A stretch of 64,000 nt of DNA from Coffea arabica (taxonomy: Eukaryota > Streptophyta > Magnoliopsida > Gentianales > Rubiaceae). Shown here piece after piece: positions 1 through 64,000 of the stretch (position 1 is its first letter; each line of letters starts with the position of its first letter). A model generated the notes under the pieces. The model was not told the origin of the DNA. It did not search any database and saw only the letters and a program-made list of their open reading frames with translations. A program made the translations under genes and the position numbers. The stretch covers positions 15,377,557 to 15,441,556 of the forward strand of contig NC_092320.1 of the NCBI RefSeq assembly GCF_036785885.1, written 5' to 3'.

Positions 1-1739
1 TTAAGGAGTCTTGCTTACAATATTATTATTTTTTTATTCTCTCAGTCATTCGTTTTATCATCATACATTATATCACAAAAAATCCTACACTATTATTCTC
101 ACAAAATTTTTTTAAATAACTACCAATCCAAAATTCCAACTGCAGAAATATATGTTTCACCAAGGATCCAAAACAGTTATGTTGAAAATGCTACGAGGAA
201 ATGGATTCCAAATTGAAGTAAATTTTTATGCTTTAATGGAGGGACTCAAATTTTATTGACTTTACCCAAAAAAAAAAAGATAAAAAATTGAAGAATTTAA
301 AAAAAAATTAGCATGAGTATTCATTTGGAGAAATACTACTTGTTAAGAATGCAAGATATGAGTAAACTTATGAATTGCATTCCAGGTTAATAAAGCACGT
401 TGACAGTAAAAAGTTTTTCAAGTGAAAATTTAGGCTGATTTTACCTTAAAAAACCAAAAAAAGGGGAAAAAAAATAAAACAGGCTGATTTAATGAATTTT
501 AGCAAAGATGCAAAAGAGAGTGGGGCCATATCAAGATTGTTCTATTGTACATCCGTAAATGGGCACGTGATCTCAGTCAATGACCCAGGCGATAACCAGT
601 GATTCTCCCCTGCTGACCCCAAAATCACATGAGTTATTATTATAAAAAAAAAAAAAGAAAATTTAAGAAATGTGCCAAGAAACTTCTTTAGGTAAAATTT
701 TCATTATGTGAAAATATTTGTGGTAAGTGAAAGTGGTCTGTATTTATCTTGAAAACTCCTCCATTTTGCTTTTGGATTAATACACGGATTAAGTGAGGAG
801 GTTTATTCTTTTTTCCTGTACAGCAAAGCCTTTTTTAGTGTGTTCTCATCAAGAAAACTTGAATGGTTAAATACACCTAGAAAATTAACTAGTAGAAGAA
901 ATAGAAAATCCTTAATCATTACTTTAATTGCATCAATGGTCTGAAAACCGACCTTTTTACTTTGGTACACTAATGTTCATGGTTTGGGGGGTCACTGATC
1001 ACATTTATGATTTACTTTTACCGTGGTCATGGTTTCAGTACACTAATGTTAACGTTTGAATAGAGGATTATTTGAAATAATTATTGTAACACGTTTTAGG
1101 ACTTGATGTATGTGAAATAAATATATTATTAAAAAAGATATAAAAAAAAGTTATTCCAAATTGTGTTTGTAACGTAAGTAAAATATTATTTGAGATAAAA
1201 ATGTTATCCAAACACATTTTGTTTTGTTTGAATTGTAATTTTTTAAAAAGAATTTTATAATTTTATAAATATATTTTTCAATCATCTTTTTGTTTCACAT
1301 ACATAAAATCGTTACAGTATATTTTCCTATAAAACTTTTATATAAAAACAATCCAAATGGGATATATAATTTCTCATAGTCCTTAAAATAACAAAACATC
1401 TTTTAGCAGGCTCTAGAAGTAAAAATTTAACACCTTTTTCTTTTGGCACACAAGAGGTGACTTTCTGAGCCAGCGTCACATTGATCATTGATGTCAAGCT
1501 CAAGCACCACGCCTTTTCCTTTCTTTTTTCTCTTTCCCTCTCTTTTATTTCTGCCAGATATGTGCTTTCATTTTTTGTTTTTCTCCTTTTTTCCCCCCTC
1601 AATCAGTTGTGTTTTATTTTACCTTCATCAATACCTCTACCATAATTTTCCCAAACAGCCCATAAGAATCCCCTAAATGCTAAATATCCTTACCCCACTT
1701 GCAACTATACTAGTAGTAGTATCCCACATCCATATTTTT
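1..1739. other. Intergenic DNA upstream of the AT-hook gene
   Basis: AT-rich, with several A/T homopolymers. I see no convincing coding region: the short open frames at 1327-1602 and 1488-1676 are low-complexity and have no recognisable domain. It holds one copy of a miniature transposon family (about 1225-1358). The stretch 1500-1740 becomes pyrimidine-rich on the plus strand, which fits the promoter and leader of the gene that follows. Confidence 0.5.
1225..1358. mobile_element. MITE, CAATCCAAA-ended family, copy 1 (degenerate)
   Basis: The ends are a TGTTTGAATTG-like left arm and an inverted AACAATCCAAA right arm. Inside is the family hallmark, a motif close to CATACATAAAATCGTTACAG. The same core recurs at 4678-4813, 18996-19118 and, inverted, at 22844-22978. 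No coding capacity. This copy is the most diverged of the four, and no target-site duplication is clear. Confidence 0.55.
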
Positions 1740-1852
1740 CTTCTCTTCTCCTCTTCACTTCACTTGTTTTTTGTTTGCAGTCTTCTCTACCTTTGCCTCC
1801 CTTCTCTGCCTCACAGCTTCTCTCCCTTGCCTGAACTTCTTAACCTCAAATG
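1740..1852 (+). other. Probable 5'-UTR exon of the AT-hook gene, followed by an intron (1853-2817)
   Basis: The plus strand is rich in CT, typical of plant leaders. It ends at an AATG|GTGAGG donor-like site. A matching acceptor, TTTTTCCGGGCAG, ends at 2817, and the coding ATG follows at 2875. The intron would be about 965 bp, T-rich, with no sensible reading frame. If this splicing is used, a six-codon upstream ORF starting at 1850 spans the junction and stops before the main ATG. This is inference from splice motifs only. Confidence 0.45.
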
Positions 1853-2874
1853 GTGAGGATTATTAACCTCATCAAATCTCAATCCAGTTCTTGAATCATT
1901 CCTCACTTTTGATTGTTTTTTGATCTGGGCTTTTACTATTTCTCTGTCAGATCAAAGCCTTTTCATTTTCTTATCAGTTGAACAATTTCTTGTTGCTTCT
2001 TTACTTTGTTTACTTTTGCACATAGGAAAACCCATCTCGATTTTGGTTTTCTTTGATTGGAATTGTGATAAAGATGTGCTGAAAAAAGAGGGTTTTGGTT
2101 GAAGATGCAAATGGTGGCTGTTTCCGTTTCTTATGAGGTCTGCTTCAGTTGGTATGTTTCATTCTGTATGAAAGGTTGTGCAATGGATTTATTGGAAAGA
2201 TTTGATCTTTTTCAGTTTGTTTGGGTGGTCTGTTTTGAGCTTCAAAGATTCCATTTTGATTGTTTTCAAGCATGTTTAAGTAAAGCAGTCTTAAGTTCTT
2301 TTGTTGTATGGTTGCTATGCAGACTTTGTTTTTCTCAGTATGTGGTTTCAATCATAGGATGATCTGCTTTTTGTCTTGGATGTTATTGTTGTATTGGATT
2401 GATTATGTAGTGATTTTCTTGAAACTGCCATTGGCTTGTTTTCTTTAGGCTCTGAAGTTTCGGATTTACAGCTTTGCTTATTAGTTAGGCGCTATTTTAT
2501 AACATCCGAATACACATGATGCTTTTACACTAAGTAGTCAAAGTTCCAACCTTTATGTGTTTCCTGGGCATGAGAGCAAATATGGATTTGTATGCTTGCC
2601 AGGAAACAGAGCTTTTTGGGTTTTCTTATAGTCGTTTGCTTATTGGTGAATCTGAGGAGATATCCGTTTCCAAGATTTATTTTTGGTTCGTTTTCTAGTG
2701 TGTGGTTATATTTGTTGAGTTATTGTGATTGATCCTTCTCAGTATTTATAGTTTCAATAGAAAGTCGTGAAATTTGTTGAGTTGTTTGAAGTTATCTGAT
2801 TTTCTTTTTCCGGGCAGGTTCTTCTGCAGAGATAATTAATTTTTGCCGAAGTTTTTTTTTGCTTTTTCTGAAAA

Positions 2875-3297
2875 ATGGGTAGAGGGAGAGGAAAGGGTAA
2901 GAAACAATTGAGTATTGCTGCTCGTGAAGATGCCGGAAGTGGTGAGGAGGAGAAATTACCGGTGAGGAGAAGGGGAAGGCCACAGAAACCACTGAAGGAT
3001 GACATTGAGGAAGATGAAGATGTTGAGAAGATAGAAGAAGAAGAAGAAGACAGTGAAAGTGCAAAGAGCTCTGTTTTAAATAAAGATAGTAAGAATCAAC
3101 CCGCCGTTGAGAATGGCCGGAAGAGGAAAAGGGCCTCGCAAGTCAAGGAAAACTTAGATTCTATCAAAGAGGAAAATGGTGTGGGAAACAAGACTAACAC
3201 TAATGAAGCAGTGAAGTCTGTTGGATTCAGACAGAATGGCAGCAGAAGAAAGAACAAGCCTCGTCGGGCTGCTGAAGTTGGTGTGGAGTGCAGATGA
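2875..3297 (+). CDS. Small AT-hook nuclear protein (140 aa)
   Basis: A single-exon frame of 140 codons. Residues 31-39 (RRRGRPQKP) form a canonical AT-hook, the short motif that binds the minor groove of AT-rich DNA. The N-terminus MGRGRGKGKK is a second basic patch, residues 44-62 are strongly acidic, and basic clusters at 81-86 (GRKRKR) and 123-131 look like nuclear localisation signals. The protein appears disordered, has no enzyme domain or membrane segment, and probably acts in chromatin or transcription. The ATG chosen is the first one after the proposed 5'-UTR intron acceptor. The frame ends at a TGA that overlaps a strong hairpin. It is probably a real conserved plant gene, but I cannot name an orthologue. 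Confidence 0.75.
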   Translation: MGRGRGKGKKQLSIAAREDAGSGEEEKLPVRRRGRPQKPLKDDIEEDEDVEKIEEEEEDSESAKSSVLNKDSKNQPAVENGRKRKRASQVKENLDSIKEENGVGNKTNTNEAVKSVGFRQNGSRRKNKPRRAAEVGVECR

Positions 3298-3329
3298 ATT
3301 TTGTGCTCATTATTGGAGAGCACAAAATT
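3297..3329 (+). other. Hairpin overlapping the stop codon of the AT-hook gene
   Basis: A perfect 12-bp inverted repeat (AATTTTGTGCTC / GAGCACAAAATT) with a 9-nt loop. Its first base is the last base of the TGA stop. In the mRNA it would form a stem-loop right at the start of the 3' UTR. Confidence 0.7.
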
Positions 3330-4677
3330 TGGCTTTCCATTTTATTTTGCCATTTGTCTCGTATTTTGTTGTGTTTGATAGTCTCAACTGAAAATTTTAT
3401 TATCAATCAATATTCTGTGATGATATCAAGAAGCCTTTGGTTTTACCAATTACCAGATCATCATGTCAGATATGTTGTCTAATCTTTTCCTTTTGCACTT
3501 GAAGTCTGAAGCAAGCTGAATCCAACGTAGGTGCAAGTTCTTCTGTGATGGCAATTTGTTTTGGCATGGTTTAAGTAGCTTCTTTTGGTTTAGCATCCCT
3601 TGTATAATCTTCTTGAAGCCTGCTCATTGCTTTGCTCGACACGTTTGTGTACAGCAATGAAGCATGTATGAAAAAATTCCAGGTGGTTGGCTATTAAAAA
3701 AAAAAAAAGGAAGATTATTGCCATAGGTTCAGGTGCAAACGACTCTATGAGTGCAGAGATTCTCCTGCCTGGAGATATCAGGTAAAGTACAAGAAGATCT
3801 TTGCTCTTTCTGGCCAATATTTCTGTTTCAAGATTGACTAAACTGCAGAAGAACTTGGGAGATTTGCCCCAGTGGAGATTTCAGGTAACATACAAGTGTT
3901 CTTCCTGTTTGTTACTTCAGATAACTTAATTGCAAGGCTCACTTTAGTTGTTTGATTTAGAGACCTTGAGGTTCTTTGGCTTTTTTGATATATGAATTTT
4001 TGACCTTTCATGATGTCAGTGACACAGTCTGTACAGTCACCGATGCTTGCTTGTGATATAGGAAAAAAATTATTTTGAAGCTCGGTCTTCCTACAGTGCA
4101 AATTGTTCAATCATATAGTTTGTGCTGGGACATTTTGCATGAAATGAGATGGTACAAAATAAAGGCTTGGGGAAAATGGATGAAGTTCTATTTGCATCTT
4201 CTCTCTGGATTTTTTTGGCTGCATTGATGTTTTTGGCTAATATTGTACAGGTACTAAGTTCTACACACGAAACATTGTGAAAAGATTGGTTTTCTCTCAT
4301 TGAACAATTTGAATCTGTTTTCACGTATGCAGGCATGTCTAGATAGCTGCACATGCGTGCGGAACCATTGTGCCTCGTATTCTTTTCTTGCTGCAGTTTG
4401 TTGCAGCAAATGAAGGATATTAAGGTACTTCACTGCTTTGCAAAAGTTTGCAGATGGATTTATTAGTTATTAGTGGGATGATAATCAGTAGTCTGATCTA
4501 TTGAGGAATCATTTCTTGCATCTGTTTGAACCACAAATCTGTTGCATGAGGAATTGGCATGCTAGAGTTTTTATTACAAACCTGCATAATTGGTTAAGGT
4601 GAAAGGAAGATTTCAGGATACATGGTTCAGTTACTCAGCCATTGGCAACAAAGCTAAGCACAAGCAGACTCAGGCTT
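3330..4677. other. 3' flank of the AT-hook gene, no coding region recognised
   Basis: Probably 3' UTR and then intergenic DNA. It contains two weakly similar stretches ending in AGATATCAGGTAA and AGATTTCAGGTAA (near 3780 and 3885) that look like splice donors, so further non-coding exons are possible. The part at about 4283-4425 recurs at 29441-29575, which places the left edge of one duplicated block here. Confidence 0.45.
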
Positions 4678-4813
4678 GTTTGGATTGCCATTTTCTATCG
4701 AAAAATGGCCTTGTTTTCCGTGAACACATTTCCCTATCACCTTTTTATCTTACATACATCAAATCGCTATAGTAATTTTCCAACGAAAAATTCATGAAAA
4801 ATGCAATCCAAAC
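4678..4813. mobile_element. MITE, CAATCCAAA-ended family, copy 2
   Basis: Perfect 11-bp terminal inverted repeats GTTTGGATTGC / GCAATCCAAAC enclose 136 bp. The interior carries CATACATCAAATCGCTATAG followed by TAATTTTCC, the family core. No coding capacity. Non-autonomous; the parent transposase type is not visible from the sequence. Confidence 0.75.
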
Positions 4814-7160
4814 GCAACCAAATTTCTCATGAATTGTACTTGTAATTCTTATCGAATGGGGTTGATTGTCAAGTCCCCTTGGTCAAATTTCATTTCATCT
4901 GAGTGCCTTCCAATCTATAGGCATTTAACTCTCCCTCCTGTTTAATTTTCAAAAATTGAGCCTAAATGTTCAACCTATTCTGACAATCCTATCAAGGAAG
5001 TTGCTCGGATATGAATTGATGGGAGGGGTCAAAAGGCGGAGTTGTGTTTTGGTTTGTTTTGGTTTAGTGGGCGGTTGGGCCTTCCGAATGACCAGAACGT
5101 CAAAAGGCCTCATTGTCTTTTGTCCTTTTTTGGGGATTAGCATCAATCATTGGGGGCCTTTAACTCTTTTACTGACAATTTCACCAAAGGAACTTGACTA
5201 TTATGATACCCATTATTGTCTTTTTCCTTTTTCTTTAATTTTTTTTTTTTTGAAAAAATAAATCCCTGGTTGCCAAGCTGGGATGCATAACCAAGTTGGT
5301 CCGGTCCCTTGTAAGTTTTCAAGGATTAGGTGACCAGAAGAAGGGGTTCTTGACAACCATAATCTTTGGTAAATAAGGAAATGTAGTAAGAGTGTGGAAG
5401 TAGGATTGTGGACCAGAGAAAAGTAAAACACTAAATTTAGACTTGTGGCCAGCCAGGGCAGGCGTCTGGAAGTTGGTTTTTCCTGCAAAACAGATAACCG
5501 CAGTAAGAAATTGGAAACAATAATTATTTTGATGACTACATTGTCTAAATTAAAAAAGGTCGAATCATTTCTTCCCCAAAAAGAGAAGTCTGTGTTTGAT
5601 AGAAAATAAATCCAATACTTTTGTTGGATTATTGATCACAAAATTTTTTTTTTTTTTTTGGTTTTTTATGGAGAAGACAATCCTATGTAATTCAAAAAGG
5701 AAGTGTAGACGAAGGAATGGACATTTTAAAATTGAAAGGGGGCAAAGTGATTAAGGAATGAAGTTTACAGAATTGAGGGGACAGGGGGCGAATAAGATAC
5801 AAAATTGAAAATATTCTTTAATATCAAGCCTTTTGTGCAATTTTTCAAAATTTTAGGGAGGAGTGGGTAATTGCCTACCTACCCTCATGTGTGCATACCT
5901 CCGCGTATATTCAAAGTGCTGACAATATGATTAACATTGGTTTTGAAATTTAAGCTCTTTTTACACAATTTATGAGTTAAAAAAAAAATTTGTGATTAGT
6001 TTACCCAAATCATTTAGAGTCCACAAAAAGGTGCTGAAAAATTGACCAAACAAGGAATCACAAAATCAAAAAGAAAAAGAAAAAACGCACGCGATTTTAT
6101 GCACGGAATTCAATTATTCACCGCGTTGCAACCTAGACTTTGGTGAGGGGGTTAACATTTACCGACGCCAGTGTGGTAATTGTTGTTCCTTCCGTTCCGT
6201 TGTTACTATTTGCTTTCTTCGGAATTGGAGGTGGTGTTTCTGAATATGAAATAGCTTTTATTGAATTTGGAAAAAAGAAAAAATGTTTCCAAAAAAAGAC
6301 TTTTTTTAAAATTTTTTTCTCTCACACTCCTCTCCACACCCTTCCTCCCAAAAGCTAGAAGCAAGATTTGAATCCTGAATCCGACCGCGACGAAAAGTCT
6401 AAGAGCTCTCTCCTTATACATGCGATATTAGATTGACCAAAAATTTAAAGTCTCATTAGTTTTATATATACAAATTTGAAAAAAAAAATTATGCTATATA
6501 TCATGGTTGTTTTGTATATATAATAACATCATGCTTACTCAAATTTTAAGTTTTACCAATAATTAAAGTATTATTCGTGAAGTACAATAGCAAAAAGATT
6601 ATTACGTGTTTTGTATGATTAACGAAAAAGTATGAATATCTTTCAAGGATTAACGTTTTATCCACTGAAAATGTAGTGATTTTTTTATACTAACATGATT
6701 TGGATTCCAAATTTGAATTCTTGTTATATGACAAATGTATTTCAGAGTGTTTTATATGAAATACAAAAAAAAAAAAATTTAATTATGCATAGGAACTTGT
6801 ATTATACGTGCGTAATACAAATTTGTTACTAACTGAGCTATCTAGGGCATCCACGTGATGGGTTTAAAGCTGTTGTTGTAGAAAAAAAGTGTGAAAAAAA
6901 TTCTTTAATTAAAAATACAATATGTATTGAATTACAGTACAACTCTTATTAGACAAATTACACCAAGAAACCTGCAAACTATAAGCTGAGTGAAAATGAT
7001 GGTTATGATACACATAATTAATACAAGTCCAAGTATAGTAACTGGAGACTCGACTTTTGACGGAAAAAAAAAAAAAATTGATCGTACACCAAGACACATA
7101 ATTAATGGCAAATGTTTGGTAGTATCACATTCCCGCAGTGAATAAATCTTGCCCGTCAAA
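4814..7160. repeat. Duplicated intergenic blocks left of NLR copy A
   Basis: No gene seen. Three pieces recur elsewhere: about 4840-5215 (like 12280-12370 and 40525-40620), 5270-5510 (like 29850-30055 plus 30625-30690) and 5510-6850 (like 22740-24240, with its right part also near 49570-50060). The short frames here (4956-5261, 6140-6358) are not conserved between the copies, which argues against coding. The blocks are spacers of the NLR array that were copied along with the genes. Confidence 0.6.
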
Positions 7161-7166
7161 TTGATC

Positions 7167-7420
7167 CTAACTGCACAAGTGAAATCAATTAGGATCAGTT
7201 TTAAGTACTATATAGGGCTTACTGAGTCAAATAAATGTTCCTAAAATCAGAGATATGCAACTTGTGACTTTGTAAGCATGGTGTGGTTGAATATAAGGTC
7301 ATTCATCATTGGTTGAATGATAAATTGAAATAAAATTCCAGAGAGAAACTATAATTGATTAAGGATAAATTAAAGTAAAATTCCAGAATGAAACTAGAAA
7401 TGTTGACAAGAGCCAGATAC
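7167..7420 (-). other. Probable 3'-UTR intron of NLR copy A
   Basis: On the minus strand, 18 nt after the stop, comes GATCAG|GTATCTGG, a strong donor. About 254 bp further on is a TTAG|GATCAATTTGACGGGC acceptor. All four minus-strand copies keep the donor at nearly the same distance from the stop and keep the acceptor sequence (near 13964, 24628 and 50396 in B, C and D). Conservation of both sites supports a real intron. It is close enough to the stop that it should not trigger nonsense-mediated decay. Confidence 0.5.
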
Positions 7421-7438
7421 CTGATCAACAATGCTCAG

Positions 7439-10400
7439 TTACAATGAAACATTACGGACACTAATGGTGGGTATGTGGGAGACTTTGTCAAAATCCTGTC
7501 CCTGATCTTCATGACCATTTGCTGCTTGGATCCTATCTGTGAATTTCTTTGGCATCCGCACAATGTTCAACTCTTTCAGAGTTTTAACGACTTTCAATCC
7601 ATTCGGAACCATCTCCAGCTTTGGGCAATATACAATCGTCAAGGCCGAAAGGTTGGGCATGGCTCCTTCATCAACATTCCACTTCTCTAAGTTATGTAGA
7701 CCTTCAAAACGAAGATATCTAAGTTGGCCAAAACCCGTTGCCTTGCACCTCATTTCTTTGCCGAGAAAAGATCTATATTGCAAGTGAAGTGACCGCAGAT
7801 TAGGAAGCCTTTCCAGTGTCTCCATGGGATCATCCTCTATCTCGAGACTGGATAGCTTCAATTTAAGAAGGCTTGCATACATGTACTGGGCTTCGTACCG
7901 TGGAAAATTGTCCATGGGACAACTTACCTCTAAGCCTTGAAGATTGCGACGAGAGAAACACTGACCAACAACATCCGACACTTTCTTCTTGATTGAGGCG
8001 GCAGTGGCTGCTGAATCTTTGTCAGAGTAAATACGTAGAGATGTGCAACCCACGTGGTCTGAGTTTGACATTAATCTATGGATTTCTGTGGGAAAGTCCT
8101 CATCAAGGTCATCTAACCACACCACGGCCGATAGTACTCGAAGGTTCCTCAACGTGGATATGTCTTGAGATGAGCAAGTCGGAGGACAGAAGTTTCCTAG
8201 GATCTCAAGCTTGTCCAATCCCTTGACTCGCAATTTCCTGCAGAACAAGTTCAACTTAAACTTGCCCAGAAATTCCATATCTTGCCTGTAGTTTTCCGGA
8301 AGATACAAGTGCCTAAGCTGTCTCATCTTCCACAGCACATTGGGTATTCTAAGCACTCTGGCATGCCGTAAATCAAGTGTTGCAAGTTCTGTAAGTTGCC
8401 CAAGGATGATGGCAAACAGTGGAAAACTGAACTTCTCAAACTCAAGTATCGCAGGTGGATCAGCTCCCCAATAGCTGTTGGGAGCCTCGAGTGATCTGCT
8501 ACTAAGATAAGTACACTTTTCAGTATTTGATCTCCAGACAACGCAGGACAGAGCCCTTCAATGGCCAACACTCTGAGCATTTTGAACCGATTGAATTGAG
8601 ACTTCATTTTCTTAGTAAGACGCCCTTCATAACCTTCATTACCTGAGACCAACAAGGCAAGTGACCTCAGGTGCCTAGTATTTCTCTTCTCAGCTGGAGG
8701 GAAATATTTCCTTGCACCCTCCTTAGAAAAATGGACAGCTAGACGGTAAACTTGTGAGTGATCATTATTGCCATGCTCATTGAGAATTCCATCATGATAA
8801 TAGCTTATGGATAACAAGAAATTCTCTTCTTTGGCCTTGAGCAAACTTAGGTCTCTCATTAAGTCATGAAGGCGACACGATGCGAATGATCTTCCAACGG
8901 AGGACGGCATCACATCATCATCATCAGGGGCTTTACCTTGAACCATGCACCGTGTTACTAATTCTCCCAGGTATCTTTCTGCTACATCCATCATTGATTC
9001 TTCACCAATCTGATCTTTTGTTGATATTATACCTTCTGCAATCCATAACTGGTACAATGCCTCTGTGTCTATGTCAGAGTCTTCTTCATATCTACTCAAG
9101 TAAAGGAAGCAAGGCTTCAACTTGTAGGGCAAGTCATTGTAGCTTAAAGCTAGTATCTTGTGCAGATTTCCTTCTTCTTTGATCAAGTTGTTTCCTCTTC
9201 CAAGATGAGCTTTAATGTTTCTATTGACAGTCGCCCACTCATTCAGGTCCTTCTTGGTGGCAAGAGTTCCGCTGAGTACTATCACAGCCAATGGAAGACC
9301 CCCACATGCTTTCACCATTTCCTTCCCTAAGTTTTTCAATTTTTTTAAATCTTCATGTTCTGTCAAAGAGAGATGATGAGTAGTTCTGTTAGTCTTATTA
9401 CTTAATAGACAGAAGTGTCGAGTTGCTCAATGTATGTGCAGTACATTGAATTAACAATTTAACATTTCTGTTTAGCATCATGAATATATGTGTGTGTATA
9501 TATAAGAAACTCTGAGAAAAATTGAAACTTCTCCATTGAGAAACAAAAAATAAGAAACTTTGAGAAAAATTGAGCCAATTCCATTGAGGAAAGATCATCT
9601 GTTGTTGTTTTTGTTTAGTCAATAAAATTTGGAGCAGAAGACATGTAAAGGGATGTTTATACTTTCGGGTGAAACAGAGGATTTGCCTGTGTTTCGGGAA
9701 TTTGTCTCTTCGTGTGCATTGTGTCGTTAAATCAATAAAAGTTGTGAGCTTAACAAAAAGGGGGCAAAAAGAAAAAAAGAGTATAGCCCCAAAAGAGGGG
9801 AAAATACTTAACCACTCTTTATAGTCCAATTAATTATGAACTGCTCATCAACCACTCACATTTCGGGTGAAAAAAAGGATTTGCCTGTCAGATTTACTCA
9901 AGTTGCGTTTTATTATACACCGCTGTTCATAAGAAACCCAAAAAAAAAAAAAAAACTTTACTCTATGCTCTAATATTTCTTGTTTGACTCATATCAATAT
10001 TCGTCTTGCCTTCTCTTGCCTTTGGCTTTTAGAGGCAGTAAAATTAAAATTGCATGGCATTGTAATTCCTCTAGTAGTTTCTTTTCATTATTTTTTTTTT
10101 ATTAAAGGTCAACAATATATACATACACCTACACTATAGTAAAGGGGGGGCAGATCAAATTGGGAGAACTAAACCACCTCCCATTCCACAAATATCTTTA
10201 AGTTTTAGTGGCCGCTAACCATTCAAGGGACTGTTTACTAGTTTCTTTTCTTTGATTACCGTGTACTAATAAGTAATAAGGATAGCCACAACAAACAAAC
10301 CCTCAAGATCTACAGTTTATCATCCCTTGATCAAGTAAAAAAGGCCCAATTTAGCAAAATAATAAAAATAAAAAATAAAAAGTGTTTTAAGAAGTCATGT

Positions 10401-11450
10401 ACCTCCATGAAACCTGCCCCGTAAAGCTTTCCTCTGTAGCAGCTGCCAACTTTCGTCCTCACTTAAAAAGCGCGGTTCGTGGTGAAAACCACTGGGATCA
10501 ATATGCAAAGCCACGTCTTTATTGCGAGATGTAACTAAGATCTTGCTTCCGTCGTTTCTAATTGGAAATGCTTGCTTTATACATTCCCATGGTTCTGTGG
10601 CCCAAATGTCATCAAGAACCACAAGACATTTCTTGTTTTGCAGGATTTGAAAAAGTTGCCTGACGAGCTCCTCATCCCTCCACTCCAGTATCTCTTCTCT
10701 CTTTTCTGGGATCAGGCTTAGCAAGATCCTTTGCAAAATGTCTTCCTTTTGCCACTTTTGCGAGACACATACCCAAGCAAGACCATCAAAGCAGCGCCTC
10801 AGTTCAGGGTGATTGTATACCTTTCTGGCAAGAGTTGTCTTTCCCAAGCCACCCATCCCACAGATGGAGACAACTCTAAAGTGTTGATCGATCTCATGAT
10901 CATGATCGCTTCCCCTCAACAGATGCTTTACCAGCATCTCAACATCATCCTCCAATCCAACAAAGTCATCCTCGACAACATGGGAATATGTCCGCCTCAA
11001 TTGTTGATGCGATGAACTTGCGCCATCCTGTCTTTCCATCACAGCTGCGATCCCATATTCCTGGAAACTTTTGGTGAGATCAGAGATTTTCGTTTTCAGA
11101 GTCTGAATACCCGTTCCTGTGGTGTGCCTAGGAAAGCACTCATTCAGGATACCAACACATCTCTTTGTGGTGCCTCTAACGCCTTTCCTCCTTCGGGACG
11201 CGACTTTGAAAGCATATCTTTCAATCAAGTCATCGGCCTCATAAGCTAGATCTCTAGCTTGTGAAATCCACACCTTGATCCTTTCCTCCTCATGCTGCCT
11301 TGCATCTGCATCTTTTAAGAACGATTGTATCCGCTTTAGCTCTAGTTGAAGTTGCTCCACTTGGTCCCTCACCCCTTGTAAGAACTTCGTTTCTTCAATC
11401 AACAGGTTGCCAATTGTTTCCGCAGCAAAACTGACAACGGCCTCAGCCAT
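7439..11450 (-). pseudogene. NLR copy A: CC-NB-ARC-LRR (RPP13/RPP8-like), frameshifted
   Basis: Exon 1 is 11450-10403, the intron 10402-9360 (GGAG|GTACAT donor, TTGACAG|AACATG acceptor) and exon 2 9359-7439. Exon 1 encodes an Rx-type coiled coil (residues 1-130, EADDLIE at 71-77 in place of EDVID), the P-loop GMGGLGKTT at 198-206, RNBS-A FDGLAWVCVSQ, kinase-2 LVVLDDIW at 276-283 and RNBS-B GSKILVTSR. Exon 2 adds GLPLA at about 370-374, an MHD-position LHD at about 513-515, and LRRs. Members of this family are cytosolic ATP-binding immune receptors that sense pathogen effectors. In copies B, C and D the exon 2 frame is continuous. Here one base is missing near 8380/8381, which puts a stop within about 20 codons and removes most of the LRRs. 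A sequencing error is the alternative. Everything else is intact, so the break is recent. Confidence 0.85.
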
Positions 11451-11459
11451 TTTTGCTAG

Positions 11460-14000
11460 ACAAAAAGATGAATTCTTTTTTTTTTTTTTTCAAGGAAGCG
11501 TGTAGGTAGGTTTAAGGGTAGTACATTTGAGGAAGCGATGACACCTCCTACTTATATTCATCTTCTTAAACTACATAAACTAGAAGGATTGGAGGGAGGG
11601 AAAGAGTATTAATTAGGTAATACATTGCTTACAAGTTTCTTAGACAGCCCAATAAGTTGTCCCTGATTCGGGATGCAATAAGCTTTTTCCCCACAGAAGA
11701 AAAGCATCCTCTTCCATATAGATACTGTGATTTATCAAAGAAAAGAAATGCATCTCAGATCCTTTTGAAAGAAATTAATAGCGGATTTTTCTGATACCAA
11801 GTACGATAACGAAGGAAAGTATAAATAGTATCAAATTAAATTCCTTATGCCTATATCCATGTCTCTATTTCATATTGACCAGATGTTCCATACCTCATCC
11901 AGCTATCTAAAGAAGGCAAGAAGACCCTCTTCTCTATTGAATACTTTGGTTGAAACATTTCTTTACTAGTGAGGATTGCGATCTATAGCCATGTGGCTAA
12001 TGCGATTGTTATAACTCTATGTATGCACGTATAGTTCCACAGACATATTCTCAATGAAAGCCAATCAAATTGCATTTTTTGCTGCGTAGCAAGAGTATAA
12101 ATTCTGCAATGGATTTTATTTCAAAATTCGTCTGCCGATCTTTACATACCACTTCTGCGTGCCTTCTATCCCTTAATCCCTGTCCTAATAGTTGTCTTAC
12201 TCCATGCATGAACTACGCGAAAAAGTTAGTGGCAACAAAACAAAACTAGCACAAGTAGAGGATATTTCTTGTCAACTGTACTATTCTTGACGAAAGGAGT
12301 TGATTGCAAGTCCCCCCATGGTTAATTACGTTTCATTTCAGGGCCTCTGATCTAATAGCATTTAATTTTCCACGCTTTTTCTTGCTTTCTAAGTGCAGAA
12401 CTTCTTTTTTTTTTTTTTTTTTTTAATTTTAACAGGGGAAAGTTGGAGTTTAAAAAATGGAGAGGATGAAGAGGAGATACCTTTGAATCGCAACGTCTCA
12501 ACTTTTAACTATTAGATCAAGACTTTCTTGATTTCTAAGTGCAAATCATCTTGCAAAAAATGAACATAATTTTTAAGTTATTTTGACAACCTCTAGAAAT
12601 CCGTTTTAGAGAGAGAGAGAGAGAGAATGCCCACTTTTACATCCAACCCAACAATTTACCACATAGAAAATTAAACATTCAATGACCAAAACCTAGAAGA
12701 CCTCATGCATTGAACTTTTAAACTTTTTGGGGATGTACCTTTGGGGGCTTTTTAGCCTCTAAATCCAATCTTCGCCCAAATGAACTTATTCGTACTCTTT
12801 TTTTTTTTTTTTTTTTATTTTAGTTCCTGGAGACTATGGACAACTTGAACATAATGGCATAAGCTAGTCAGCAAAATTCAAAAATATAAAAAAAAATCTG
12901 TACCTAAAACATTAAACAATGATAATGGACTAAAATGGAAAAGCAAACCACCAGTGAGATAACCTATTATTGTGTTGTTGCCAAGTTGGGATGCATAAGA
13001 AAATTGGTCTTTGATATCCAGTGTTTGTTTGCCAAGAAAAGGGAACGAAAATGACTTTCACGCCAGTTTTGAATATTTGTTTCTTAGGAAATTTATGGGA
13101 CCCATTACATTCCACTCATTTTCCTTAAAATTTTCCTTGCTGAAATTTATATGGAAGTGACTCAGGGAAAAGTTTCAACTAATTATCTTTTACAACTCCT
13201 TTCTTTCTAAATTAGAATATCTTAGAATTTACAATTCAAAAAATTGGCTTGTAATTAGACATTTTATTCTTATTTTAACAACTAATGAATTAGTAATTTG
13301 TTGACTTTTTATGACATTAGTACTTTTTTTTGTTTTGCATTTTATGCTCCCTCTTTTATGTCTATATATTAACTTGTGGTTAAAGAATGTGATTGATTTT
13401 GAGGTAACAACAACTCTTCCATTATGCAAAATGTTATGTTTATTACATATTTTTACATGTATTAAATACCAAAAAGAAGTTTAATATTGAATATTTTCTA
13501 TTAACGAATACATTACCCAATTTTTTTTTGTGACTTTCCGGTTAAACAAATGCAAGAATTTGTATTTTCTTGCATCATTTTCTTGTTAACCAAACACATG
13601 TGGGAAAATTAGTTTCCTTCCATTACATGGCTGCACTTCATTTCTTCCCACGGCATACTTTCTTACACGGTTTCCCCCCTGAAACAAACAAAGCCTTAAG
13701 TTTTCTTTTTCCTTCCCACGATATCAGTTGCGAAGCCATTGTTGTTTAAACAAAAAGGTATTATAAAAAAAAAATTCATTAATTAAAAATATAATCTGCA
13801 TTAAATTACAGCACAAACTCTAATTAGACAAATTACATCAAGAAATATGCAGAGTATAAGCTGAGTGAAAATCATAGACACGAGACACATAATTAATACG
13901 GAAATGGAAAAGGTTTGAGAGCATCATATTCCAGCAGTGAATTAATCATGCCCGTCAAATTGATCCTAACAGCACAAGTTAAAATCAATTAGGATCAGTT
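11460..14000. repeat. Intergenic DNA with duplicated block (12263-13705)
   Basis: No gene seen. From 12263 to 13705 the sequence is nearly the same as 40509-42463, in the same orientation. The copy here lacks the 470-bp hAT-type element that sits in the other copy, so it preserves the empty target GTTGGGAT at 12985-12992. It includes a (GA)n run near 12610 and several long T runs. The segment 13700-13900 continues into the 3' flank of NLR copy B and resembles 50110-50250 at the same place in copy D. Confidence 0.7.
11551..11558 (-). promoter_or_regulatory. TATA-like box of NLR copy A
   Basis: On the minus strand GAATATAAGTAGG lies about 100 bp before the ATG. Copy D has a similar, stronger TATATAAATAG at the equivalent place; copy B has lost this segment. 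Confidence 0.45.
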
Positions 14001-14100
14001 TTAAGTACCACACAAGGCTTGACGAATCAAATGGATGTATGTTCCGAAAATTGAGATGCTAAACAAAAAGAAATTAATCAGAGGTACCTCATCTGCTGAG

Positions 14101-17100
14101 TCAGGATAAAATATCACGCACGCTAATGGTGGGTATATGGGAGACTTTGTCAAAATCCTGTCCCTTATCTTCACCATTTACTGCTTGGATTCTATCTGTG
14201 AATTCCTTTGGCATCGATGCAATGTTCAACTCTTTCAGCGTTTTAACGTATCTCAATCCATTGGGAACCATCTCCAGCTTCGTGCAATATACAATTGTCA
14301 AGACCGAAAGGTTGGGCATGGCTCCTTCGTCAACATTCCACTTCTCCAAGTTCCGTAGAAATTCAAAACGAAGAAATCTAAGTTGGCCAAAACCTGTTGC
14401 CTTGCACCTCATCTCTTTCCCGAGAATATATAGATCTTGCAAGTGAAGCGACCGGAGATTAGGGAGCCTTTCCAGAGTTTCCATGGAATATTCCTCTATC
14501 TCCATTGTGGTTAGTTTCAATTTAAGAAGGCTTGCATACATGTACTGGGCTTCGTGCTTGGGGAAATTGGCCAGTGGACCATATACCTCCAAGACTTGAA
14601 GATTGCGACTAGAGAAACATTGACCAACAGCATCCGACAATTTCTCCTTGTTTGAGGCGGCACTGGCTGCTGAATAAATACGTAGGGATGTGCAACGCAC
14701 GTGGTCTGAGTTTGCCATTAATCTATGGATTTCTACAGGGAAGTACTCGTCATCAAAGTTCCCCATGAATACCACGGCGGATAGTACTCGAAGGTTCTTC
14801 AATGTGGATATATCTTGAGATGAACAAGTCGGAGGACAGAAGTTTTCCAGGATCTCTAGCTTGTCCAATCCCTTGAGTCGCAAATTCTTGCAGCACAAAT
14901 TTAAGCTAAACTTGCCCACCATACGGTCAGCGTAATTAGCCGGAAGATACAAGTGCCTAAGCTGTCTCATCTTCCAAAGCACATTAGGTATTCTACACAC
15001 TCCGGCTCGTAAATCAAGTGTCTGCAAGTTTTGTAAGTTGCCCAAGGATGATGGCAAACAGACGAAAACTGAATTCCTCAAACTCAAGTATCGCAGGTGG
15101 ATCAGCTCCCCAACAGCTTTTGGGAGCCTCAAGTGATCTGCTACTAGGAGAAATACAGTTTTAAGTATGTGATCTTCCGAGAAAGCAGGACGGATCCCTT
15201 CAATGGTCAACACTCTGAGCATTTTGAACCGATTGAATTGAGACTTCATTTTCTTAGGAAGACGCCCCTCATAGAATTCATTACCTAAGAGCAACAACGC
15301 CAGTGACCTCAGGTGCCTAGTATTTCTCTTCTCAGCTGGAGGGACATATTTCCTTACATCCTCCTTAGAAAAATGGACGGCTAGACGGTAAACTTGTGAG
15401 TGATCATTATTGCCATGCTCATCGAGAATTCCATCATGATAATGGCTTATGGATAACAAGAAATTCTCTTCTTTAGCCTTGAGCAAACTTAGGTCTCTCA
15501 TTAAGTCATGAAGGCGACACGATGCAAATGATCTTCCAACGGAGGACAGCATCACATCATCATCATCAGGGGCTTTACCTTGAACCATGCACCGAGTTAC
15601 TAATTCTCCCAGGTATCTTTCTGCTACATCCATCATTGATTCTTCACCAATCTGATCTTTTGTTGATATTATACCCTCTGCAATCCATAACTGGTACAAT
15701 TTCTCTGTGCCTATGTCAGAGTCTTCTTCATATCTACTCAGGTAAAGGAAGCAAGGCTTCAATTTGTAGGGCAAGTCATTGTAGCTTAAAGCTAATATCT
15801 TGTGCAGATTTCCTTCTTCTTTGATCAAGTTGTTTCCTCTTCCAAGATGAGCTTTAATGTTTCTATTGACAGTCGCCCACTCATTCAGGTCCTTCTTGGT
15901 GGCAAGAGTTCCGCTGAGTACTATAACAGCCAATGGAAGACCCCCACATGCTTTCACCATTTCCTTCCCTAAGTTTTCCAATTTTTTGAAATCTTCATGT
16001 TCTGTCAAAGAGAGATGATGAGTTCTATTAGTCTTATTACTTATAGAAGTGTCGAGTTGCTCAATGTATGTGCACTACATTGAATTAACTCGTGTACCAA
16101 CTAATTAACAATTTAACATGTCTGTTTACCTAGTTTATACTAGCATCATGAGTATATATATGCGCACATTGAAAATAAATATTTATGCATAAATAAACAT
16201 TCTAAATAATGGTTATCTTGTTAGCGTTTCATGTTGAGATAGAACTCTTAGGATACTGAGAAGGCAGAGTTATACTAATAAACAACGTAAGAGGATACTG
16301 CTCTTTAAGGGTTGACAGTTGATCCCGATTGTCAATGTTGTTGCTTTGCTCTAGAATCTTTATCACGGATGTTTTTCTATTTTCTGTTTGTTGTTGCTAT
16401 TAAGAAGGTTGTGTAAAAGACAATTTTTGGTGTACAGAGCAGCAACTAATTTCGATGAAAAATTGCGTGGGGTGACTTTGAATTGCTTATCTGCTCATCG
16501 GATTCTTTTTGTATGGTTAATGAGAAAGGTCGCTATTTTTCTGCTATTGTTCACAAGCTAGAAATTTGGATGCGTTCAAACAGCTTGTGGCTCATCCTCA
16601 AATAGAAGTGGAGCAGATAGAAGAATGCTGAGGCCACTGTTGTTAGCTAGAAACGGTGCAAGGAAACTCTCCAGAGGCCTTGAAGCCAGGACCGCTAGCA
16701 AGCGGCTCGAATACGAGTTCGGTCAATATCGAGCTCAAGTCAAGCTCAAGCTAATCAAGTCGAGCTCGAACTCTAGTTCAAGCTCAAAAACATTAAATTC
16801 ATTGACTCGCGAGCGGCTCGTGAGTTCGATTATATATTTTTTTATTTTTATTTTTATTTTAATAGTAAAATTACATATATATTTTTAATATTTTATTATT
16901 TATTAAGAAATTTTATTATTTTATTTATTTTTAAAAATAAAATAATTATTTTTTTAAACTCGAGTTCGAGCTTGATATTTTGAACTCGTCGAACACGAGC
17001 TCGAATTCGAATTCGAGTTTCATAAAATTAACTGAAGGCTCGACTCGATTAGATCAAATCTCAACTTGACTCGACTCGTTTGCGCCCTATTTGAAGCTAT

Positions 17101-20100
17101 ATGATGAGATGAATTCTATTTTTATGTACTTTTGCCTGATGCTTGTATATCTTAGTTAGATTATTTCACTCTTGTTATTCTTTTGTACGTGATTAGGACT
17201 ATGAATCTTATGTTACACCAAAAAGTATAATAAGTTATACATCCCAGCATGATAACAAGCGCCCTACTTTAATTATGAGATAGAACTCAAGTTAAACGTG
17301 ATTCCATTCCTCCCTCTACCTATGTTTTCAGACTCGGATTGGGTATCGTTTCGATCAACCTCAGGAGTTAAGGGTTAATGGATTCAATCAAGATCGAATC
17401 GGATGACGTTATAAATAAAAATTATTGAAAAATTAAAATATTATATGTAAAATACCTAAGAGCATGTTAATATCAAAAAGGTATATTCATATACATTTGA
17501 TGTTTAAATATATTGAACAAGAAAATATAAAAAAATTAGAACGATCAAGTAGCAATTTATATTATTCAATAAACATTGACAAGTTTAGAATTAAAATTAT
17601 GGACTTAATTGAAAAGTAACAACAAACTTTAAGACAACATTTATAAAGTATGAAATGCTTGAGATATATTAATAGTTTTTAACAATTTAAGGGTCAAAAC
17701 ATAATATTAAAAATGCTTTAACCCTACATCACATTCCCATTTCTTTCTCTACCCCTGACGCATTCCTTAGAGCAGAATTACCAGAGTTTCATCTTCCTCC
17801 TTCTCTTGCCAAACTGCAACTTCTTTCTTCTTCTACTTTTTTTTTAATTTGATTTTCATTCTTATTTTGTTGGTTATTTATTCTGAAACTCATGAAACAT
17901 CAAGATTTTATCTGTTTTTTTCAAACTTTTCTCTCCTCCACTCCCTTTTTTGCATTTTTTGGTTCTTTTCTTCTTTTGAATTCAAGATTCAAGATTAGAT
18001 CTTGTTTTAAAAAAAAGGTTAAATCATTGATTTTTGATAGTTGAATTGAAATGAAAGAGTGAAAATGGATTTGCAGAGGAGGGGAGAGCTCACGAGGATT
18101 TGGGGCTAGAGGTAAGGAAGAAAAAAAATTCAACAAAAAGGAAAACTAAAAAAATTCGATTTTTATCGGTTCTTCTGGTTTTTGGACCGGGTTTGATTGA
18201 GTATTTATCTACCAACTCAAGTTTTTAAGATAACTCTGACCGGACACTTGGCTGATTCCAATTCGACCGGTCCGGTCCAAATTTAAAAACATGGCTCTCT
18301 ACCCTAAATCTCTAAATCCAACCCATAGCATTTCACGTATGAAAACTATGAATAATCCAAAAAAGAAAACAAAAGTAAAACCTAACTGAGTTGCTTCCCA
18401 TTCTAATGTAAAATTGTTTTGTCCAATTTTTTTGAATTAATTGAAACTATTCTAGAGGAAAAAATTAAGAAGCTTTGAGAAAAATTTAGCCAATTCCATT
18501 GAGGAAGGATCATCTACTGTTGTTGTTTAGTCAATAAAATTTGAAACAGAAGATATGTAAAGGGATGTTAGACTTTTGGGAGAAACAGAAGTTTTGCCCG
18601 TGTTTAGGGAATTTCTCTCTTCCTGTACATTGTGTGCTTAAATCAATAAAAGTTGTGAGCTTAACAAAAAAGTGGGAAAAAAAAAAGAGCATAGACCAAA
18701 AAGAGGGGAAAATACTCCCATACTTTATAGTCCATTAATTATGAACTCCTTATCAAACACTCATATAGTCCATTCACTCAACTAAAGTGACGTTCTCCTA
18801 TAGACCGCAGTGAATGTACAAAGTATACGACCATCTCACAAAAAGGCGGGGTCCACTTTTAGGTCCCTCAACCATTGTGAGACCCGGTCTAGACACCGCA
18901 GTTCACAATGACCAAAAAAAAGAAAAAGAAAAAGAAAAAACTTTACTTTGTGCTCTAATAATTCTTGTTTGACTCCCATGCAATCTTCGGTCTTATTTGG
19001 ATTGTTTAGAAAATTACGTTATTTTCTGTGATCATTTTTTTTATTACAATTTTTTTTATATACATCAAATCACTACAGTAATTTTTTCATGAAAAATCAT
19101 AAAAAATGCAATTCAAACGGACCCTTTTGGCAGAAATCAGTATTAATATTCATCTTTTCTTCTCTTGCCTTTGGCTTTTAGATACAGTAATTAAAATTGC
19201 ATGGCAATGTAATTCCTCCTGTTATCCTCTAGTAGTTTCTTTCCTTTTCTTTTCTTTTCTTTTTTGTTTTTTTTATCAAAGGTCAACAATATATACATAC
19301 ACCTATATTATAGAAGAGGGGACAGATCCAACTGAGAGCACTAAAACACCTCTCACCCCGACGGCCCGATAAAAATCTTAGGTATATTGATGGTAGCCAA
19401 CAACTCAAGAGGTAGTTGATTAATTTCCTTTCTTTAATTACCATGTACTAAAAAGGATAGCCACAACAAACAAACCCTCAAGATCTACAGTTTATCATCC
19501 CTAGATCAATTTAGCAAACTAATAAAAAATAAAATAAAAAGTGTTTTAAGAAGTCATGTACCTCCATGAAACCTGCCCCGTAAAGCTTTCCTCTGAAGTA
19601 GCTGCCAACTTTCGTCCTCACTTAAAAAGCGCGGTTGGTGGTGAAAACCACTGGGATCAATATGCAAAGCCACGTCTTTATTGCGAGAGGTAACTAAGAT
19701 CTTGCTTCCGTCGTTTCTAATTGGAAATGCTTGCTTTATACATTCCCATGGTTCTGTGGCCCAAATGTCATCAAGAACCACAAGACATTTCTTGTTTTGC
19801 AGGATTTGAAAAAGTTGCCTGACTAGCTCCTCATCCCTCCACTCCAGTATCTCTTTTCTCTTTTCTGGGATTAGGCTTAGCAAGATCCTTTGCAAAATGT
19901 CTTCCTTTTGCCACTTTTGCGAGACACATACCCAAGCAAGACCATCAAAGCAGCGCCTCAGTTCAGGGTGATTGTATACCTTTCTGGCAAGAGTTGTCTT
20001 TCCCAAGCCACCCATCCCACAGATGGAGACAACTCTAAAGTGTTGATCGATCGCATGATCATGATCGCTTCCCCTCAACAGATGCTTTACCAGCATCTCA

Positions 20101-20612
20101 ACATCATCCTCCAATCCAACAAAGTCATCCTCGACAACATGGGAATATGTCCGCCTCAATTGTTGATGCGATGAACTACTTGCGCCGTCCTGTCTTTCCA
20201 TCACAGCTGCGATCCCATATTCCTGAAAACTTTTGGTAAGATCAGAGATTTTCGTTTTCAGAGTCTGAATACCCGTTTTTGTGGTGTGCCTAGCATAGCA
20301 CTCATTCAGGATACCAACACATCTCTTTGTGATGCCTCTAATGCCTTTCCTCCTTCGTGACGCGACTTTGAAAGCATATCTTTCAATCAAGTCATCGGCC
20401 TCATAAGCTAGATCTCTTGCTTGTGAAATCCACACCTTGACCCTTTCCTCCTCATGTTGCCTTGCATCTGCATCTTTTAAGAACGACTGCATCCGCTTTA
20501 GCTCTAGCTGAAGTTGCTCCACCTGGTCACTCACCCCTTGTAAGAACTTCGTTTCTTCAATCAACAGGTTGCCAATTGTTTCCGCAGCAAAACTGACAGC
20601 CGCCACAGCCAT
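14101..20612 (-). CDS. NLR copy B: CC-NB-ARC-LRR (RPP13/RPP8-like), intact, 983 aa
   Basis: Exon 1 is 20612-19562 (350 codons plus one base), the intron 19561-16002 (3,560 bp) and exon 2 16001-14101. The join G|AA restores Glu in the series HGEHEDF. Domain order: Rx-type CC (1-130), NB-ARC with P-loop CGMGGLGKTT at about 198-207, LVVLDDIW, ILVTSRN and CGGLPLA, RNBS-D CFLYLSRYEEDSDI, LHD at about 514-516, then LRRs to the C-terminus. The length is normal for the family. There is no signal peptide or membrane segment, so a cytosolic or peripheral-membrane immune receptor is expected. The long intron holds a Mutator-like element (17321-18294), a hAT-type MITE (16687-17089) and a small MITE (18996-19118). 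About 80 bp containing the TATA box of copies A and D is missing just upstream (junction near 20650), so expression may be weak or altered. Confidence 0.88.
16687..17089. mobile_element. hAT-type MITE, GAGCTC-rich family, copy 1 (in intron of NLR B)
   Basis: 403 bp flanked by 8-bp target copies CTTGAAGC (16679-16686) and TTTGAAGC (17090-17097). The ends are CAGG... and ...GCCCTA, and the subterminal parts are made of GAGCTCGAACTCG-like repeats around an AT-rich centre. The paralogous intron of copy D has a single uninterrupted CTTGAAGC (53273-53280), the empty site. About 18 bp next to the left end appear deleted compared with the copy at 31571. No coding capacity. Confidence 0.85.
17321..18294. 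mobile_element. Mutator-like non-autonomous element in intron of NLR B
   Basis: 974 bp. The ends are TATGTTTTCAGACTCGGA and an inverted CCAAATTTAAAAACATG. The flanks are CCCTCTACC (17312-17320) and CTCTCTACC (18295-18303), a 9-bp target duplication with one mismatch, as made by Mutator-like transposases. The same insertion at the same site is in NLR D (53501-54478), while introns A and C lack it. It therefore went in before the B/D duplication. No transposase frame; GACCGGTCCGGTCC-type repeats lie near the right end. Confidence 0.65.
18996..19118. mobile_element. MITE, CAATCCAAA-ended family, copy 3 (in intron of NLR B)
   Basis: Left end ATTTGGATTG, right end TGCAATTCAAAC, with the core ATACATCAAATCACTACAG between them. 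About 123 bp. The corresponding intron of copy D near 55140 runs straight across without it, so it is specific to copy B. Confidence 0.65.
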
Positions 20613-20843
20613 CTTGGCTAAACAACAAGATACGAGATTTTTTCTTTCTTCGTCTTCAGAAACTGCATAAAAGAGAAGGATAGAAGGGAGGGAACGAGTG
20701 TTAGGTAGGTAATCTGACCAGTCTAACTAACCGTGTTATCGAGAACTCAGGGCCGACTTGGAGTCAACCGGGCTAATCTCTCAGAATATACCAAAAAAAA
20801 AATTCCGTCAAATGTATGCGTGACAGAGGGTGGTACAAAATTA

Positions 20844-21174
20844 TACTCCTCCGTTCAACTTTAATAATACTGTTACTTTTTCACATAATTTAAGAAAAAA
20901 TAGTTACTTTTATTGAAACAATCAATTTAGGTAACTATTTTTTTTAAAATATTTTCACATTAATTAAAATATAATTTTATGAAAACTTTAATTGATGATA
21001 AAAAAAAATTAATTCTCATTAAATGGGGTAGGTTTATAATAACAATAACTTATATTCAATAAAGATATTTTAAAAAAATTAAAATACAACTACATTCTTC
21101 AATTGGAAACTGGGGTGTAATTTGGGACGGATGAAAAAGAAAAACAAGACTATCAAAGTAGGACGGAGGGAGTA
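20844..21174. mobile_element. Stowaway-type MITE (Tc1/mariner-like)
   Basis: About 331 bp with inverted ends TACTCCTCCGTTCAACTTTA and, on the other strand, TACTCCCTCCGTCCTACTTT. CTCCCTCCGT is the classical Stowaway end, and the element sits in a TA target. It interrupts the first unit of a local tandem repeat; the second unit, near 21212-21260, reads CAAAATTATTCTTGCC without interruption and shows the empty site. Confidence 0.8.
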
Positions 21175-21347
21175 TCTGTCGTGTCCAATCAGCACAGAAA
21201 AAAAAAGTTTGACGGACGGATGATACAAAATTATTCTTGCCGTGCCCAATTAGCACAGTAAAAATCTTTTTTTTAATCGCTGCAGCCTGCAGCGCATGGA
21301 TTTTTTTTTTTTTTAGTCTGCCGCGACCGTGCTGACTGTGCACGGTA

Positions 21348-21535
21348 GCGAGTGACAATTATAAAAATGAACAGTCGCTACCGGTAGTGGTTGACCTTGA
21401 CGGAAAGCAGTTTCAAGGAGATAGCCAATGAAAATGCGAGTGACAATTATAAAATGGTCAGTCGCTACCGGTAGCGGTTGACTTTGACCGAAAGCAATTT
21501 CAAAGAGATAGCTAATGCAAATGCGAGTGCCTAAG
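21348..21535. repeat. Tandem repeat, about 88 bp x 2 plus partial
   Basis: Unit 1 is 21348-21435, unit 2 is 21436-21522 and a partial third unit starts at 21523. Each begins GCGAGTGACAATTATAAAA and carries CAGTCGCTACCGGTAG. The units differ at about ten positions. It lies between the Stowaway element and the flank of NLR C. No function visible. Confidence 0.75.
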
Positions 21536-22329
21536 CCAAATGTAGACGTTCATATTTCTTTTGACAACAGGAATTTCTTTTCTTCTTCTCCATGAAAAAT
21601 ATTAGATTTATTAATTTATTGATATAATGTTCTCCATGACAACAGGGTTCTATTTTTTATTTTTTTTCCTGGCCATCCCTTAAATTAATAAAATGGGCCA
21701 ATTTGATATTAAGCAGTTTGTAACAAGCCTGAAAATGTAATACAAAAAGCACAAGGTAGAATGTTACCAGGATCACAATCCCCAGACGTAAATTTATGTT
21801 CTTGAATAGATAGATGGGCTCATCTCATGTTCGAATGGAACCCGAAAAGCTGTCGTGGCTGCTTCTTTGATAACATATAATTTAAGATGAATCTAAAAAA
21901 AAAATTAAGATGAATCTCCATTTATTTTCGCAAAAACAAAGAACCTGTAAATTTTTTTTTCTGATATTTGTTACTGGAGACAAATGAGATAAGCCAAATT
22001 GATGGAAAAGCAGGACACCAAGTTACGTCTTATGCTGTTAAATGACAGTTTCAAGTTCCATCCATTTCTGAAAGGCCTTTAAGAAGATGGAATCATCCAA
22101 CCCTCTAAAGGCATTTAAGCAGAATTTCTAATCAATTCAGCCAACTGAGAATTAATTGATCTTCAAAAGATAATGAAAACAACATGCTTACCAAAACAAA
22201 CACTCACGCAGAAAGGCAAACTGGGTTCGTAACTTGAAGAAGCACTCAAGAAACCTGGGGATAATTTCTTTTCAAGTTTAAATATATATATATATATTTC
22301 GCTACGTAAAATATTTAATCGCCATATAT

Positions 22330-22708
22330 AGGCCATCATGATCGTAGTATTGCTTGCACAATTTCAGAATTGTTCTCCAGTCGCTTGTTTGTGAAGACGT
22401 TGAAATGCATGCTATCTTTAGTTTCTTGAATTATTAAAACCGATCCAATTATATCTTTAATTTCTTGAATTATTTGAGTTCCGAGAATGTTCATAACCTG
22501 TGCTACTTTTGCACAAAATTCCTTCACTAAGGGCTGCAATTGTTCTGTTGCTTTTATGATTGTTAATGCAAGGCCAGATGCCTTCTATGATAGCAACAAG
22601 AGATCTTCAGGGTTGGTTGTATTTTCATCGAAAAGGGCATTTACTGATAACTCGGATGATTTACATGATCATCGCTTGCCTTGCGTATTTTTCAATGATT
22701 CACTCTGA
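22330..22708 (+). pseudogene. Unidentified gene fragment, copy 1 (most degraded of three)
   Basis: Part of a sequence family also present at about 29000-29440 and 57880-58720. It has a T-rich stretch ending TGTTAATGCA like an acceptor, followed by GGCCAGATGCCTTCTATGATAGC. The frame keeps a DAFYDSNK-like peptide for a few residues and then diverges. No known domain recognised. The gene of origin is unknown; no function is assigned. Confidence 0.4.
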
Positions 22709-22843
22709 TAGGCCTTATATAGTATTCTAGTATTTATTGCCTTTGGCTTTAATTATTTTGGTGACTACATTGTCTAAGTTAAAAAGGGTCGAATCTTTTC
22801 TTCCCCAAAAAGACAAGTCTATGTTTGATAGAAAATAAATTGT

Positions 22844-22978
22844 GTTTGGATTGCATTTTCCGTCATTTTTCATGGAAAAATTACTGTAGCGATTTGATAT
22901 ATGTGAGAAAAAAATATGATAGGAAAATGTGATCACGGAAAATGACAATATTTTCCGACGGAAACAAGCAATCCAAGC
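22844..22978. mobile_element. MITE, CAATCCAAA-ended family, copy 4 (inverted)
   Basis: Ends GTTTGGATTGC and GCAATCCAAGC. The core is in reverse orientation (ATTACTGTAGCGATTTGATA). The matching block near 5605-5620 reads straight through (GAAAATAAATCCAATACTTT), so that copy preserves the empty site and this insertion postdates the block duplication. No clear target duplication remains. Confidence 0.78.
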
Positions 22979-24952
22979 ATGGCCGCCAATACTTTTGTTG
23001 GTTTATTGATCACAAAGTTTTTTTTTTTATTTTTATGGAGAAGACAATCCTATGCGTTTTTTTATTTTTTATTTTTTATGGAGAAGACAATCCTATGCAA
23101 TTTAAAAAGGAAGTGTAGACAAAGGAATGGACATTTTAAAATTTAAAGGGGTCAAGTGGTTAAGGAATGAAGTTTACAAAATTGAGGGGACAGGGGGCGA
23201 ATAAGACACAAAATTGAAAATATCCTTTAATATCAAGCCTATTGTGCAATTTTTCAAAACTTTAGGGGCAATTGCCTACCGTCCCTCATGTGTGCATACC
23301 TCAGTCTATATTCAAAGTGCTGACAATACGATTAACATCGGTTTTGAAATTTAATCTGTATTTACACAATTTATGATTTAAAAAAAAAAAAAAGCTGCCA
23401 TCAGTTTACCCAAATCATTTCGAGTCCACAAAATAAAAAAAAAGGCACGCGGTTTTATGCATGAATTCAATTATTCAAGGTGTTTGCAACCTAGACTTTG
23501 ATTGAAGGGGTTAACATTTCCTGACGCCTATGTGGTAATTTTTGTTCCTTCCGTTCCGTTGTTATATGCTTTCTTGGGAATTGGAGGTGGTGTTTCTGAT
23601 TATGCAATACTAGCTTTTTTTGAATTTGGAAAAAAGGAAAAATGCTCCCAAAAAAATACTTTTTTTTTTTAAAAAAAAAATTTCTCTCACGCCCCTCTCC
23701 ACAATCTTCCTCCCAAGAGCTAGAAACAGGATTCAAACCTTGAATCTGACAGCGACGAAAACTCTAAGAGCTCTCTCCTTATACATGCGATATTAGATTG
23801 ACTAAAATTTTAAAGTCTCATTAGTTATATATATATAGATTTAAAAAAAATTATGTTATATATCATGGTTGTTTTGTATATATAACATTATACTTACTCA
23901 AATTTTAAATTTTACCAATAATTGAAATATTATTCATGAAGTATAATAGCAAAAAGGTTATTACGTGTTTTATATGGTTAGTTAAAAAGTACGAATATGT
24001 TTCAGGGATTAACTTTTTATACATTGATAGTGTAGTGATTTTTTTATATTAAAAACTTCGGATATATACCATGCGTGCATAATTTAGATATCAAATTTGA
24101 ATTCTTGTTATGCGACAAATGTATATCAGAGTATTTTATATGAAATACAAAAAAAAATTAAATTATGCATAGGAACGTGTATTATTCGTGTGTAATACCA
24201 ATTTGTTACGAATTGTGCTATCTAAGGCATCCACGTGATGGATTGATCAATGCAAGACAATAAAGATTTTTTACATAAAAAGGTATCAATTTTGAAGCCG
24301 ATGTTGTAGAAACAAAATGTGAAAAAAATTCTGTAATTAAAAATACAACAATAATGTGTATTGAATTACAGTACAACTCTTATTAGACAAATTACATGCA
24401 AACTATAAGCTGAGTGAAAATCATAGTTATGAGACACATAATTAATACAAGTCCAAGTACAGTAACTGGAGACTCGACTTTTGACGGGAAAAAAAAAAAA
24501 ATTGATCGTACACCAAGACACATAATTAATACAAGTCCAACTTGGCTCGACTTTATCGTACTAAAATGGCAAATGTTTGATAGTATCACATTCCAGCAGT
24601 GAATAAATCCTGCTCGTCAAATTGATCCTAACTGCACAAGTGAAATCAATTAGGATCAGTTTTAAGTACTATATAGGGCTTAATGAGTCAAATAAATGTT
24701 CCTAAAATCGAGATGCTAAACAAAAAGAAATTAATCAGAGGTACTTGATATGCAACTTGTGACTTTGTAAGCATGGTGTGGTTGAATATAAGTACGTTGA
24801 AGAAGAGTAAAGTAAGTCATCATCGGTTGAACGATAAATTGAAGTAAAATTCAAGAAAGAAACTATAATTGTTTAAGGATAAATTAAAGTAAAATTCCAG
24901 AATGAAACTAGAAATGTTGACAAGAGAGACATACCTGATCAACCATGCTCAG

Positions 24953-27011
24953 TTACAATGAAACATTACGGACACTAATGGTGGGTATATGGGAGACTTT
25001 GTCAAAATCTTCATGACCATTTGCTGCTTGGATCCTATCTGTGAATTCCTTTGGCATCCGCACAAAGTTCAACTCTTTCAGAGTTTTAACGTATCTCAAT
25101 CCATTCGGAACCATCTCCAGCTTTGTGCACTCTTCAATCGTCAAGACCGAAAGGTTGGGCATGGCTCCTTCATCAACATTCCACTTCTCTAAGTTCTGTA
25201 GATCTTCAAAACGAAGGAATCTAAGTTGGCCAAAACCCATTGCCTTGCACCTCATTTCTTTGCCGAGAAAAGATCTATATTTCAAGTGAAGTGACCGTAG
25301 ATTAGGAAGCCTTTCCAATGTCTCCATGGGATCTTCCTCTATCTCGAGTCTGGTTAGTTCTAATTTAAGAAGGCTTGCACACATATACTGGGCTTCGTAC
25401 TCGGGAAAATTGTCCATGGGACAACTTACCTCTAAGCCTTGAAGATTGCGACGAGAGAAACACTGACCAACAACATCCGACACTTTCTTCTTGATTGAGG
25501 CGGCAGTGGCTGCTGAATCTTTGTAAGAGTAAATACATAGGGATGTGCAACCCACGTGGTCTGAGTTTGACATTAATCTTTGGATTTCTGTGGGAAAGCC
25601 CTCATCATAGTCATCTAACACCACCTCGGCTGATAGTACTCGAAGGTTCCTCAACGTGGATATGTCTTGAGATGAGCAAATCGGGGGACAGAAGTTTTCT
25701 AGGATCTCAAGCTTGTCCAATCCCTTGAGTCGCAATTTCCTGCAGAACAAGTTCAACTTAAACTTGCCCAGAAATCCCATAAGTTGGCTGTGGCCCTCCG
25801 GAAGATATAAGTGCCTAAGCTGTCTCATCTTCCACAGCACATTGGGTATTCTAAATACAACGGCATCTCGTAAATCAAGCGTCTGCAAGTTTTGTAGGTT
25901 GCCCAAGGACGATGGCAAACAGAGGAAAACTGAACGTCTCAAACTCAAGTATCGCAGGTGGATTAGCTCCCCAATAGCTGTTGGGAGCCTCAAGTGATCT
26001 GCTACTAGGAGAAATACAGTTTTAAGTATGTGATCTTCCGAGTTCGCAGGAAAGAGCCCTTCAATGGCCAACACTCTGAGCATTTTGAACCGATTGAATT
26101 GAGACTTCATTTTCTTAGGAAGATGCCCTTCATAGTCTTCATTACCTGAGATCAACAACGCGAGTGACCTCAGGTGCCTCGTATTTCTCTTCTCAGCTGG
26201 AGGGACATATTTCCTAACATCCTCCTTAGAAAAATGGACGGCTAGACGGTAAACTTGTGAGTGATCATTATTGCCATGCTCATTGAGAATTCCATCATGA
26301 TAATAGCTTATGGATAACAAGAAATTCTCCTCTTTGGCCTTGACCAAACTTAGGTCTCTCATTAAGTCATGAAGGCGACACGATGCAAATGATCTTCCAA
26401 TGGAGGACAGCATCACATCATCATCATCATCAGGGGCTTTACCTTGAACCATGCACCGTGTTACTAATTCTCCCAGGTATCTTTCTGCTACATCCATCAT
26501 TGATTCTTCGCCAATCTGATCTTTTGTTGATATTATACCTTCTGCAATCCATAACTGGTACAATGCCTCTGTTTCTATGTCAGAGTCTTCTTCATATCTG
26601 CTCAAGTAAAGGAAGCAAGGCTTCAATTTGTAGGGCAAGTCATTGTAGCTTAAGGCTAATATCTTGTGCAGATTTCCTTCTTCGTTGATCAAGTTGTTTC
26701 CTCTTCCAAGATGAGCTTTAATGTTTCTATTGACAGTCGCCCACTCATTCAGGTCCTTCTTGGTGGCAAGAGTTCCGCTGAGTACTATCACAGCCAATGG
26801 AAGACCCCCACATGCTTTCACCATTTCCTTCCCTAAGTTTTCCAATTTTTTTAAATCTTCATGCTCTGTCAAAGAGAGATGATGAGTAGTTCTGTTAGTC
26901 TTATTACTTAATAGACAGAAGTGTCGAGTTGCTCAATGTATGCGCAGTACATTGAATTAACAATTTAACATTTCTGGTTAGCATCATGAATATATGTGTG
27001 CGCGCATGCGC

Positions 27012-27058
<47 letters not shown>

Positions 27059-28277
27059 AAACTCTGAGAAAAATTGAATATTCCATTGAGAAACAAAAAA
27101 TAAGAAACTTCGAGAAAAATTTAGCCAATTCCATTGAGGAAGGATCATCTGTTGTTGTTTTTGTTCAGTCAATAAAATTTGGAGCAGAAGACACGTAAAG
27201 GGATGTTATACTTTCGGGTGAAACAGAGGATTTGCCTGTGTTTCGGGAATTTATCTCTGCGTGTACGTTGTGTGGTTAAATCAATAAAAGTTGTGAGCTT
27301 AACAAAAAAGGGGCAAAAAGAAAAAAAGAGTACAGCCCCAAAAGAGGGGAAAATACTCCCACACTTTCTAGTCCAATTAATTTATATAACTGCCCGTCAA
27401 GCACTCACAAAAAGGCGTGGTCCACTTTGCGAGACCCGGTCTATACACCGCTGTTCATAAAAAACCAAAAAAAAAATTTTACTTTATACTCTAATAATTC
27501 TTGTTTGACTCATGTGCAATCTTCTTTTTGGGAGAAATCAGTAAAATACTCGTCTTTCCTTCTCTGGCCTCTTTTCATTTTTTTTTTTAATGATTTTTTT
27601 CTTGAATTACGCGGTGTACCAATAAGGATAGCCACAACAAACAAACCCTCAAAATCCACCAGTTTATCATCCCTTGATCAAGTAGGGCCCAATTTAGCAA
27701 ACTAATAAAAAAAAATAAATAGTGTTTTAAGAAATCATGTACCTCCATGAAACCTGCCCCGTAAAGCTTTCCTCTGAAGCAGCTGCCAACTTTCGGAGTC
27801 ACTTAAAAAGCGCGGTTGGTGGTGAAAACCACTGGGATCAATATGCAAAGCCACATCTTTATTGCGAGAGGTAACCAAGATCTTGCTTCCGTCGTTTCTA
27901 ATTGGAAATGCTTGCTTTATACATTCCCATGGTTCTGTGGCCCAAATGTCGTCAAGAACCACAAGACATTTCTTATTTTGCTGGATTTGAAAAAGTTGCC
28001 TGACGAGCTCCTCATCCCTCCACTTCACTATTTCTTCTCTCTTTTCTGGGATTAGGCTTAGCAAGATCCGTTGCAATATGTCTTCCTTTTGCCAAGTTTG
28101 TGATACATATACCCAAGCAATGCCATCAAAGCAGCGCCTCACTTTAGGGTGATTGTATACCTTTTGGGCAAGAGTTGTCTTTCCCAACCCCCCCATCCCA
28201 CAGATGGAGACAACTCTAAAGCGTTGATCAATCACATGATCATGATCGCTTCCCCTCAACAGATGCTTTACCAGCAT
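24953..28277 (-). pseudogene. NLR copy C: NB-ARC-LRR lacking the CC domain (5'-truncated)
   Basis: Exon 2 is 26865-24953 and is uninterrupted (637 aa). The intron is 27742-26866 (877 bp) and the remaining exon 1 is 28277-27743. Similarity to the exon 1 of copies A, B and D stops abruptly at about 28283, inside the word EMLVKHLLRG just before the P-loop. The whole CC domain, the linker and the promoter are missing. Beyond the break the sequence matches DNA normally found upstream of copy D (about 57275), so a deletion of roughly 1.3 kb joined the two. The first Met available (28277) gives an 815-aa NB-LRR with P-loop GMGGLGKTT, GLPLA and LHD intact; an in-frame stop lies just upstream. Without CC and promoter it is probably non-functional, though a truncated product cannot be excluded. 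Confidence 0.85.
27015..27057. repeat. (TA)n microsatellite in intron of NLR C
   Basis: About 21 TA units, next to CGCGCATGCGCGTG. Intron A has only a short TGTGTGTATATATA at the same place. Confidence 0.9.
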
Positions 28278-28283
28278 CTCAAC

Positions 28284-29029
28284 TAATACTTATTGAATTG
28301 TTGTGGTTCAATTTTACAATAATGCTGTTATATTTAGCATTGTCCTTAAGTGTGTTTTTTGACCATTTTTCCACGGTTTGCCTTTGTCAACTGGATTTTC
28401 TTTCGTCTTTCTCACCAAACGGTTTTGCATCTTTAATGGTCCTTTTCACCTTATTATTATTGCTCCGTCGACGTTCATATTTCTTTTGACAACACCGGGG
28501 ATTTCTTTTCTTCCTCTCCATGATAAATATTAGATTTATTAATTTATAGACTATAATGTTCTCCAGGACAACAGGGTTCTAATTTGTTTCTCCTGGCCAT
28601 CCCTTAAATTAATAAAATGGGCCAATTTGATATTAAACAGTTTGTAACAAGCCTGAATATGTAATACAAAAAGTAGAAGGTAGAATGCCTTTGGCTGCTC
28701 AAGGCTTTGAGCGTTGTAGGCAAAACAGGTCGAGGATGAGGGCATCTGGGCAGCAGTTCATCGAAGCAATACTTGACCTGACGATTGGCAAAGCTTCACG
28801 GACGGACATGCATAGCTGCGTGAAAGCAGCAGTTGCTGGAGTAATTTTGGCGGAGATATCTACTGGGGGCAAAGCTGTAACACGGACGTAAATTTATATT
28901 CTTGAATAGATAGATGGGCTCATCCAAACGCGATTATCAATGATAGGCTCATCTCATGTTCGAATTGAACCCGAAAAGCTGTCGTGGCTGCTTCTTTGGT
29001 AACATACTTTAAGAGAATGTTCATAATCT
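28284..29029. repeat. Duplicated upstream DNA joined to truncated NLR C
   Basis: Matches 57275-58060 and, in part, 21560-22490. It contains about 190 bp (28690-28885) absent from the other two copies. That stretch holds a 68-codon plus-strand frame (28685-28891) with a GC content above its surroundings and no recognised domain. No gene can be assigned. Confidence 0.5.
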
Positions 29030-29440
29030 GTGCTATACTTTTCACAAAATTCCTTCAGTAAGGGGAGGCTACAATTGTTCTGCATTATATGTATTCTATC
29101 TGACCTGTTGCTTTTATGTTTGTTAATGCGGGGCCAGCCAGATGCCTTCTATGATAGCAACAAAAAGGATTGGACCCAACCCCATCGCCCATATGGTGAA
29201 GAATATTGCAGAACAATTCAGATTGGCACAAAGTCTAGAAATGTTGCTGTCAAGATTTGGAACGAGGACTCGGATGACTTACAAGTGATTTTATTTTCTG
29301 TGTTTTATAGGAAGAAGCAAGGTTCCTGAAGGATGAAACTTTGTGAATGTGATCGGTACATGTTGTGAAGAAAATGCAAAGGGCACTCACTATCTATGAC
29401 ATCGATGCCTTGCATAACATGACGACAACAATTTGAGGAT
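29030..29440 (+). pseudogene. Unidentified gene fragment, copy 2
   Basis: Same family as 58030-58720: a T-rich acceptor-like stretch ending TGTTAATGCGGGG, then a frame containing DAFYDSNKKDWTQPH, then a TTTTATAG acceptor-like site and GAAGAAGCAAGGTTCCTGAA. The AG of the first acceptor has become GG. Similarity to the third copy ends near 29435. From 29441 the sequence instead matches the 3' flank of the AT-hook gene (4283-4425), so this is a rearrangement junction. No known domain. Confidence 0.4.
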
Positions 29441-30720
29441 TTCTCTCATTGAACAATTTGAATCTGTTTTCTGGTGTGCTGTTGTAAAAATGTATGTGTA
29501 ATGGTGGAAGTTGTCGTAGACGCTTCACATATTTGTGCCTAAGTTTGTTGCAGCAAATGAAGGACGTTTTTAACAACAAAAAAAAAAAAAAAAACTTGAC
29601 TGTGTCACCCCTGAGGTCTAATGCCTCAACCTTTGGGGCCCTTTAAGCCTTTTAGTTACGATTTCACCAAAGGAACTTGACTGTGTCACCCATTGTTTTT
29701 TTTTTTTTTTTTTGAAATTTCTGAACATAATGGAATCTGCTAGTTAGCGAGATTCAGAAAAGAAGAAATTTTGCACCTAAAAAAAAAAAGCAATGCTAAA
29801 TAGACTAATATATATAGGAAAAAAAAAACAAGTAATGAGACATTGGTGGTTGCCAAGTTGGGATGCATAAGAAAATTGGTCCGGTCCCTTGTAAGTTTTC
29901 AAGGATTAGGTGACCAGAAGAAGGGGTTCTTGGCAACCATAATCTTTGGTAAATAAGGAAATGTAACGTAATTGATAGTAAGAGTGTGGAAGTAGGATTG
30001 TGGACCAGAGAAACGTAAAACACTAAATTTAGAATTATGGCTAGCCAAGCCAGGCAGGGTTGTGAATCGAAATCGAAATCGGTAATTCGAAACTTTGAAA
30101 TCGGAATTTTGGTATCAGAATTTTCGACCAATTTTGATTTCGAATTCACCAATTCCGAATTCAAATTCGTTTTGAATTCAATTCGGAATTCGGTAAATTC
30201 CGATTTCACCAAATTCATGAATATAAAAATATTATTATTATATAAATATTATATTACATATATATATAATATTATATATATATGTGTGTGTGTGTGTGTG
30301 TGAAAATGAAATTGAAATCGAAATCGAAATAGGAATTTCGATTTCACCGAATTCATGGATATAAAAATTATTATTATAATATAAATGTTATATTATATAG
30401 ATATTACATATATATATATATGAAAAACAGATTTGAAATCGAAAAAGGAATTTCGAATTGTGAATTCAAAATCGAAATTTCCGATTTGAAAATTTTCATT
30501 ACCGAATTCGACCAATTCGAAATTGGATATTCCAATTTCCATTCCGAATTATTGAATTCGAAATTCCAAATTCGATTTCAAATTCGGTCGGTAATTCGAA
30601 ATTTTTTGATTTTGGACACCCCTAAGGCCAGGCATATGGAAGTTGGTTTTCCCAGCAAAACAGATAACTGCAATAAGAAATTGGAAATACCTACTTAGTT
30701 ATCAAATCTAGCATGCACTC
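29441..30720. repeat. Copy of the AT-hook gene's 3' flank
   Basis: Collinear, with gaps, with 4283-5510: the motif CTCATTGAACAATTTGAATC, the stretch TTTCACCAAAGGAACTTGAC, and the block beginning TGCCAAGTTGGGATGCATAA all occur in the same order. It is interrupted by the 30056-30624 element. No gene. Confidence 0.65.
30056..30624. mobile_element. Miniature element with AATTCG/GAAATCG repeats, probable hAT-type MITE
   Basis: About 569 bp. The left end AGGGTTGTGAATCG and the right end GGACACCCCTA are imperfect inverted copies. The flanks AGCCAGGC and GGCCAGGC look like an 8-bp target duplication with one mismatch. The paralogous spacer near 5450-5475 has no such insert. The arms consist of GAAATCG and GAATTCG words around an AT-rich centre with (TA)n(TG)n. 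No coding capacity. Confidence 0.65.
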
Positions 30721-31570
30721 AAAAACTAAGAGTCTGTTTCGAATCTTCTGTTCTCAAATTAGTCTCTATTCTCTATGTCTCTTCTTTGTATAACTGTCAT
30801 GTTGCCTCTAATATTTTAAAAACCAAAACTCAAACAAACCGATAACAATCGGTTGACAAGTTTACTCAAAACCATTCATCCAACAACTCAAAAACTTGTT
30901 TTCTTGTTAAGGTTTAAGAAAAAAGATGATTTGGGATAAAAAAAATAAAGAAGAGTTTTAGTTGATTTCTACGTTTACGACCAACAAGACTCTTTATTGT
31001 TAAAAAAGAAAATAGAAAAATGTTTTGAGTTATCTGTTTTAAATGTTTTGAGTAAACTTGTCAACTAATTATCATAAAATTAAAGGTGACGTGACAGCTG
31101 TACAAAAAAGAGACAAAAGGAATAAAGACTAATTTGAGAATAGAAGATTTGAAACGCGTTTCGATTGCTACTTTTTGAAGTTTTTGCTACTTAATTATCT
31201 TATATGTTTGGCCTTGACAGGCTTTTTGTCAACTATATCACGAGTTGTCTTACAACAGAACCAAAAAGTTTGCTGCCTCAAAGCTTCAACTCAAATTTCA
31301 GGATATATCATAAAAGCAAGAGCAGTAAAAAAAGAACCAGGTATCAATAAAAGAGACAGAAAATACAAGATTGTAACACATATGTCGTGATATATCATAT
31401 CGTGTTTGGTATTGTAGATCATCATCGCTAGCATTTATGCATGCGGTTCCACAATTAAAAGAAAAAAACAAAAACAAAAGAGCGCAATAACTCATAAGAG
31501 CTGCTATTTACAACAAATAACGTTAACAAGACCACATTTTCTACATAAATAAACATATGTCCAGTCCAGT
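30721..31570. other. Intergenic, no gene seen
   Basis: AT-rich. Short frames only (31175-31390, 31298-31495), none with a domain. Two imperfect inverted stretches around 30740-31150 (AGTCTGTTTCGAATCTTCTG at the left; an inverted TAGAAGATTTGAAACGCG at the right) may be the worn ends of another miniature element of about 420 bp. Confidence 0.4.
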
Positions 31571-32006
31571 TAGGGGTGTTTCGCGAATCGAACCGCTCGC
31601 GAGCGGCTCGAATACGAGCTCGAGTTGAACTCGAGCTCATTAAGTCGATCTCGAGTTCGAGCTCGAGTTCAAAAACATTAAACTCGTTGGCTCGCGAGCG
31701 GCTTGCGAGCTCAATTATATATATATATATTTTTTTTTATTTTTTATTTTAATAGTAAAATTACATATATATCCCTAATATTTTATTATTTGTTAAAAAA
31801 ATTATTGTTTTATTCATTTTTAAAAATAAATAATTATTTTTTATTTTTTAAAAATAAAATAATAATTATTTTTTTTTATTTTTTAAGCTCAAGTTTGATA
31901 TTTTGAGCTCGTCGAACTCGAGCTCGAGTTCGAGCTTCACAAAATTAACTCGAGCTCGGCTCGATTAGCCAAAGCTCGACTCGAGCTCGGCTCGTTTGCA
32001 CCTCTA
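31571..32006. mobile_element. hAT-type MITE, GAGCTC-rich family, copy 2
   Basis: 436 bp. Ends TAGGGGTG and CACCTCTA; subterminal GCTCGCGAGCGGCTCGAATA and GAGCTCGAGTTCGAGC words; AT-rich centre with TAGTAAAATTACATATATAT, shared with copies 1 and 3. The flanks share TCCAGT, the remains of a target duplication. Confidence 0.75.
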
Positions 32007-32765
32007 AATTTCCAGTCATGTGTGTTCACACTTCGGACTAATAAATAACCACAATCATATTACAAATTAATGACTGAATGAGACTGGTAGAAAGTGTTGC
32101 TGCTGCATGCAATGAGGTGGCTAGCTCCACCTCATTGTCATCTTTGCATTATTTTGAAGCCGGAACCCCACAATTGCATTTGCAGAGTCTTACCCAACTC
32201 CACCAGTTGCAGATTCCCTTCTCTAAAATATGGTGTATTAGTGCAATAATTGGCGCTTCCCTGTAAGTTTAGAACATCTTGTGATCAATTTATTGACCTC
32301 CTTCGTTTTGCTTTTTAGTTCTTTTGTCCAAAAGGACGTTTTCAAAGATGATCATTGAAGTTCAGGCCATCTTGTGATTAATTTATTGGCCTCCTTCGTT
32401 TATCATTTGTAGCTCTTATGCCAAAAACTACATTTTCAGGGATGATTAATTTATTTACCTCCTTCATTTTTTATTTTTTGCTCAAGGGACATTTTCAAGG
32501 ATGATGCCAGCTTTTCTGGCTACCATTGAGGTTTATTGTTCAACATGGTGTACCTTGTTAATTACAGAGAACTATATTTATTTATATCTCATGTGCAAGG
32601 TTCGTGCAAAGTATGTGCTTCTAGACTAGTAAAACACAAAAATTTTAGAGCTAAAATTCATCATCTTTTGAATACAAAACCATACTTCTCTACGATTAAG
32701 AATTGTAGAAGAGAAGCCACCGCATGTTTTATATTGAGAGCTAAATGATCTTCTAAGAACTAAAA
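32007..32765. other. Intergenic, with a degenerate tandem repeat (32275-32515)
   Basis: The motif CTTGTGATCAATTTATTGACC followed by CTCCTTCGTTT is repeated at 32275 and 32368, and in shortened form near 32444. Each unit ends with ACRTTTTCARRGATGAT. The units are about 93 bp and then 70 bp. The small frames at 32078-32266 and 32536-32748 have no recognisable domain. Confidence 0.5.
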
Positions 32766-32867
32766 ATGGCAGAAACAATTCTCTCCTTTTCGGTTAGATT
32801 ACTAGTTCATAATTTTTCTGTGCCAAGAGGGAAAAATTATTGGGAGGGCTCCGACAAAAGGTCCAAC
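32766..32867 (+). pseudogene. Broken 5' end of an RPM1-like NLR
   Basis: Starts ATGGCAGAAACAATTCT exactly like the intact gene at 36251 and keeps the TTATTGGGAGGGCTYCGRCAA word that follows about 70 bp later. Bases between the two are diverged, with small length differences. Similarity ends after about 100 bp. This is a relic of a second copy of the RPM1-like gene. Non-functional. Confidence 0.75.
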
Positions 32868-35522
32868 CGTTGTGTTAAAATCTTTAGTCCTTAAAAAAAA
32901 CCTAAAAATAAGCTTCAATTTATCCAAATAAAGAACTATTCATTTTTACACTCTATCCCTATTGTCCTAAGCAGCCAAAAATCGTAATACTTAATTTTTT
33001 ATATAGATTAACAAATTTTCTTTCTTTATTTTTTTTGTTGGTTTCTTGATTAATTGGTTACTAACATTCCATCATGTATGTTATTCTTATTGTTCAAGAG
33101 TACTTGCTATTTTGCTTTGTTTTTTTAAGAAATTTAATTTGACAAACATGTAATCACAATAACTGATTCCATATTATGTTTTTAAAACTCCTTCATATGT
33201 GCGTTTTATTTTTTATCATTAGATGTTTCTTTTCCTTTAACAGAGGTCAGGTTTGGCTCTCTTTAATTTGATGTACTCTTTTTCGGTTATAAATAAATTA
33301 AGGGATGGCATCCCTATTTAATTTGACAAACATGTAATCACAATAACTGATTCCATCAATGTTTTAAAAAAAAAAAAAATCTGGCAATTGTCCTAGATCC
33401 ACTTCAAACTGATAACATAGGGGATCAAATTTACTTCTGTTAAAAGTTTAAAGACTAAAACTATACATGTGCTAAATATTGAAAACCAAATTTGCTTTTC
33501 AAGGACTAAACAATATTAAAGATTAAAACTAAGATTTTCTTTTATTTCTTTGTCAATGAAATCAATGTCCAGTGCTTAATTCATTTAACTTTGTCCTTCG
33601 CTTATAAAATGATAAGATATCATTGCTACTCCTTTATCCTTCTGGAACCATAGCTCAAAGGTTCCGAAGAGTGAACAGCCCACCAACTGCATAGTCTTCT
33701 TAATAATTTCCATGATTTTGTAGTGTAGCCTGTAAGGCGGCTTCATCTTTCAAGATCACGTTGCTATCTACCTTCACTCTATTCAATTTTCATATTGTCT
33801 CTCGCCTTAGTTTCTTGCTATCTACTTATCTTTTTGAATATAATAATGGCTCCACTCAATTTTTCTTCCTTGACTTTTCACGCGGTTTTGACAATTCTTC
33901 TATAGTACATTACCATATAAAATGACAATAATGACAAACACTAGTTTTAGGTTTGTCCCACATCGAACTTGGGAGGGGGACTTGGATAGTTTATTAGGCT
34001 CCTCAGGAACCACAAAAGTTGCCCGCTTTTGTGGTTTCTTGTAGATTAAGTTTCGTAAAATGCAAAAGTCATTTTGCTGACTCGACAAAAAAAAAAAAAG
34101 ACAAAACACTAGTTGATAGAACTATATTATAATGTTGATAATGTATTTCTATCGCCTTTCTTATGTTATTTCTTTTTTTTTTTTTTTGGGTACAATTTCT
34201 TATGTTGTTTCTAGGAACCAGTAGTGTTATTGATTATTAGAAAATTTTTGAGTCTCTGTTTCCTCTTTTGTTCTCAAAGTCACTCTTTCAGAATATAGTA
34301 TTTAAGTAGCTCAAACAAGAACGATTGGTTGGCAATTTGTATGATTGATGTAAAAGGCTAGCAGATGCTAGGTAGAATCGAGTTAAGAGCCAGAATATGA
34401 AGAGAGGATCTCTAATTAACTTCTTTCTTTGGAATTAATGAAACCAGTCTCTAATAGATAAGATTTGAACTCTCATATTTCTTCACAAATTCCTCTCTTT
34501 TTGAGTACAACATCATTTGACCAAAAAAATAATAATAATAAATAAATAAACAAATAAAGTACGTACAACATTATTTAGTTGAATAAGCGTTGAAATTATC
34601 TTATATACATCTACAATTCAGTTGAAAGAAACAAGGGGCGACTTAAAGCTTAGGTTGAAGTAACTATACTTATTATCGAATCCAAGGGTTTACCAATAAA
34701 TCGTTAACGGAGCCATAGTGCTAAAGGCTGCTTTTTGGCATTAATAGGTGCACAAGCATTGGCGTTCTGAAATTTGAAGAAAATTTATAAACTCTTTGGG
34801 TGCCTTTCTGCTTCTTGCCTGCTATAATTTTGTAGTCTTAACTAGTTTCAGCTACTCTTGGCTAGATTTCACAAAAGAATTCAGAAACCTGAATTTAACT
34901 TGGGTCTTCAGTTGCTTTTTCTGTTCCACTCCGAAGAAATAACTTTCCTCTGCATCACATATTCCAGGAAAACTCAAAGCTAGCTTCCATTTGATTCAGA
35001 ACTGTCATTTTTGTTTTGAGGTGGGATTTTCTTTATTTAAAGTAGATTCACACTCTCTTGTAGTCTTTCCTCTTTAACTACTTAAACACACATGCTTGTC
35101 TACACCGTAAATTTGGTCAGACGCCGTATTGGAGTGGTTTGTTCCCAAGGCTTCTTTGATATTCCATCCGTTTCTATTACAAAAAATACTAATCGGTCCA
35201 AGGGGCCAAAAAAAAAAAAAGGCAGAAATTAGTTCCATATGAGGATAAGGTTGTATATATCAGCAGAAGGAGAAAAAGGCTTTGTAGTAGTTTTATTTCT
35301 TCCAATGAAATCAATGTCCAGTCCAGCCGCGTTTTAACTTTATTCCTTCCCTTGTTAAATAATTAGACATCATTGCTTTTGCACGATGCTGCGGTAGTCA
35401 CTCCTTTATCTTTATTCGACCAAAGAACCCACACTTGAAAGAAGGTCCTGAAGACTGATCACCCCACCAATTGCAGTGTCTTCTTAATAGCTTCCATGAT
35501 TTTGTATTGTAGCAGGTAAGAC
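32868..35522. other. Gene-poor DNA upstream of the RPM1-like gene
   Basis: No coding region seen. It holds a 45-bp direct repeat (about 33131-33180 and 33317-33362, AATTTGACAAACATGTAATC), a hairpin at 34006-34038 and many T/A runs. The stretch 33540-33830 (AATGAAATCAATGTCCAGT and onward) is a second copy of 35300-36030, the upstream region of the RPM1-like gene. In that copy the 451-bp GC-rich element is absent. Confidence 0.6.
34006..34038. other. Strong hairpin AACCACAAAAG / CTTTTGTGGTT
   Basis: An 11-bp perfect stem, extended to 13 bp with one G-T pair, and a 7-nt loop. It lies about 50 bp after GTCCCACATCGAACTTGGGA, a word often seen in plant dispersed repeats. Role unknown. Confidence 0.5.
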
Positions 35523-35973
35523 CATGGTTCGAAGTCTCGGCCGAGACCGAGACGACTCGGCCGAGTCGTCACCGTCTCGGCCGAGACCGAGACGACTCGG
35601 CCGAGTCGTCACCGTCTCGGCCCCTGCCGATACGATACCGTGACGAAACGATACCGAGATACTTGACTCGCCGAGAAATCGGCCGAGACGTCACCGCGAC
35701 GGATTGACTCGGCCGAGTCACACCGAGTCACTCCGAGTTATCTCGAGTCAAGACGAGAAATCGGTCGAGTTACACCGTGACGGATTGACTCGACCATTTC
35801 TTTTGCTATTTTTTATTATTTTTATTTAGCATACTTTTTTTATATTATTAACAAATTTTAGAATATTAAATACTTTAAAATTTGCGTCTCACCGAGACCG
35901 CGACCGATATGCCGAAACCGATGTGGAACGTTCCTGGCCGCGACCGTGACCGCAACCGCGACTTTGAACCATG
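35523..35973. mobile_element. Miniature element with CTCGGCCGAG palindromes, 278 bp before the RPM1-like ATG
   Basis: Inverted ends CATGGTTCGAAGTCTCGG and CCGCGACTTTGAACCATG, flanked by AAGAC (35518-35522 and 35974-35978). The duplicated upstream region near 33728-33740 reads through without it. The left arm contains a perfect 40-bp tandem pair (from 35539) built of GAGACCGAGACGACTCGGCC. GC-rich arms enclose an AT-rich centre. No coding capacity. The superfamily is unclear; a 5-bp target is seen but could be longer and worn. Confidence 0.75.
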
Positions 35974-36250
35974 AAGACAGCTTCGTCATTCAAAATCTCG
36001 TTGCTGCCTATCTTCCTGTCTCCAATTTCCATAATGTTTCTTCAAGTGTTTCTTCTAATTGGTTTATTCTTTCTTCTTCTTTTTAACACGGTTTTTCTTT
36101 TTGATAAATACTGCAACATATGTCAAAGATCATCAGATTATGAATCTATAATCTACTCTTCCTTCTCCCTCTCAAGGTACTACAAGTAACTGACCTATAA
36201 ACGAGAAGCCGCCTTCCCCGAAATTCGAAAGTTTAGAAGAAAGACTGAAA

Positions 36251-39151
36251 ATGGCAGAAACAATTCTACCGTTTGTGCTGCGTCAACTCTCAACTTTTCT
36301 CCGCGAGGAAGGACAATTATTGGGAGGGCTTCGGCAAGAGGTTCAATTCATCATGGATGAGTTGGGGCACATAAGAGCTTTCCTGAGAGAGGCAGAAGAA
36401 AAAGAAGAAGATGCTCAACCCAGGCTCCAAGAATGGATCAAGCAAGTCCGAGAAGTTGCTTATGACATTGAAGACTTTCTTGATGAATTTGGAGCTCGCT
36501 TTCCTCGGCATCCCACAACAGGATTCCATGGCTCTGTTCGGAGAACTTTCAGCTCCATCAAGAATTTGAAAGCTCGTCATCGAGGTGCTAGCAAAATACA
36601 AAGCATCAAGTCCAGAATCAAAAGTATTTCTGAAGGTCATCAAAGATACCAATCCGAATTTGGTATCTCTACCCAAGCGTCCAACTCACTTTCTGCTGCG
36701 AACAACACAACATGGCGCTATAGCAGGGATGATGCACTTCTTGTGGAAGAAGCTAAATTAGTTGGCATTGAACAGCCCAAAAAACATCTAATTTCTCAGC
36801 TCCTCAAAGGGGATGATTGCCAACTAAAAGTTGTTTCAGTAGTTGGTATGGCAGGACTTGGCAAAACTACCCTAGTGAAAAAAGTCCATGAGGATCCTGA
36901 TGTTATAAGTCATTTCCCAGTTCGTGCTTGGGTAACTGTCTCTCAAACATGTGACTTTCAGGACCTCCTAAAAGACTTGATTCGGCAGTTATGCAAGGAA
37001 GGGAAGAAACCAGTCCCACAATTGATAGAGTCCATGACTACCGCTGAGCTGAAAGAATTTATCAAAAATTTTCTTCAACAAGCTGGAAGGTATGCAATTG
37101 TTTTTGACGATGTATGGGACGTGGAATTTTGGAATACCATAAAATTTGCATTGCCCGAGAGTAGCCGCGGCAACCGTGTCATGCTAACAACTCGCAAAGC
37201 TGACGTAGCCTCTGCCTCTTGCATTGAATCTCGGGGTCTTGTCTACAAAATGGAGCCACTATCTATTGAGGATTCGTGGACCTTGTTTTGCAACAAGATT
37301 TTTAACGGGGATAATTGCCCTGGCCATTTGATGGATGCAGCCAAAGGTATATTGGATAAATGTGCGGGCTTGCCCCTTGCAATCATCGCAATTAGTGGGC
37401 TTTTGGCTTTGAAAGATGTAAACAGAATAGAGGAATGGGAGAAGGTTCGACGCAGTCTTGGGGGTGAATTAGAAGGCACTGGGAAGCTGGATAGAGTTAA
37501 GAAGATACTCTGTCTTAGTTATAATGATTTGTCTTGGCAGCTAAAGACATGTCTGTTGTACACAAGTGTCTTCCCAGATGATTACAAAATACAAGGCGTC
37601 AGACTAATTAATTTGTGGATTGCTGAAAGGTTTGTAGAATGGAGAGAAGGAATGAACATTGAAGATATAGCTTGGGGTTATCTCAGTGAACTCGTCAATA
37701 GAAGTATAATTCAAGTGACTCGTGTGTTTTATGAAGGAATACCCCGACATTGTCAAATCCATGACTTGTGGCGAGAAATTATCATTTCCAAGTCAAGAGA
37801 ACAGAACATGGTCACAATTACTGCTGGACAACCAACAAGGTGGCCATCCGAGAAGGTACGCCGTCTAGTAGTCCATAGTAGTAGAAGTAACAACACCCAG
37901 CACCACCAACAAAGGCCAAATTATTGCTTTGACTGCCTTCGGTCTTTCATTACAGTTGGATCCATGGATCCACCACTATTCAAAATGTTGTTATCTGAAG
38001 TTTCAATGAGTAGTAAGCTGTTAAAGGTTTTGGATTTGAGAGGTCAAGCGACACTGGAGAAAATACCAAATGAGATTTTCAACTTGTTTCATCTCAACTA
38101 TCTAAACCTATTTGGTACAAGAGTGGAGAGAGTTCCGAAAGCCATTGGGAAGCTTCAACATTTGGAGTATCTGAATTTGGGAAATACTAGAGTTAGGGAA
38201 TTACCCATGGAAATCCTAAAGCTGCAAAAACTTTGGTTTCTCAAAGTATTTCAACTAGTTGATTCTTCAGATGATGATTATGGATTTCATGGATTTAAGG
38301 CTCCATCAAATATGGGAGGGCTTCTTGGCCTAGAAATATTAGAGTGCATAGATGCTAGTGGTGAATCTACAATAATTCAAGAGATAGGAAAGCTGACCCA
38401 ATTAAGAGAATTAATTATTACAAAGTTAAAAAGAGAAGATGGAAAGGGGCTTTGCTCCTCCCTTGCCAACCTCACCAATCTTAGGGAATTAACCGTTAAT
38501 TCAGTTGGAAAAGGTGATGATCATGAGATACTCGATCTAAACCATCATTATTCTTCTCTTTCTTCTTCTTCTTCTTCTTCTTGTTCGTTTCTTCAATCTC
38601 TTCATATGCTGATTTTGCTTGGCCACTTAGAAAAGATGCCAAAATGGGTAGTTCATCTTCACAGCTTGGTAAGAATAGATTTGAATTGGAGCAGGTTAAG
38701 GGGTGAGGAGGATCCACTTGAATCCCTCCAGTATTTGCCCAATTTGCATAGTATTAATTTTTGTGGATCTTACCAGGGAGAAGGGTTGTGTTTCAAGGTT
38801 GGAGGGTTCCTAAAGCTGAAAAGGTTGCACTTAAAGAGCATGGAAGGGTTGAGATGGATGAGAGTGGAGGAGGGTGCACTGCCTCATCTCCAAAGGCTAA
38901 TTCTAGAAAAACTTCCATTACTAGAGGAGTTACCTTTGGGTATTCAGCACTTGAGCCATCTTCAACAGCTGTTTTTGTATGAGATGAGTTCTCAAATGAT
39001 GGAAAAGATGGAGAATCAAAAGGAAGAAAGTGAAGGTTACACAAGAATCGCACATATTCCTGAAATTGTCCTTGTTTACAATACAAATGATGGGAAATGG
39101 AGACACCGCCGGCTGTGGGCGAAGAACAAGAAAACATATAATCTTTCCTAA
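36251..39151 (+). CDS. RPM1-like CC-NB-ARC-LRR protein, intact, 966 aa
   Basis: One uninterrupted exon. The coiled-coil domain (1-125) has an EDVID-type motif in AYDIEDFLDEF (70-80). NB-ARC follows: P-loop GMAGLGKTT at 199-207, RNBS-A FPVRAWVTVSQ, kinase-2 YAIVFDDVWD at 281-290, RNBS-B GNRVMLTTR at 307-315, GLPLA at 373-377, RNBS-D CLLYTSVFPDDY at 434-445, and an MHD-position QIHD at 502-505. LRRs run from about 550 to 930 and include a serine run near 775 coded by a TTC/TCT microsatellite. The length and single exon fit the RPM1 group, which guards host proteins at the plasma membrane and triggers cell death on effector activity. It is unrelated, beyond the family, to the four minus-strand NLRs. 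A 5' relic lies at 32766. The ATG was chosen because it begins MAETILPFVL, the family start. Confidence 0.93.
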   Translation: MAETILPFVLRQLSTFLREEGQLLGGLRQEVQFIMDELGHIRAFLREAEEKEEDAQPRLQEWIKQVREVAYDIEDFLDEFGARFPRHPTTGFHGSVRRTFSSIKNLKARHRGASKIQSIKSRIKSISEGHQRYQSEFGISTQASNSLSAANNTTWRYSRDDALLVEEAKLVGIEQPKKHLISQLLKGDDCQLKVVSVVGMAGLGKTTLVKKVHEDPDVISHFPVRAWVTVSQTCDFQDLLKDLIRQLCKEGKKPVPQLIESMTTAELKEFIKNFLQQAGRYAIVFDDVWDVEFWNTIKFALPESSRGNRVMLTTRKADVASASCIESRGLVYKMEPLSIEDSWTLFCNKIFNGDNCPGHLMDAAKGILDKCAGLPLAIIAISGLLALKDVNRIEEWEKVRRSLGGELEGTGKLDRVKKILCLSYNDLSWQLKTCLLYTSVFPDDYKIQGVRLINLWIAERFVEWREGMNIEDIAWGYLSELVNRSIIQVTRVFYEGIPRHCQIHDLWREIIISKSREQNMVTITAGQPTRWPSEKVRRLVVHSSRSNNTQHHQQRPNYCFDCLRSFITVGSMDPPLFKMLLSEVSMSSKLLKVLDLRGQATLEKIPNEIFNLFHLNYLNLFGTRVERVPKAIGKLQHLEYLNLGNTRVRELPMEILKLQKLWFLKVFQLVDSSDDDYGFHGFKAPSNMGGLLGLEILECIDASGESTIIQEIGKLTQLRELIITKLKREDGKGLCSSLANLTNLRELTVNSVGKGDDHEILDLNHHYSSLSSSSSSSCSFLQSLHMLILLGHLEKMPKWVVHLHSLVRIDLNWSRLRGEEDPLESLQYLPNLHSINFCGSYQGEGLCFKVGGFLKLKRLHLKSMEGLRWMRVEEGALPHLQRLILEKLPLLEELPLGIQHLSHLQQLFLYEMSSQMMEKMENQKEESEGYTRIAHIPEIVLVYNTNDGKWRHRRLWAKNKKTYNLS

Positions 39152-40508
39152 CAAGTAGCAGCAATAGCAACCGTGGCTTCCTTTTCTCTGGTTTGCTTGC
39201 CCTTCCTGTTGTGGAATGTGGACGACACTGCTTCCTCTTCTTTTGTGTTTTTTTTTTTCTTAGGAACTTCTTTTTCCTTTGAAATCCACGAGAGAAGTTC
39301 ATCAACTTTTGTGTCTTGCCTTAGTTATTGTATACATTGTGTATATTGCATGATGTTGTTAATGACTTAATGTACTGTATACTATTACTCTTATCCTTTT
39401 GTTTCTTGATCTTTTCTATAATTGATTTAGCAAATGATCAAGAGGTAGGCAGGTTACAAGTGTATTAATAATATCTACCAGAAAATTTTCATTAAAAACT
39501 CCAAATAATAACTCTTAAATTTTGGTTAGAGATCATTCATCATTGACTAGTATAATTATTTTGTACTAATAAACCTACAATGTGTATCACTAGTTGTTTC
39601 TTAAAATATTTTGGGCAAATTACACTTTATCCCCTGTGATTTAGCATTTTTTACATAACTCCCCTATGATTTCAAAATCTAAAGGTAACCCCATCATAGT
39701 TTGAATTAAAATGTTAAAGTGACAGAGTTTGAATTTCAGAACGGAGTCAACTAAAAAATCAAAAATACCCCTGTATAAAGTTAAAAATTATTTATTAACC
39801 ACAGAGATGTTATGTATATATTTTGAAAACTATAAAAGGATTCAGAGTGTCATGCATATTATGTTTATATATTTTGGTCATTTAACCATTTTAGTTTTTT
39901 AAATAAGGGTAATTTTGATATTTTTATAGATTCCGTTACGAATGATCATTTCTGTTACTTTGACACTTTAATCCAAACTATGATGGGGTTACGTATAGTT
40001 TTTAAAAGTATAAGGGGGTTATGTGAAAAATAGATATACCGCAAGGGGTAAAGTGTATTTTGTCCCATATTTTTACATTGAAAATCCGCATTTCATTCTC
40101 TCTTAGGAATTATCACAAAACACAAAATTTGGATTCGATAAAATTCAGTCTAAACATTTTTCCTTCTAAACTTGACAAATCTGGGTGAACAATCAATCAT
40201 CTTCTAGTAGTATCCAAGGACTCGTTAGTTTTTTTTCTTTTTTGTACATTATTTATTAGAAAATCAAAAGATGTGATTTGTGCTGGCAATTAGGAACAAA
40301 AATGCAGATGATCTATGTATATGTATGTTGGCAACCAAGAGCAACCACTGGCCTATTGGCTTGAAGTTACAAGGATCAAAACATGAAGTTACGTATGGAG
40401 AAGAAAGGTTAATGTATCCGCGGAACGGGTGAAAAGTTTGTGCAGGTAGTTTTAATTCTCTGGCAGGCAATGATCTTTTGAGTTTATTCCTTTCTTCCCC
40501 CAACAGCT
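39152..40508. other. 3' flank of the RPM1-like gene
   Basis: Holds one long-TIR element (39613-40065) and no gene. A frame on the minus strand at 38793-39305 is a shadow of the NLR. The region 40100-40508 has nothing recognisable. Confidence 0.5.
39613..40065. mobile_element. Long-TIR miniature element (GGGCAAATTACACTTTA ends)
   Basis: About 453 bp with inverted arms of roughly 120 bp. The left arm begins GGGCAAATTACACTTTATCC and the right arm, read on the other strand, GGGACAAAATACACTTTACC. Both arms share CATAACYCCC and AACCCCATCATAGTTTG. Flanks share ATATTTT. The long arms suggest a Mutator-like origin. This layout is very common in plant genomes. Confidence 0.75.
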
Positions 40509-41229
40509 TATTTCTTGTCAACTGTACTATTCTTGACGAAAGGAGTTGACTGCAAGTCCCCCCATGGTTAATTACGTTTCATTTCTGGGCCTCTGATCTA
40601 ATAGCATTTAATTTTCCACACTTTTCCTTGCTTTCTAAATGCAGAACTTCTTTTTTTTTTTTATTTTTTTAACTGGGGAAGGTTGGAGTTTACGAGACGG
40701 GGAGGGGGAAAAAGGGATTTGAATCCAATACCTTTAAAAAGTGGAATTTCACCATTAACTATTGTATCAAAGTTTCCTCTCATCTTGCAAAAAATGAACA
40801 TAATTTTTAAGTTATTTTGACAACCTCTAGAAATTCATTTGACTATATATTTTAAAAGGAAGGAGAGAGAGAGAGAACCCACTTTTATATCCAACCCAAC
40901 AATTTACCACATAGAAAATGAAACATTCAATGACCAAAACCTAGAAGACCTTATGCATAGAACTTTTAAACTTTTTGGGGATGTACCTTTGGGGCTTTTT
41001 AGCCTCTAAATCCAATCTTCGCCCAAATGAACTTATTCGTACTTTTTTTTTTTTTAATCTTAGTTCCTGGAGACTATGGACAACTTGAACATAATGGCAT
41101 AAGCTAGTTAGCAAAATTCAAAAATATAAAAAAAAATCTGTACCTAAAACATTAAACAATGATAATGGACTAAAATGGAAAAGCAAACCACTAGTCAGAT
41201 AACCTATTGTGTTGTTGCCAAGTTGGGAT

Positions 41230-41699
41230 TAGGGCTGCAAACGAATCGAGCAGCTCGAGTCATGCACGATCAAAATCGAGCTCGAGTCGAGTTCGAGCTG
41301 GCTCGAGTCGAAATCGATCTCAAAATATTAAGCTCGTTAGCTCGCGAGCTCGAGTATATATATAATTTTTTTTATTTTTTTTATTTTAAGTATATATATA
41401 ATTTTTTTTATTTTTAAGTATATATATTTTTTTATATTTTTATTTTAATAGTAAAATTACATATATATCCTTAATATTTTTATTATTTATTAAAAAATAT
41501 ATTATTTTATTTATTTTTTAAAAAATAAAATAATTATTTTTTTAATTTTTTTCGAGCTTGAGCTTGGCTCGAATTGATTCCACTCGAGCTCGAACTCGAA
41601 AATTGCCGGCTTGTCGAGCTCGAACTCTTGGTAAAATTTAGTCGAGACTCGACTCGATTAGCCCAAAGTTCGACTCGACTCGGCTCGTTTACAGCCCTA
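41230..41699. mobile_element. hAT-type MITE, GAGCTC-rich family, copy 3 (best preserved)
   Basis: 470 bp. Ends TAGGGCTGCAAACGA and, on the other strand, TAGGGCTGTAAACGA. A perfect 8-bp target duplication GTTGGGAT lies at 41222-41229 and 41700-41707. The duplicated block near 12985 has a single GTTGGGAT. The 8-bp target and TAGGG ends are diagnostic of hAT elements. The arms are dense in GCTCGAGTCGA words; the AT-rich centre includes TAGTAAAATTACATATATAT as in copies 1 and 2. Confidence 0.92.
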
Positions 41700-42103
41700 G
41701 TTGGGATGAATAAGAAAATTGGTCTTTGATAGTGTTTGTTTGCCAGGAAAAAGGGAGAAAAGTGAACGAAAATGACTTTCAAGCCAGTTTTGAATATTTG
41801 TTTGTTAGGAAATTTATGGGACCCATTACATTCCACTCATTTTCCTTAAAACTTTTCTTGCTGAAATTTATATGGAAGTGACTCAGGGAAAAGTTTCAAC
41901 TAATTATCTTTTACAACTCCTTTCTTTCTAAATTAGAATATCTTAGAATTTACAATTCAAAAAATTGGCTTGTAATTAGACATTTTATTCTTATTTTAAC
42001 AACTAATGAATTACTAATTTGTTGACTTTTATGACATTAGTATTTTTTTTCTTTTACATTTTATGCTTGTCTTTTATGTCTATATATTTGTGAAATAACT
42101 TAT

Positions 42104-42134
42104 ACACACACACACACATGTGTGTGTGTGTGTA
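42104..42134. repeat. (AC)n(TG)n palindromic microsatellite
   Basis: Eight AC units run directly into seven or eight TG units, so the stretch can fold on itself. The other copy of the block, near 13370, lacks it. Confidence 0.85.
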
Positions 42135-42531
42135 TATAAACTTATGGTTAAAGAATGTGATTGATTTTGAGGTAACAACTCTTCCAATATGCAAAATGTT
42201 ATATTTATTACATATTTTTACATGTATTAAATATAAAAAAGAAGTTCAATATTGAATATTTTCTATTAACGATTACATTACCCAATTTTTTATGACTTTT
42301 TGGCTAAACAAACACAAAAACTTGTATTTTCTTGTTTCATTTTGTTAACCAAACACATCTGGGAAAATTAGTTTCCTTCCATTACATGACTGCACTTCAT
42401 TTCTTCCCACGGCATACTTTCTTACACGGTTTCCCCATGAAACAAACAAAGCCTTAAGTTTTCGAGGATTAGGTGACCAAAAGCCCGTTGGCAACCGACG
42501 ATAACCATAATCTTTGGCGGATAAGGAAATA

Positions 42532-43815
42532 CTAGGAGGCATAAAACGCGCGTTGCGCGTTGGGATAAATATAAAATATGCCCCCTTAAACATGTGGATT
42601 CATGGAACAAAAATGTTTGTTGGTTAATAATTTGTGTACACAGCTAAGCATAAATATACATGAATAAGTAGACGGCAAAATCATTTCACAAAAATAGTAC
42701 GAATATTTATTTACATTTATAGAGAGGTACTGCTAGGATTTAAAGCTAATACTTTTTAAATTAATATTTATTACTCGTTTAGGATGAGAATAAAATTCAA
42801 CATTTTCATGAAGTGCAGAAGCATAGGATGTGATGATTTGAATATATCGTACTTCATAAGAGAGAAAAAGTACTGTCAAGATTTAGAACTACTTTTGTTG
42901 GAACTTGGGAAATTCTTCTTTTATCTCACTCCATTTCTTGTTTAACATGAGAATCAAGTTTACTATTTTTCATGAAGTATGGAAACATAGATTGTGACCA
43001 CAAGTATATATTATGCTTCACAGGACAAAAAGGGAAATACTAAGCTAAATTTGAAGGCATTTTCATTATATATAGCAATATTGATCCAATTGTGGTTATA
43101 GTAGCTTGAAAAAAAAAAGCGATTGAATTCTCATATTAGTTGACTATGAGTTAACCGAGTTGAACAATGAAATTAAAATGATATGGGTACAGTTTTTGAA
43201 TTTTTCTTTAGTTGAATTGGATAATAATAAAAGAGTTCTAAAATTGTGAAATATAAAGGAATATCTCGCTGATGAAAAGAGTTCTAAGATTGTTGAACTG
43301 TTTTCAGATCTTTCCGTAATTCATTGATGGTGGCATAATTCTTTACTCACAGTCATTTCTCTCCTACTAATAAATCGGAAAATATCGTGATTTATGAATT
43401 TCCTTTGTTGCTTTGTATTTGCAGGACTGGGAGATTGTAGTAGCTTTAGAAAATCTGGCGGAGTGCCAAGAAACTATCTTAAACTGGGAGGTTGTAGGAC
43501 TGGGAAGTTGTTAAAGGCATTGGCTTCACCCATAAAGGCTGCTCTTTTTGACAAGGCCCTTTTTGATAAACTATCCTGTTGTTGCGGCCATGACAACTCC
43601 TGAGAAGAATACTCGCCAACGGTCATCTCTTCTAGGTAAAATGCTAGCTAAAGAAAAAATATGAGACCAAGGATCTCAAGTCTCCTAAAGAATATTTATT
43701 CTTGATAAACTATAAAGGTTATTATCCACCAAACATTCTTATTTCATGAATCTATGTTTAATTGGGCATGTTTTTTATTCATTCCAATGCGCATCGCACG
43801 GTTTATGCCTCCTAG
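42532..43815. mobile_element. 1.28-kb element with inverted Helitron-like 3' ends, carrying a host gene fragment
   Basis: Left end CTAGGAGGCATAAAACGCGC; right end, read on the other strand, CTAGGAGGCATAAACCGTGC. About 34 bp of inverted similarity, with TA on each outer side. Read outward, each end is GC-rich hairpin, about ten bases, then CTAG next to a T, the layout of a Helitron 3' terminus. The left hairpin is perfect (AACGCGC, loop GTT, GCGCGTT; 42545-42561), the right one worn. Either this is a TIR element with a TA target, or two Helitron 3' ends in opposite orientation. Between them lies a fragment of a filament-like plant protein gene. Confidence 0.65.
43425..43655 (+). pseudogene. 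Captured fragment of a filament-like plant protein (FPP) gene
   Basis: After an acceptor-like TTTGTATTTGCAG comes a frame coding LAECQETILN, then, after a short insertion and a frame change, LKALASPIKAALFDK, and then TPEKNTRQRSSLL. These are the conserved C-terminal words of the FPP (DUF869) long coiled-coil proteins, where LAECQETI, LGKQLKALA and RQRSSLLD are typical. In this copy two frames and internal stops separate them, so it is a non-functional fragment. It lies inside the 42532-43815 element, which points to capture by a transposon. Confidence 0.75.
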
Positions 43816-44360
43816 TAATAATGCATTCATCAATCACATTTCAGATGCTCATCAAACAAAGGAAAATGGAAGCCCCATATAAAACTCTCCAATTTCAGAG
43901 TCGGGACCTAAATTTTGCAACAAATTCAATCAAAACATCAATTAAATCAATTATGGTTCATACACTTCCTGAGAGTCACAACATTACAACATCTTTAAGT
44001 TACAATTTTTGGCCTATCTCTTCTACTTGAAGTTGCTGTGAGTTAGCCTGGAACTCTGTCATTTGTACATGATTGTATGGGGACTGTACTTTTAAAAAAA
44101 AAAAAGAGTTATAAGAAGGAGGGTCCTATTTTACATCTGACTGCTTCAGAAGTCTAGTCAACATTGACTACTTCTGCAACAACGTGGAGTGTAAGGAGGA
44201 GCTACACAAGACAAAACTTTTTTTAATGGTTGTATTTCCAAAAAGAAAGCACGCGTGCACCAGAATTTGATTATCATCAATGAATGATATAGGACCTGCT
44301 GCCTTTTCTCCAATACTACCAGCAGTACAAAATCATTGAAACTCCAAGCTCTACATACGT
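43816..44360. other. Spacer between the FPP-bearing element and the S-acyltransferase exons
   Basis: AT-rich, no domain. On the minus strand this is the 3' flank of the S-acyltransferase exons. An A11 run lies near 44094. Confidence 0.4.
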
Positions 44361-44937
44361 CTAAAATGATATCCCTGCTAACTTATCAACTCCCGCGTGG
44401 AAACGAAGGTCAGAACCAATCTGCTCTGAGGTGGGATATACCCAGCAAAAGATATTTGGTCCTAAAACCTGAAAGTCAAGTAAATCACGTATAAATGCCT
44501 AGAAAGCTAAGACCATATCTCGGAGAGCATGTTGTACCATGATATCTACAGTATTAGTTAGTAAACTTCTATGCATAAAAAGCCTAATTTGATCAGCCAA
44601 ATGAAGTGCCTACTCTAGACTCTCTGATTTGCTACTAAGAACAAGAGAAGAGAAACAACTTACTGATATCATATTCTCATAAGCATCAAGATCATATGGA
44701 TGTGAATATAGATAACCTCCTTTTTCAGCAAGCCACATAGCTCTCACACCTTCATGGTACTGTATGGTAAAAAAAGGTAGGAAGTAGTCATCAGACTTGA
44801 TCAGATGCCAGATAGATGAAAAAAAATTACTATCACCACCAATGCAAACCTCTATTGTGGTCTTGTTTTGCAGAATAAGATAAACATGCCAAAACACAAA
44901 GATGGTCAGCACAAGAGTCAATGGCACCAGCAGGAGC
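44361..44937 (-). pseudogene. C-terminal exons of a DHHC protein S-acyltransferase (PAT15/16-like), 5' part missing
   Basis: Three minus-strand exons with good splice sites: 44937-44850 (LLLVPLTLVLTIFVFWHVYL, then ILQNKTTIE), 44759-44664 (YHEGVRAMWLAEKGG, then HPYDLDAYENMI) and 44468-44361 (VLGPNIFCWVYPTS, ending at TAG). Both introns have GT/AG ends and the phases fit. These words are the fourth membrane helix and conserved C-terminus of plant PAT15/PAT16-type enzymes, which attach palmitate to cysteines of membrane proteins. The zinc-finger DHHC catalytic domain and the first helices would lie upstream, but I find no trace of them between 44940 and 46570. The fragment cannot be an active enzyme alone. 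It shares strand with the SEUSS-like exons further up, so a joint transcript is possible. Confidence 0.85.
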
Positions 44938-46571
44938 CTGAAATGACCTGAAGGCTAAACTGTTCAAGTTGAATGCAAGGATATGCAAATTATAACTTGT
45001 TGAAATATAGATACAGGAAGAAGTTTATACACAAGATGCGCGCCAGCAACTGAACATTACATGCCCAATTAAACATAAATTATAAAAGCACTCGTCAATG
45101 TTTCTATGTCTGTACATCTTTATCTATAGCATATACATAGTATATACATATTTGTTCTTCATGCAAGTCACTGTAGCAAAGCATTGTGAATTTGATACAA
45201 ACATTATAAACCAAAAGTATAATGAAATAGTATGTTTTGAGAATAAAAACCTAATCCCTAAAGCAACTTTTGTCACTAGCATATAGTTTTCTTAAATCAG
45301 GATCAAACAAAAGGATTTGCCATTTGAAAATATATTTATCCCGGCCATCATCCAAATATTATACTTGTTTGTGCTATTCTTTTCTAAAACCATCTATATT
45401 TTCTTTTCCAATTGAAAAAACCGTGACACTGGCATGTCTGCAAAGCAACCCCAACCAAAGTCTCTAAATTCTCCAAAGCAACCACAACCGGAGACTCCAT
45501 AGTTTGGATGGCTAGCCATATCAAAAGCTCTCCTATCAGTGAGCAAGCAAGGGACAGAAATCTCTCGTACATGGTCAAAAATTAGCACAAAACTTAGCAT
45601 AAATTCAATAATAATCAATAAGAAGACAAATATGCAACAATAATGTTGTCTTCCAATCTTTCAATACTATTATCCGGAGCACTTTATCACTAATTGCAAG
45701 CAAATGCTCAAAGCACCGATAGTGAAGAATGCTACTAACCCATTAGCTTTCAAATATATAGCTTTCAAATCATATCTTTTATACCAATTACCCTAACACT
45801 TACCGTAAGCGTTAAGAATTTACAAAAAAGGAAACAGGTTCCACCATAGTTTCACAAAGGCCTCATTAGAATCTATACCGACTTTTCCAAATAGATCACT
45901 TTCATATTTTTCTAACAAAAAAAAAAGTGAAATAACACATTACCAGCTTCCAGTATTATAGACAAATTCATAATTACAAAAAACATCCTCAAGATAATTT
46001 GGCAATTTAAACTTTATAAATAAAAAATAAATTTAACACATAAAACCAATGATTTGGGAAAAAAGGGGAAAAAAGTAACTGTTGCTCGATGGTGGCATTA
46101 CTTGAAATAATCTATCTTTCTTTCTGGGATTACTGTTGCTGCTAATATAGCTATTAGGATTGTTACAGTCAAACTTGCAATAGTAAAGTTTAAGCACTCA
46201 ATTTATAACAATACCAATAGTAAATAAAGGGAAATAAATGAAAATGATCAGATGGTCCATACAAATTTATAAAAATAAGTAGGTCCTAGTTCAAATTAAG
46301 GAAAAAAACCTTAGGAAATAAAAGGGAAAAAAGAATGGCTTTTTATTTTCTTTCCTTTTCAAGAAAATTCAGGGGAAGGCTCACATTCTTGAGGTAGTGG
46401 TATCAATTAACATATTGAAACCCTAGAATTGTAGTCTAGACAATTCTTTTTTATCCCCTAAATGGCCAAATGAGAAGAGGTGGGCAGTTTTTAACCAAAA
46501 TAAGAAAATATAAAGGCATACCAAGGATGGAATGTGAATGATATATCTAAGGGATTCCCTGCCGAACTTAC
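44938..46571. other. DNA between the S-acyltransferase and SEUSS-like exons
   Basis: No further exon of either family was found on either strand. One stretch, 45420-45560, holds a minus-strand frame rich in Gly, Cys and Phe (ASHPNYGVSGCGCFGEF) with an internal repeat of about 34 bp; it has no recognised domain. Confidence 0.4.
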
Positions 46572-47487
46572 CAAAACCTCTTCCAGATTTTGAACCACAA
46601 ATATCACATTGCCATGCATCCTGACAAATAGAAAGAAATGGAAACAATTAGCATAATAATCAGGGATGCCACAGGTAGCTTTTTGACTATTCCATTTTGG
46701 TTTTAACTTTTTCCTCAAAGAGGAGAGCAATCGGCAGGATCTTAATAACAAATACCAATTATGAGGAACAAAATTCACATCCCCAAATAATCATGATTTA
46801 CATACTCCAATTGGGAAAGGGTGCTTTCCACTTAAACTTTACAAAATTATATGTTCCAAGAGATCCACAAGGATACCGCAATCTAGATATAAAAGCACAC
46901 CATAACATTACTAATCAACCTGCATATTTTGACAAGGAATTTGAACAAAAGAATTTGCAATAATCTTTTTCACACACAACTCAAGTCACAGAATAGTTTT
47001 GAAAAAAGCAAGTTACACAGATAAACTAAGTACTATGGCTACCTGGGGAAATACCCATAACGTATGGTGCCCAACATTGTCATATAGAGACAAACACCAC
47101 CTCTTTTTAGCACGGGGAGAGTAATATTCTGAAACGAACTTCCTCCAATAAGCAATGCTATTATCCTGCAAAATAAAGCTCTTATAGAATACCAATCCAA
47201 GCCAAAAAACTAATTAGACCAGACTCTTATGAAACTCGTACATTCTTTATTCCTCAAAACATACATTCTAGTTACATTATCCATGAATCTTGAAGGATAG
47301 GGAAGCCAGGTAGTACAGAGGATCACGAAGTATTTTTGCAAGAAAACCACATTTATACTCACTGCAGGTCTTTGACGCTGATGGTATAGATATTGCATCA
47401 GCCCGCGAGAGCAGACACCACCATCATAGGGTCGTTCGTCCCAGATGGTGTTGCACCCTGTTGTTGAAGCTGTTGAAGAAAAATCCC
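46572..47487 (-). pseudogene. Internal exons of a SEUSS-like (SLK) transcriptional corepressor, truncated
   Basis: Three minus-strand exons: 47487-47363 (contains RPYDGGVCSRGLMQYLYHQR), 47165-47043 (41 codons, YWRKFVSEYYSPRAKKRWCL, then SLYDNVGHH and VFPQ) and 46620-46572 (DAWQCDICGSKSGRGF). Donors and acceptors are good. These words belong to the LIM-binding-type dimerisation domain of SEUSS/SLK proteins, which bridge LEUNIG-type corepressors to DNA-binding factors in the nucleus. The first exon is out of frame before ERPYD, and the rest of the domain (ATFEVLPRL onward) and the Q-rich C-terminus are absent. It is therefore a gene fragment, part of a mosaic with the S-acyltransferase exons on the same strand. 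Confidence 0.87.
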
Positions 47488-48324
47488 CTGAAAAATAAAA
47501 AGAATACAATCAGTCAAGATACAAAAAAAAAACCACTAAATGACCATCTCTTAAGCCCTAGAATTTCAAGATATTTTGGAAAACCAAAGCAAAACATCAA
47601 AAAAAAAGCAAAGGCATCTTCGCATGTAGACTGGGAAACGGGAAAATAATCGAAAAGTCAAAAACACCGAAATACTGCCTAATATTGATATTCACGTTGA
47701 AAAAAAACGAGGAGCAAAAAATTTAAAAATAAAATTGAAGGGCGAGAGAGTGGAGATCGAGGGAGGAAGAGCAGTAAAAAATCTGATGACTGCGAGGATC
47801 TTGTGATGGGATCGAAAGTCCTCCCAAAGGCTGGGAGGGGATTCGACGACGATGAACTTGAAGCGCAGGGAGGTTGAAGGAAACCCCAGGGAGGTGGGAG
47901 AAGGGGGACTTGTGATGTTGGGGGTAGAAGGAGCTCCTAGAGGAGAGGTAGACAGTGTGGTGGAGAAAGTCAGAGGAGAAAATAAAGAGGTCAAGATCGA
48001 GAGAGAGAGGAAGGACCGGAGAGAAAGTTTGAGGAAAGAGACGAGAAGAAGAAAGGGAAGGGAAGAGAGGCGGCGTTTTAGTCTGACCTAGGGTTAGAGT
48101 TAGAAGAGTCACGCGCAAGACGGTAAAACAGTGGTGAACGTCATGGAAGAAGACAACGAAGCTAAACCGTGCCGGACGAAAAGAAACAAGCGAAAGATAA
48201 CACATTGAGAAATTGAAGTTGATTTGTTGGAAAAAAAAAAAAGAAATTGAAGTTGAAAGGCGAACAACACAAAATGACGTCGTCAGGAACCGCAGCACCG
48301 CGTGAGTAATCTGTTGGTGTTGGG
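47488..48324 (-). promoter_or_regulatory. Probable captured promoter and leader of the mosaic gene
   Basis: GC content rises, and the minus strand from about 48110 to 47690 is strongly pyrimidine-rich (CTCTCTTCCCTTCCCTTTC-like runs), as in leaders of housekeeping plant genes. The open frames here (47692-47994, 47723-48298, 47852-48091) follow from that base bias and have no domain. On the plus strand a possible divergent first exon starts at 48325. Confidence 0.45.
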
Positions 48325-48567
48325 ATGGATTTAGCTTCTGAGGATGAGGATAAAGGTGAGGCGAAGGAGAGAAGGGGAGAAGAGAGAAAGCGGCGGCAGC
48401 GGAGGAAATTTACGAAAACCCTAGAGAGGAAGTATCTGCAGACGTCTGGCGCATCGCGCGGAAAAAAAAAGGCTGGTAATTCACATGCTTGGCACGTGAG
48501 AGGACGACGAAAACCATCCAGGTCATCAGAGCCCTTCGGCTCTTTATCTACTTATGTTGATAATTGA
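48325..48567 (+). CDS. Doubtful short frame, possible captured first exon (80 aa)
   Basis: Starts MDLASEDEDKGEAKERRGEE and is highly charged and basic later (RKRRQRRKF). It sits head to head with the pyrimidine-rich leader, as first exons of divergent genes do. Around codons 48-53 AAAAAAAAAG makes the frame low-complexity. No domain recognised and no continuation seen downstream. It could be the first exon of another captured gene, or chance. Confidence 0.25.
   Translation: MDLASEDEDKGEAKERRGEERKRRQRRKFTKTLERKYLQTSGASRGKKKAGNSHAWHVRGRRKPSRSSEPFGSLSTYVDN
48528..48543. other. Hairpin AGAGCC-CTTC-GGCTCT
   Basis: A perfect 6-bp GC-rich stem with a 4-nt loop, at the right side of the mosaic region. 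Possibly part of an element end; too short to be sure. Confidence 0.35.
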
Positions 48568-48679
48568 TACCACAGCAGAGTCCAGTTACGACCTGTCTTT
48601 TTTCCCTATCCTTAATAGGATTGGATCTTTTGCTATCTTTAATAGGCAGAACATCTTTTGTTCTCACTAGGCTTATTAC

Positions 48680-49223
48680 TAGGGGTGGGCGCGGGTCGGG
48701 TACCCGTCCCATTCACCATTTGGCTGATCCGACCCGCACCTTGCGGGTCTGCCATTTTCTGACCCTTACCCGCCCCGCATATCAGCGGGTACCCTATAAC
48801 GGGTACCCACTGAGATAGGGTCGGATCAGCGGGTACCCGTCCCGCCCCGTTTATCATTTAATTTTTAAAAAAAAATGATTTATACCAATTTAATTTTATA
48901 TTTTACACATTCATCTAAGATTTAATAATTTTTTTTCTAAAAAAAGGTTTCCCACCAAGAAACAAGCATATGAAGAGAATATAAGATAAAGGAAAAAAAT
49001 TAAAAGAATTCAAAATCAATAAAAGTTTGAAATAAGTAGCACAATTTTTAATATATATGTTTCACATTAATTAAACTTCTTTCTATAAAATATAAGATCA
49101 TGGCCTTTACAAATGAATTTTATAAATAAACTATAGTCTCTCATATTTGTAATGCAATTTGTTCAATAAAATTACTTATTTAGTTCTAACTTATTATTTT
49201 ATAGTGTGTGTATAAAAATAAAA

Positions 49224-49255
<32 letters not shown>

Positions 49256-49437
49256 CGGGGCGGATCGGGTACTTGCGGGTTTTTAATTATGTGACCCTAA
49301 CCTGCCCCGCATCTTAGCGGATACCCGACCATCTTTTGACCCGATCAAATAATAAAAATCGGATACCCTAATTTTCGGATCGGATCGGATCGAATATAAC
49401 GGGTTTTCGGATTAGCGAATAATTTTGCCCACCCCTA
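48680..49437. mobile_element. hAT-type element with GGGTACCCG repeats, 758 bp
   Basis: Ends TAGGGGTGGGC and GCCCACCCCTA are exact inverted copies of 11 bp. A perfect 8-bp target duplication CTTATTAC lies at 48672-48679 and 49438-49445. The arms hold GGGTACCC and GGATCGG words; the centre is AT-rich with a (TA)n run at about 49228-49254. No transposase frame, so it is non-autonomous. It is distinct from the GAGCTC family but has the same hAT signature. Confidence 0.92.
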
Positions 49438-49934
49438 CTTATTACATTTTTTTAACAACATGAAATTGATTGTATTTCTTGTGCTAGGAAAAAGAATAAT
49501 TAAATCAAATAAATTTATTTTAAATTTTAAAGATTTTCCTGTATTGATACTGATTTTATCTCTTCTCCTTATACATTCTTTTTTATTTTTCCCTTCCACA
49601 CCTCCCCACACCCTTAACTTAACTGTTGAACAGGATTTGAACCTGAACCTGACAATTTTAAAAAGATTCTAAAAGTCATCCCCTTATACATGTGATATTA
49701 GATTGAATAAAATTTTAAAGTCTTAATATTTTTATATACACAAATTTGAAAATATATATATATGTTATATGTGATGGCTGTTTTGTATATAAACATATGA
49801 TATCCTTACTCAAATTTTAAGTTTTACCAATAGTTGAAGTATTATTCGTGAAATATAATAGTCAAAAGTTTATTACATATTTCTTACAATTTGCTAAAAA
49901 GTACGAATATCTTTCAGTGCGTTTTACATGAAAT

Positions 49935-49993
<59 letters not shown>

Positions 49994-50655
49994 CATAGGA
50001 ACGTTTATTATATATGTGTAATACAATTTTTGTACTAATTGTGCTATCTAGGGTATCCGCGCGATGGATTGATGAATAAATGCAAGACAATAAAATTTAG
50101 TACACAAACGATATCAGCTGTGAAGCCATTATTGTTTAAACAAAAAGGTATTATAAAAAATTCATTGATTTAAAACATAATCTGTATTAAATTACAGTAC
50201 ACACTCTAATTAGACAAATTACATCAAGCAACCTGCAAAGTATAAGCTGAGTGCAAATCATAGACATGAGACACATAATTGATACGAGTCCAATTACATT
50301 AAAGGGAGGCTCGACTCCGTTGTACTAAAATGGAAAAGGTTTGAGATCCAGTATCACATTCCAGCAGTAAATTAATCTTGCCCGTCAAATTGATCCTAAC
50401 AGCACAAGTGAAATCAATTAGGGTCATTTTTTAAGTACCATACAAGGCTTAATGAATCATACAAATGAATGTTAAGATTGAGATGCTAAACAAAAAGAAA
50501 TTAATCAGAGGTACTTGATATGCAACTCGTGACTTTGTAAGCATAGGTTAGTTGAACAAGGGGCAATAATGGATTATATGCGTTGATGAAGAGCAAAATC
50601 CAGAAAGAAACTTAGAATTGTTGACAAGAGAGAGAGAGGTACCTGATCTGCTGAG
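49438..50655. repeat. 3' flank of NLR D, duplicated spacer
   Basis: 49570-50060 matches 6320-6850 and 23700-24240 (CCTTATACATGTGATATTAG and onward). 50110-50250 matches 13740-13860. A (TA)n run lies at 49939-49988. The 3'-UTR donor of NLR D (GATCAG|GTACCTCTCT) is just below 50645. No other gene. Confidence 0.6.
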
Positions 50656-53600
50656 TCACGATAAAATATTGGAAACATTACGGACAATAATGGTGGGTAT
50701 ATGGGAGACTTTGTCAAAATCCTGTCCCTGATCTTCATGACCATTTGCTGCTTGGATTCTATCTGTGAATTCCTTTGGCATCGCTGCAATGCTCAACTCT
50801 TTCAGCGTTTTAACGAATCTCAATCCATTGGGAACCATCTCCAGCTTCGTGCAATATACAATTGTCAAGACCGAAAGGTTGGGCATGGCTCCTTCATCAA
50901 CATTCCACTTCTCTAAGTTCCATAGACACTCAAAACGAAGAAATCTGAGTTGGCCAAAACCTGTTGCCTTGCACCTCATCTCTTTCCCGAGAATATATAG
51001 ATCTTGCAAGTGAAGCGACCGGAGATTAGGGAGCCTTTCCAGAGTTTCCATGGAATATTCCTCTATCTCCATTCTGGTTAGTTTCAATTTAAGAAGGCTT
51101 GCATACCTATACTGGGCTTCGTACTTGGGAAAATTGGCCAGGGGACCGCTTACCTTCAAGACTTGAAGATTGCGACTAGAGAAACATTGGCCAACAGCAT
51201 CCGACAATTTCTTCTTGGTTAAGGCGACAGCGGGTGTTAGTACGCCTTTGTTAAAGACAAGATTTAGGGATGTGCAATGCACGTGGTCAGCGTTTGCCAT
51301 TAATCTATGCATTTCTACAGGGAAGTACTCGTCATCAAAGTTCCCCATGAATACCACGGCGGATAGTACTCGAAGGTTCTTCAATGTTGATATATCTTGA
51401 GATGAACAAGTCGGAGGACAAAAGTTTTCCAGGATCTCTAGCTTGTCCAATCCTTTGAGTCGCAAATTTTTGCAGCACAAATTTAGGTTAAACTTGCCCA
51501 CCATACAGTCACTGTAATTAGCCGGAAGATACAAGTGCCTAAGCTGTCTCATCTTCCAAAGCACATTAGGTATTCTACACACTCCAGCTCGTAAATCAAG
51601 TGTCTGCAAGTTTTGTAAGTTGCCCAAGGACGATGGCAAACAGAGGAAAACTGAACCTCTCAAGCTCAAGTATCGCAGGTGGATCAGCTCCCCAATTGCT
51701 TTTGGGAGCCTCAGGTGATCTGCTACGAGGAGAAATACACTTTTAAGTATGGGAGCTTTTGGGTCCGCAGGAGAGAGTCCTTCAATGGCCAACGCTCTGA
51801 GCATTTTGAACCGATTGAATTGAGACTTCATTTTCTTAGGAAGATGCCCTTCATAGTCTTCATTACCTGAGATCAACAACGCGAGTGACCTCAGGTGCCT
51901 CGTATTTCTCTTCTCAGCTGGAGGGACATATTTCCTAACATCCTCCGCAGAAAAATGGACGGCTAGACGGTAAACTTGTGAGTGATCATTATTGCCATGC
52001 TCATCGAGAATTCCATCATGATAATAGCTTATGGATAACAAGAAATTCTCTTCTTTGGCCTTGAGCAAACTTAGGTCTCTCATTAAGTCATGAAGGCGAC
52101 ACGATGCAAATGATCTTCCAATGGAGGACAGCATCACATCATCATCATCATCAGGGGCTTTACCTTGAACCATGCACCGTGTTACTAATTCTCCCAGGTA
52201 TCTTTCTGCTACATCCATCATTGATTCTTCACCAATCTGATCTTTTGTTGATATTATACCTTCTGCAATCCATAACTGGTACAATGCCTCTGTTTCTATG
52301 TCAGAGTCTTCTTCATATCTGCTCAAGTAAAGGAAGCAAGGCTTCAATTTGTAGGGGAAGTCATTGTAGCTTAAGGCTAATATCTTGTGCAGATTTCCTT
52401 CTTCTTTGGTCAAGTTGTTTCCTTTTCCAAGATGAGCTTTAATGTTTCTATTGACAGTCGCCCACTCATTCAGGTCCTTCTTGGTGGCAAGAGTTCCGCT
52501 GAGCACTATCACAGCCAATGGAAGACCCCCACATGCTTTCACCATTTCCTTCCCTAAATTTTCCAATTTTTTGAAATCTTCATGTTCTGTCAAAGAGAGA
52601 TGATGAGTTCTATTAGTCTAATTACTTATAGAAGTGTCGAGTTGCTCAATGTATGTGCACTACATTGAATTAACTCGTGTGCCAACTAATTAACAATTTA
52701 ACATGTCTGTTTAACTAGTTTATACTAGCATCATGAGTATATATATGCGCACATTGAAAATAAATATTTATGCATAAATAAACACTCTAAATAATGGTTA
52801 TCTTGTCAGTGTTTCATGTTGAGATAGAACTCTTAGGAAACTGAGAACGCAGAGTTATACTATTAAACAATGTAAGAGGATGTTGCTCTTTAAGCGATGG
52901 CAGTTGATCCCGATTGTCAATTTTGTTGTTTTGCTCTAGAATCTTTATCACGCATGTTTTTCTATTTTCTGTTTGTTGTTGCTATTAAGGAGGTTGTGTA
53001 AAAGACAATTTTTGGTGTACAGAGCAACAACTAATTTCGATGAAGAATTGCGTGGGATGACTTTGAATTGCTTATCTGCTCCTCAGATTCTTTTGTTTGG
53101 TTAATGAGAAAGGTGGCTATTTTGCTGCTATTGTTTATAAGCTTTGATATTGTAGAAATTTGGATGCGTTCAAACAGCTTGTGGCTCATCCTCAAATAGA
53201 AGTGGAGCAGATAGAACAATGCTGAGGCCACTGTCGTTGGCTAGAAAAGGTGCAAGGAAACTCTCCAGAGGCCTTGAAGCTATGTGATGAGCTGAATCCC
53301 CCCAGTTCTATTTTTATATACTTTTGCCTCGTGCTTGTATATCTTAGCTGGATTATTTCACTCTTGTTATTCTTTTGTACGTGATTAGGACTATGAATCT
53401 TATGTTACACCAAAAAGTATAATAAGTTATGATAACAAGTGCCCTACTTTAATTATGAGATAGAACTCAAGTTAAACGTGATTCCATTCCTCTCTGTACC
53501 TATGTTGTTTTCAGACTCGAATTGGGTATCGTCTCGGTCAACCTCAGGAGTTAAGGGTCAATGACTTCGATCAAGGTCGAATCGAATAACATTATAAATA

Positions 53601-56515
53601 AAAATTATTTAAAGATTAAAATATTATATGTAAAATATCTAAGAGCATGTTAATATCAATAAAGGTATATTCATATATATTTGATGTTTAAATGTATTTA
53701 ACAAGAAAATACAAAGAAATTAGAACGATCAAGTAACAATTTATATTATTCAATAAACATTGACAAGTTTAGAATTAAAATTATGGACTCAATTGAAAAG
53801 TAACAACAAACTTTAGGACAACATTTATAAAGTATGAAATATTTGAGATATATTAATAGTTTTTAACAACTTAAGGGTCAAAACATAATATTAAAAATGC
53901 TTTAACCCCACATCATACTTTCCCATATCTTTCTCTACTCCTGACGCATCCCATAGAGCACAATCACCAGAGTTTCATCTTCCTCTTTCTCGTGCCCTAC
54001 TGCAACTCCTTTCTTCTTCTACTTTTTTTTTTTTAATTTCATTTTCATTCTTATTTTGTTAGTTATTTATTCTCAAACTCATGAAACATCAAGCTTTTAT
54101 CAGTTTTTTTCAAACTTTTCTCTCCTCCACTCCCTTTTTTGAATTTTTTGCATCTTTTCTTCTATTGAATTCAAGATCTAATATTAGATCTTGTTTAAAA
54201 AAAAAGGTTAAATCATTGATTTTTTATGGTTGAATTGAAATGAAAGAGTGAGAATGGATTTGCAAAGGAGGGGAGAGCTCACGAGGATTTGGGGCTAGAG
54301 GTAAGGAAGAAAAAAAATTCAACAAAAAGGAAAAATAAGAAAACTCGATTTTTACCGATTCTTTCGATTTCTGGACCGGGTTTGATTGAGTATCTACCAA
54401 GTCAAGTTTTTAAGATAACTCTGACTGGACACTTGGCCGATTCCGATTCGACCGGTCCGGTCCAAATTTAAAACATGGCTCTCTACCCTAAATCTCTAAA
54501 TCCAACCCATAACATTTCACGTATGAAAACTATGAATAAACCAAAAAAGAAAACAAAAGTAAAACCTAACTGAGTTGCTTTCCCATTCTAATGTAAAATT
54601 ATTTTCTCCAATTTTTTTGAGTTAATTGAAACTATTCTATAGGAAAAAAATTAAGAAGCTTTGAGAAAAATTTAGTCAATTCCATTGAGGAAGGATCATC
54701 TACTGTTGTTGTTTAGTCAATAAAATTTGGAACAGAAGATATGTAAAGGGATGTTATACTTTTGGGAGAAACAGAAGTTTTGCCCGTGTTTAGGGAATTT
54801 CTCTCTTCCTGTACATTGTGTGCTTAAATCAATAAAAGTTGTGAGCTTAACAAAAAAGTGGGGAAAAAAAAAAAAAAAAAGAGTATAGACCAAAAAGAGG
54901 GGAAAATACTCCCATAATCAACTACTCAGATGGTCCCCATTCACTCAACTAAAGTGACGTTCTCAGATAGACCGCAGTGTATCTCACAAAAAGGCGGGGT
55001 CCACTTTTAGGTCCCTCAACCATTGTGAGACCCGGTCTAGACACCGCAGTTTATAATGACCAAAAAAAAGAAAAAGAAAAAGAAAAAGACAAAACTTTAC
55101 TTCGTGGTCTAATAATTCTTGTTTGACCCCCGTGCAATCTTCCTTTTGGGAGAAATCAGTAATTAAAATTGCATGGCAATGTAATTCCTCCTGTCATCCT
55201 CTAGTAGTTTCTTTTCATTTTTTTTTTTTTTTATCAAAGGTCAACAATAGATACATACACCTACATTATAGTAAAGGGGACATATCCAACTGAGAGCACT
55301 AACAACTCAAGAAACTGTTGATTAATTTCCTTTCTTTAATTACCGTGTACTAATAAGGATAGCCACAACAAACAAACCCCCAAGATCTACAGTTTATCAT
55401 CAGCAGAATAGGTACGGACCAATTTAGCAAATTAATTGAAAAAAAAAAAAAAGTGTACTCAGAAGTCAGGTACCTGTATCAAACTTGTGGCGTAAAGCTT
55501 TCCTCTGAAGCAGCTCCCAACTTTCGGAGTCGCTTAAAAGGCGCGGTTGGTGGTGAAAGCCATTTGGATCAATATGCAAAGCCACATCTTTATTGCGAGA
55601 GGTAACTAGGATCTTGTATCCGTTCTTTCTAATTGGAAATGCTTGCTTTATGCAATCCCATGCATCTGCAGACCACATGTCATCAAGAACCACAAGGCAG
55701 TTCTTGTTTTGCAGGATTTGAAAAAGTTGCCTGACTAGCTCCTCATCCCTCCACTCCAGTATCTCTTTTCTCTTTTCTGGGATTAGGCTTAGCAAGATCC
55801 TTTGCAAAATGTCCTCCTTTTGCCACTTTTGCGAGACGCATACCCAAGCAAGACCATCAAAGCAACGCCTCACTTTAGGGTGATTGTATACCTTTCGGGC
55901 AAGAGTTGTCTTTCCCAACCCCCCCATCCCACAGATGGAGACAACTCTAAAGTGTTGATCGATCTCATGATCATGATCGCTTCCCCTCAACAGATGCTTT
56001 ACCAGCATCTCAACATCACCCTCCAATCCGACAAAATCGTCCTCGATCACATGGGAATAGGTCCGCCTTAGTTGCTGATTTAATGAACTAGCGTCATCCC
56101 GTTGTCTTTCCACCACCGCTCTGATCCCTGAATCCTGAAAACTTTTGGTAAGATCAGAGACTTTGGTTTTCAGCTTTCGAATACCTGCTCCAATGTCGTG
56201 CCTAGTATAGCACTCATTCAGGACACAGACACATCTCTTTATGATGCCTTTCCTCCTTCGAGATGCAACTTTGAAAGCGTAGCTTTCAATCAAGTCATCG
56301 GCCTCATAAGCTAGATCTCTAGCTTGCGAAATCCACTCCTTAAGCATTTCGCCCTCGTGTTGCATTTCATCTGCGTCTTTTAAGAATGATTGCATCCGCT
56401 TCAGAGTTAGTTGAAGTTGCTCCACTTGGTCGCTCACCCCATCTAAGAACCTCGCTTCTTCAATCAACAGGTTGCCAATGGTTTCCACAGCAAAACTCAC
56501 AGCGGCCTCGGCCAT
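50656..56515 (-). CDS. NLR copy D: CC-NB-ARC-LRR (RPP13/RPP8-like), intact, 990 aa
   Basis: Exon 1 is 56515-55474 (347 codons plus one base), the intron 55473-52587 (2,887 bp; ACAG|GTACCTG donor, GACAG|AACATG acceptor) and exon 2 52586-50656. The domain order is as in copy B: Rx-type CC with EADDLIE, P-loop GMGGLGKTT, kinase-2 LVVLDDMW, ILVTSRN, GLPLA, LHD and LRRs. The CC domain is the most diverged of the group (for example FLKDADEMQHEGEMLKEW). The exon 1 end reads KFDTG instead of RFHG. The intron carries the same Mutator-like insertion as copy B. Within exon 2, however, about 52.3-51.6 kb resembles copy C, while the parts on either side resemble copy B. A TATATAAATAG box lies about 100 bp upstream of the ATG, so it has the most complete promoter of the four. 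Confidence 0.9.
53501..54478. mobile_element. Mutator-like non-autonomous element in intron of NLR D
   Basis: Orthologous in position to 17321-18294: same ends (TATGTTGTTTTCAGACTCGA; CCAAATTTAAAACATGG) and the same 9-bp flanks (CTCTGTACC, CTCTCTACC). About 978 bp. No transposase. Confidence 0.65.
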
Positions 56516-56612
56516 CTTGACAAAACAAAAAGATAACGAGATTTTTCTTTTCTTTCAAGCAAGCATGTAGGCACAAGTACTGTATTTGCTTGAAGAAACT
56601 TATGACTCTTTC

Positions 56613-56623
56613 TATTTATATAT
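56613..56623 (-). promoter_or_regulatory. TATA box of NLR copy D
   Basis: On the minus strand TATATAAATAG, about 100 bp before the ATG. This and the surrounding 80 bp are absent from copy B. Confidence 0.55.
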
Positions 56624-57880
56624 TCATCTTCAGAAACTGCATAAAAGAGAAGGATAGAAGGGAGGGAACGAGTGTGTGTTAGGTAATCTGATCAGTCTAA
56701 ATATCAGTGAATGACTCGGGGTGGACTTGGAGTCAACTGGGACTTGGGTGAGTTGACTCCGAAAAACATTTTTTTTTTAAAAAAAAATATCAGTGAATGA
56801 GCCAACCTTTCTTCTTTCTTCTTTTTTCCTGTCACAATTTCCACCTTTTCCGTACTCGTACCTTACACTAACCTACCCAGTGAATGAGTCGACTTGGAGT
56901 GGAAAATCTCCAGTTTTTTCCCTAGAAAATTGCAACAAAGATTAGGAAGCAAAAAAATCAACACCTAATTGATATAAAACAACAAAGAAGCAAATTCAAT
57001 GGCTTGAAACGCACCAAAATCAGAGGAGATGGGCGTTTTCAACAAAATCATCCCACTTCGATCATTCTGGATTTTTTTTTTTCTGGTCAAAGTAAATCTG
57101 AAGGCTGTAATCTTCAGGAGGTCAATTGCGATTTGAGGAGGTATATCCTGGTTTAATTAAAGAGGGAGGGGGAAGGGAAAGGGAAATGAGAAGGAAGAGA
57201 GAGTGAAGGCTATAGGAAGGAACGTCTCGACAAGGATCGTCAAAGAAAATAAGTGTAACTTTTTCAAGTCTAGTGGTTCAATTTTCTACTGCTGTATATT
57301 TAACATGGTCCTTATGAAGTGTGTTTTTGATCATTTTTCAGGTTTGTCTTGTCAACGGCAAGGAGACTGGGTTTTCGTTCGTCTTTCTCACCCAACTATA
57401 TACACGGTTTTGTATCTTTAATGGCGGGGTCCTTTTCACATTATTGTTACACGGTCATATATTTCTTTTGACAACAGGAATTTCTTTTCTTCTTCTCCAT
57501 GATAAATATTAGATTTATTAATTTATTGACTATAATGTCATTTAAGATGGTTGGTTCTATTTTTTTTTCTCTTTTCTTTTTTTCCTGGCTATCCCTTCAA
57601 TTAATAAAATGGGCCAATTTGATATTAAGCAGTTTTGTAACAAGCCTGAATATGTAATACAAAAGGCAGAAGGTAGAAAGCTTTTGGCTGCTCCTGATAG
57701 CCAAAAATTTCCAGGATCACAATCCCCAGACGTAAATTTATGTTCTTGAATAGATAGATGGAAGATTGGAAGAAAATTCATACCATTTCCCATTCATGCA
57801 TCCAGCTTTATCTGAATTTCTTTACTGCTAATGAACATGCCAACCATAGAGCACAGAAGTTAATTATCATGATCGTAGTA
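56624..57880. other. Upstream flank of NLR D
   Basis: No gene. From about 57275 the sequence matches 28290 onward, the DNA that is fused to truncated copy C. Short frames at 57203-57421 and 57557-57793 are not conserved between these copies. Confidence 0.5.
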
Positions 57881-58720
57881 TTGCTTGCACAATTTCAGAA
57901 TTGTTCTCCAGTCGCTTTCTGCGAGTTTGTGAAGGTGTTGAAATGCATACCATCTTTAATTTCTTGAATTATTAAAACCGATCCAATTATATCTTTAATT
58001 TCTTGAATTATTTGAGTTCCGAGAATGTTCATAATCTCCGCTACTTTTCACAAAATCCCTTCAGTAAGGGCTACAATTGTTCTGTATTATATGTATTCTA
58101 TCTAACCTGTTGCTTTTATGTTTGTTAATGCAGGGCCAGATGCCTTCTATGATAGCAACAAAAAGGATTGGACCCAACCCCATTACCCATATGGTGAAGC
58201 ATATTGCAGAACAATTCAGATTGGCACAAAGTCTAGAAATGTTGCTGTCAAGATTTGGAATGAGGACTCGGATGACTTACAAGTGATTTTATTTTCTGTG
58301 TTTTACAGGAAGAAGCAAGGTTCCTGAAGGATGATGAAACTACTGCTTCTCTTCCCAATTTCGTGAATGTGATCGGTAATAATGCAAAGGGCACTATCTA
58401 TGATGTCGATCCACTAGATACCTTGCATAACATGACGACAAGCGGTAATTCAGATTTTGCACCAACAATGAGCATTAAGGTTCTGAATTCAAGCAATGGC
58501 ATATTCAAGAAATGGGTTATTTATTGTGTTTCAGGTGCTGCTTCTGCAAGTGATTCAAGAAATGGTTGTAAATTGTTTGAAGCAACTACAAGTTGTGAAA
58601 ACTCATTTGCAGTTGTGGAGCAGAACTTCAACTTACTTTCTTATTGCCAATATATATTTGTCCTGTACTTAAAAACACTGCTGGTCTGTTTTCTTTAAAG
58701 ATGTAATACGATGTTTTTTG
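57881..58720 (+). pseudogene. Unidentified gene fragment, copy 3 (longest)
   Basis: Acceptor-like TTTATGTTTGTTAATGCAG ends near 58133, followed by a conserved stretch in which one frame reads DAFYDSNKKDWTQPHYPYGE and another MIATKRIGPNPITHMVKHI. A second acceptor-like TTCTGTGTTTTACAG ends near 58309, followed by EEARFLKDDETTASLPNFVN. The gap between the possible exons is too short for a normal intron in this copy. I do not recognise the protein. Two shorter copies, at 22330 and 29030, travel with the NLR blocks, so this was a neighbour gene of the ancestral NLR or a repeat carried with it. Confidence 0.45.
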
Positions 58721-58955
58721 GGATTTACTTTCTTTCTTTTCTGCATGTGTTAGATACACGCTTGGTCCATCCACTCTGGAACGATGAGTAGCTGCTAAAC
58801 TTGATATTTAATCATAATGATAAGCATAATCACTGAATAACAATCTGTTTTTAACGTAAATTGAAAAAAAAAAATCAACAAATTAGGGAAAAGTCATAGT
58901 AAAAACTTTCTTTATCCAATCCAATCAAATTAATATGTTAAGTTTCGAACGGCCC

Positions 58956-59225
58956 TTAGCTTTTTTCTTCCTTCTCCAAATGATAGTCACATACTCTATT
59001 GCCTGCAAAACTTGACGTTAGATCGATTGATTCATCTATCATGTTGGGTCGAAGGTGAGCAGAGGGGCTAGCATCCATAGCCACAATTGACGGGGTGGAG
59101 GATACAGAGATGAAATTGGTCCGAGCATTCGGCCATATGAACCTATCAAAATCTTTACCAGGTAGTGGATCATATTTGTCTATGTATTGCATGCATTCAT
59201 ATATCTGTGTTTGGGTGTATTTCAC
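58956..59225 (-). CDS. Unrecognised short frame (89 aa), possible gene fragment
   Basis: The minus-strand frame has even composition and coding-like codon use (YDPLPGKDFDRFIWPNAR, then DLTSSFAGNRVCDYH). It stays open upstream of the Met for about 10 further codons. No domain recognised, no partner exon found. It could be an exon of an unknown gene or of a transposon. Confidence 0.25.
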   Translation of the reverse strand: MKYTQTQIYECMQYIDKYDPLPGKDFDRFIWPNARTNFISVSSTPSIVAMDASPSAHLRPNMIDESIDLTSSFAGNRVCDYHLEKEEKS

Positions 59226-59646
59226 AAATTGATATGGATCATCTGCTATGGATCATTGCTGTCCAATAGAGGTAATTGTAAATGAGAACTCTGTCCTTCA
59301 ATCTTTGTTGGTTTCTTTTAACACCTGATGCTCTGCTCTTCATGTGATGCTTAGTTATTTCGATTGCTATTCATGTGATTCTTTTGCAAAAAATTTCGTT
59401 GTAGTAATGTATATCTAGCAATTTGAATGCGTCCAGAGCTACTAATCTTTTTCAGAGGTCTGAAAAATGTACTTTTTCATTTTTGGTAAGGTGTGGTTCT
59501 TTCATTGATGTTCAAGAAAGTGTAATAGACAAGTGAATCTATTGGGAAAAGGATCAAAAACAGAAAGGGACACTAATAACTCCAAGCAGAATTCTTCTGA
59601 AAGGTTTCTACTAAATTAACATAAGAAAGCATTTTATCAAACTTAA

Positions 59647-60488
59647 GGGTCCGTTTGTTTCAATGTAAAATTTTTTTCCCAAGGAGAACATTTTCAATGA
59701 CAAAATTTTCATTTTCCTTTATTTTCAGGTGTTTGGTGCAGTTTTATGAAAATGCACCACAAAACGGAAACCTACAAGAAGAAGATTCCCCAGTAGAATC
59801 CCTCCAACTACCGTCATCGCATGTACATTGGATCTACCATCCCAACCAGAGATTCATCCAATCTCCAAATCTGTCAAACTCCAGAAAGGAATTCATAATT
59901 TCTCAAACCAATTACACATCATACCAATGAAGATTCAAATTAATAATATGTCAATAAAAATTACTTCTGTAATTAAAACCTTATAATTGATCAACCATCA
60001 TATGGAAAAGCAGCTCTTGAATTTTGTTTCAAACTTTTCTGCACAAAAAGTCTTCCTCCACTCTATCTCCTTCACTTTTCCAGATTTCTCTCACCCAAAA
60101 ACTTATCAAGACCCCTCTTGGTATAGATTTTCTACATCTCCATGGATGCATTGTTTATGCTGGCATGGGAGGAAAGGAGTAGGATTGGCAAAGATGAGGA
60201 TGAGGGAAAAGTGGTAGACAGTGGGGTTTTTCGTAGCAGGCGCAAGGATGGATTTCTATTAATGGTCTCAGTATTGGTATTTCATATTTGTTATGAGTAT
60301 CTTAATAGGTAAGCCCTGAAATGGCTGATAAGCTTCATGAGTTTGATGGAAATTAACTTCCGTATGTCCGCTCCGTAAGTCATTTTACGTCCTGTAGTGT
60401 AAAACATTTTACACTGGAAAATATTTGCCTAACGTCTTCTGCTGCCAAACACCAGAAAATCTGGAAAATATTTTCAATTCAAACAAAC
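59647..60488. mobile_element. Miniature element with GTTTGTTT ends, about 840 bp
   Basis: Left end GGGTCCGTTTGTTTCAATGT. The right end, on the other strand, begins GTTTGTTTGAATTGAAAATA. Subterminal parts share GTGTTTGG and GGAAAATATTTT-like words. Its right end lies exactly at the first base of the copia LTR, so the retrotransposon seems to have inserted into the end of this element. No transposase recognised. The frames at 59655-59930 and 59987-60217 have no domain. Confidence 0.5.
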
Positions 60489-60789
60489 TGTTGAAACTTT
60501 TACTTATGTTGTTGTTTAACTTGTTTTTCAAATGGAGTCATTCATTTAGTGGCCTAGAGTTTAGGAATCTGCTGTACGTTAGAGTCTTTCAGTTATGACT
60601 TAGTCAGCAGAGTTAGTGGCTTAGTGGTCTAGTCTTTAGGAGTGGTGGGGTTGTGGAGAAGGTGCCAGATATGGGACCTGATCTTAAGGGATTTCAGTTG
60701 TGTGTTTTGCCTATTTAAAGGCTCCAAAGCTTATGATTAAATACGACTTTTTGGCCACAGACTACTGTTATCTTTGCTATTTCTTATCA
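60489..60789 (+). mobile_element. 5' LTR of a Ty1/copia retrotransposon
   Basis: Starts TGTTGAAAC and ends ATCA just before a primer-binding site, giving 301 bp. A TATA-like CTATTTAAAGG lies at 60711-60721. The right LTR is outside the window, so neither the LTR length nor the target duplication (CAAAC on the left) can be confirmed. Confidence 0.75.
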
Positions 60790-60790
60790 G

Positions 60791-60802
60791 TGGCATCAGA
60801 GC
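60791..60802 (+). other. Primer-binding site, initiator Met-tRNA type
   Basis: TGGCATCAGAGC, one base away from the usual plant copia site TGGTATCAGAGC, lies one base after the LTR end. Confidence 0.85.
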
Positions 60803-60863
60803 TACAAGATTCCTGAGAGTGAAACACCTGAAATTATCTACTCTTCCCCACTACCCTATCCAA

Positions 60864-63800
60864 ATGGCCAATGACTCAAATTTTGTGCAAGCCGCCATCC
60901 CTCGCTTTGATGGTCACTATGACCACTGGAGCATGCTCATGGAAAATTTTTTACGGTCCAAAGAATATTGGTCAGTGGTTGAATCTGGAATTCAAGAACC
61001 ACCAGCAGGTGCAACCGTGACAGATGCTCAGCAAACAGACATTGAAGCTAGAAAGCTCAAAGACTTGAAAGCGAAGAACTATCTCTTCCAGGCTATTGAT
61101 CGTCCCATCTTGGAGACTATTCTTTGCAAAGATACATCCAAGGATATTTGGGATTCAATGAAGAAAAATATCAAGGCTCTTCTAGAGTGAAGCGTGCACA
61201 GCTTCAAGCCTTGAGGAGGGATTTTGAAGTTTTGCAGATGAAGGATGCGGAATCTGTTACAAGCTTTATTGGAAGGACGATGGAAATTGCAAATAAAATG
61301 AGATGCTATGGAGATGAGATTAAAGATGTTAACATAGTAGGAAAAATTCTGCGTTCTATGACGCGAGAATTTAACTATGTTGTTTGCTCAATTGAAGAGT
61401 CAAACGACATAGATGACCTCTCTCTTGATGAATTGCAGAGCTCCTTGTTAGTCCATGAACAGAAGATGAATCGAAGCTGGACAGCAGAGGAACAAGCTTT
61501 GAAAGCTTCTACCAACACTCGCTCCAACAGCTCAAGAGGAAGAGGCAGAGGCCGAGGAAGAGGAAGGGGAGATCGAGATCATGACAAATCTAGAGTAGAG
61601 TGCTTTAGATGTCACAAATATGGTCATTATGCTTCTGAATGTGTCACTGAACTGCCAAAGTATAAAGAAAGAGAGGAGAACTCAAATTTTGCAGAAGAAA
61701 CGAATGAACCAGAAACTTTGTTGATGGCTGCCCATGAAAGGAAAAAGATTGAGTCGAATATTTGGTATGTCGATACAGGCTGCAGCAATCACATGAGTGG
61801 AAGTAAGTCTTCTTTTTCGAATCTAAATGAAAGCTTTCACTCTACTGTCAGTTTTGGTGACTTCTCTACTGTGAAAGTGATGGGAAAAGGTGATGTTAAG
61901 ATACATACTAAGAATGGCCTTGTGAAAACAATTTCTAATGTGTTGTATGTTCCTGATTTGAAAAGTAATTTGTTGAGTGCTGGTCAGTTGCAAGAAAAGG
62001 GGTATGTCATTACAATTAAGAAAGGCACTTGTGAAATTTATGATCCTGATAGAAGAAGTTCTATTGCAACTATCCAGATGAGTTCTAACAGATTATTTCC
62101 AATAGAAATTGAAAGCATTCAATCTTGTTTGATGGCTGAGGTAAAGGACCCCTCATGGTTGTGGCATTTTCGTTATGGCCACTTAAGTTTTGGTGGACTG
62201 AGGGCTCTGCAACAGAAAACCATGGTGACAGGGCTTCCGGAAATTACTGTTCCCTCCCTAGTTTGTGAAGACTGTGTTGTCAGCAAACAACACCGTTCTC
62301 AGTTTCCCAAAGGAAAGTCCTGGAGAGCAAAGGATGTGTTAGAGCTGGTGCATTCAGATATTTGTGGCCCAATAAACCCATCGTCTAATGGAGGTAAAAG
62401 ATACTTAATTACCTTCATTGATGATTTTTCACGGAAAACATGGGTTTATTTTTTACAGGAAAAATCAGAAGCTCTGACTATGTTTACAAGGTTCAAAGCT
62501 TTTGTGGAAAATGAAGCAGGCAAGACTATTAAGTCTCTTCGAACAGATCGGGGTGGCGAGTATTGCTCAAAAGAATTTGAAGGTTTTTGCATGCAACATG
62601 GCATTCGAAGAGAACTTACAGCTGCATATACACCACAACAAAATGGTGTATCGGAGCGGAAGAACAGAACAATTCTTAATATGGTGAGAACTCTATTAAC
62701 AAGGGGAAGAGTTCCAAGGACTTTTTGGCCGGAGGCTGTAAACTGGAGTATTCATGTTTTAAACAGAAGTCCAACTTTTGCCGTTCAAAACAAGACTCCT
62801 GAAGAGGCTTGGAGTGGAAGAAGACCAGCTGTAGATCACTTTAGAATCTTTGGTTGCCTTGCTTATGCCCACATCCCGGATGCGAAAAGAAAAAAACTTG
62901 ATGACAAAGCTGAGAAATGCATCTTTCTTGGCGTAAGTGAATCCTCCAAAGCCTATAAATTATTCAACCCACTGACGAAGAAGATTGTGACCAGCAGGGA
63001 TGTTGTTTTTGAAGAAGAGAGCACCTGGGATTGGGATGGGCAGCAGCCTAAACAAGTCTTTTATGATGATGATGCTAAACAGGAGCAAGTTCCAGCACTT
63101 GACATGCCACAAAACTCTTCAGATACAACTCAAACAGCTACTGGAATTTCACAACCAGTTGCTGAAGTAAATGAAGAAGGAGCCCAGTCAGTTGGTCGAG
63201 TTAGAAGAAGGCCTGCTTGGATGGAAGATTATGAGGTAACTGGGTTAAGTAATCCAATTACTCAGTTTGCTTTGTTCGCAGATTGTGATCCTACAACTTT
63301 TGAGAGTGCCGTCAAAGAAGAAAAATGGCAAAAGGCAATGGACGATGAAATCAATTCAATTGAGAAGAATGACACTTGGGAGTTGTGTGATCTTCCTAAG
63401 GGACACAAAACCATTGGTGTCAAATGGGTCTTCAAGACAAAGCTAAACAAAGATGGCGGTGTTGACAAGTACAAAGCACGCCTGGTGGCAAAAGGATACA
63501 AGCAGCAGTACGGGGTTGATTATACAGAAGTATTTTCTCCAGTTGCAAGACATGACACGATCAGATTGGTGGTTGCATTAGCAGCGCAAAATTCTTGGCC
63601 TATCTTCCAGCTAGATGTCAAATCAGCATTCTTGCATGGGTATTTGGAGGAGCAGGTATTTATTGAGCAACCCCCTGGCTATATTAAAGTTGGGAATGAG
63701 AATAAAGTGTTCAGACTGAAAAAGGCTCTTTATGGACTAAAGCAAGCTCCGAGGGCTTGGTATAGTCGAATTGAGACTTATTTTCTTAAAGTTGGTTTTA

Positions 63801-64000
63801 TAAAATGTCCTTATGAGCATACAATGTTTGTTAAGATTGAAGATGGGGGGAAGCTTCTCATAGTTTGCCTGTATGTTGATGACCTTATATTTACTGGAAA
63901 TTGTGATACCATGTTTGGTGAATTCAAGAAATCCATGATGAATGAATTTGAAATGACTGATCTTGGTTGGATGCATTACTTTCTTGGCATAGAAGTAATG
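60864..64000 (+). mobile_element. gag-pol of a Ty1/copia retrotransposon (Tnt1-like), gag frameshifted, cut by window end
   Basis: The gag frame begins at ATG 60864 (MANDSNFVQAAIPRFDGHYD) and stops at 61190. One A appears to be missing from the A-run near 61162-61167, and the downstream frame then stays open to the end of the window. Seen in that frame: an Arg-Gly-rich stretch, the zinc knuckle CFRCHKYGHYASEC (61601 on), the protease DTGCSNHMSG (61772), the integrase HHCC-type region and DDFSRKTWVYF and DRGGEY (62546), and reverse transcriptase with YVDD at 63872. RNase H and the 3' LTR lie beyond. The order PR-IN-RT defines Ty1/copia. The gag frameshift would prevent normal expression, so this copy is probably non-autonomous; a sequencing error in the A-run is the alternative. 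Confidence 0.9.

Follow-up and report, generated by a model that had tools for sequence, protein, structure and literature searches.

Pack-TIR and Pack-MULE elements carry captured exons between inverted ends, and truncated unprocessed pseudogenes leave non-NLR exon-intron fragments among the NLR genes of resistance clusters. Plant non-autonomous Helitrons can hold several intron-keeping gene fragments close together, as in GIGANTEA of Lolium (PMC2702305) and the multi-fragment elements of maize (PMC3288121); both papers also describe a 3' hairpin, a short spacer and CTAG/T, and frameshifted captured exons. According to PMC3288121, a Helitron has the form TC..CTRR, in which a 16-20 bp palindrome precedes the end by 10-12 bp, inserts at A/T, and may come to have several termini by nesting. 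PMC2702305 places the hairpin 8-12 bp from the end, and in Lolium there are 8 bases between it and CTAG/T.

The locus described here is a mosaic of exons from a SEUSS-like (SLK) gene and a PAT15/16-like S-acyltransferase gene. It lies in a 64-kb stretch of DNA (the window), which its gene content suggests is plant DNA from a resistance-gene cluster. The locus resembles these Helitrons in its intron-keeping gene fragments close together, in its 3' hairpin, short spacer and CTAG/T, and in a likely frameshifted exon, but neither a 5' TC end nor an A/T empty site was found, and no element was found around SLK and PAT together. As in Pack-TIR and Pack-MULE elements, a piece of a gene (FPP) lies between inverted ends; unlike them, the ends are Helitron-like, only TA is seen outside in place of a longer target duplication, and SLK and PAT lie outside the element. 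Truncated pseudogenes in NLR clusters are similar in kind, but here two unrelated genes abut in one orientation. In exon content and reading, the pieces correspond to SLK corepressors and PAT15/16 S-acyltransferases, except that of these proteins nothing is left but the start of LIM_bind and the tail following the DHHC core. The locus looks like ordinary gene debris left by transposons or deletions, of a kind already known.

Table 1. Coordinates of features in the 64-kb window.
Feature	Position	Strand	Remarks
Unit 1	~5.6-11.6 kb		Related NLR unit, 1 of 4
Unit 2	~13.7-22.6 kb		Related NLR unit, 2 of 4
Unit 3	~23.0-29.4 kb		Related NLR unit, 3 of 4
Single CC-NLR frame	36194-39148	+	985 codons; Pfam Rx_N, NB-ARC, WH_DRP, LRR
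Paired-end element, 1.28 kb	42530-43817	.	128-nt inverted ends, 76.6% identity
Decayed FPP C-terminal exon piece	43422-43655	+	Inside paired-end element; intron-like TTTGCAG precedes
PAT15/16-like last exon P3	44468-44361	-	TAG stop
PAT15/16-like exon P2	44759-44664	-	YHEGVRAMWLAEKGG...
PAT15/16-like exon P1 (last membrane helix)	44937-44850	-	Needs phase-2 donor upstream
SLK exon S3	46620-46572	-	DAWQCDICGSKSGRGF, donor GTAAGT; ends phase 1
SLK exon S2 (LIM_bind domain start)	47165-47034	-	Alternative short end 47043
SLK exon S1	47487-47363	-	Acceptor TTTTTCAG, donor GTGAGT; likely frameshift ~47443-47437
Pyrimidine-rich leader, promoter/5'UTR-like	47700-48480	-	72% pyrimidine, 47% GC
hAT-type MITE	48680-49437		TIR TAGGGGTGGGC, identical 8-bp flanks GTAATAAG
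Unit 4	~49.6-58.4 kb		Related NLR unit, 4 of 4

The three SEUSS-like exons described by an earlier, sequence-only reading are real and lie on the minus strand (Table 1). Pfam LIM_bind matches their joined translation, taken from MQYLY of S1 and with the shorter form of S2, at E 1.4e-10 (profile positions 4-45 of 242). The end of S1 reads RPYDGGVCSRGLMQYLYHQRQRPA, S2 reads DNSIAYWRKFVSEYYSPRAKKRWCLSLYDNVGHHTLWVFPQVAI and S3 reads DAWQCDICGSKSGRGF. Identity is 77-86% (86% over 44 aa in S2) to a presumed SLK2-like reference protein. Two exon ends differ from those first proposed. S1 probably ends at 47363, ahead of its GTGAGT donor, and S2 probably at 47034, ahead of donor GTACTT, reading ..VFPQVAI where the reference protein has ..VFPQAAM. 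Judged by the reference VFPQAAM, the CAG/GTAGCC donor at 47043 looks like the product of a C-to-T mutation inside the old exon. S1 is also very likely frameshifted, relative to the SLK2-like reference sequence only, since its Q-rich 5' part (47475-47443, a weak match at E 4.1) and its LIM_bind/PYDGG part (from 47437) occupy different frames. An SLK query against bacterial, archaeal and viral contigs gave 20 genome and 4 viral pattern matches, none confirmed; the PDB yielded just 4 and 2 matches, all of them weak and irrelevant (the best at E 3.8 and 0.74), and NCBIfam had no match.

The three PAT15/16-like exons and their stop codon are equally genuine. In tblastn searches P1-P2 match at E 6e-21 and P3 at E 1e-5 to a reference sequence, presumably that of PAT16, and the three exons correspond to its last third. 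Pfam DHHC gives a sub-threshold match (E 0.017) to profile positions 105-130 of 133, the very end of the domain. The DHHC catalytic core of the S-acyltransferase was not found, and no upstream PAT exons were found in the window. Likewise, tblastn with the SLK reference did not find the remainder of the LIM_bind domain in the window. The next matches of the reference proteins are at E 0.60 and 0.33; since all other SLK and PAT16 matches are at E 0.33 or worse, the missing exons are taken to be absent from the 64 kb, within the reach of tblastn with these references. The view that these are same-strand fragments of unrelated genes is supported.

Upstream of the SLK exons is the GC- and pyrimidine-rich leader, also noticed from the sequence alone. 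It is the most pyrimidine-rich part of the window: the top 7 of 1272 segments of 400 nt all fall at 47651-48400, and 47700-48100 is 75% pyrimidine and 49% GC. The longest ATG-started frame in the leader (160 aa) matched no Pfam family. Rather than a captured foreign promoter, the leader may represent the original 5' end of the SLK gene. A weak lead on an SLK origin is GIFLQ, read in one frame at the start of S1; SLK proteins are presumed to have GIFFQ near their start.

The suggestion that the mosaic could join part of a corepressor domain to a membrane-helix tail is not supported. S3 is 49 nt long with 1 left over, and P1 is 88 nt long, made up of 29 codons preceded by 1 nt. Because S3 leaves one base and P1 supplies one, the two are out of frame: a direct splice reads ...SGRGF-GSCWCH-stop, with six added residues before the stop and no open frame across the join. 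This phase clash rules out an SLK-PAT chimeric protein made by direct splicing of the visible exons; only with an additional, unseen exon of 3n+1 nt could the product stay in frame. A transcript was modelled with its leader at 48420-47672, the leader end being guessed. In this model the sixth ATG opens the SLK frame, which is 78 aa long; of the five ATGs before it, two lie in the guessed leader, one straddles its guessed end and two are in S1. Exon junctions more than 50 nt past a stop mark a transcript for nonsense-mediated decay, and the modelled transcript would be such a target because two junctions lie more than 50 nt downstream of the SLK-frame stop. The SLK and PAT pieces are real fragments of genes and very probably do not code, and the mosaic would seem to be without function. 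Annotation is at some risk here, as gene finders could call a false SLK/PAT fusion which the visible exons cannot encode by direct splicing.

The paired-end element begins 543 nt past the PAT stop. Its ends align over 128 nt, as those of a TIR element would. Read outward, both have a hairpin site, 9 nt, CTAG and then TA. End A (42532, minus strand) has an intact 17-nt hairpin (stem 7, loop 3), 9 nt and CTAG/T. End B (43815, plus strand) is homologous to end A and also reads CTAG/T; its hairpin is decayed, with a predicted stem of 4 bp. On the outer flanks TA is seen by eye on both sides, and no duplication of 8-10 nt was seen. Three frame pieces of the decayed FPP exon inside the element were compared with Pfam. 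The first matches Pfam FPP at E 2.2e-5 (profile positions 835-855 of 871, below the curated cut-off), and the other two have no Pfam match. A presumed reference tail of a filament-like plant protein matches 43422-43655 at E 3e-6 in tblastn. By these matches, a third gene piece lies near PAT within a mobile-looking element.

Helitron features are present in part. CTRR followed by T, as at a Helitron 3' end, occurs as CTAG/T at both ends of the element; of the two, only end A has the 16-20 nt hairpin expected about 8-12 nt from a 3' end. The combination of hairpin and CTRR is not significant by itself, because the window contains it 4 times (end A being among these and end B not) and 5 random first-order Markov sequences contain it 1-5 times. 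Two outward-facing Helitron 3' ends would mean nested elements. The 5' end, which varies between families, was sought as the consensus ATCTMTAYTA and gave 0 exact and 27 one-mismatch occurrences on both strands of the window. No single element enclosing both SLK and PAT was found in the window. Read in their sense direction, PAT and SLK are both followed by the minus-strand 3' end (end A) and could therefore be cargo of an element ending there. Copies similar to the flank on the left of end A occur at 5.3 and 29.9 kb. To the right of the element the sequence does not visibly continue these copies, and no clean empty site is therefore seen among the paralogous flanks in the window. The proposal of Helitron- or Pack-type capture consequently stands in part: transposon-like sequence is nearby and the FPP piece is in an element with Helitron-like ends, but a Helitron 5' end, an empty site and an enclosing element were not found.

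Two further candidate ends were rejected. One is a third Helitron-like end between SLK and PAT (45077-45035). Pairwise scanning over 43818-49437 gave 26.5 with end B, where 40 random Markov sequences reached at most 23.5, and 17.0 with end A, where they reached up to 19.5; the BLAST match has E 4e-4 over 30 nt. A profile search of the whole window, however, left it without significance (7.9 bits, E 0.15), since 5 of 40 random windows did equally well. The other is a 5' end at 45011 (minus strand), one mismatch from the consensus. With a score of 10.5, its similarity to the plus-strand body at 42640-43430 falls short of the ten best among 200 random sequences, which reached 15.5-19. Two reading frames from ~45.5 kb matched no Pfam family.

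The SLK/PAT locus is flanked by the plus-strand CC-NLR frame and by unit 4. CC-NLR frames of the related units are on the minus strand. Pfam was applied to just three of the NLR frames, the single plus-strand one and the two long ones in unit 4; in unit 4 it finds Rx_N and NB-ARC in one, and the end of NB-ARC, WH_DRP and LRR in the other. The downstream flank of unit 2 (12263-13705) matches 40509-42463 and, after 12 nt, matches 50108 onward; 42464-50107 is the sequence that unit 4 has at the place of the 13705/13718 join in unit 2. The flank from ~49586 (unit 4) is common to units 1, 3 and 4. Unit 2 probably carries a deletion, since ~520 nt of this flank are missing there. As the join at 13705/13718 shows, the cluster is rearranged.

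The best reading, held tentatively and given somewhat less than an even chance, is that gene pieces joined by transposon-type capture are decaying in an NLR cluster as a non-coding mosaic. A SEUSS-like piece, perhaps with its own leader, and a PAT15/16-like tail would have been united by gene capture, with rolling-circle (Helitron-type) elements as the favoured agents; the pieces would afterwards have decayed and a hAT MITE inserted alongside. A Helitron-type agent is favoured because an element with Helitron-like 3' ends and the FPP piece sits 0.5 kb past the PAT stop, and because its minus-strand end is sense-downstream of PAT and SLK. Capture of SLK and PAT by such an agent is plausible. 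If proven, it would be a further case of transposons shuffling host exons, within a fast-changing resistance-gene cluster. Transposon capture, Helitron-type for preference, is judged slightly likelier than deletion between neighbouring genes; deletion accounts well for a 5' part of one gene lying directly against a 3' part of its neighbour. Also against capture, a single deletion would leave exactly an SLK 5' part and a PAT 3' part on one strand, and the TA flanking the element at either end is what a TIR element with SLK and PAT outside it could show. The deletion scenario is the in-place collapse of a duplicated segment in which SLK lay upstream of PAT on one strand, through one deletion reaching from an intron of SLK into an intron of PAT, together with another loss in the N-terminal coding part of SLK. 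It is a real but doubtful possibility. The order of leader, early LIM_bind exons of SLK and then the last PAT exons with their stop, all on the same strand, agrees with it; the retained introns suggest genomic, not retroposed, copies, and the cluster is one where unit 2 joins at 13705/13718 what unit 4 has at 42463 and 50108. It requires, however, that SLK and PAT be adjacent in the source genome, no paper was found naming SLK/SEUSS-like together with PAT/S-acyltransferase genes, and FPP, a third unrelated piece, is close by. Literature searches likewise found no paper linking SEUSS-like or CTCCTAGT to Helitron, and in that on SEUSS-like, S-acyltransferase 16 and disease resistance, S-acyltransferase 16 was absent.

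The inverted ends and the TA on both outer sides would also suit a Pack-type TIR transposon with TA target duplications that captured the FPP exon; SLK and PAT would then have come separately, for example as filler DNA at a repaired break. This is unlikely: the ends read CTAG/T and have a hairpin site 9 nt further in, preserved in one of them, which is unusual for TIR elements, and the left-flank relatives at 5.3 and 29.9 kb have no visible continuation on the right side. Capture by rolling-circle elements has a more elaborate form, and a very improbable one: related elements would each have brought a sense-oriented piece (SLK with its promoter, PAT, FPP) into the NLR cluster, and the SLK leader would still drive a transcript, spliced but non-coding, which supplies small RNAs against SLK or PAT or affects the neighbouring NLR gene. 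That the locus is a working chimeric gene, with the leader driving it and the PAT membrane tail fused to a portion of the SLK corepressor domain, is scarcely credible. The splice sites are canonical, and open frames run through S2, S3, all the PAT exons and the LIM_bind part of S1, but the direct join runs out of frame into GSCWCH-stop, five other ATGs precede the SLK frame in the modelled transcript, the match covers only ~42 of the 242 positions in the LIM_bind profile, and S1 is likely frameshifted.

The hAT MITE sits upstream of the leader. It is assigned to this type by its TIR and by an identical 8-bp target duplication, GTAATAAG, on both sides.

The four related CC-NLR units, numbered here in window order, are about 80-93% similar to one another over BLAST stretches longer than 1 kb. 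In unit 1, two overlapping frames (8326-8557) divide the LRR part; in unit 3, the open frames listed include none of at least 100 aa that covers the N-terminal portion of exon 1. Unit 2 carries a junction at 13705-13718 which corresponds to 42463-50108 in unit 4. There are 12 nt of filler at the join, and in unit 4 the sequence that follows it comes 7.6 kb later. The junction (13705/13718) is probably, at least in part, a deletion scar.

A separate CC-NLR frame (Table) has no BLAST similarity to the four array units, and for that reason is assigned to a subfamily other than theirs.

A stretch of about 470 nt (41229-41696) is related to repeats found at 16.8 and 31.7 kb, and the matching stretch at 12.98 kb lacks it; all these positions are BLAST coordinates only. 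Sequence comparison marks 41229-41696 as a putative insertion with its empty-site counterpart at 12.98 kb. The Copia-type polyprotein frames are still open where the window ends. The two long imperfect palindromes are perhaps foldback MITEs.

Table. Features annotated in the window
Feature	Position	Strand	Remarks
Four related CC-NLR units	5.6-11.6, 13.7-22.6, 23.0-29.4, 49.6-58.4 kb	-	BLAST
Long imperfect palindrome	30736-31155		~420 nt
GC-rich palindrome	35539-35622		84 nt; self-complementarity 90%; GGCCGAGAC units
Single open CC-NLR frame	36194-39148	+	985 codons; Rx_N, NB-ARC, WH_DRP, LRR
Long imperfect palindrome	39604-40074		~470 nt
C-terminal exon piece of filament-like plant protein	43422-43655	+	Within a paired-end element; reading frames broken
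hAT-type MITE	48680-49437		8-bp target duplication GTAATAAG intact
Copia-type retrotransposon polyprotein frames	60741-64000	+	Identified by eye
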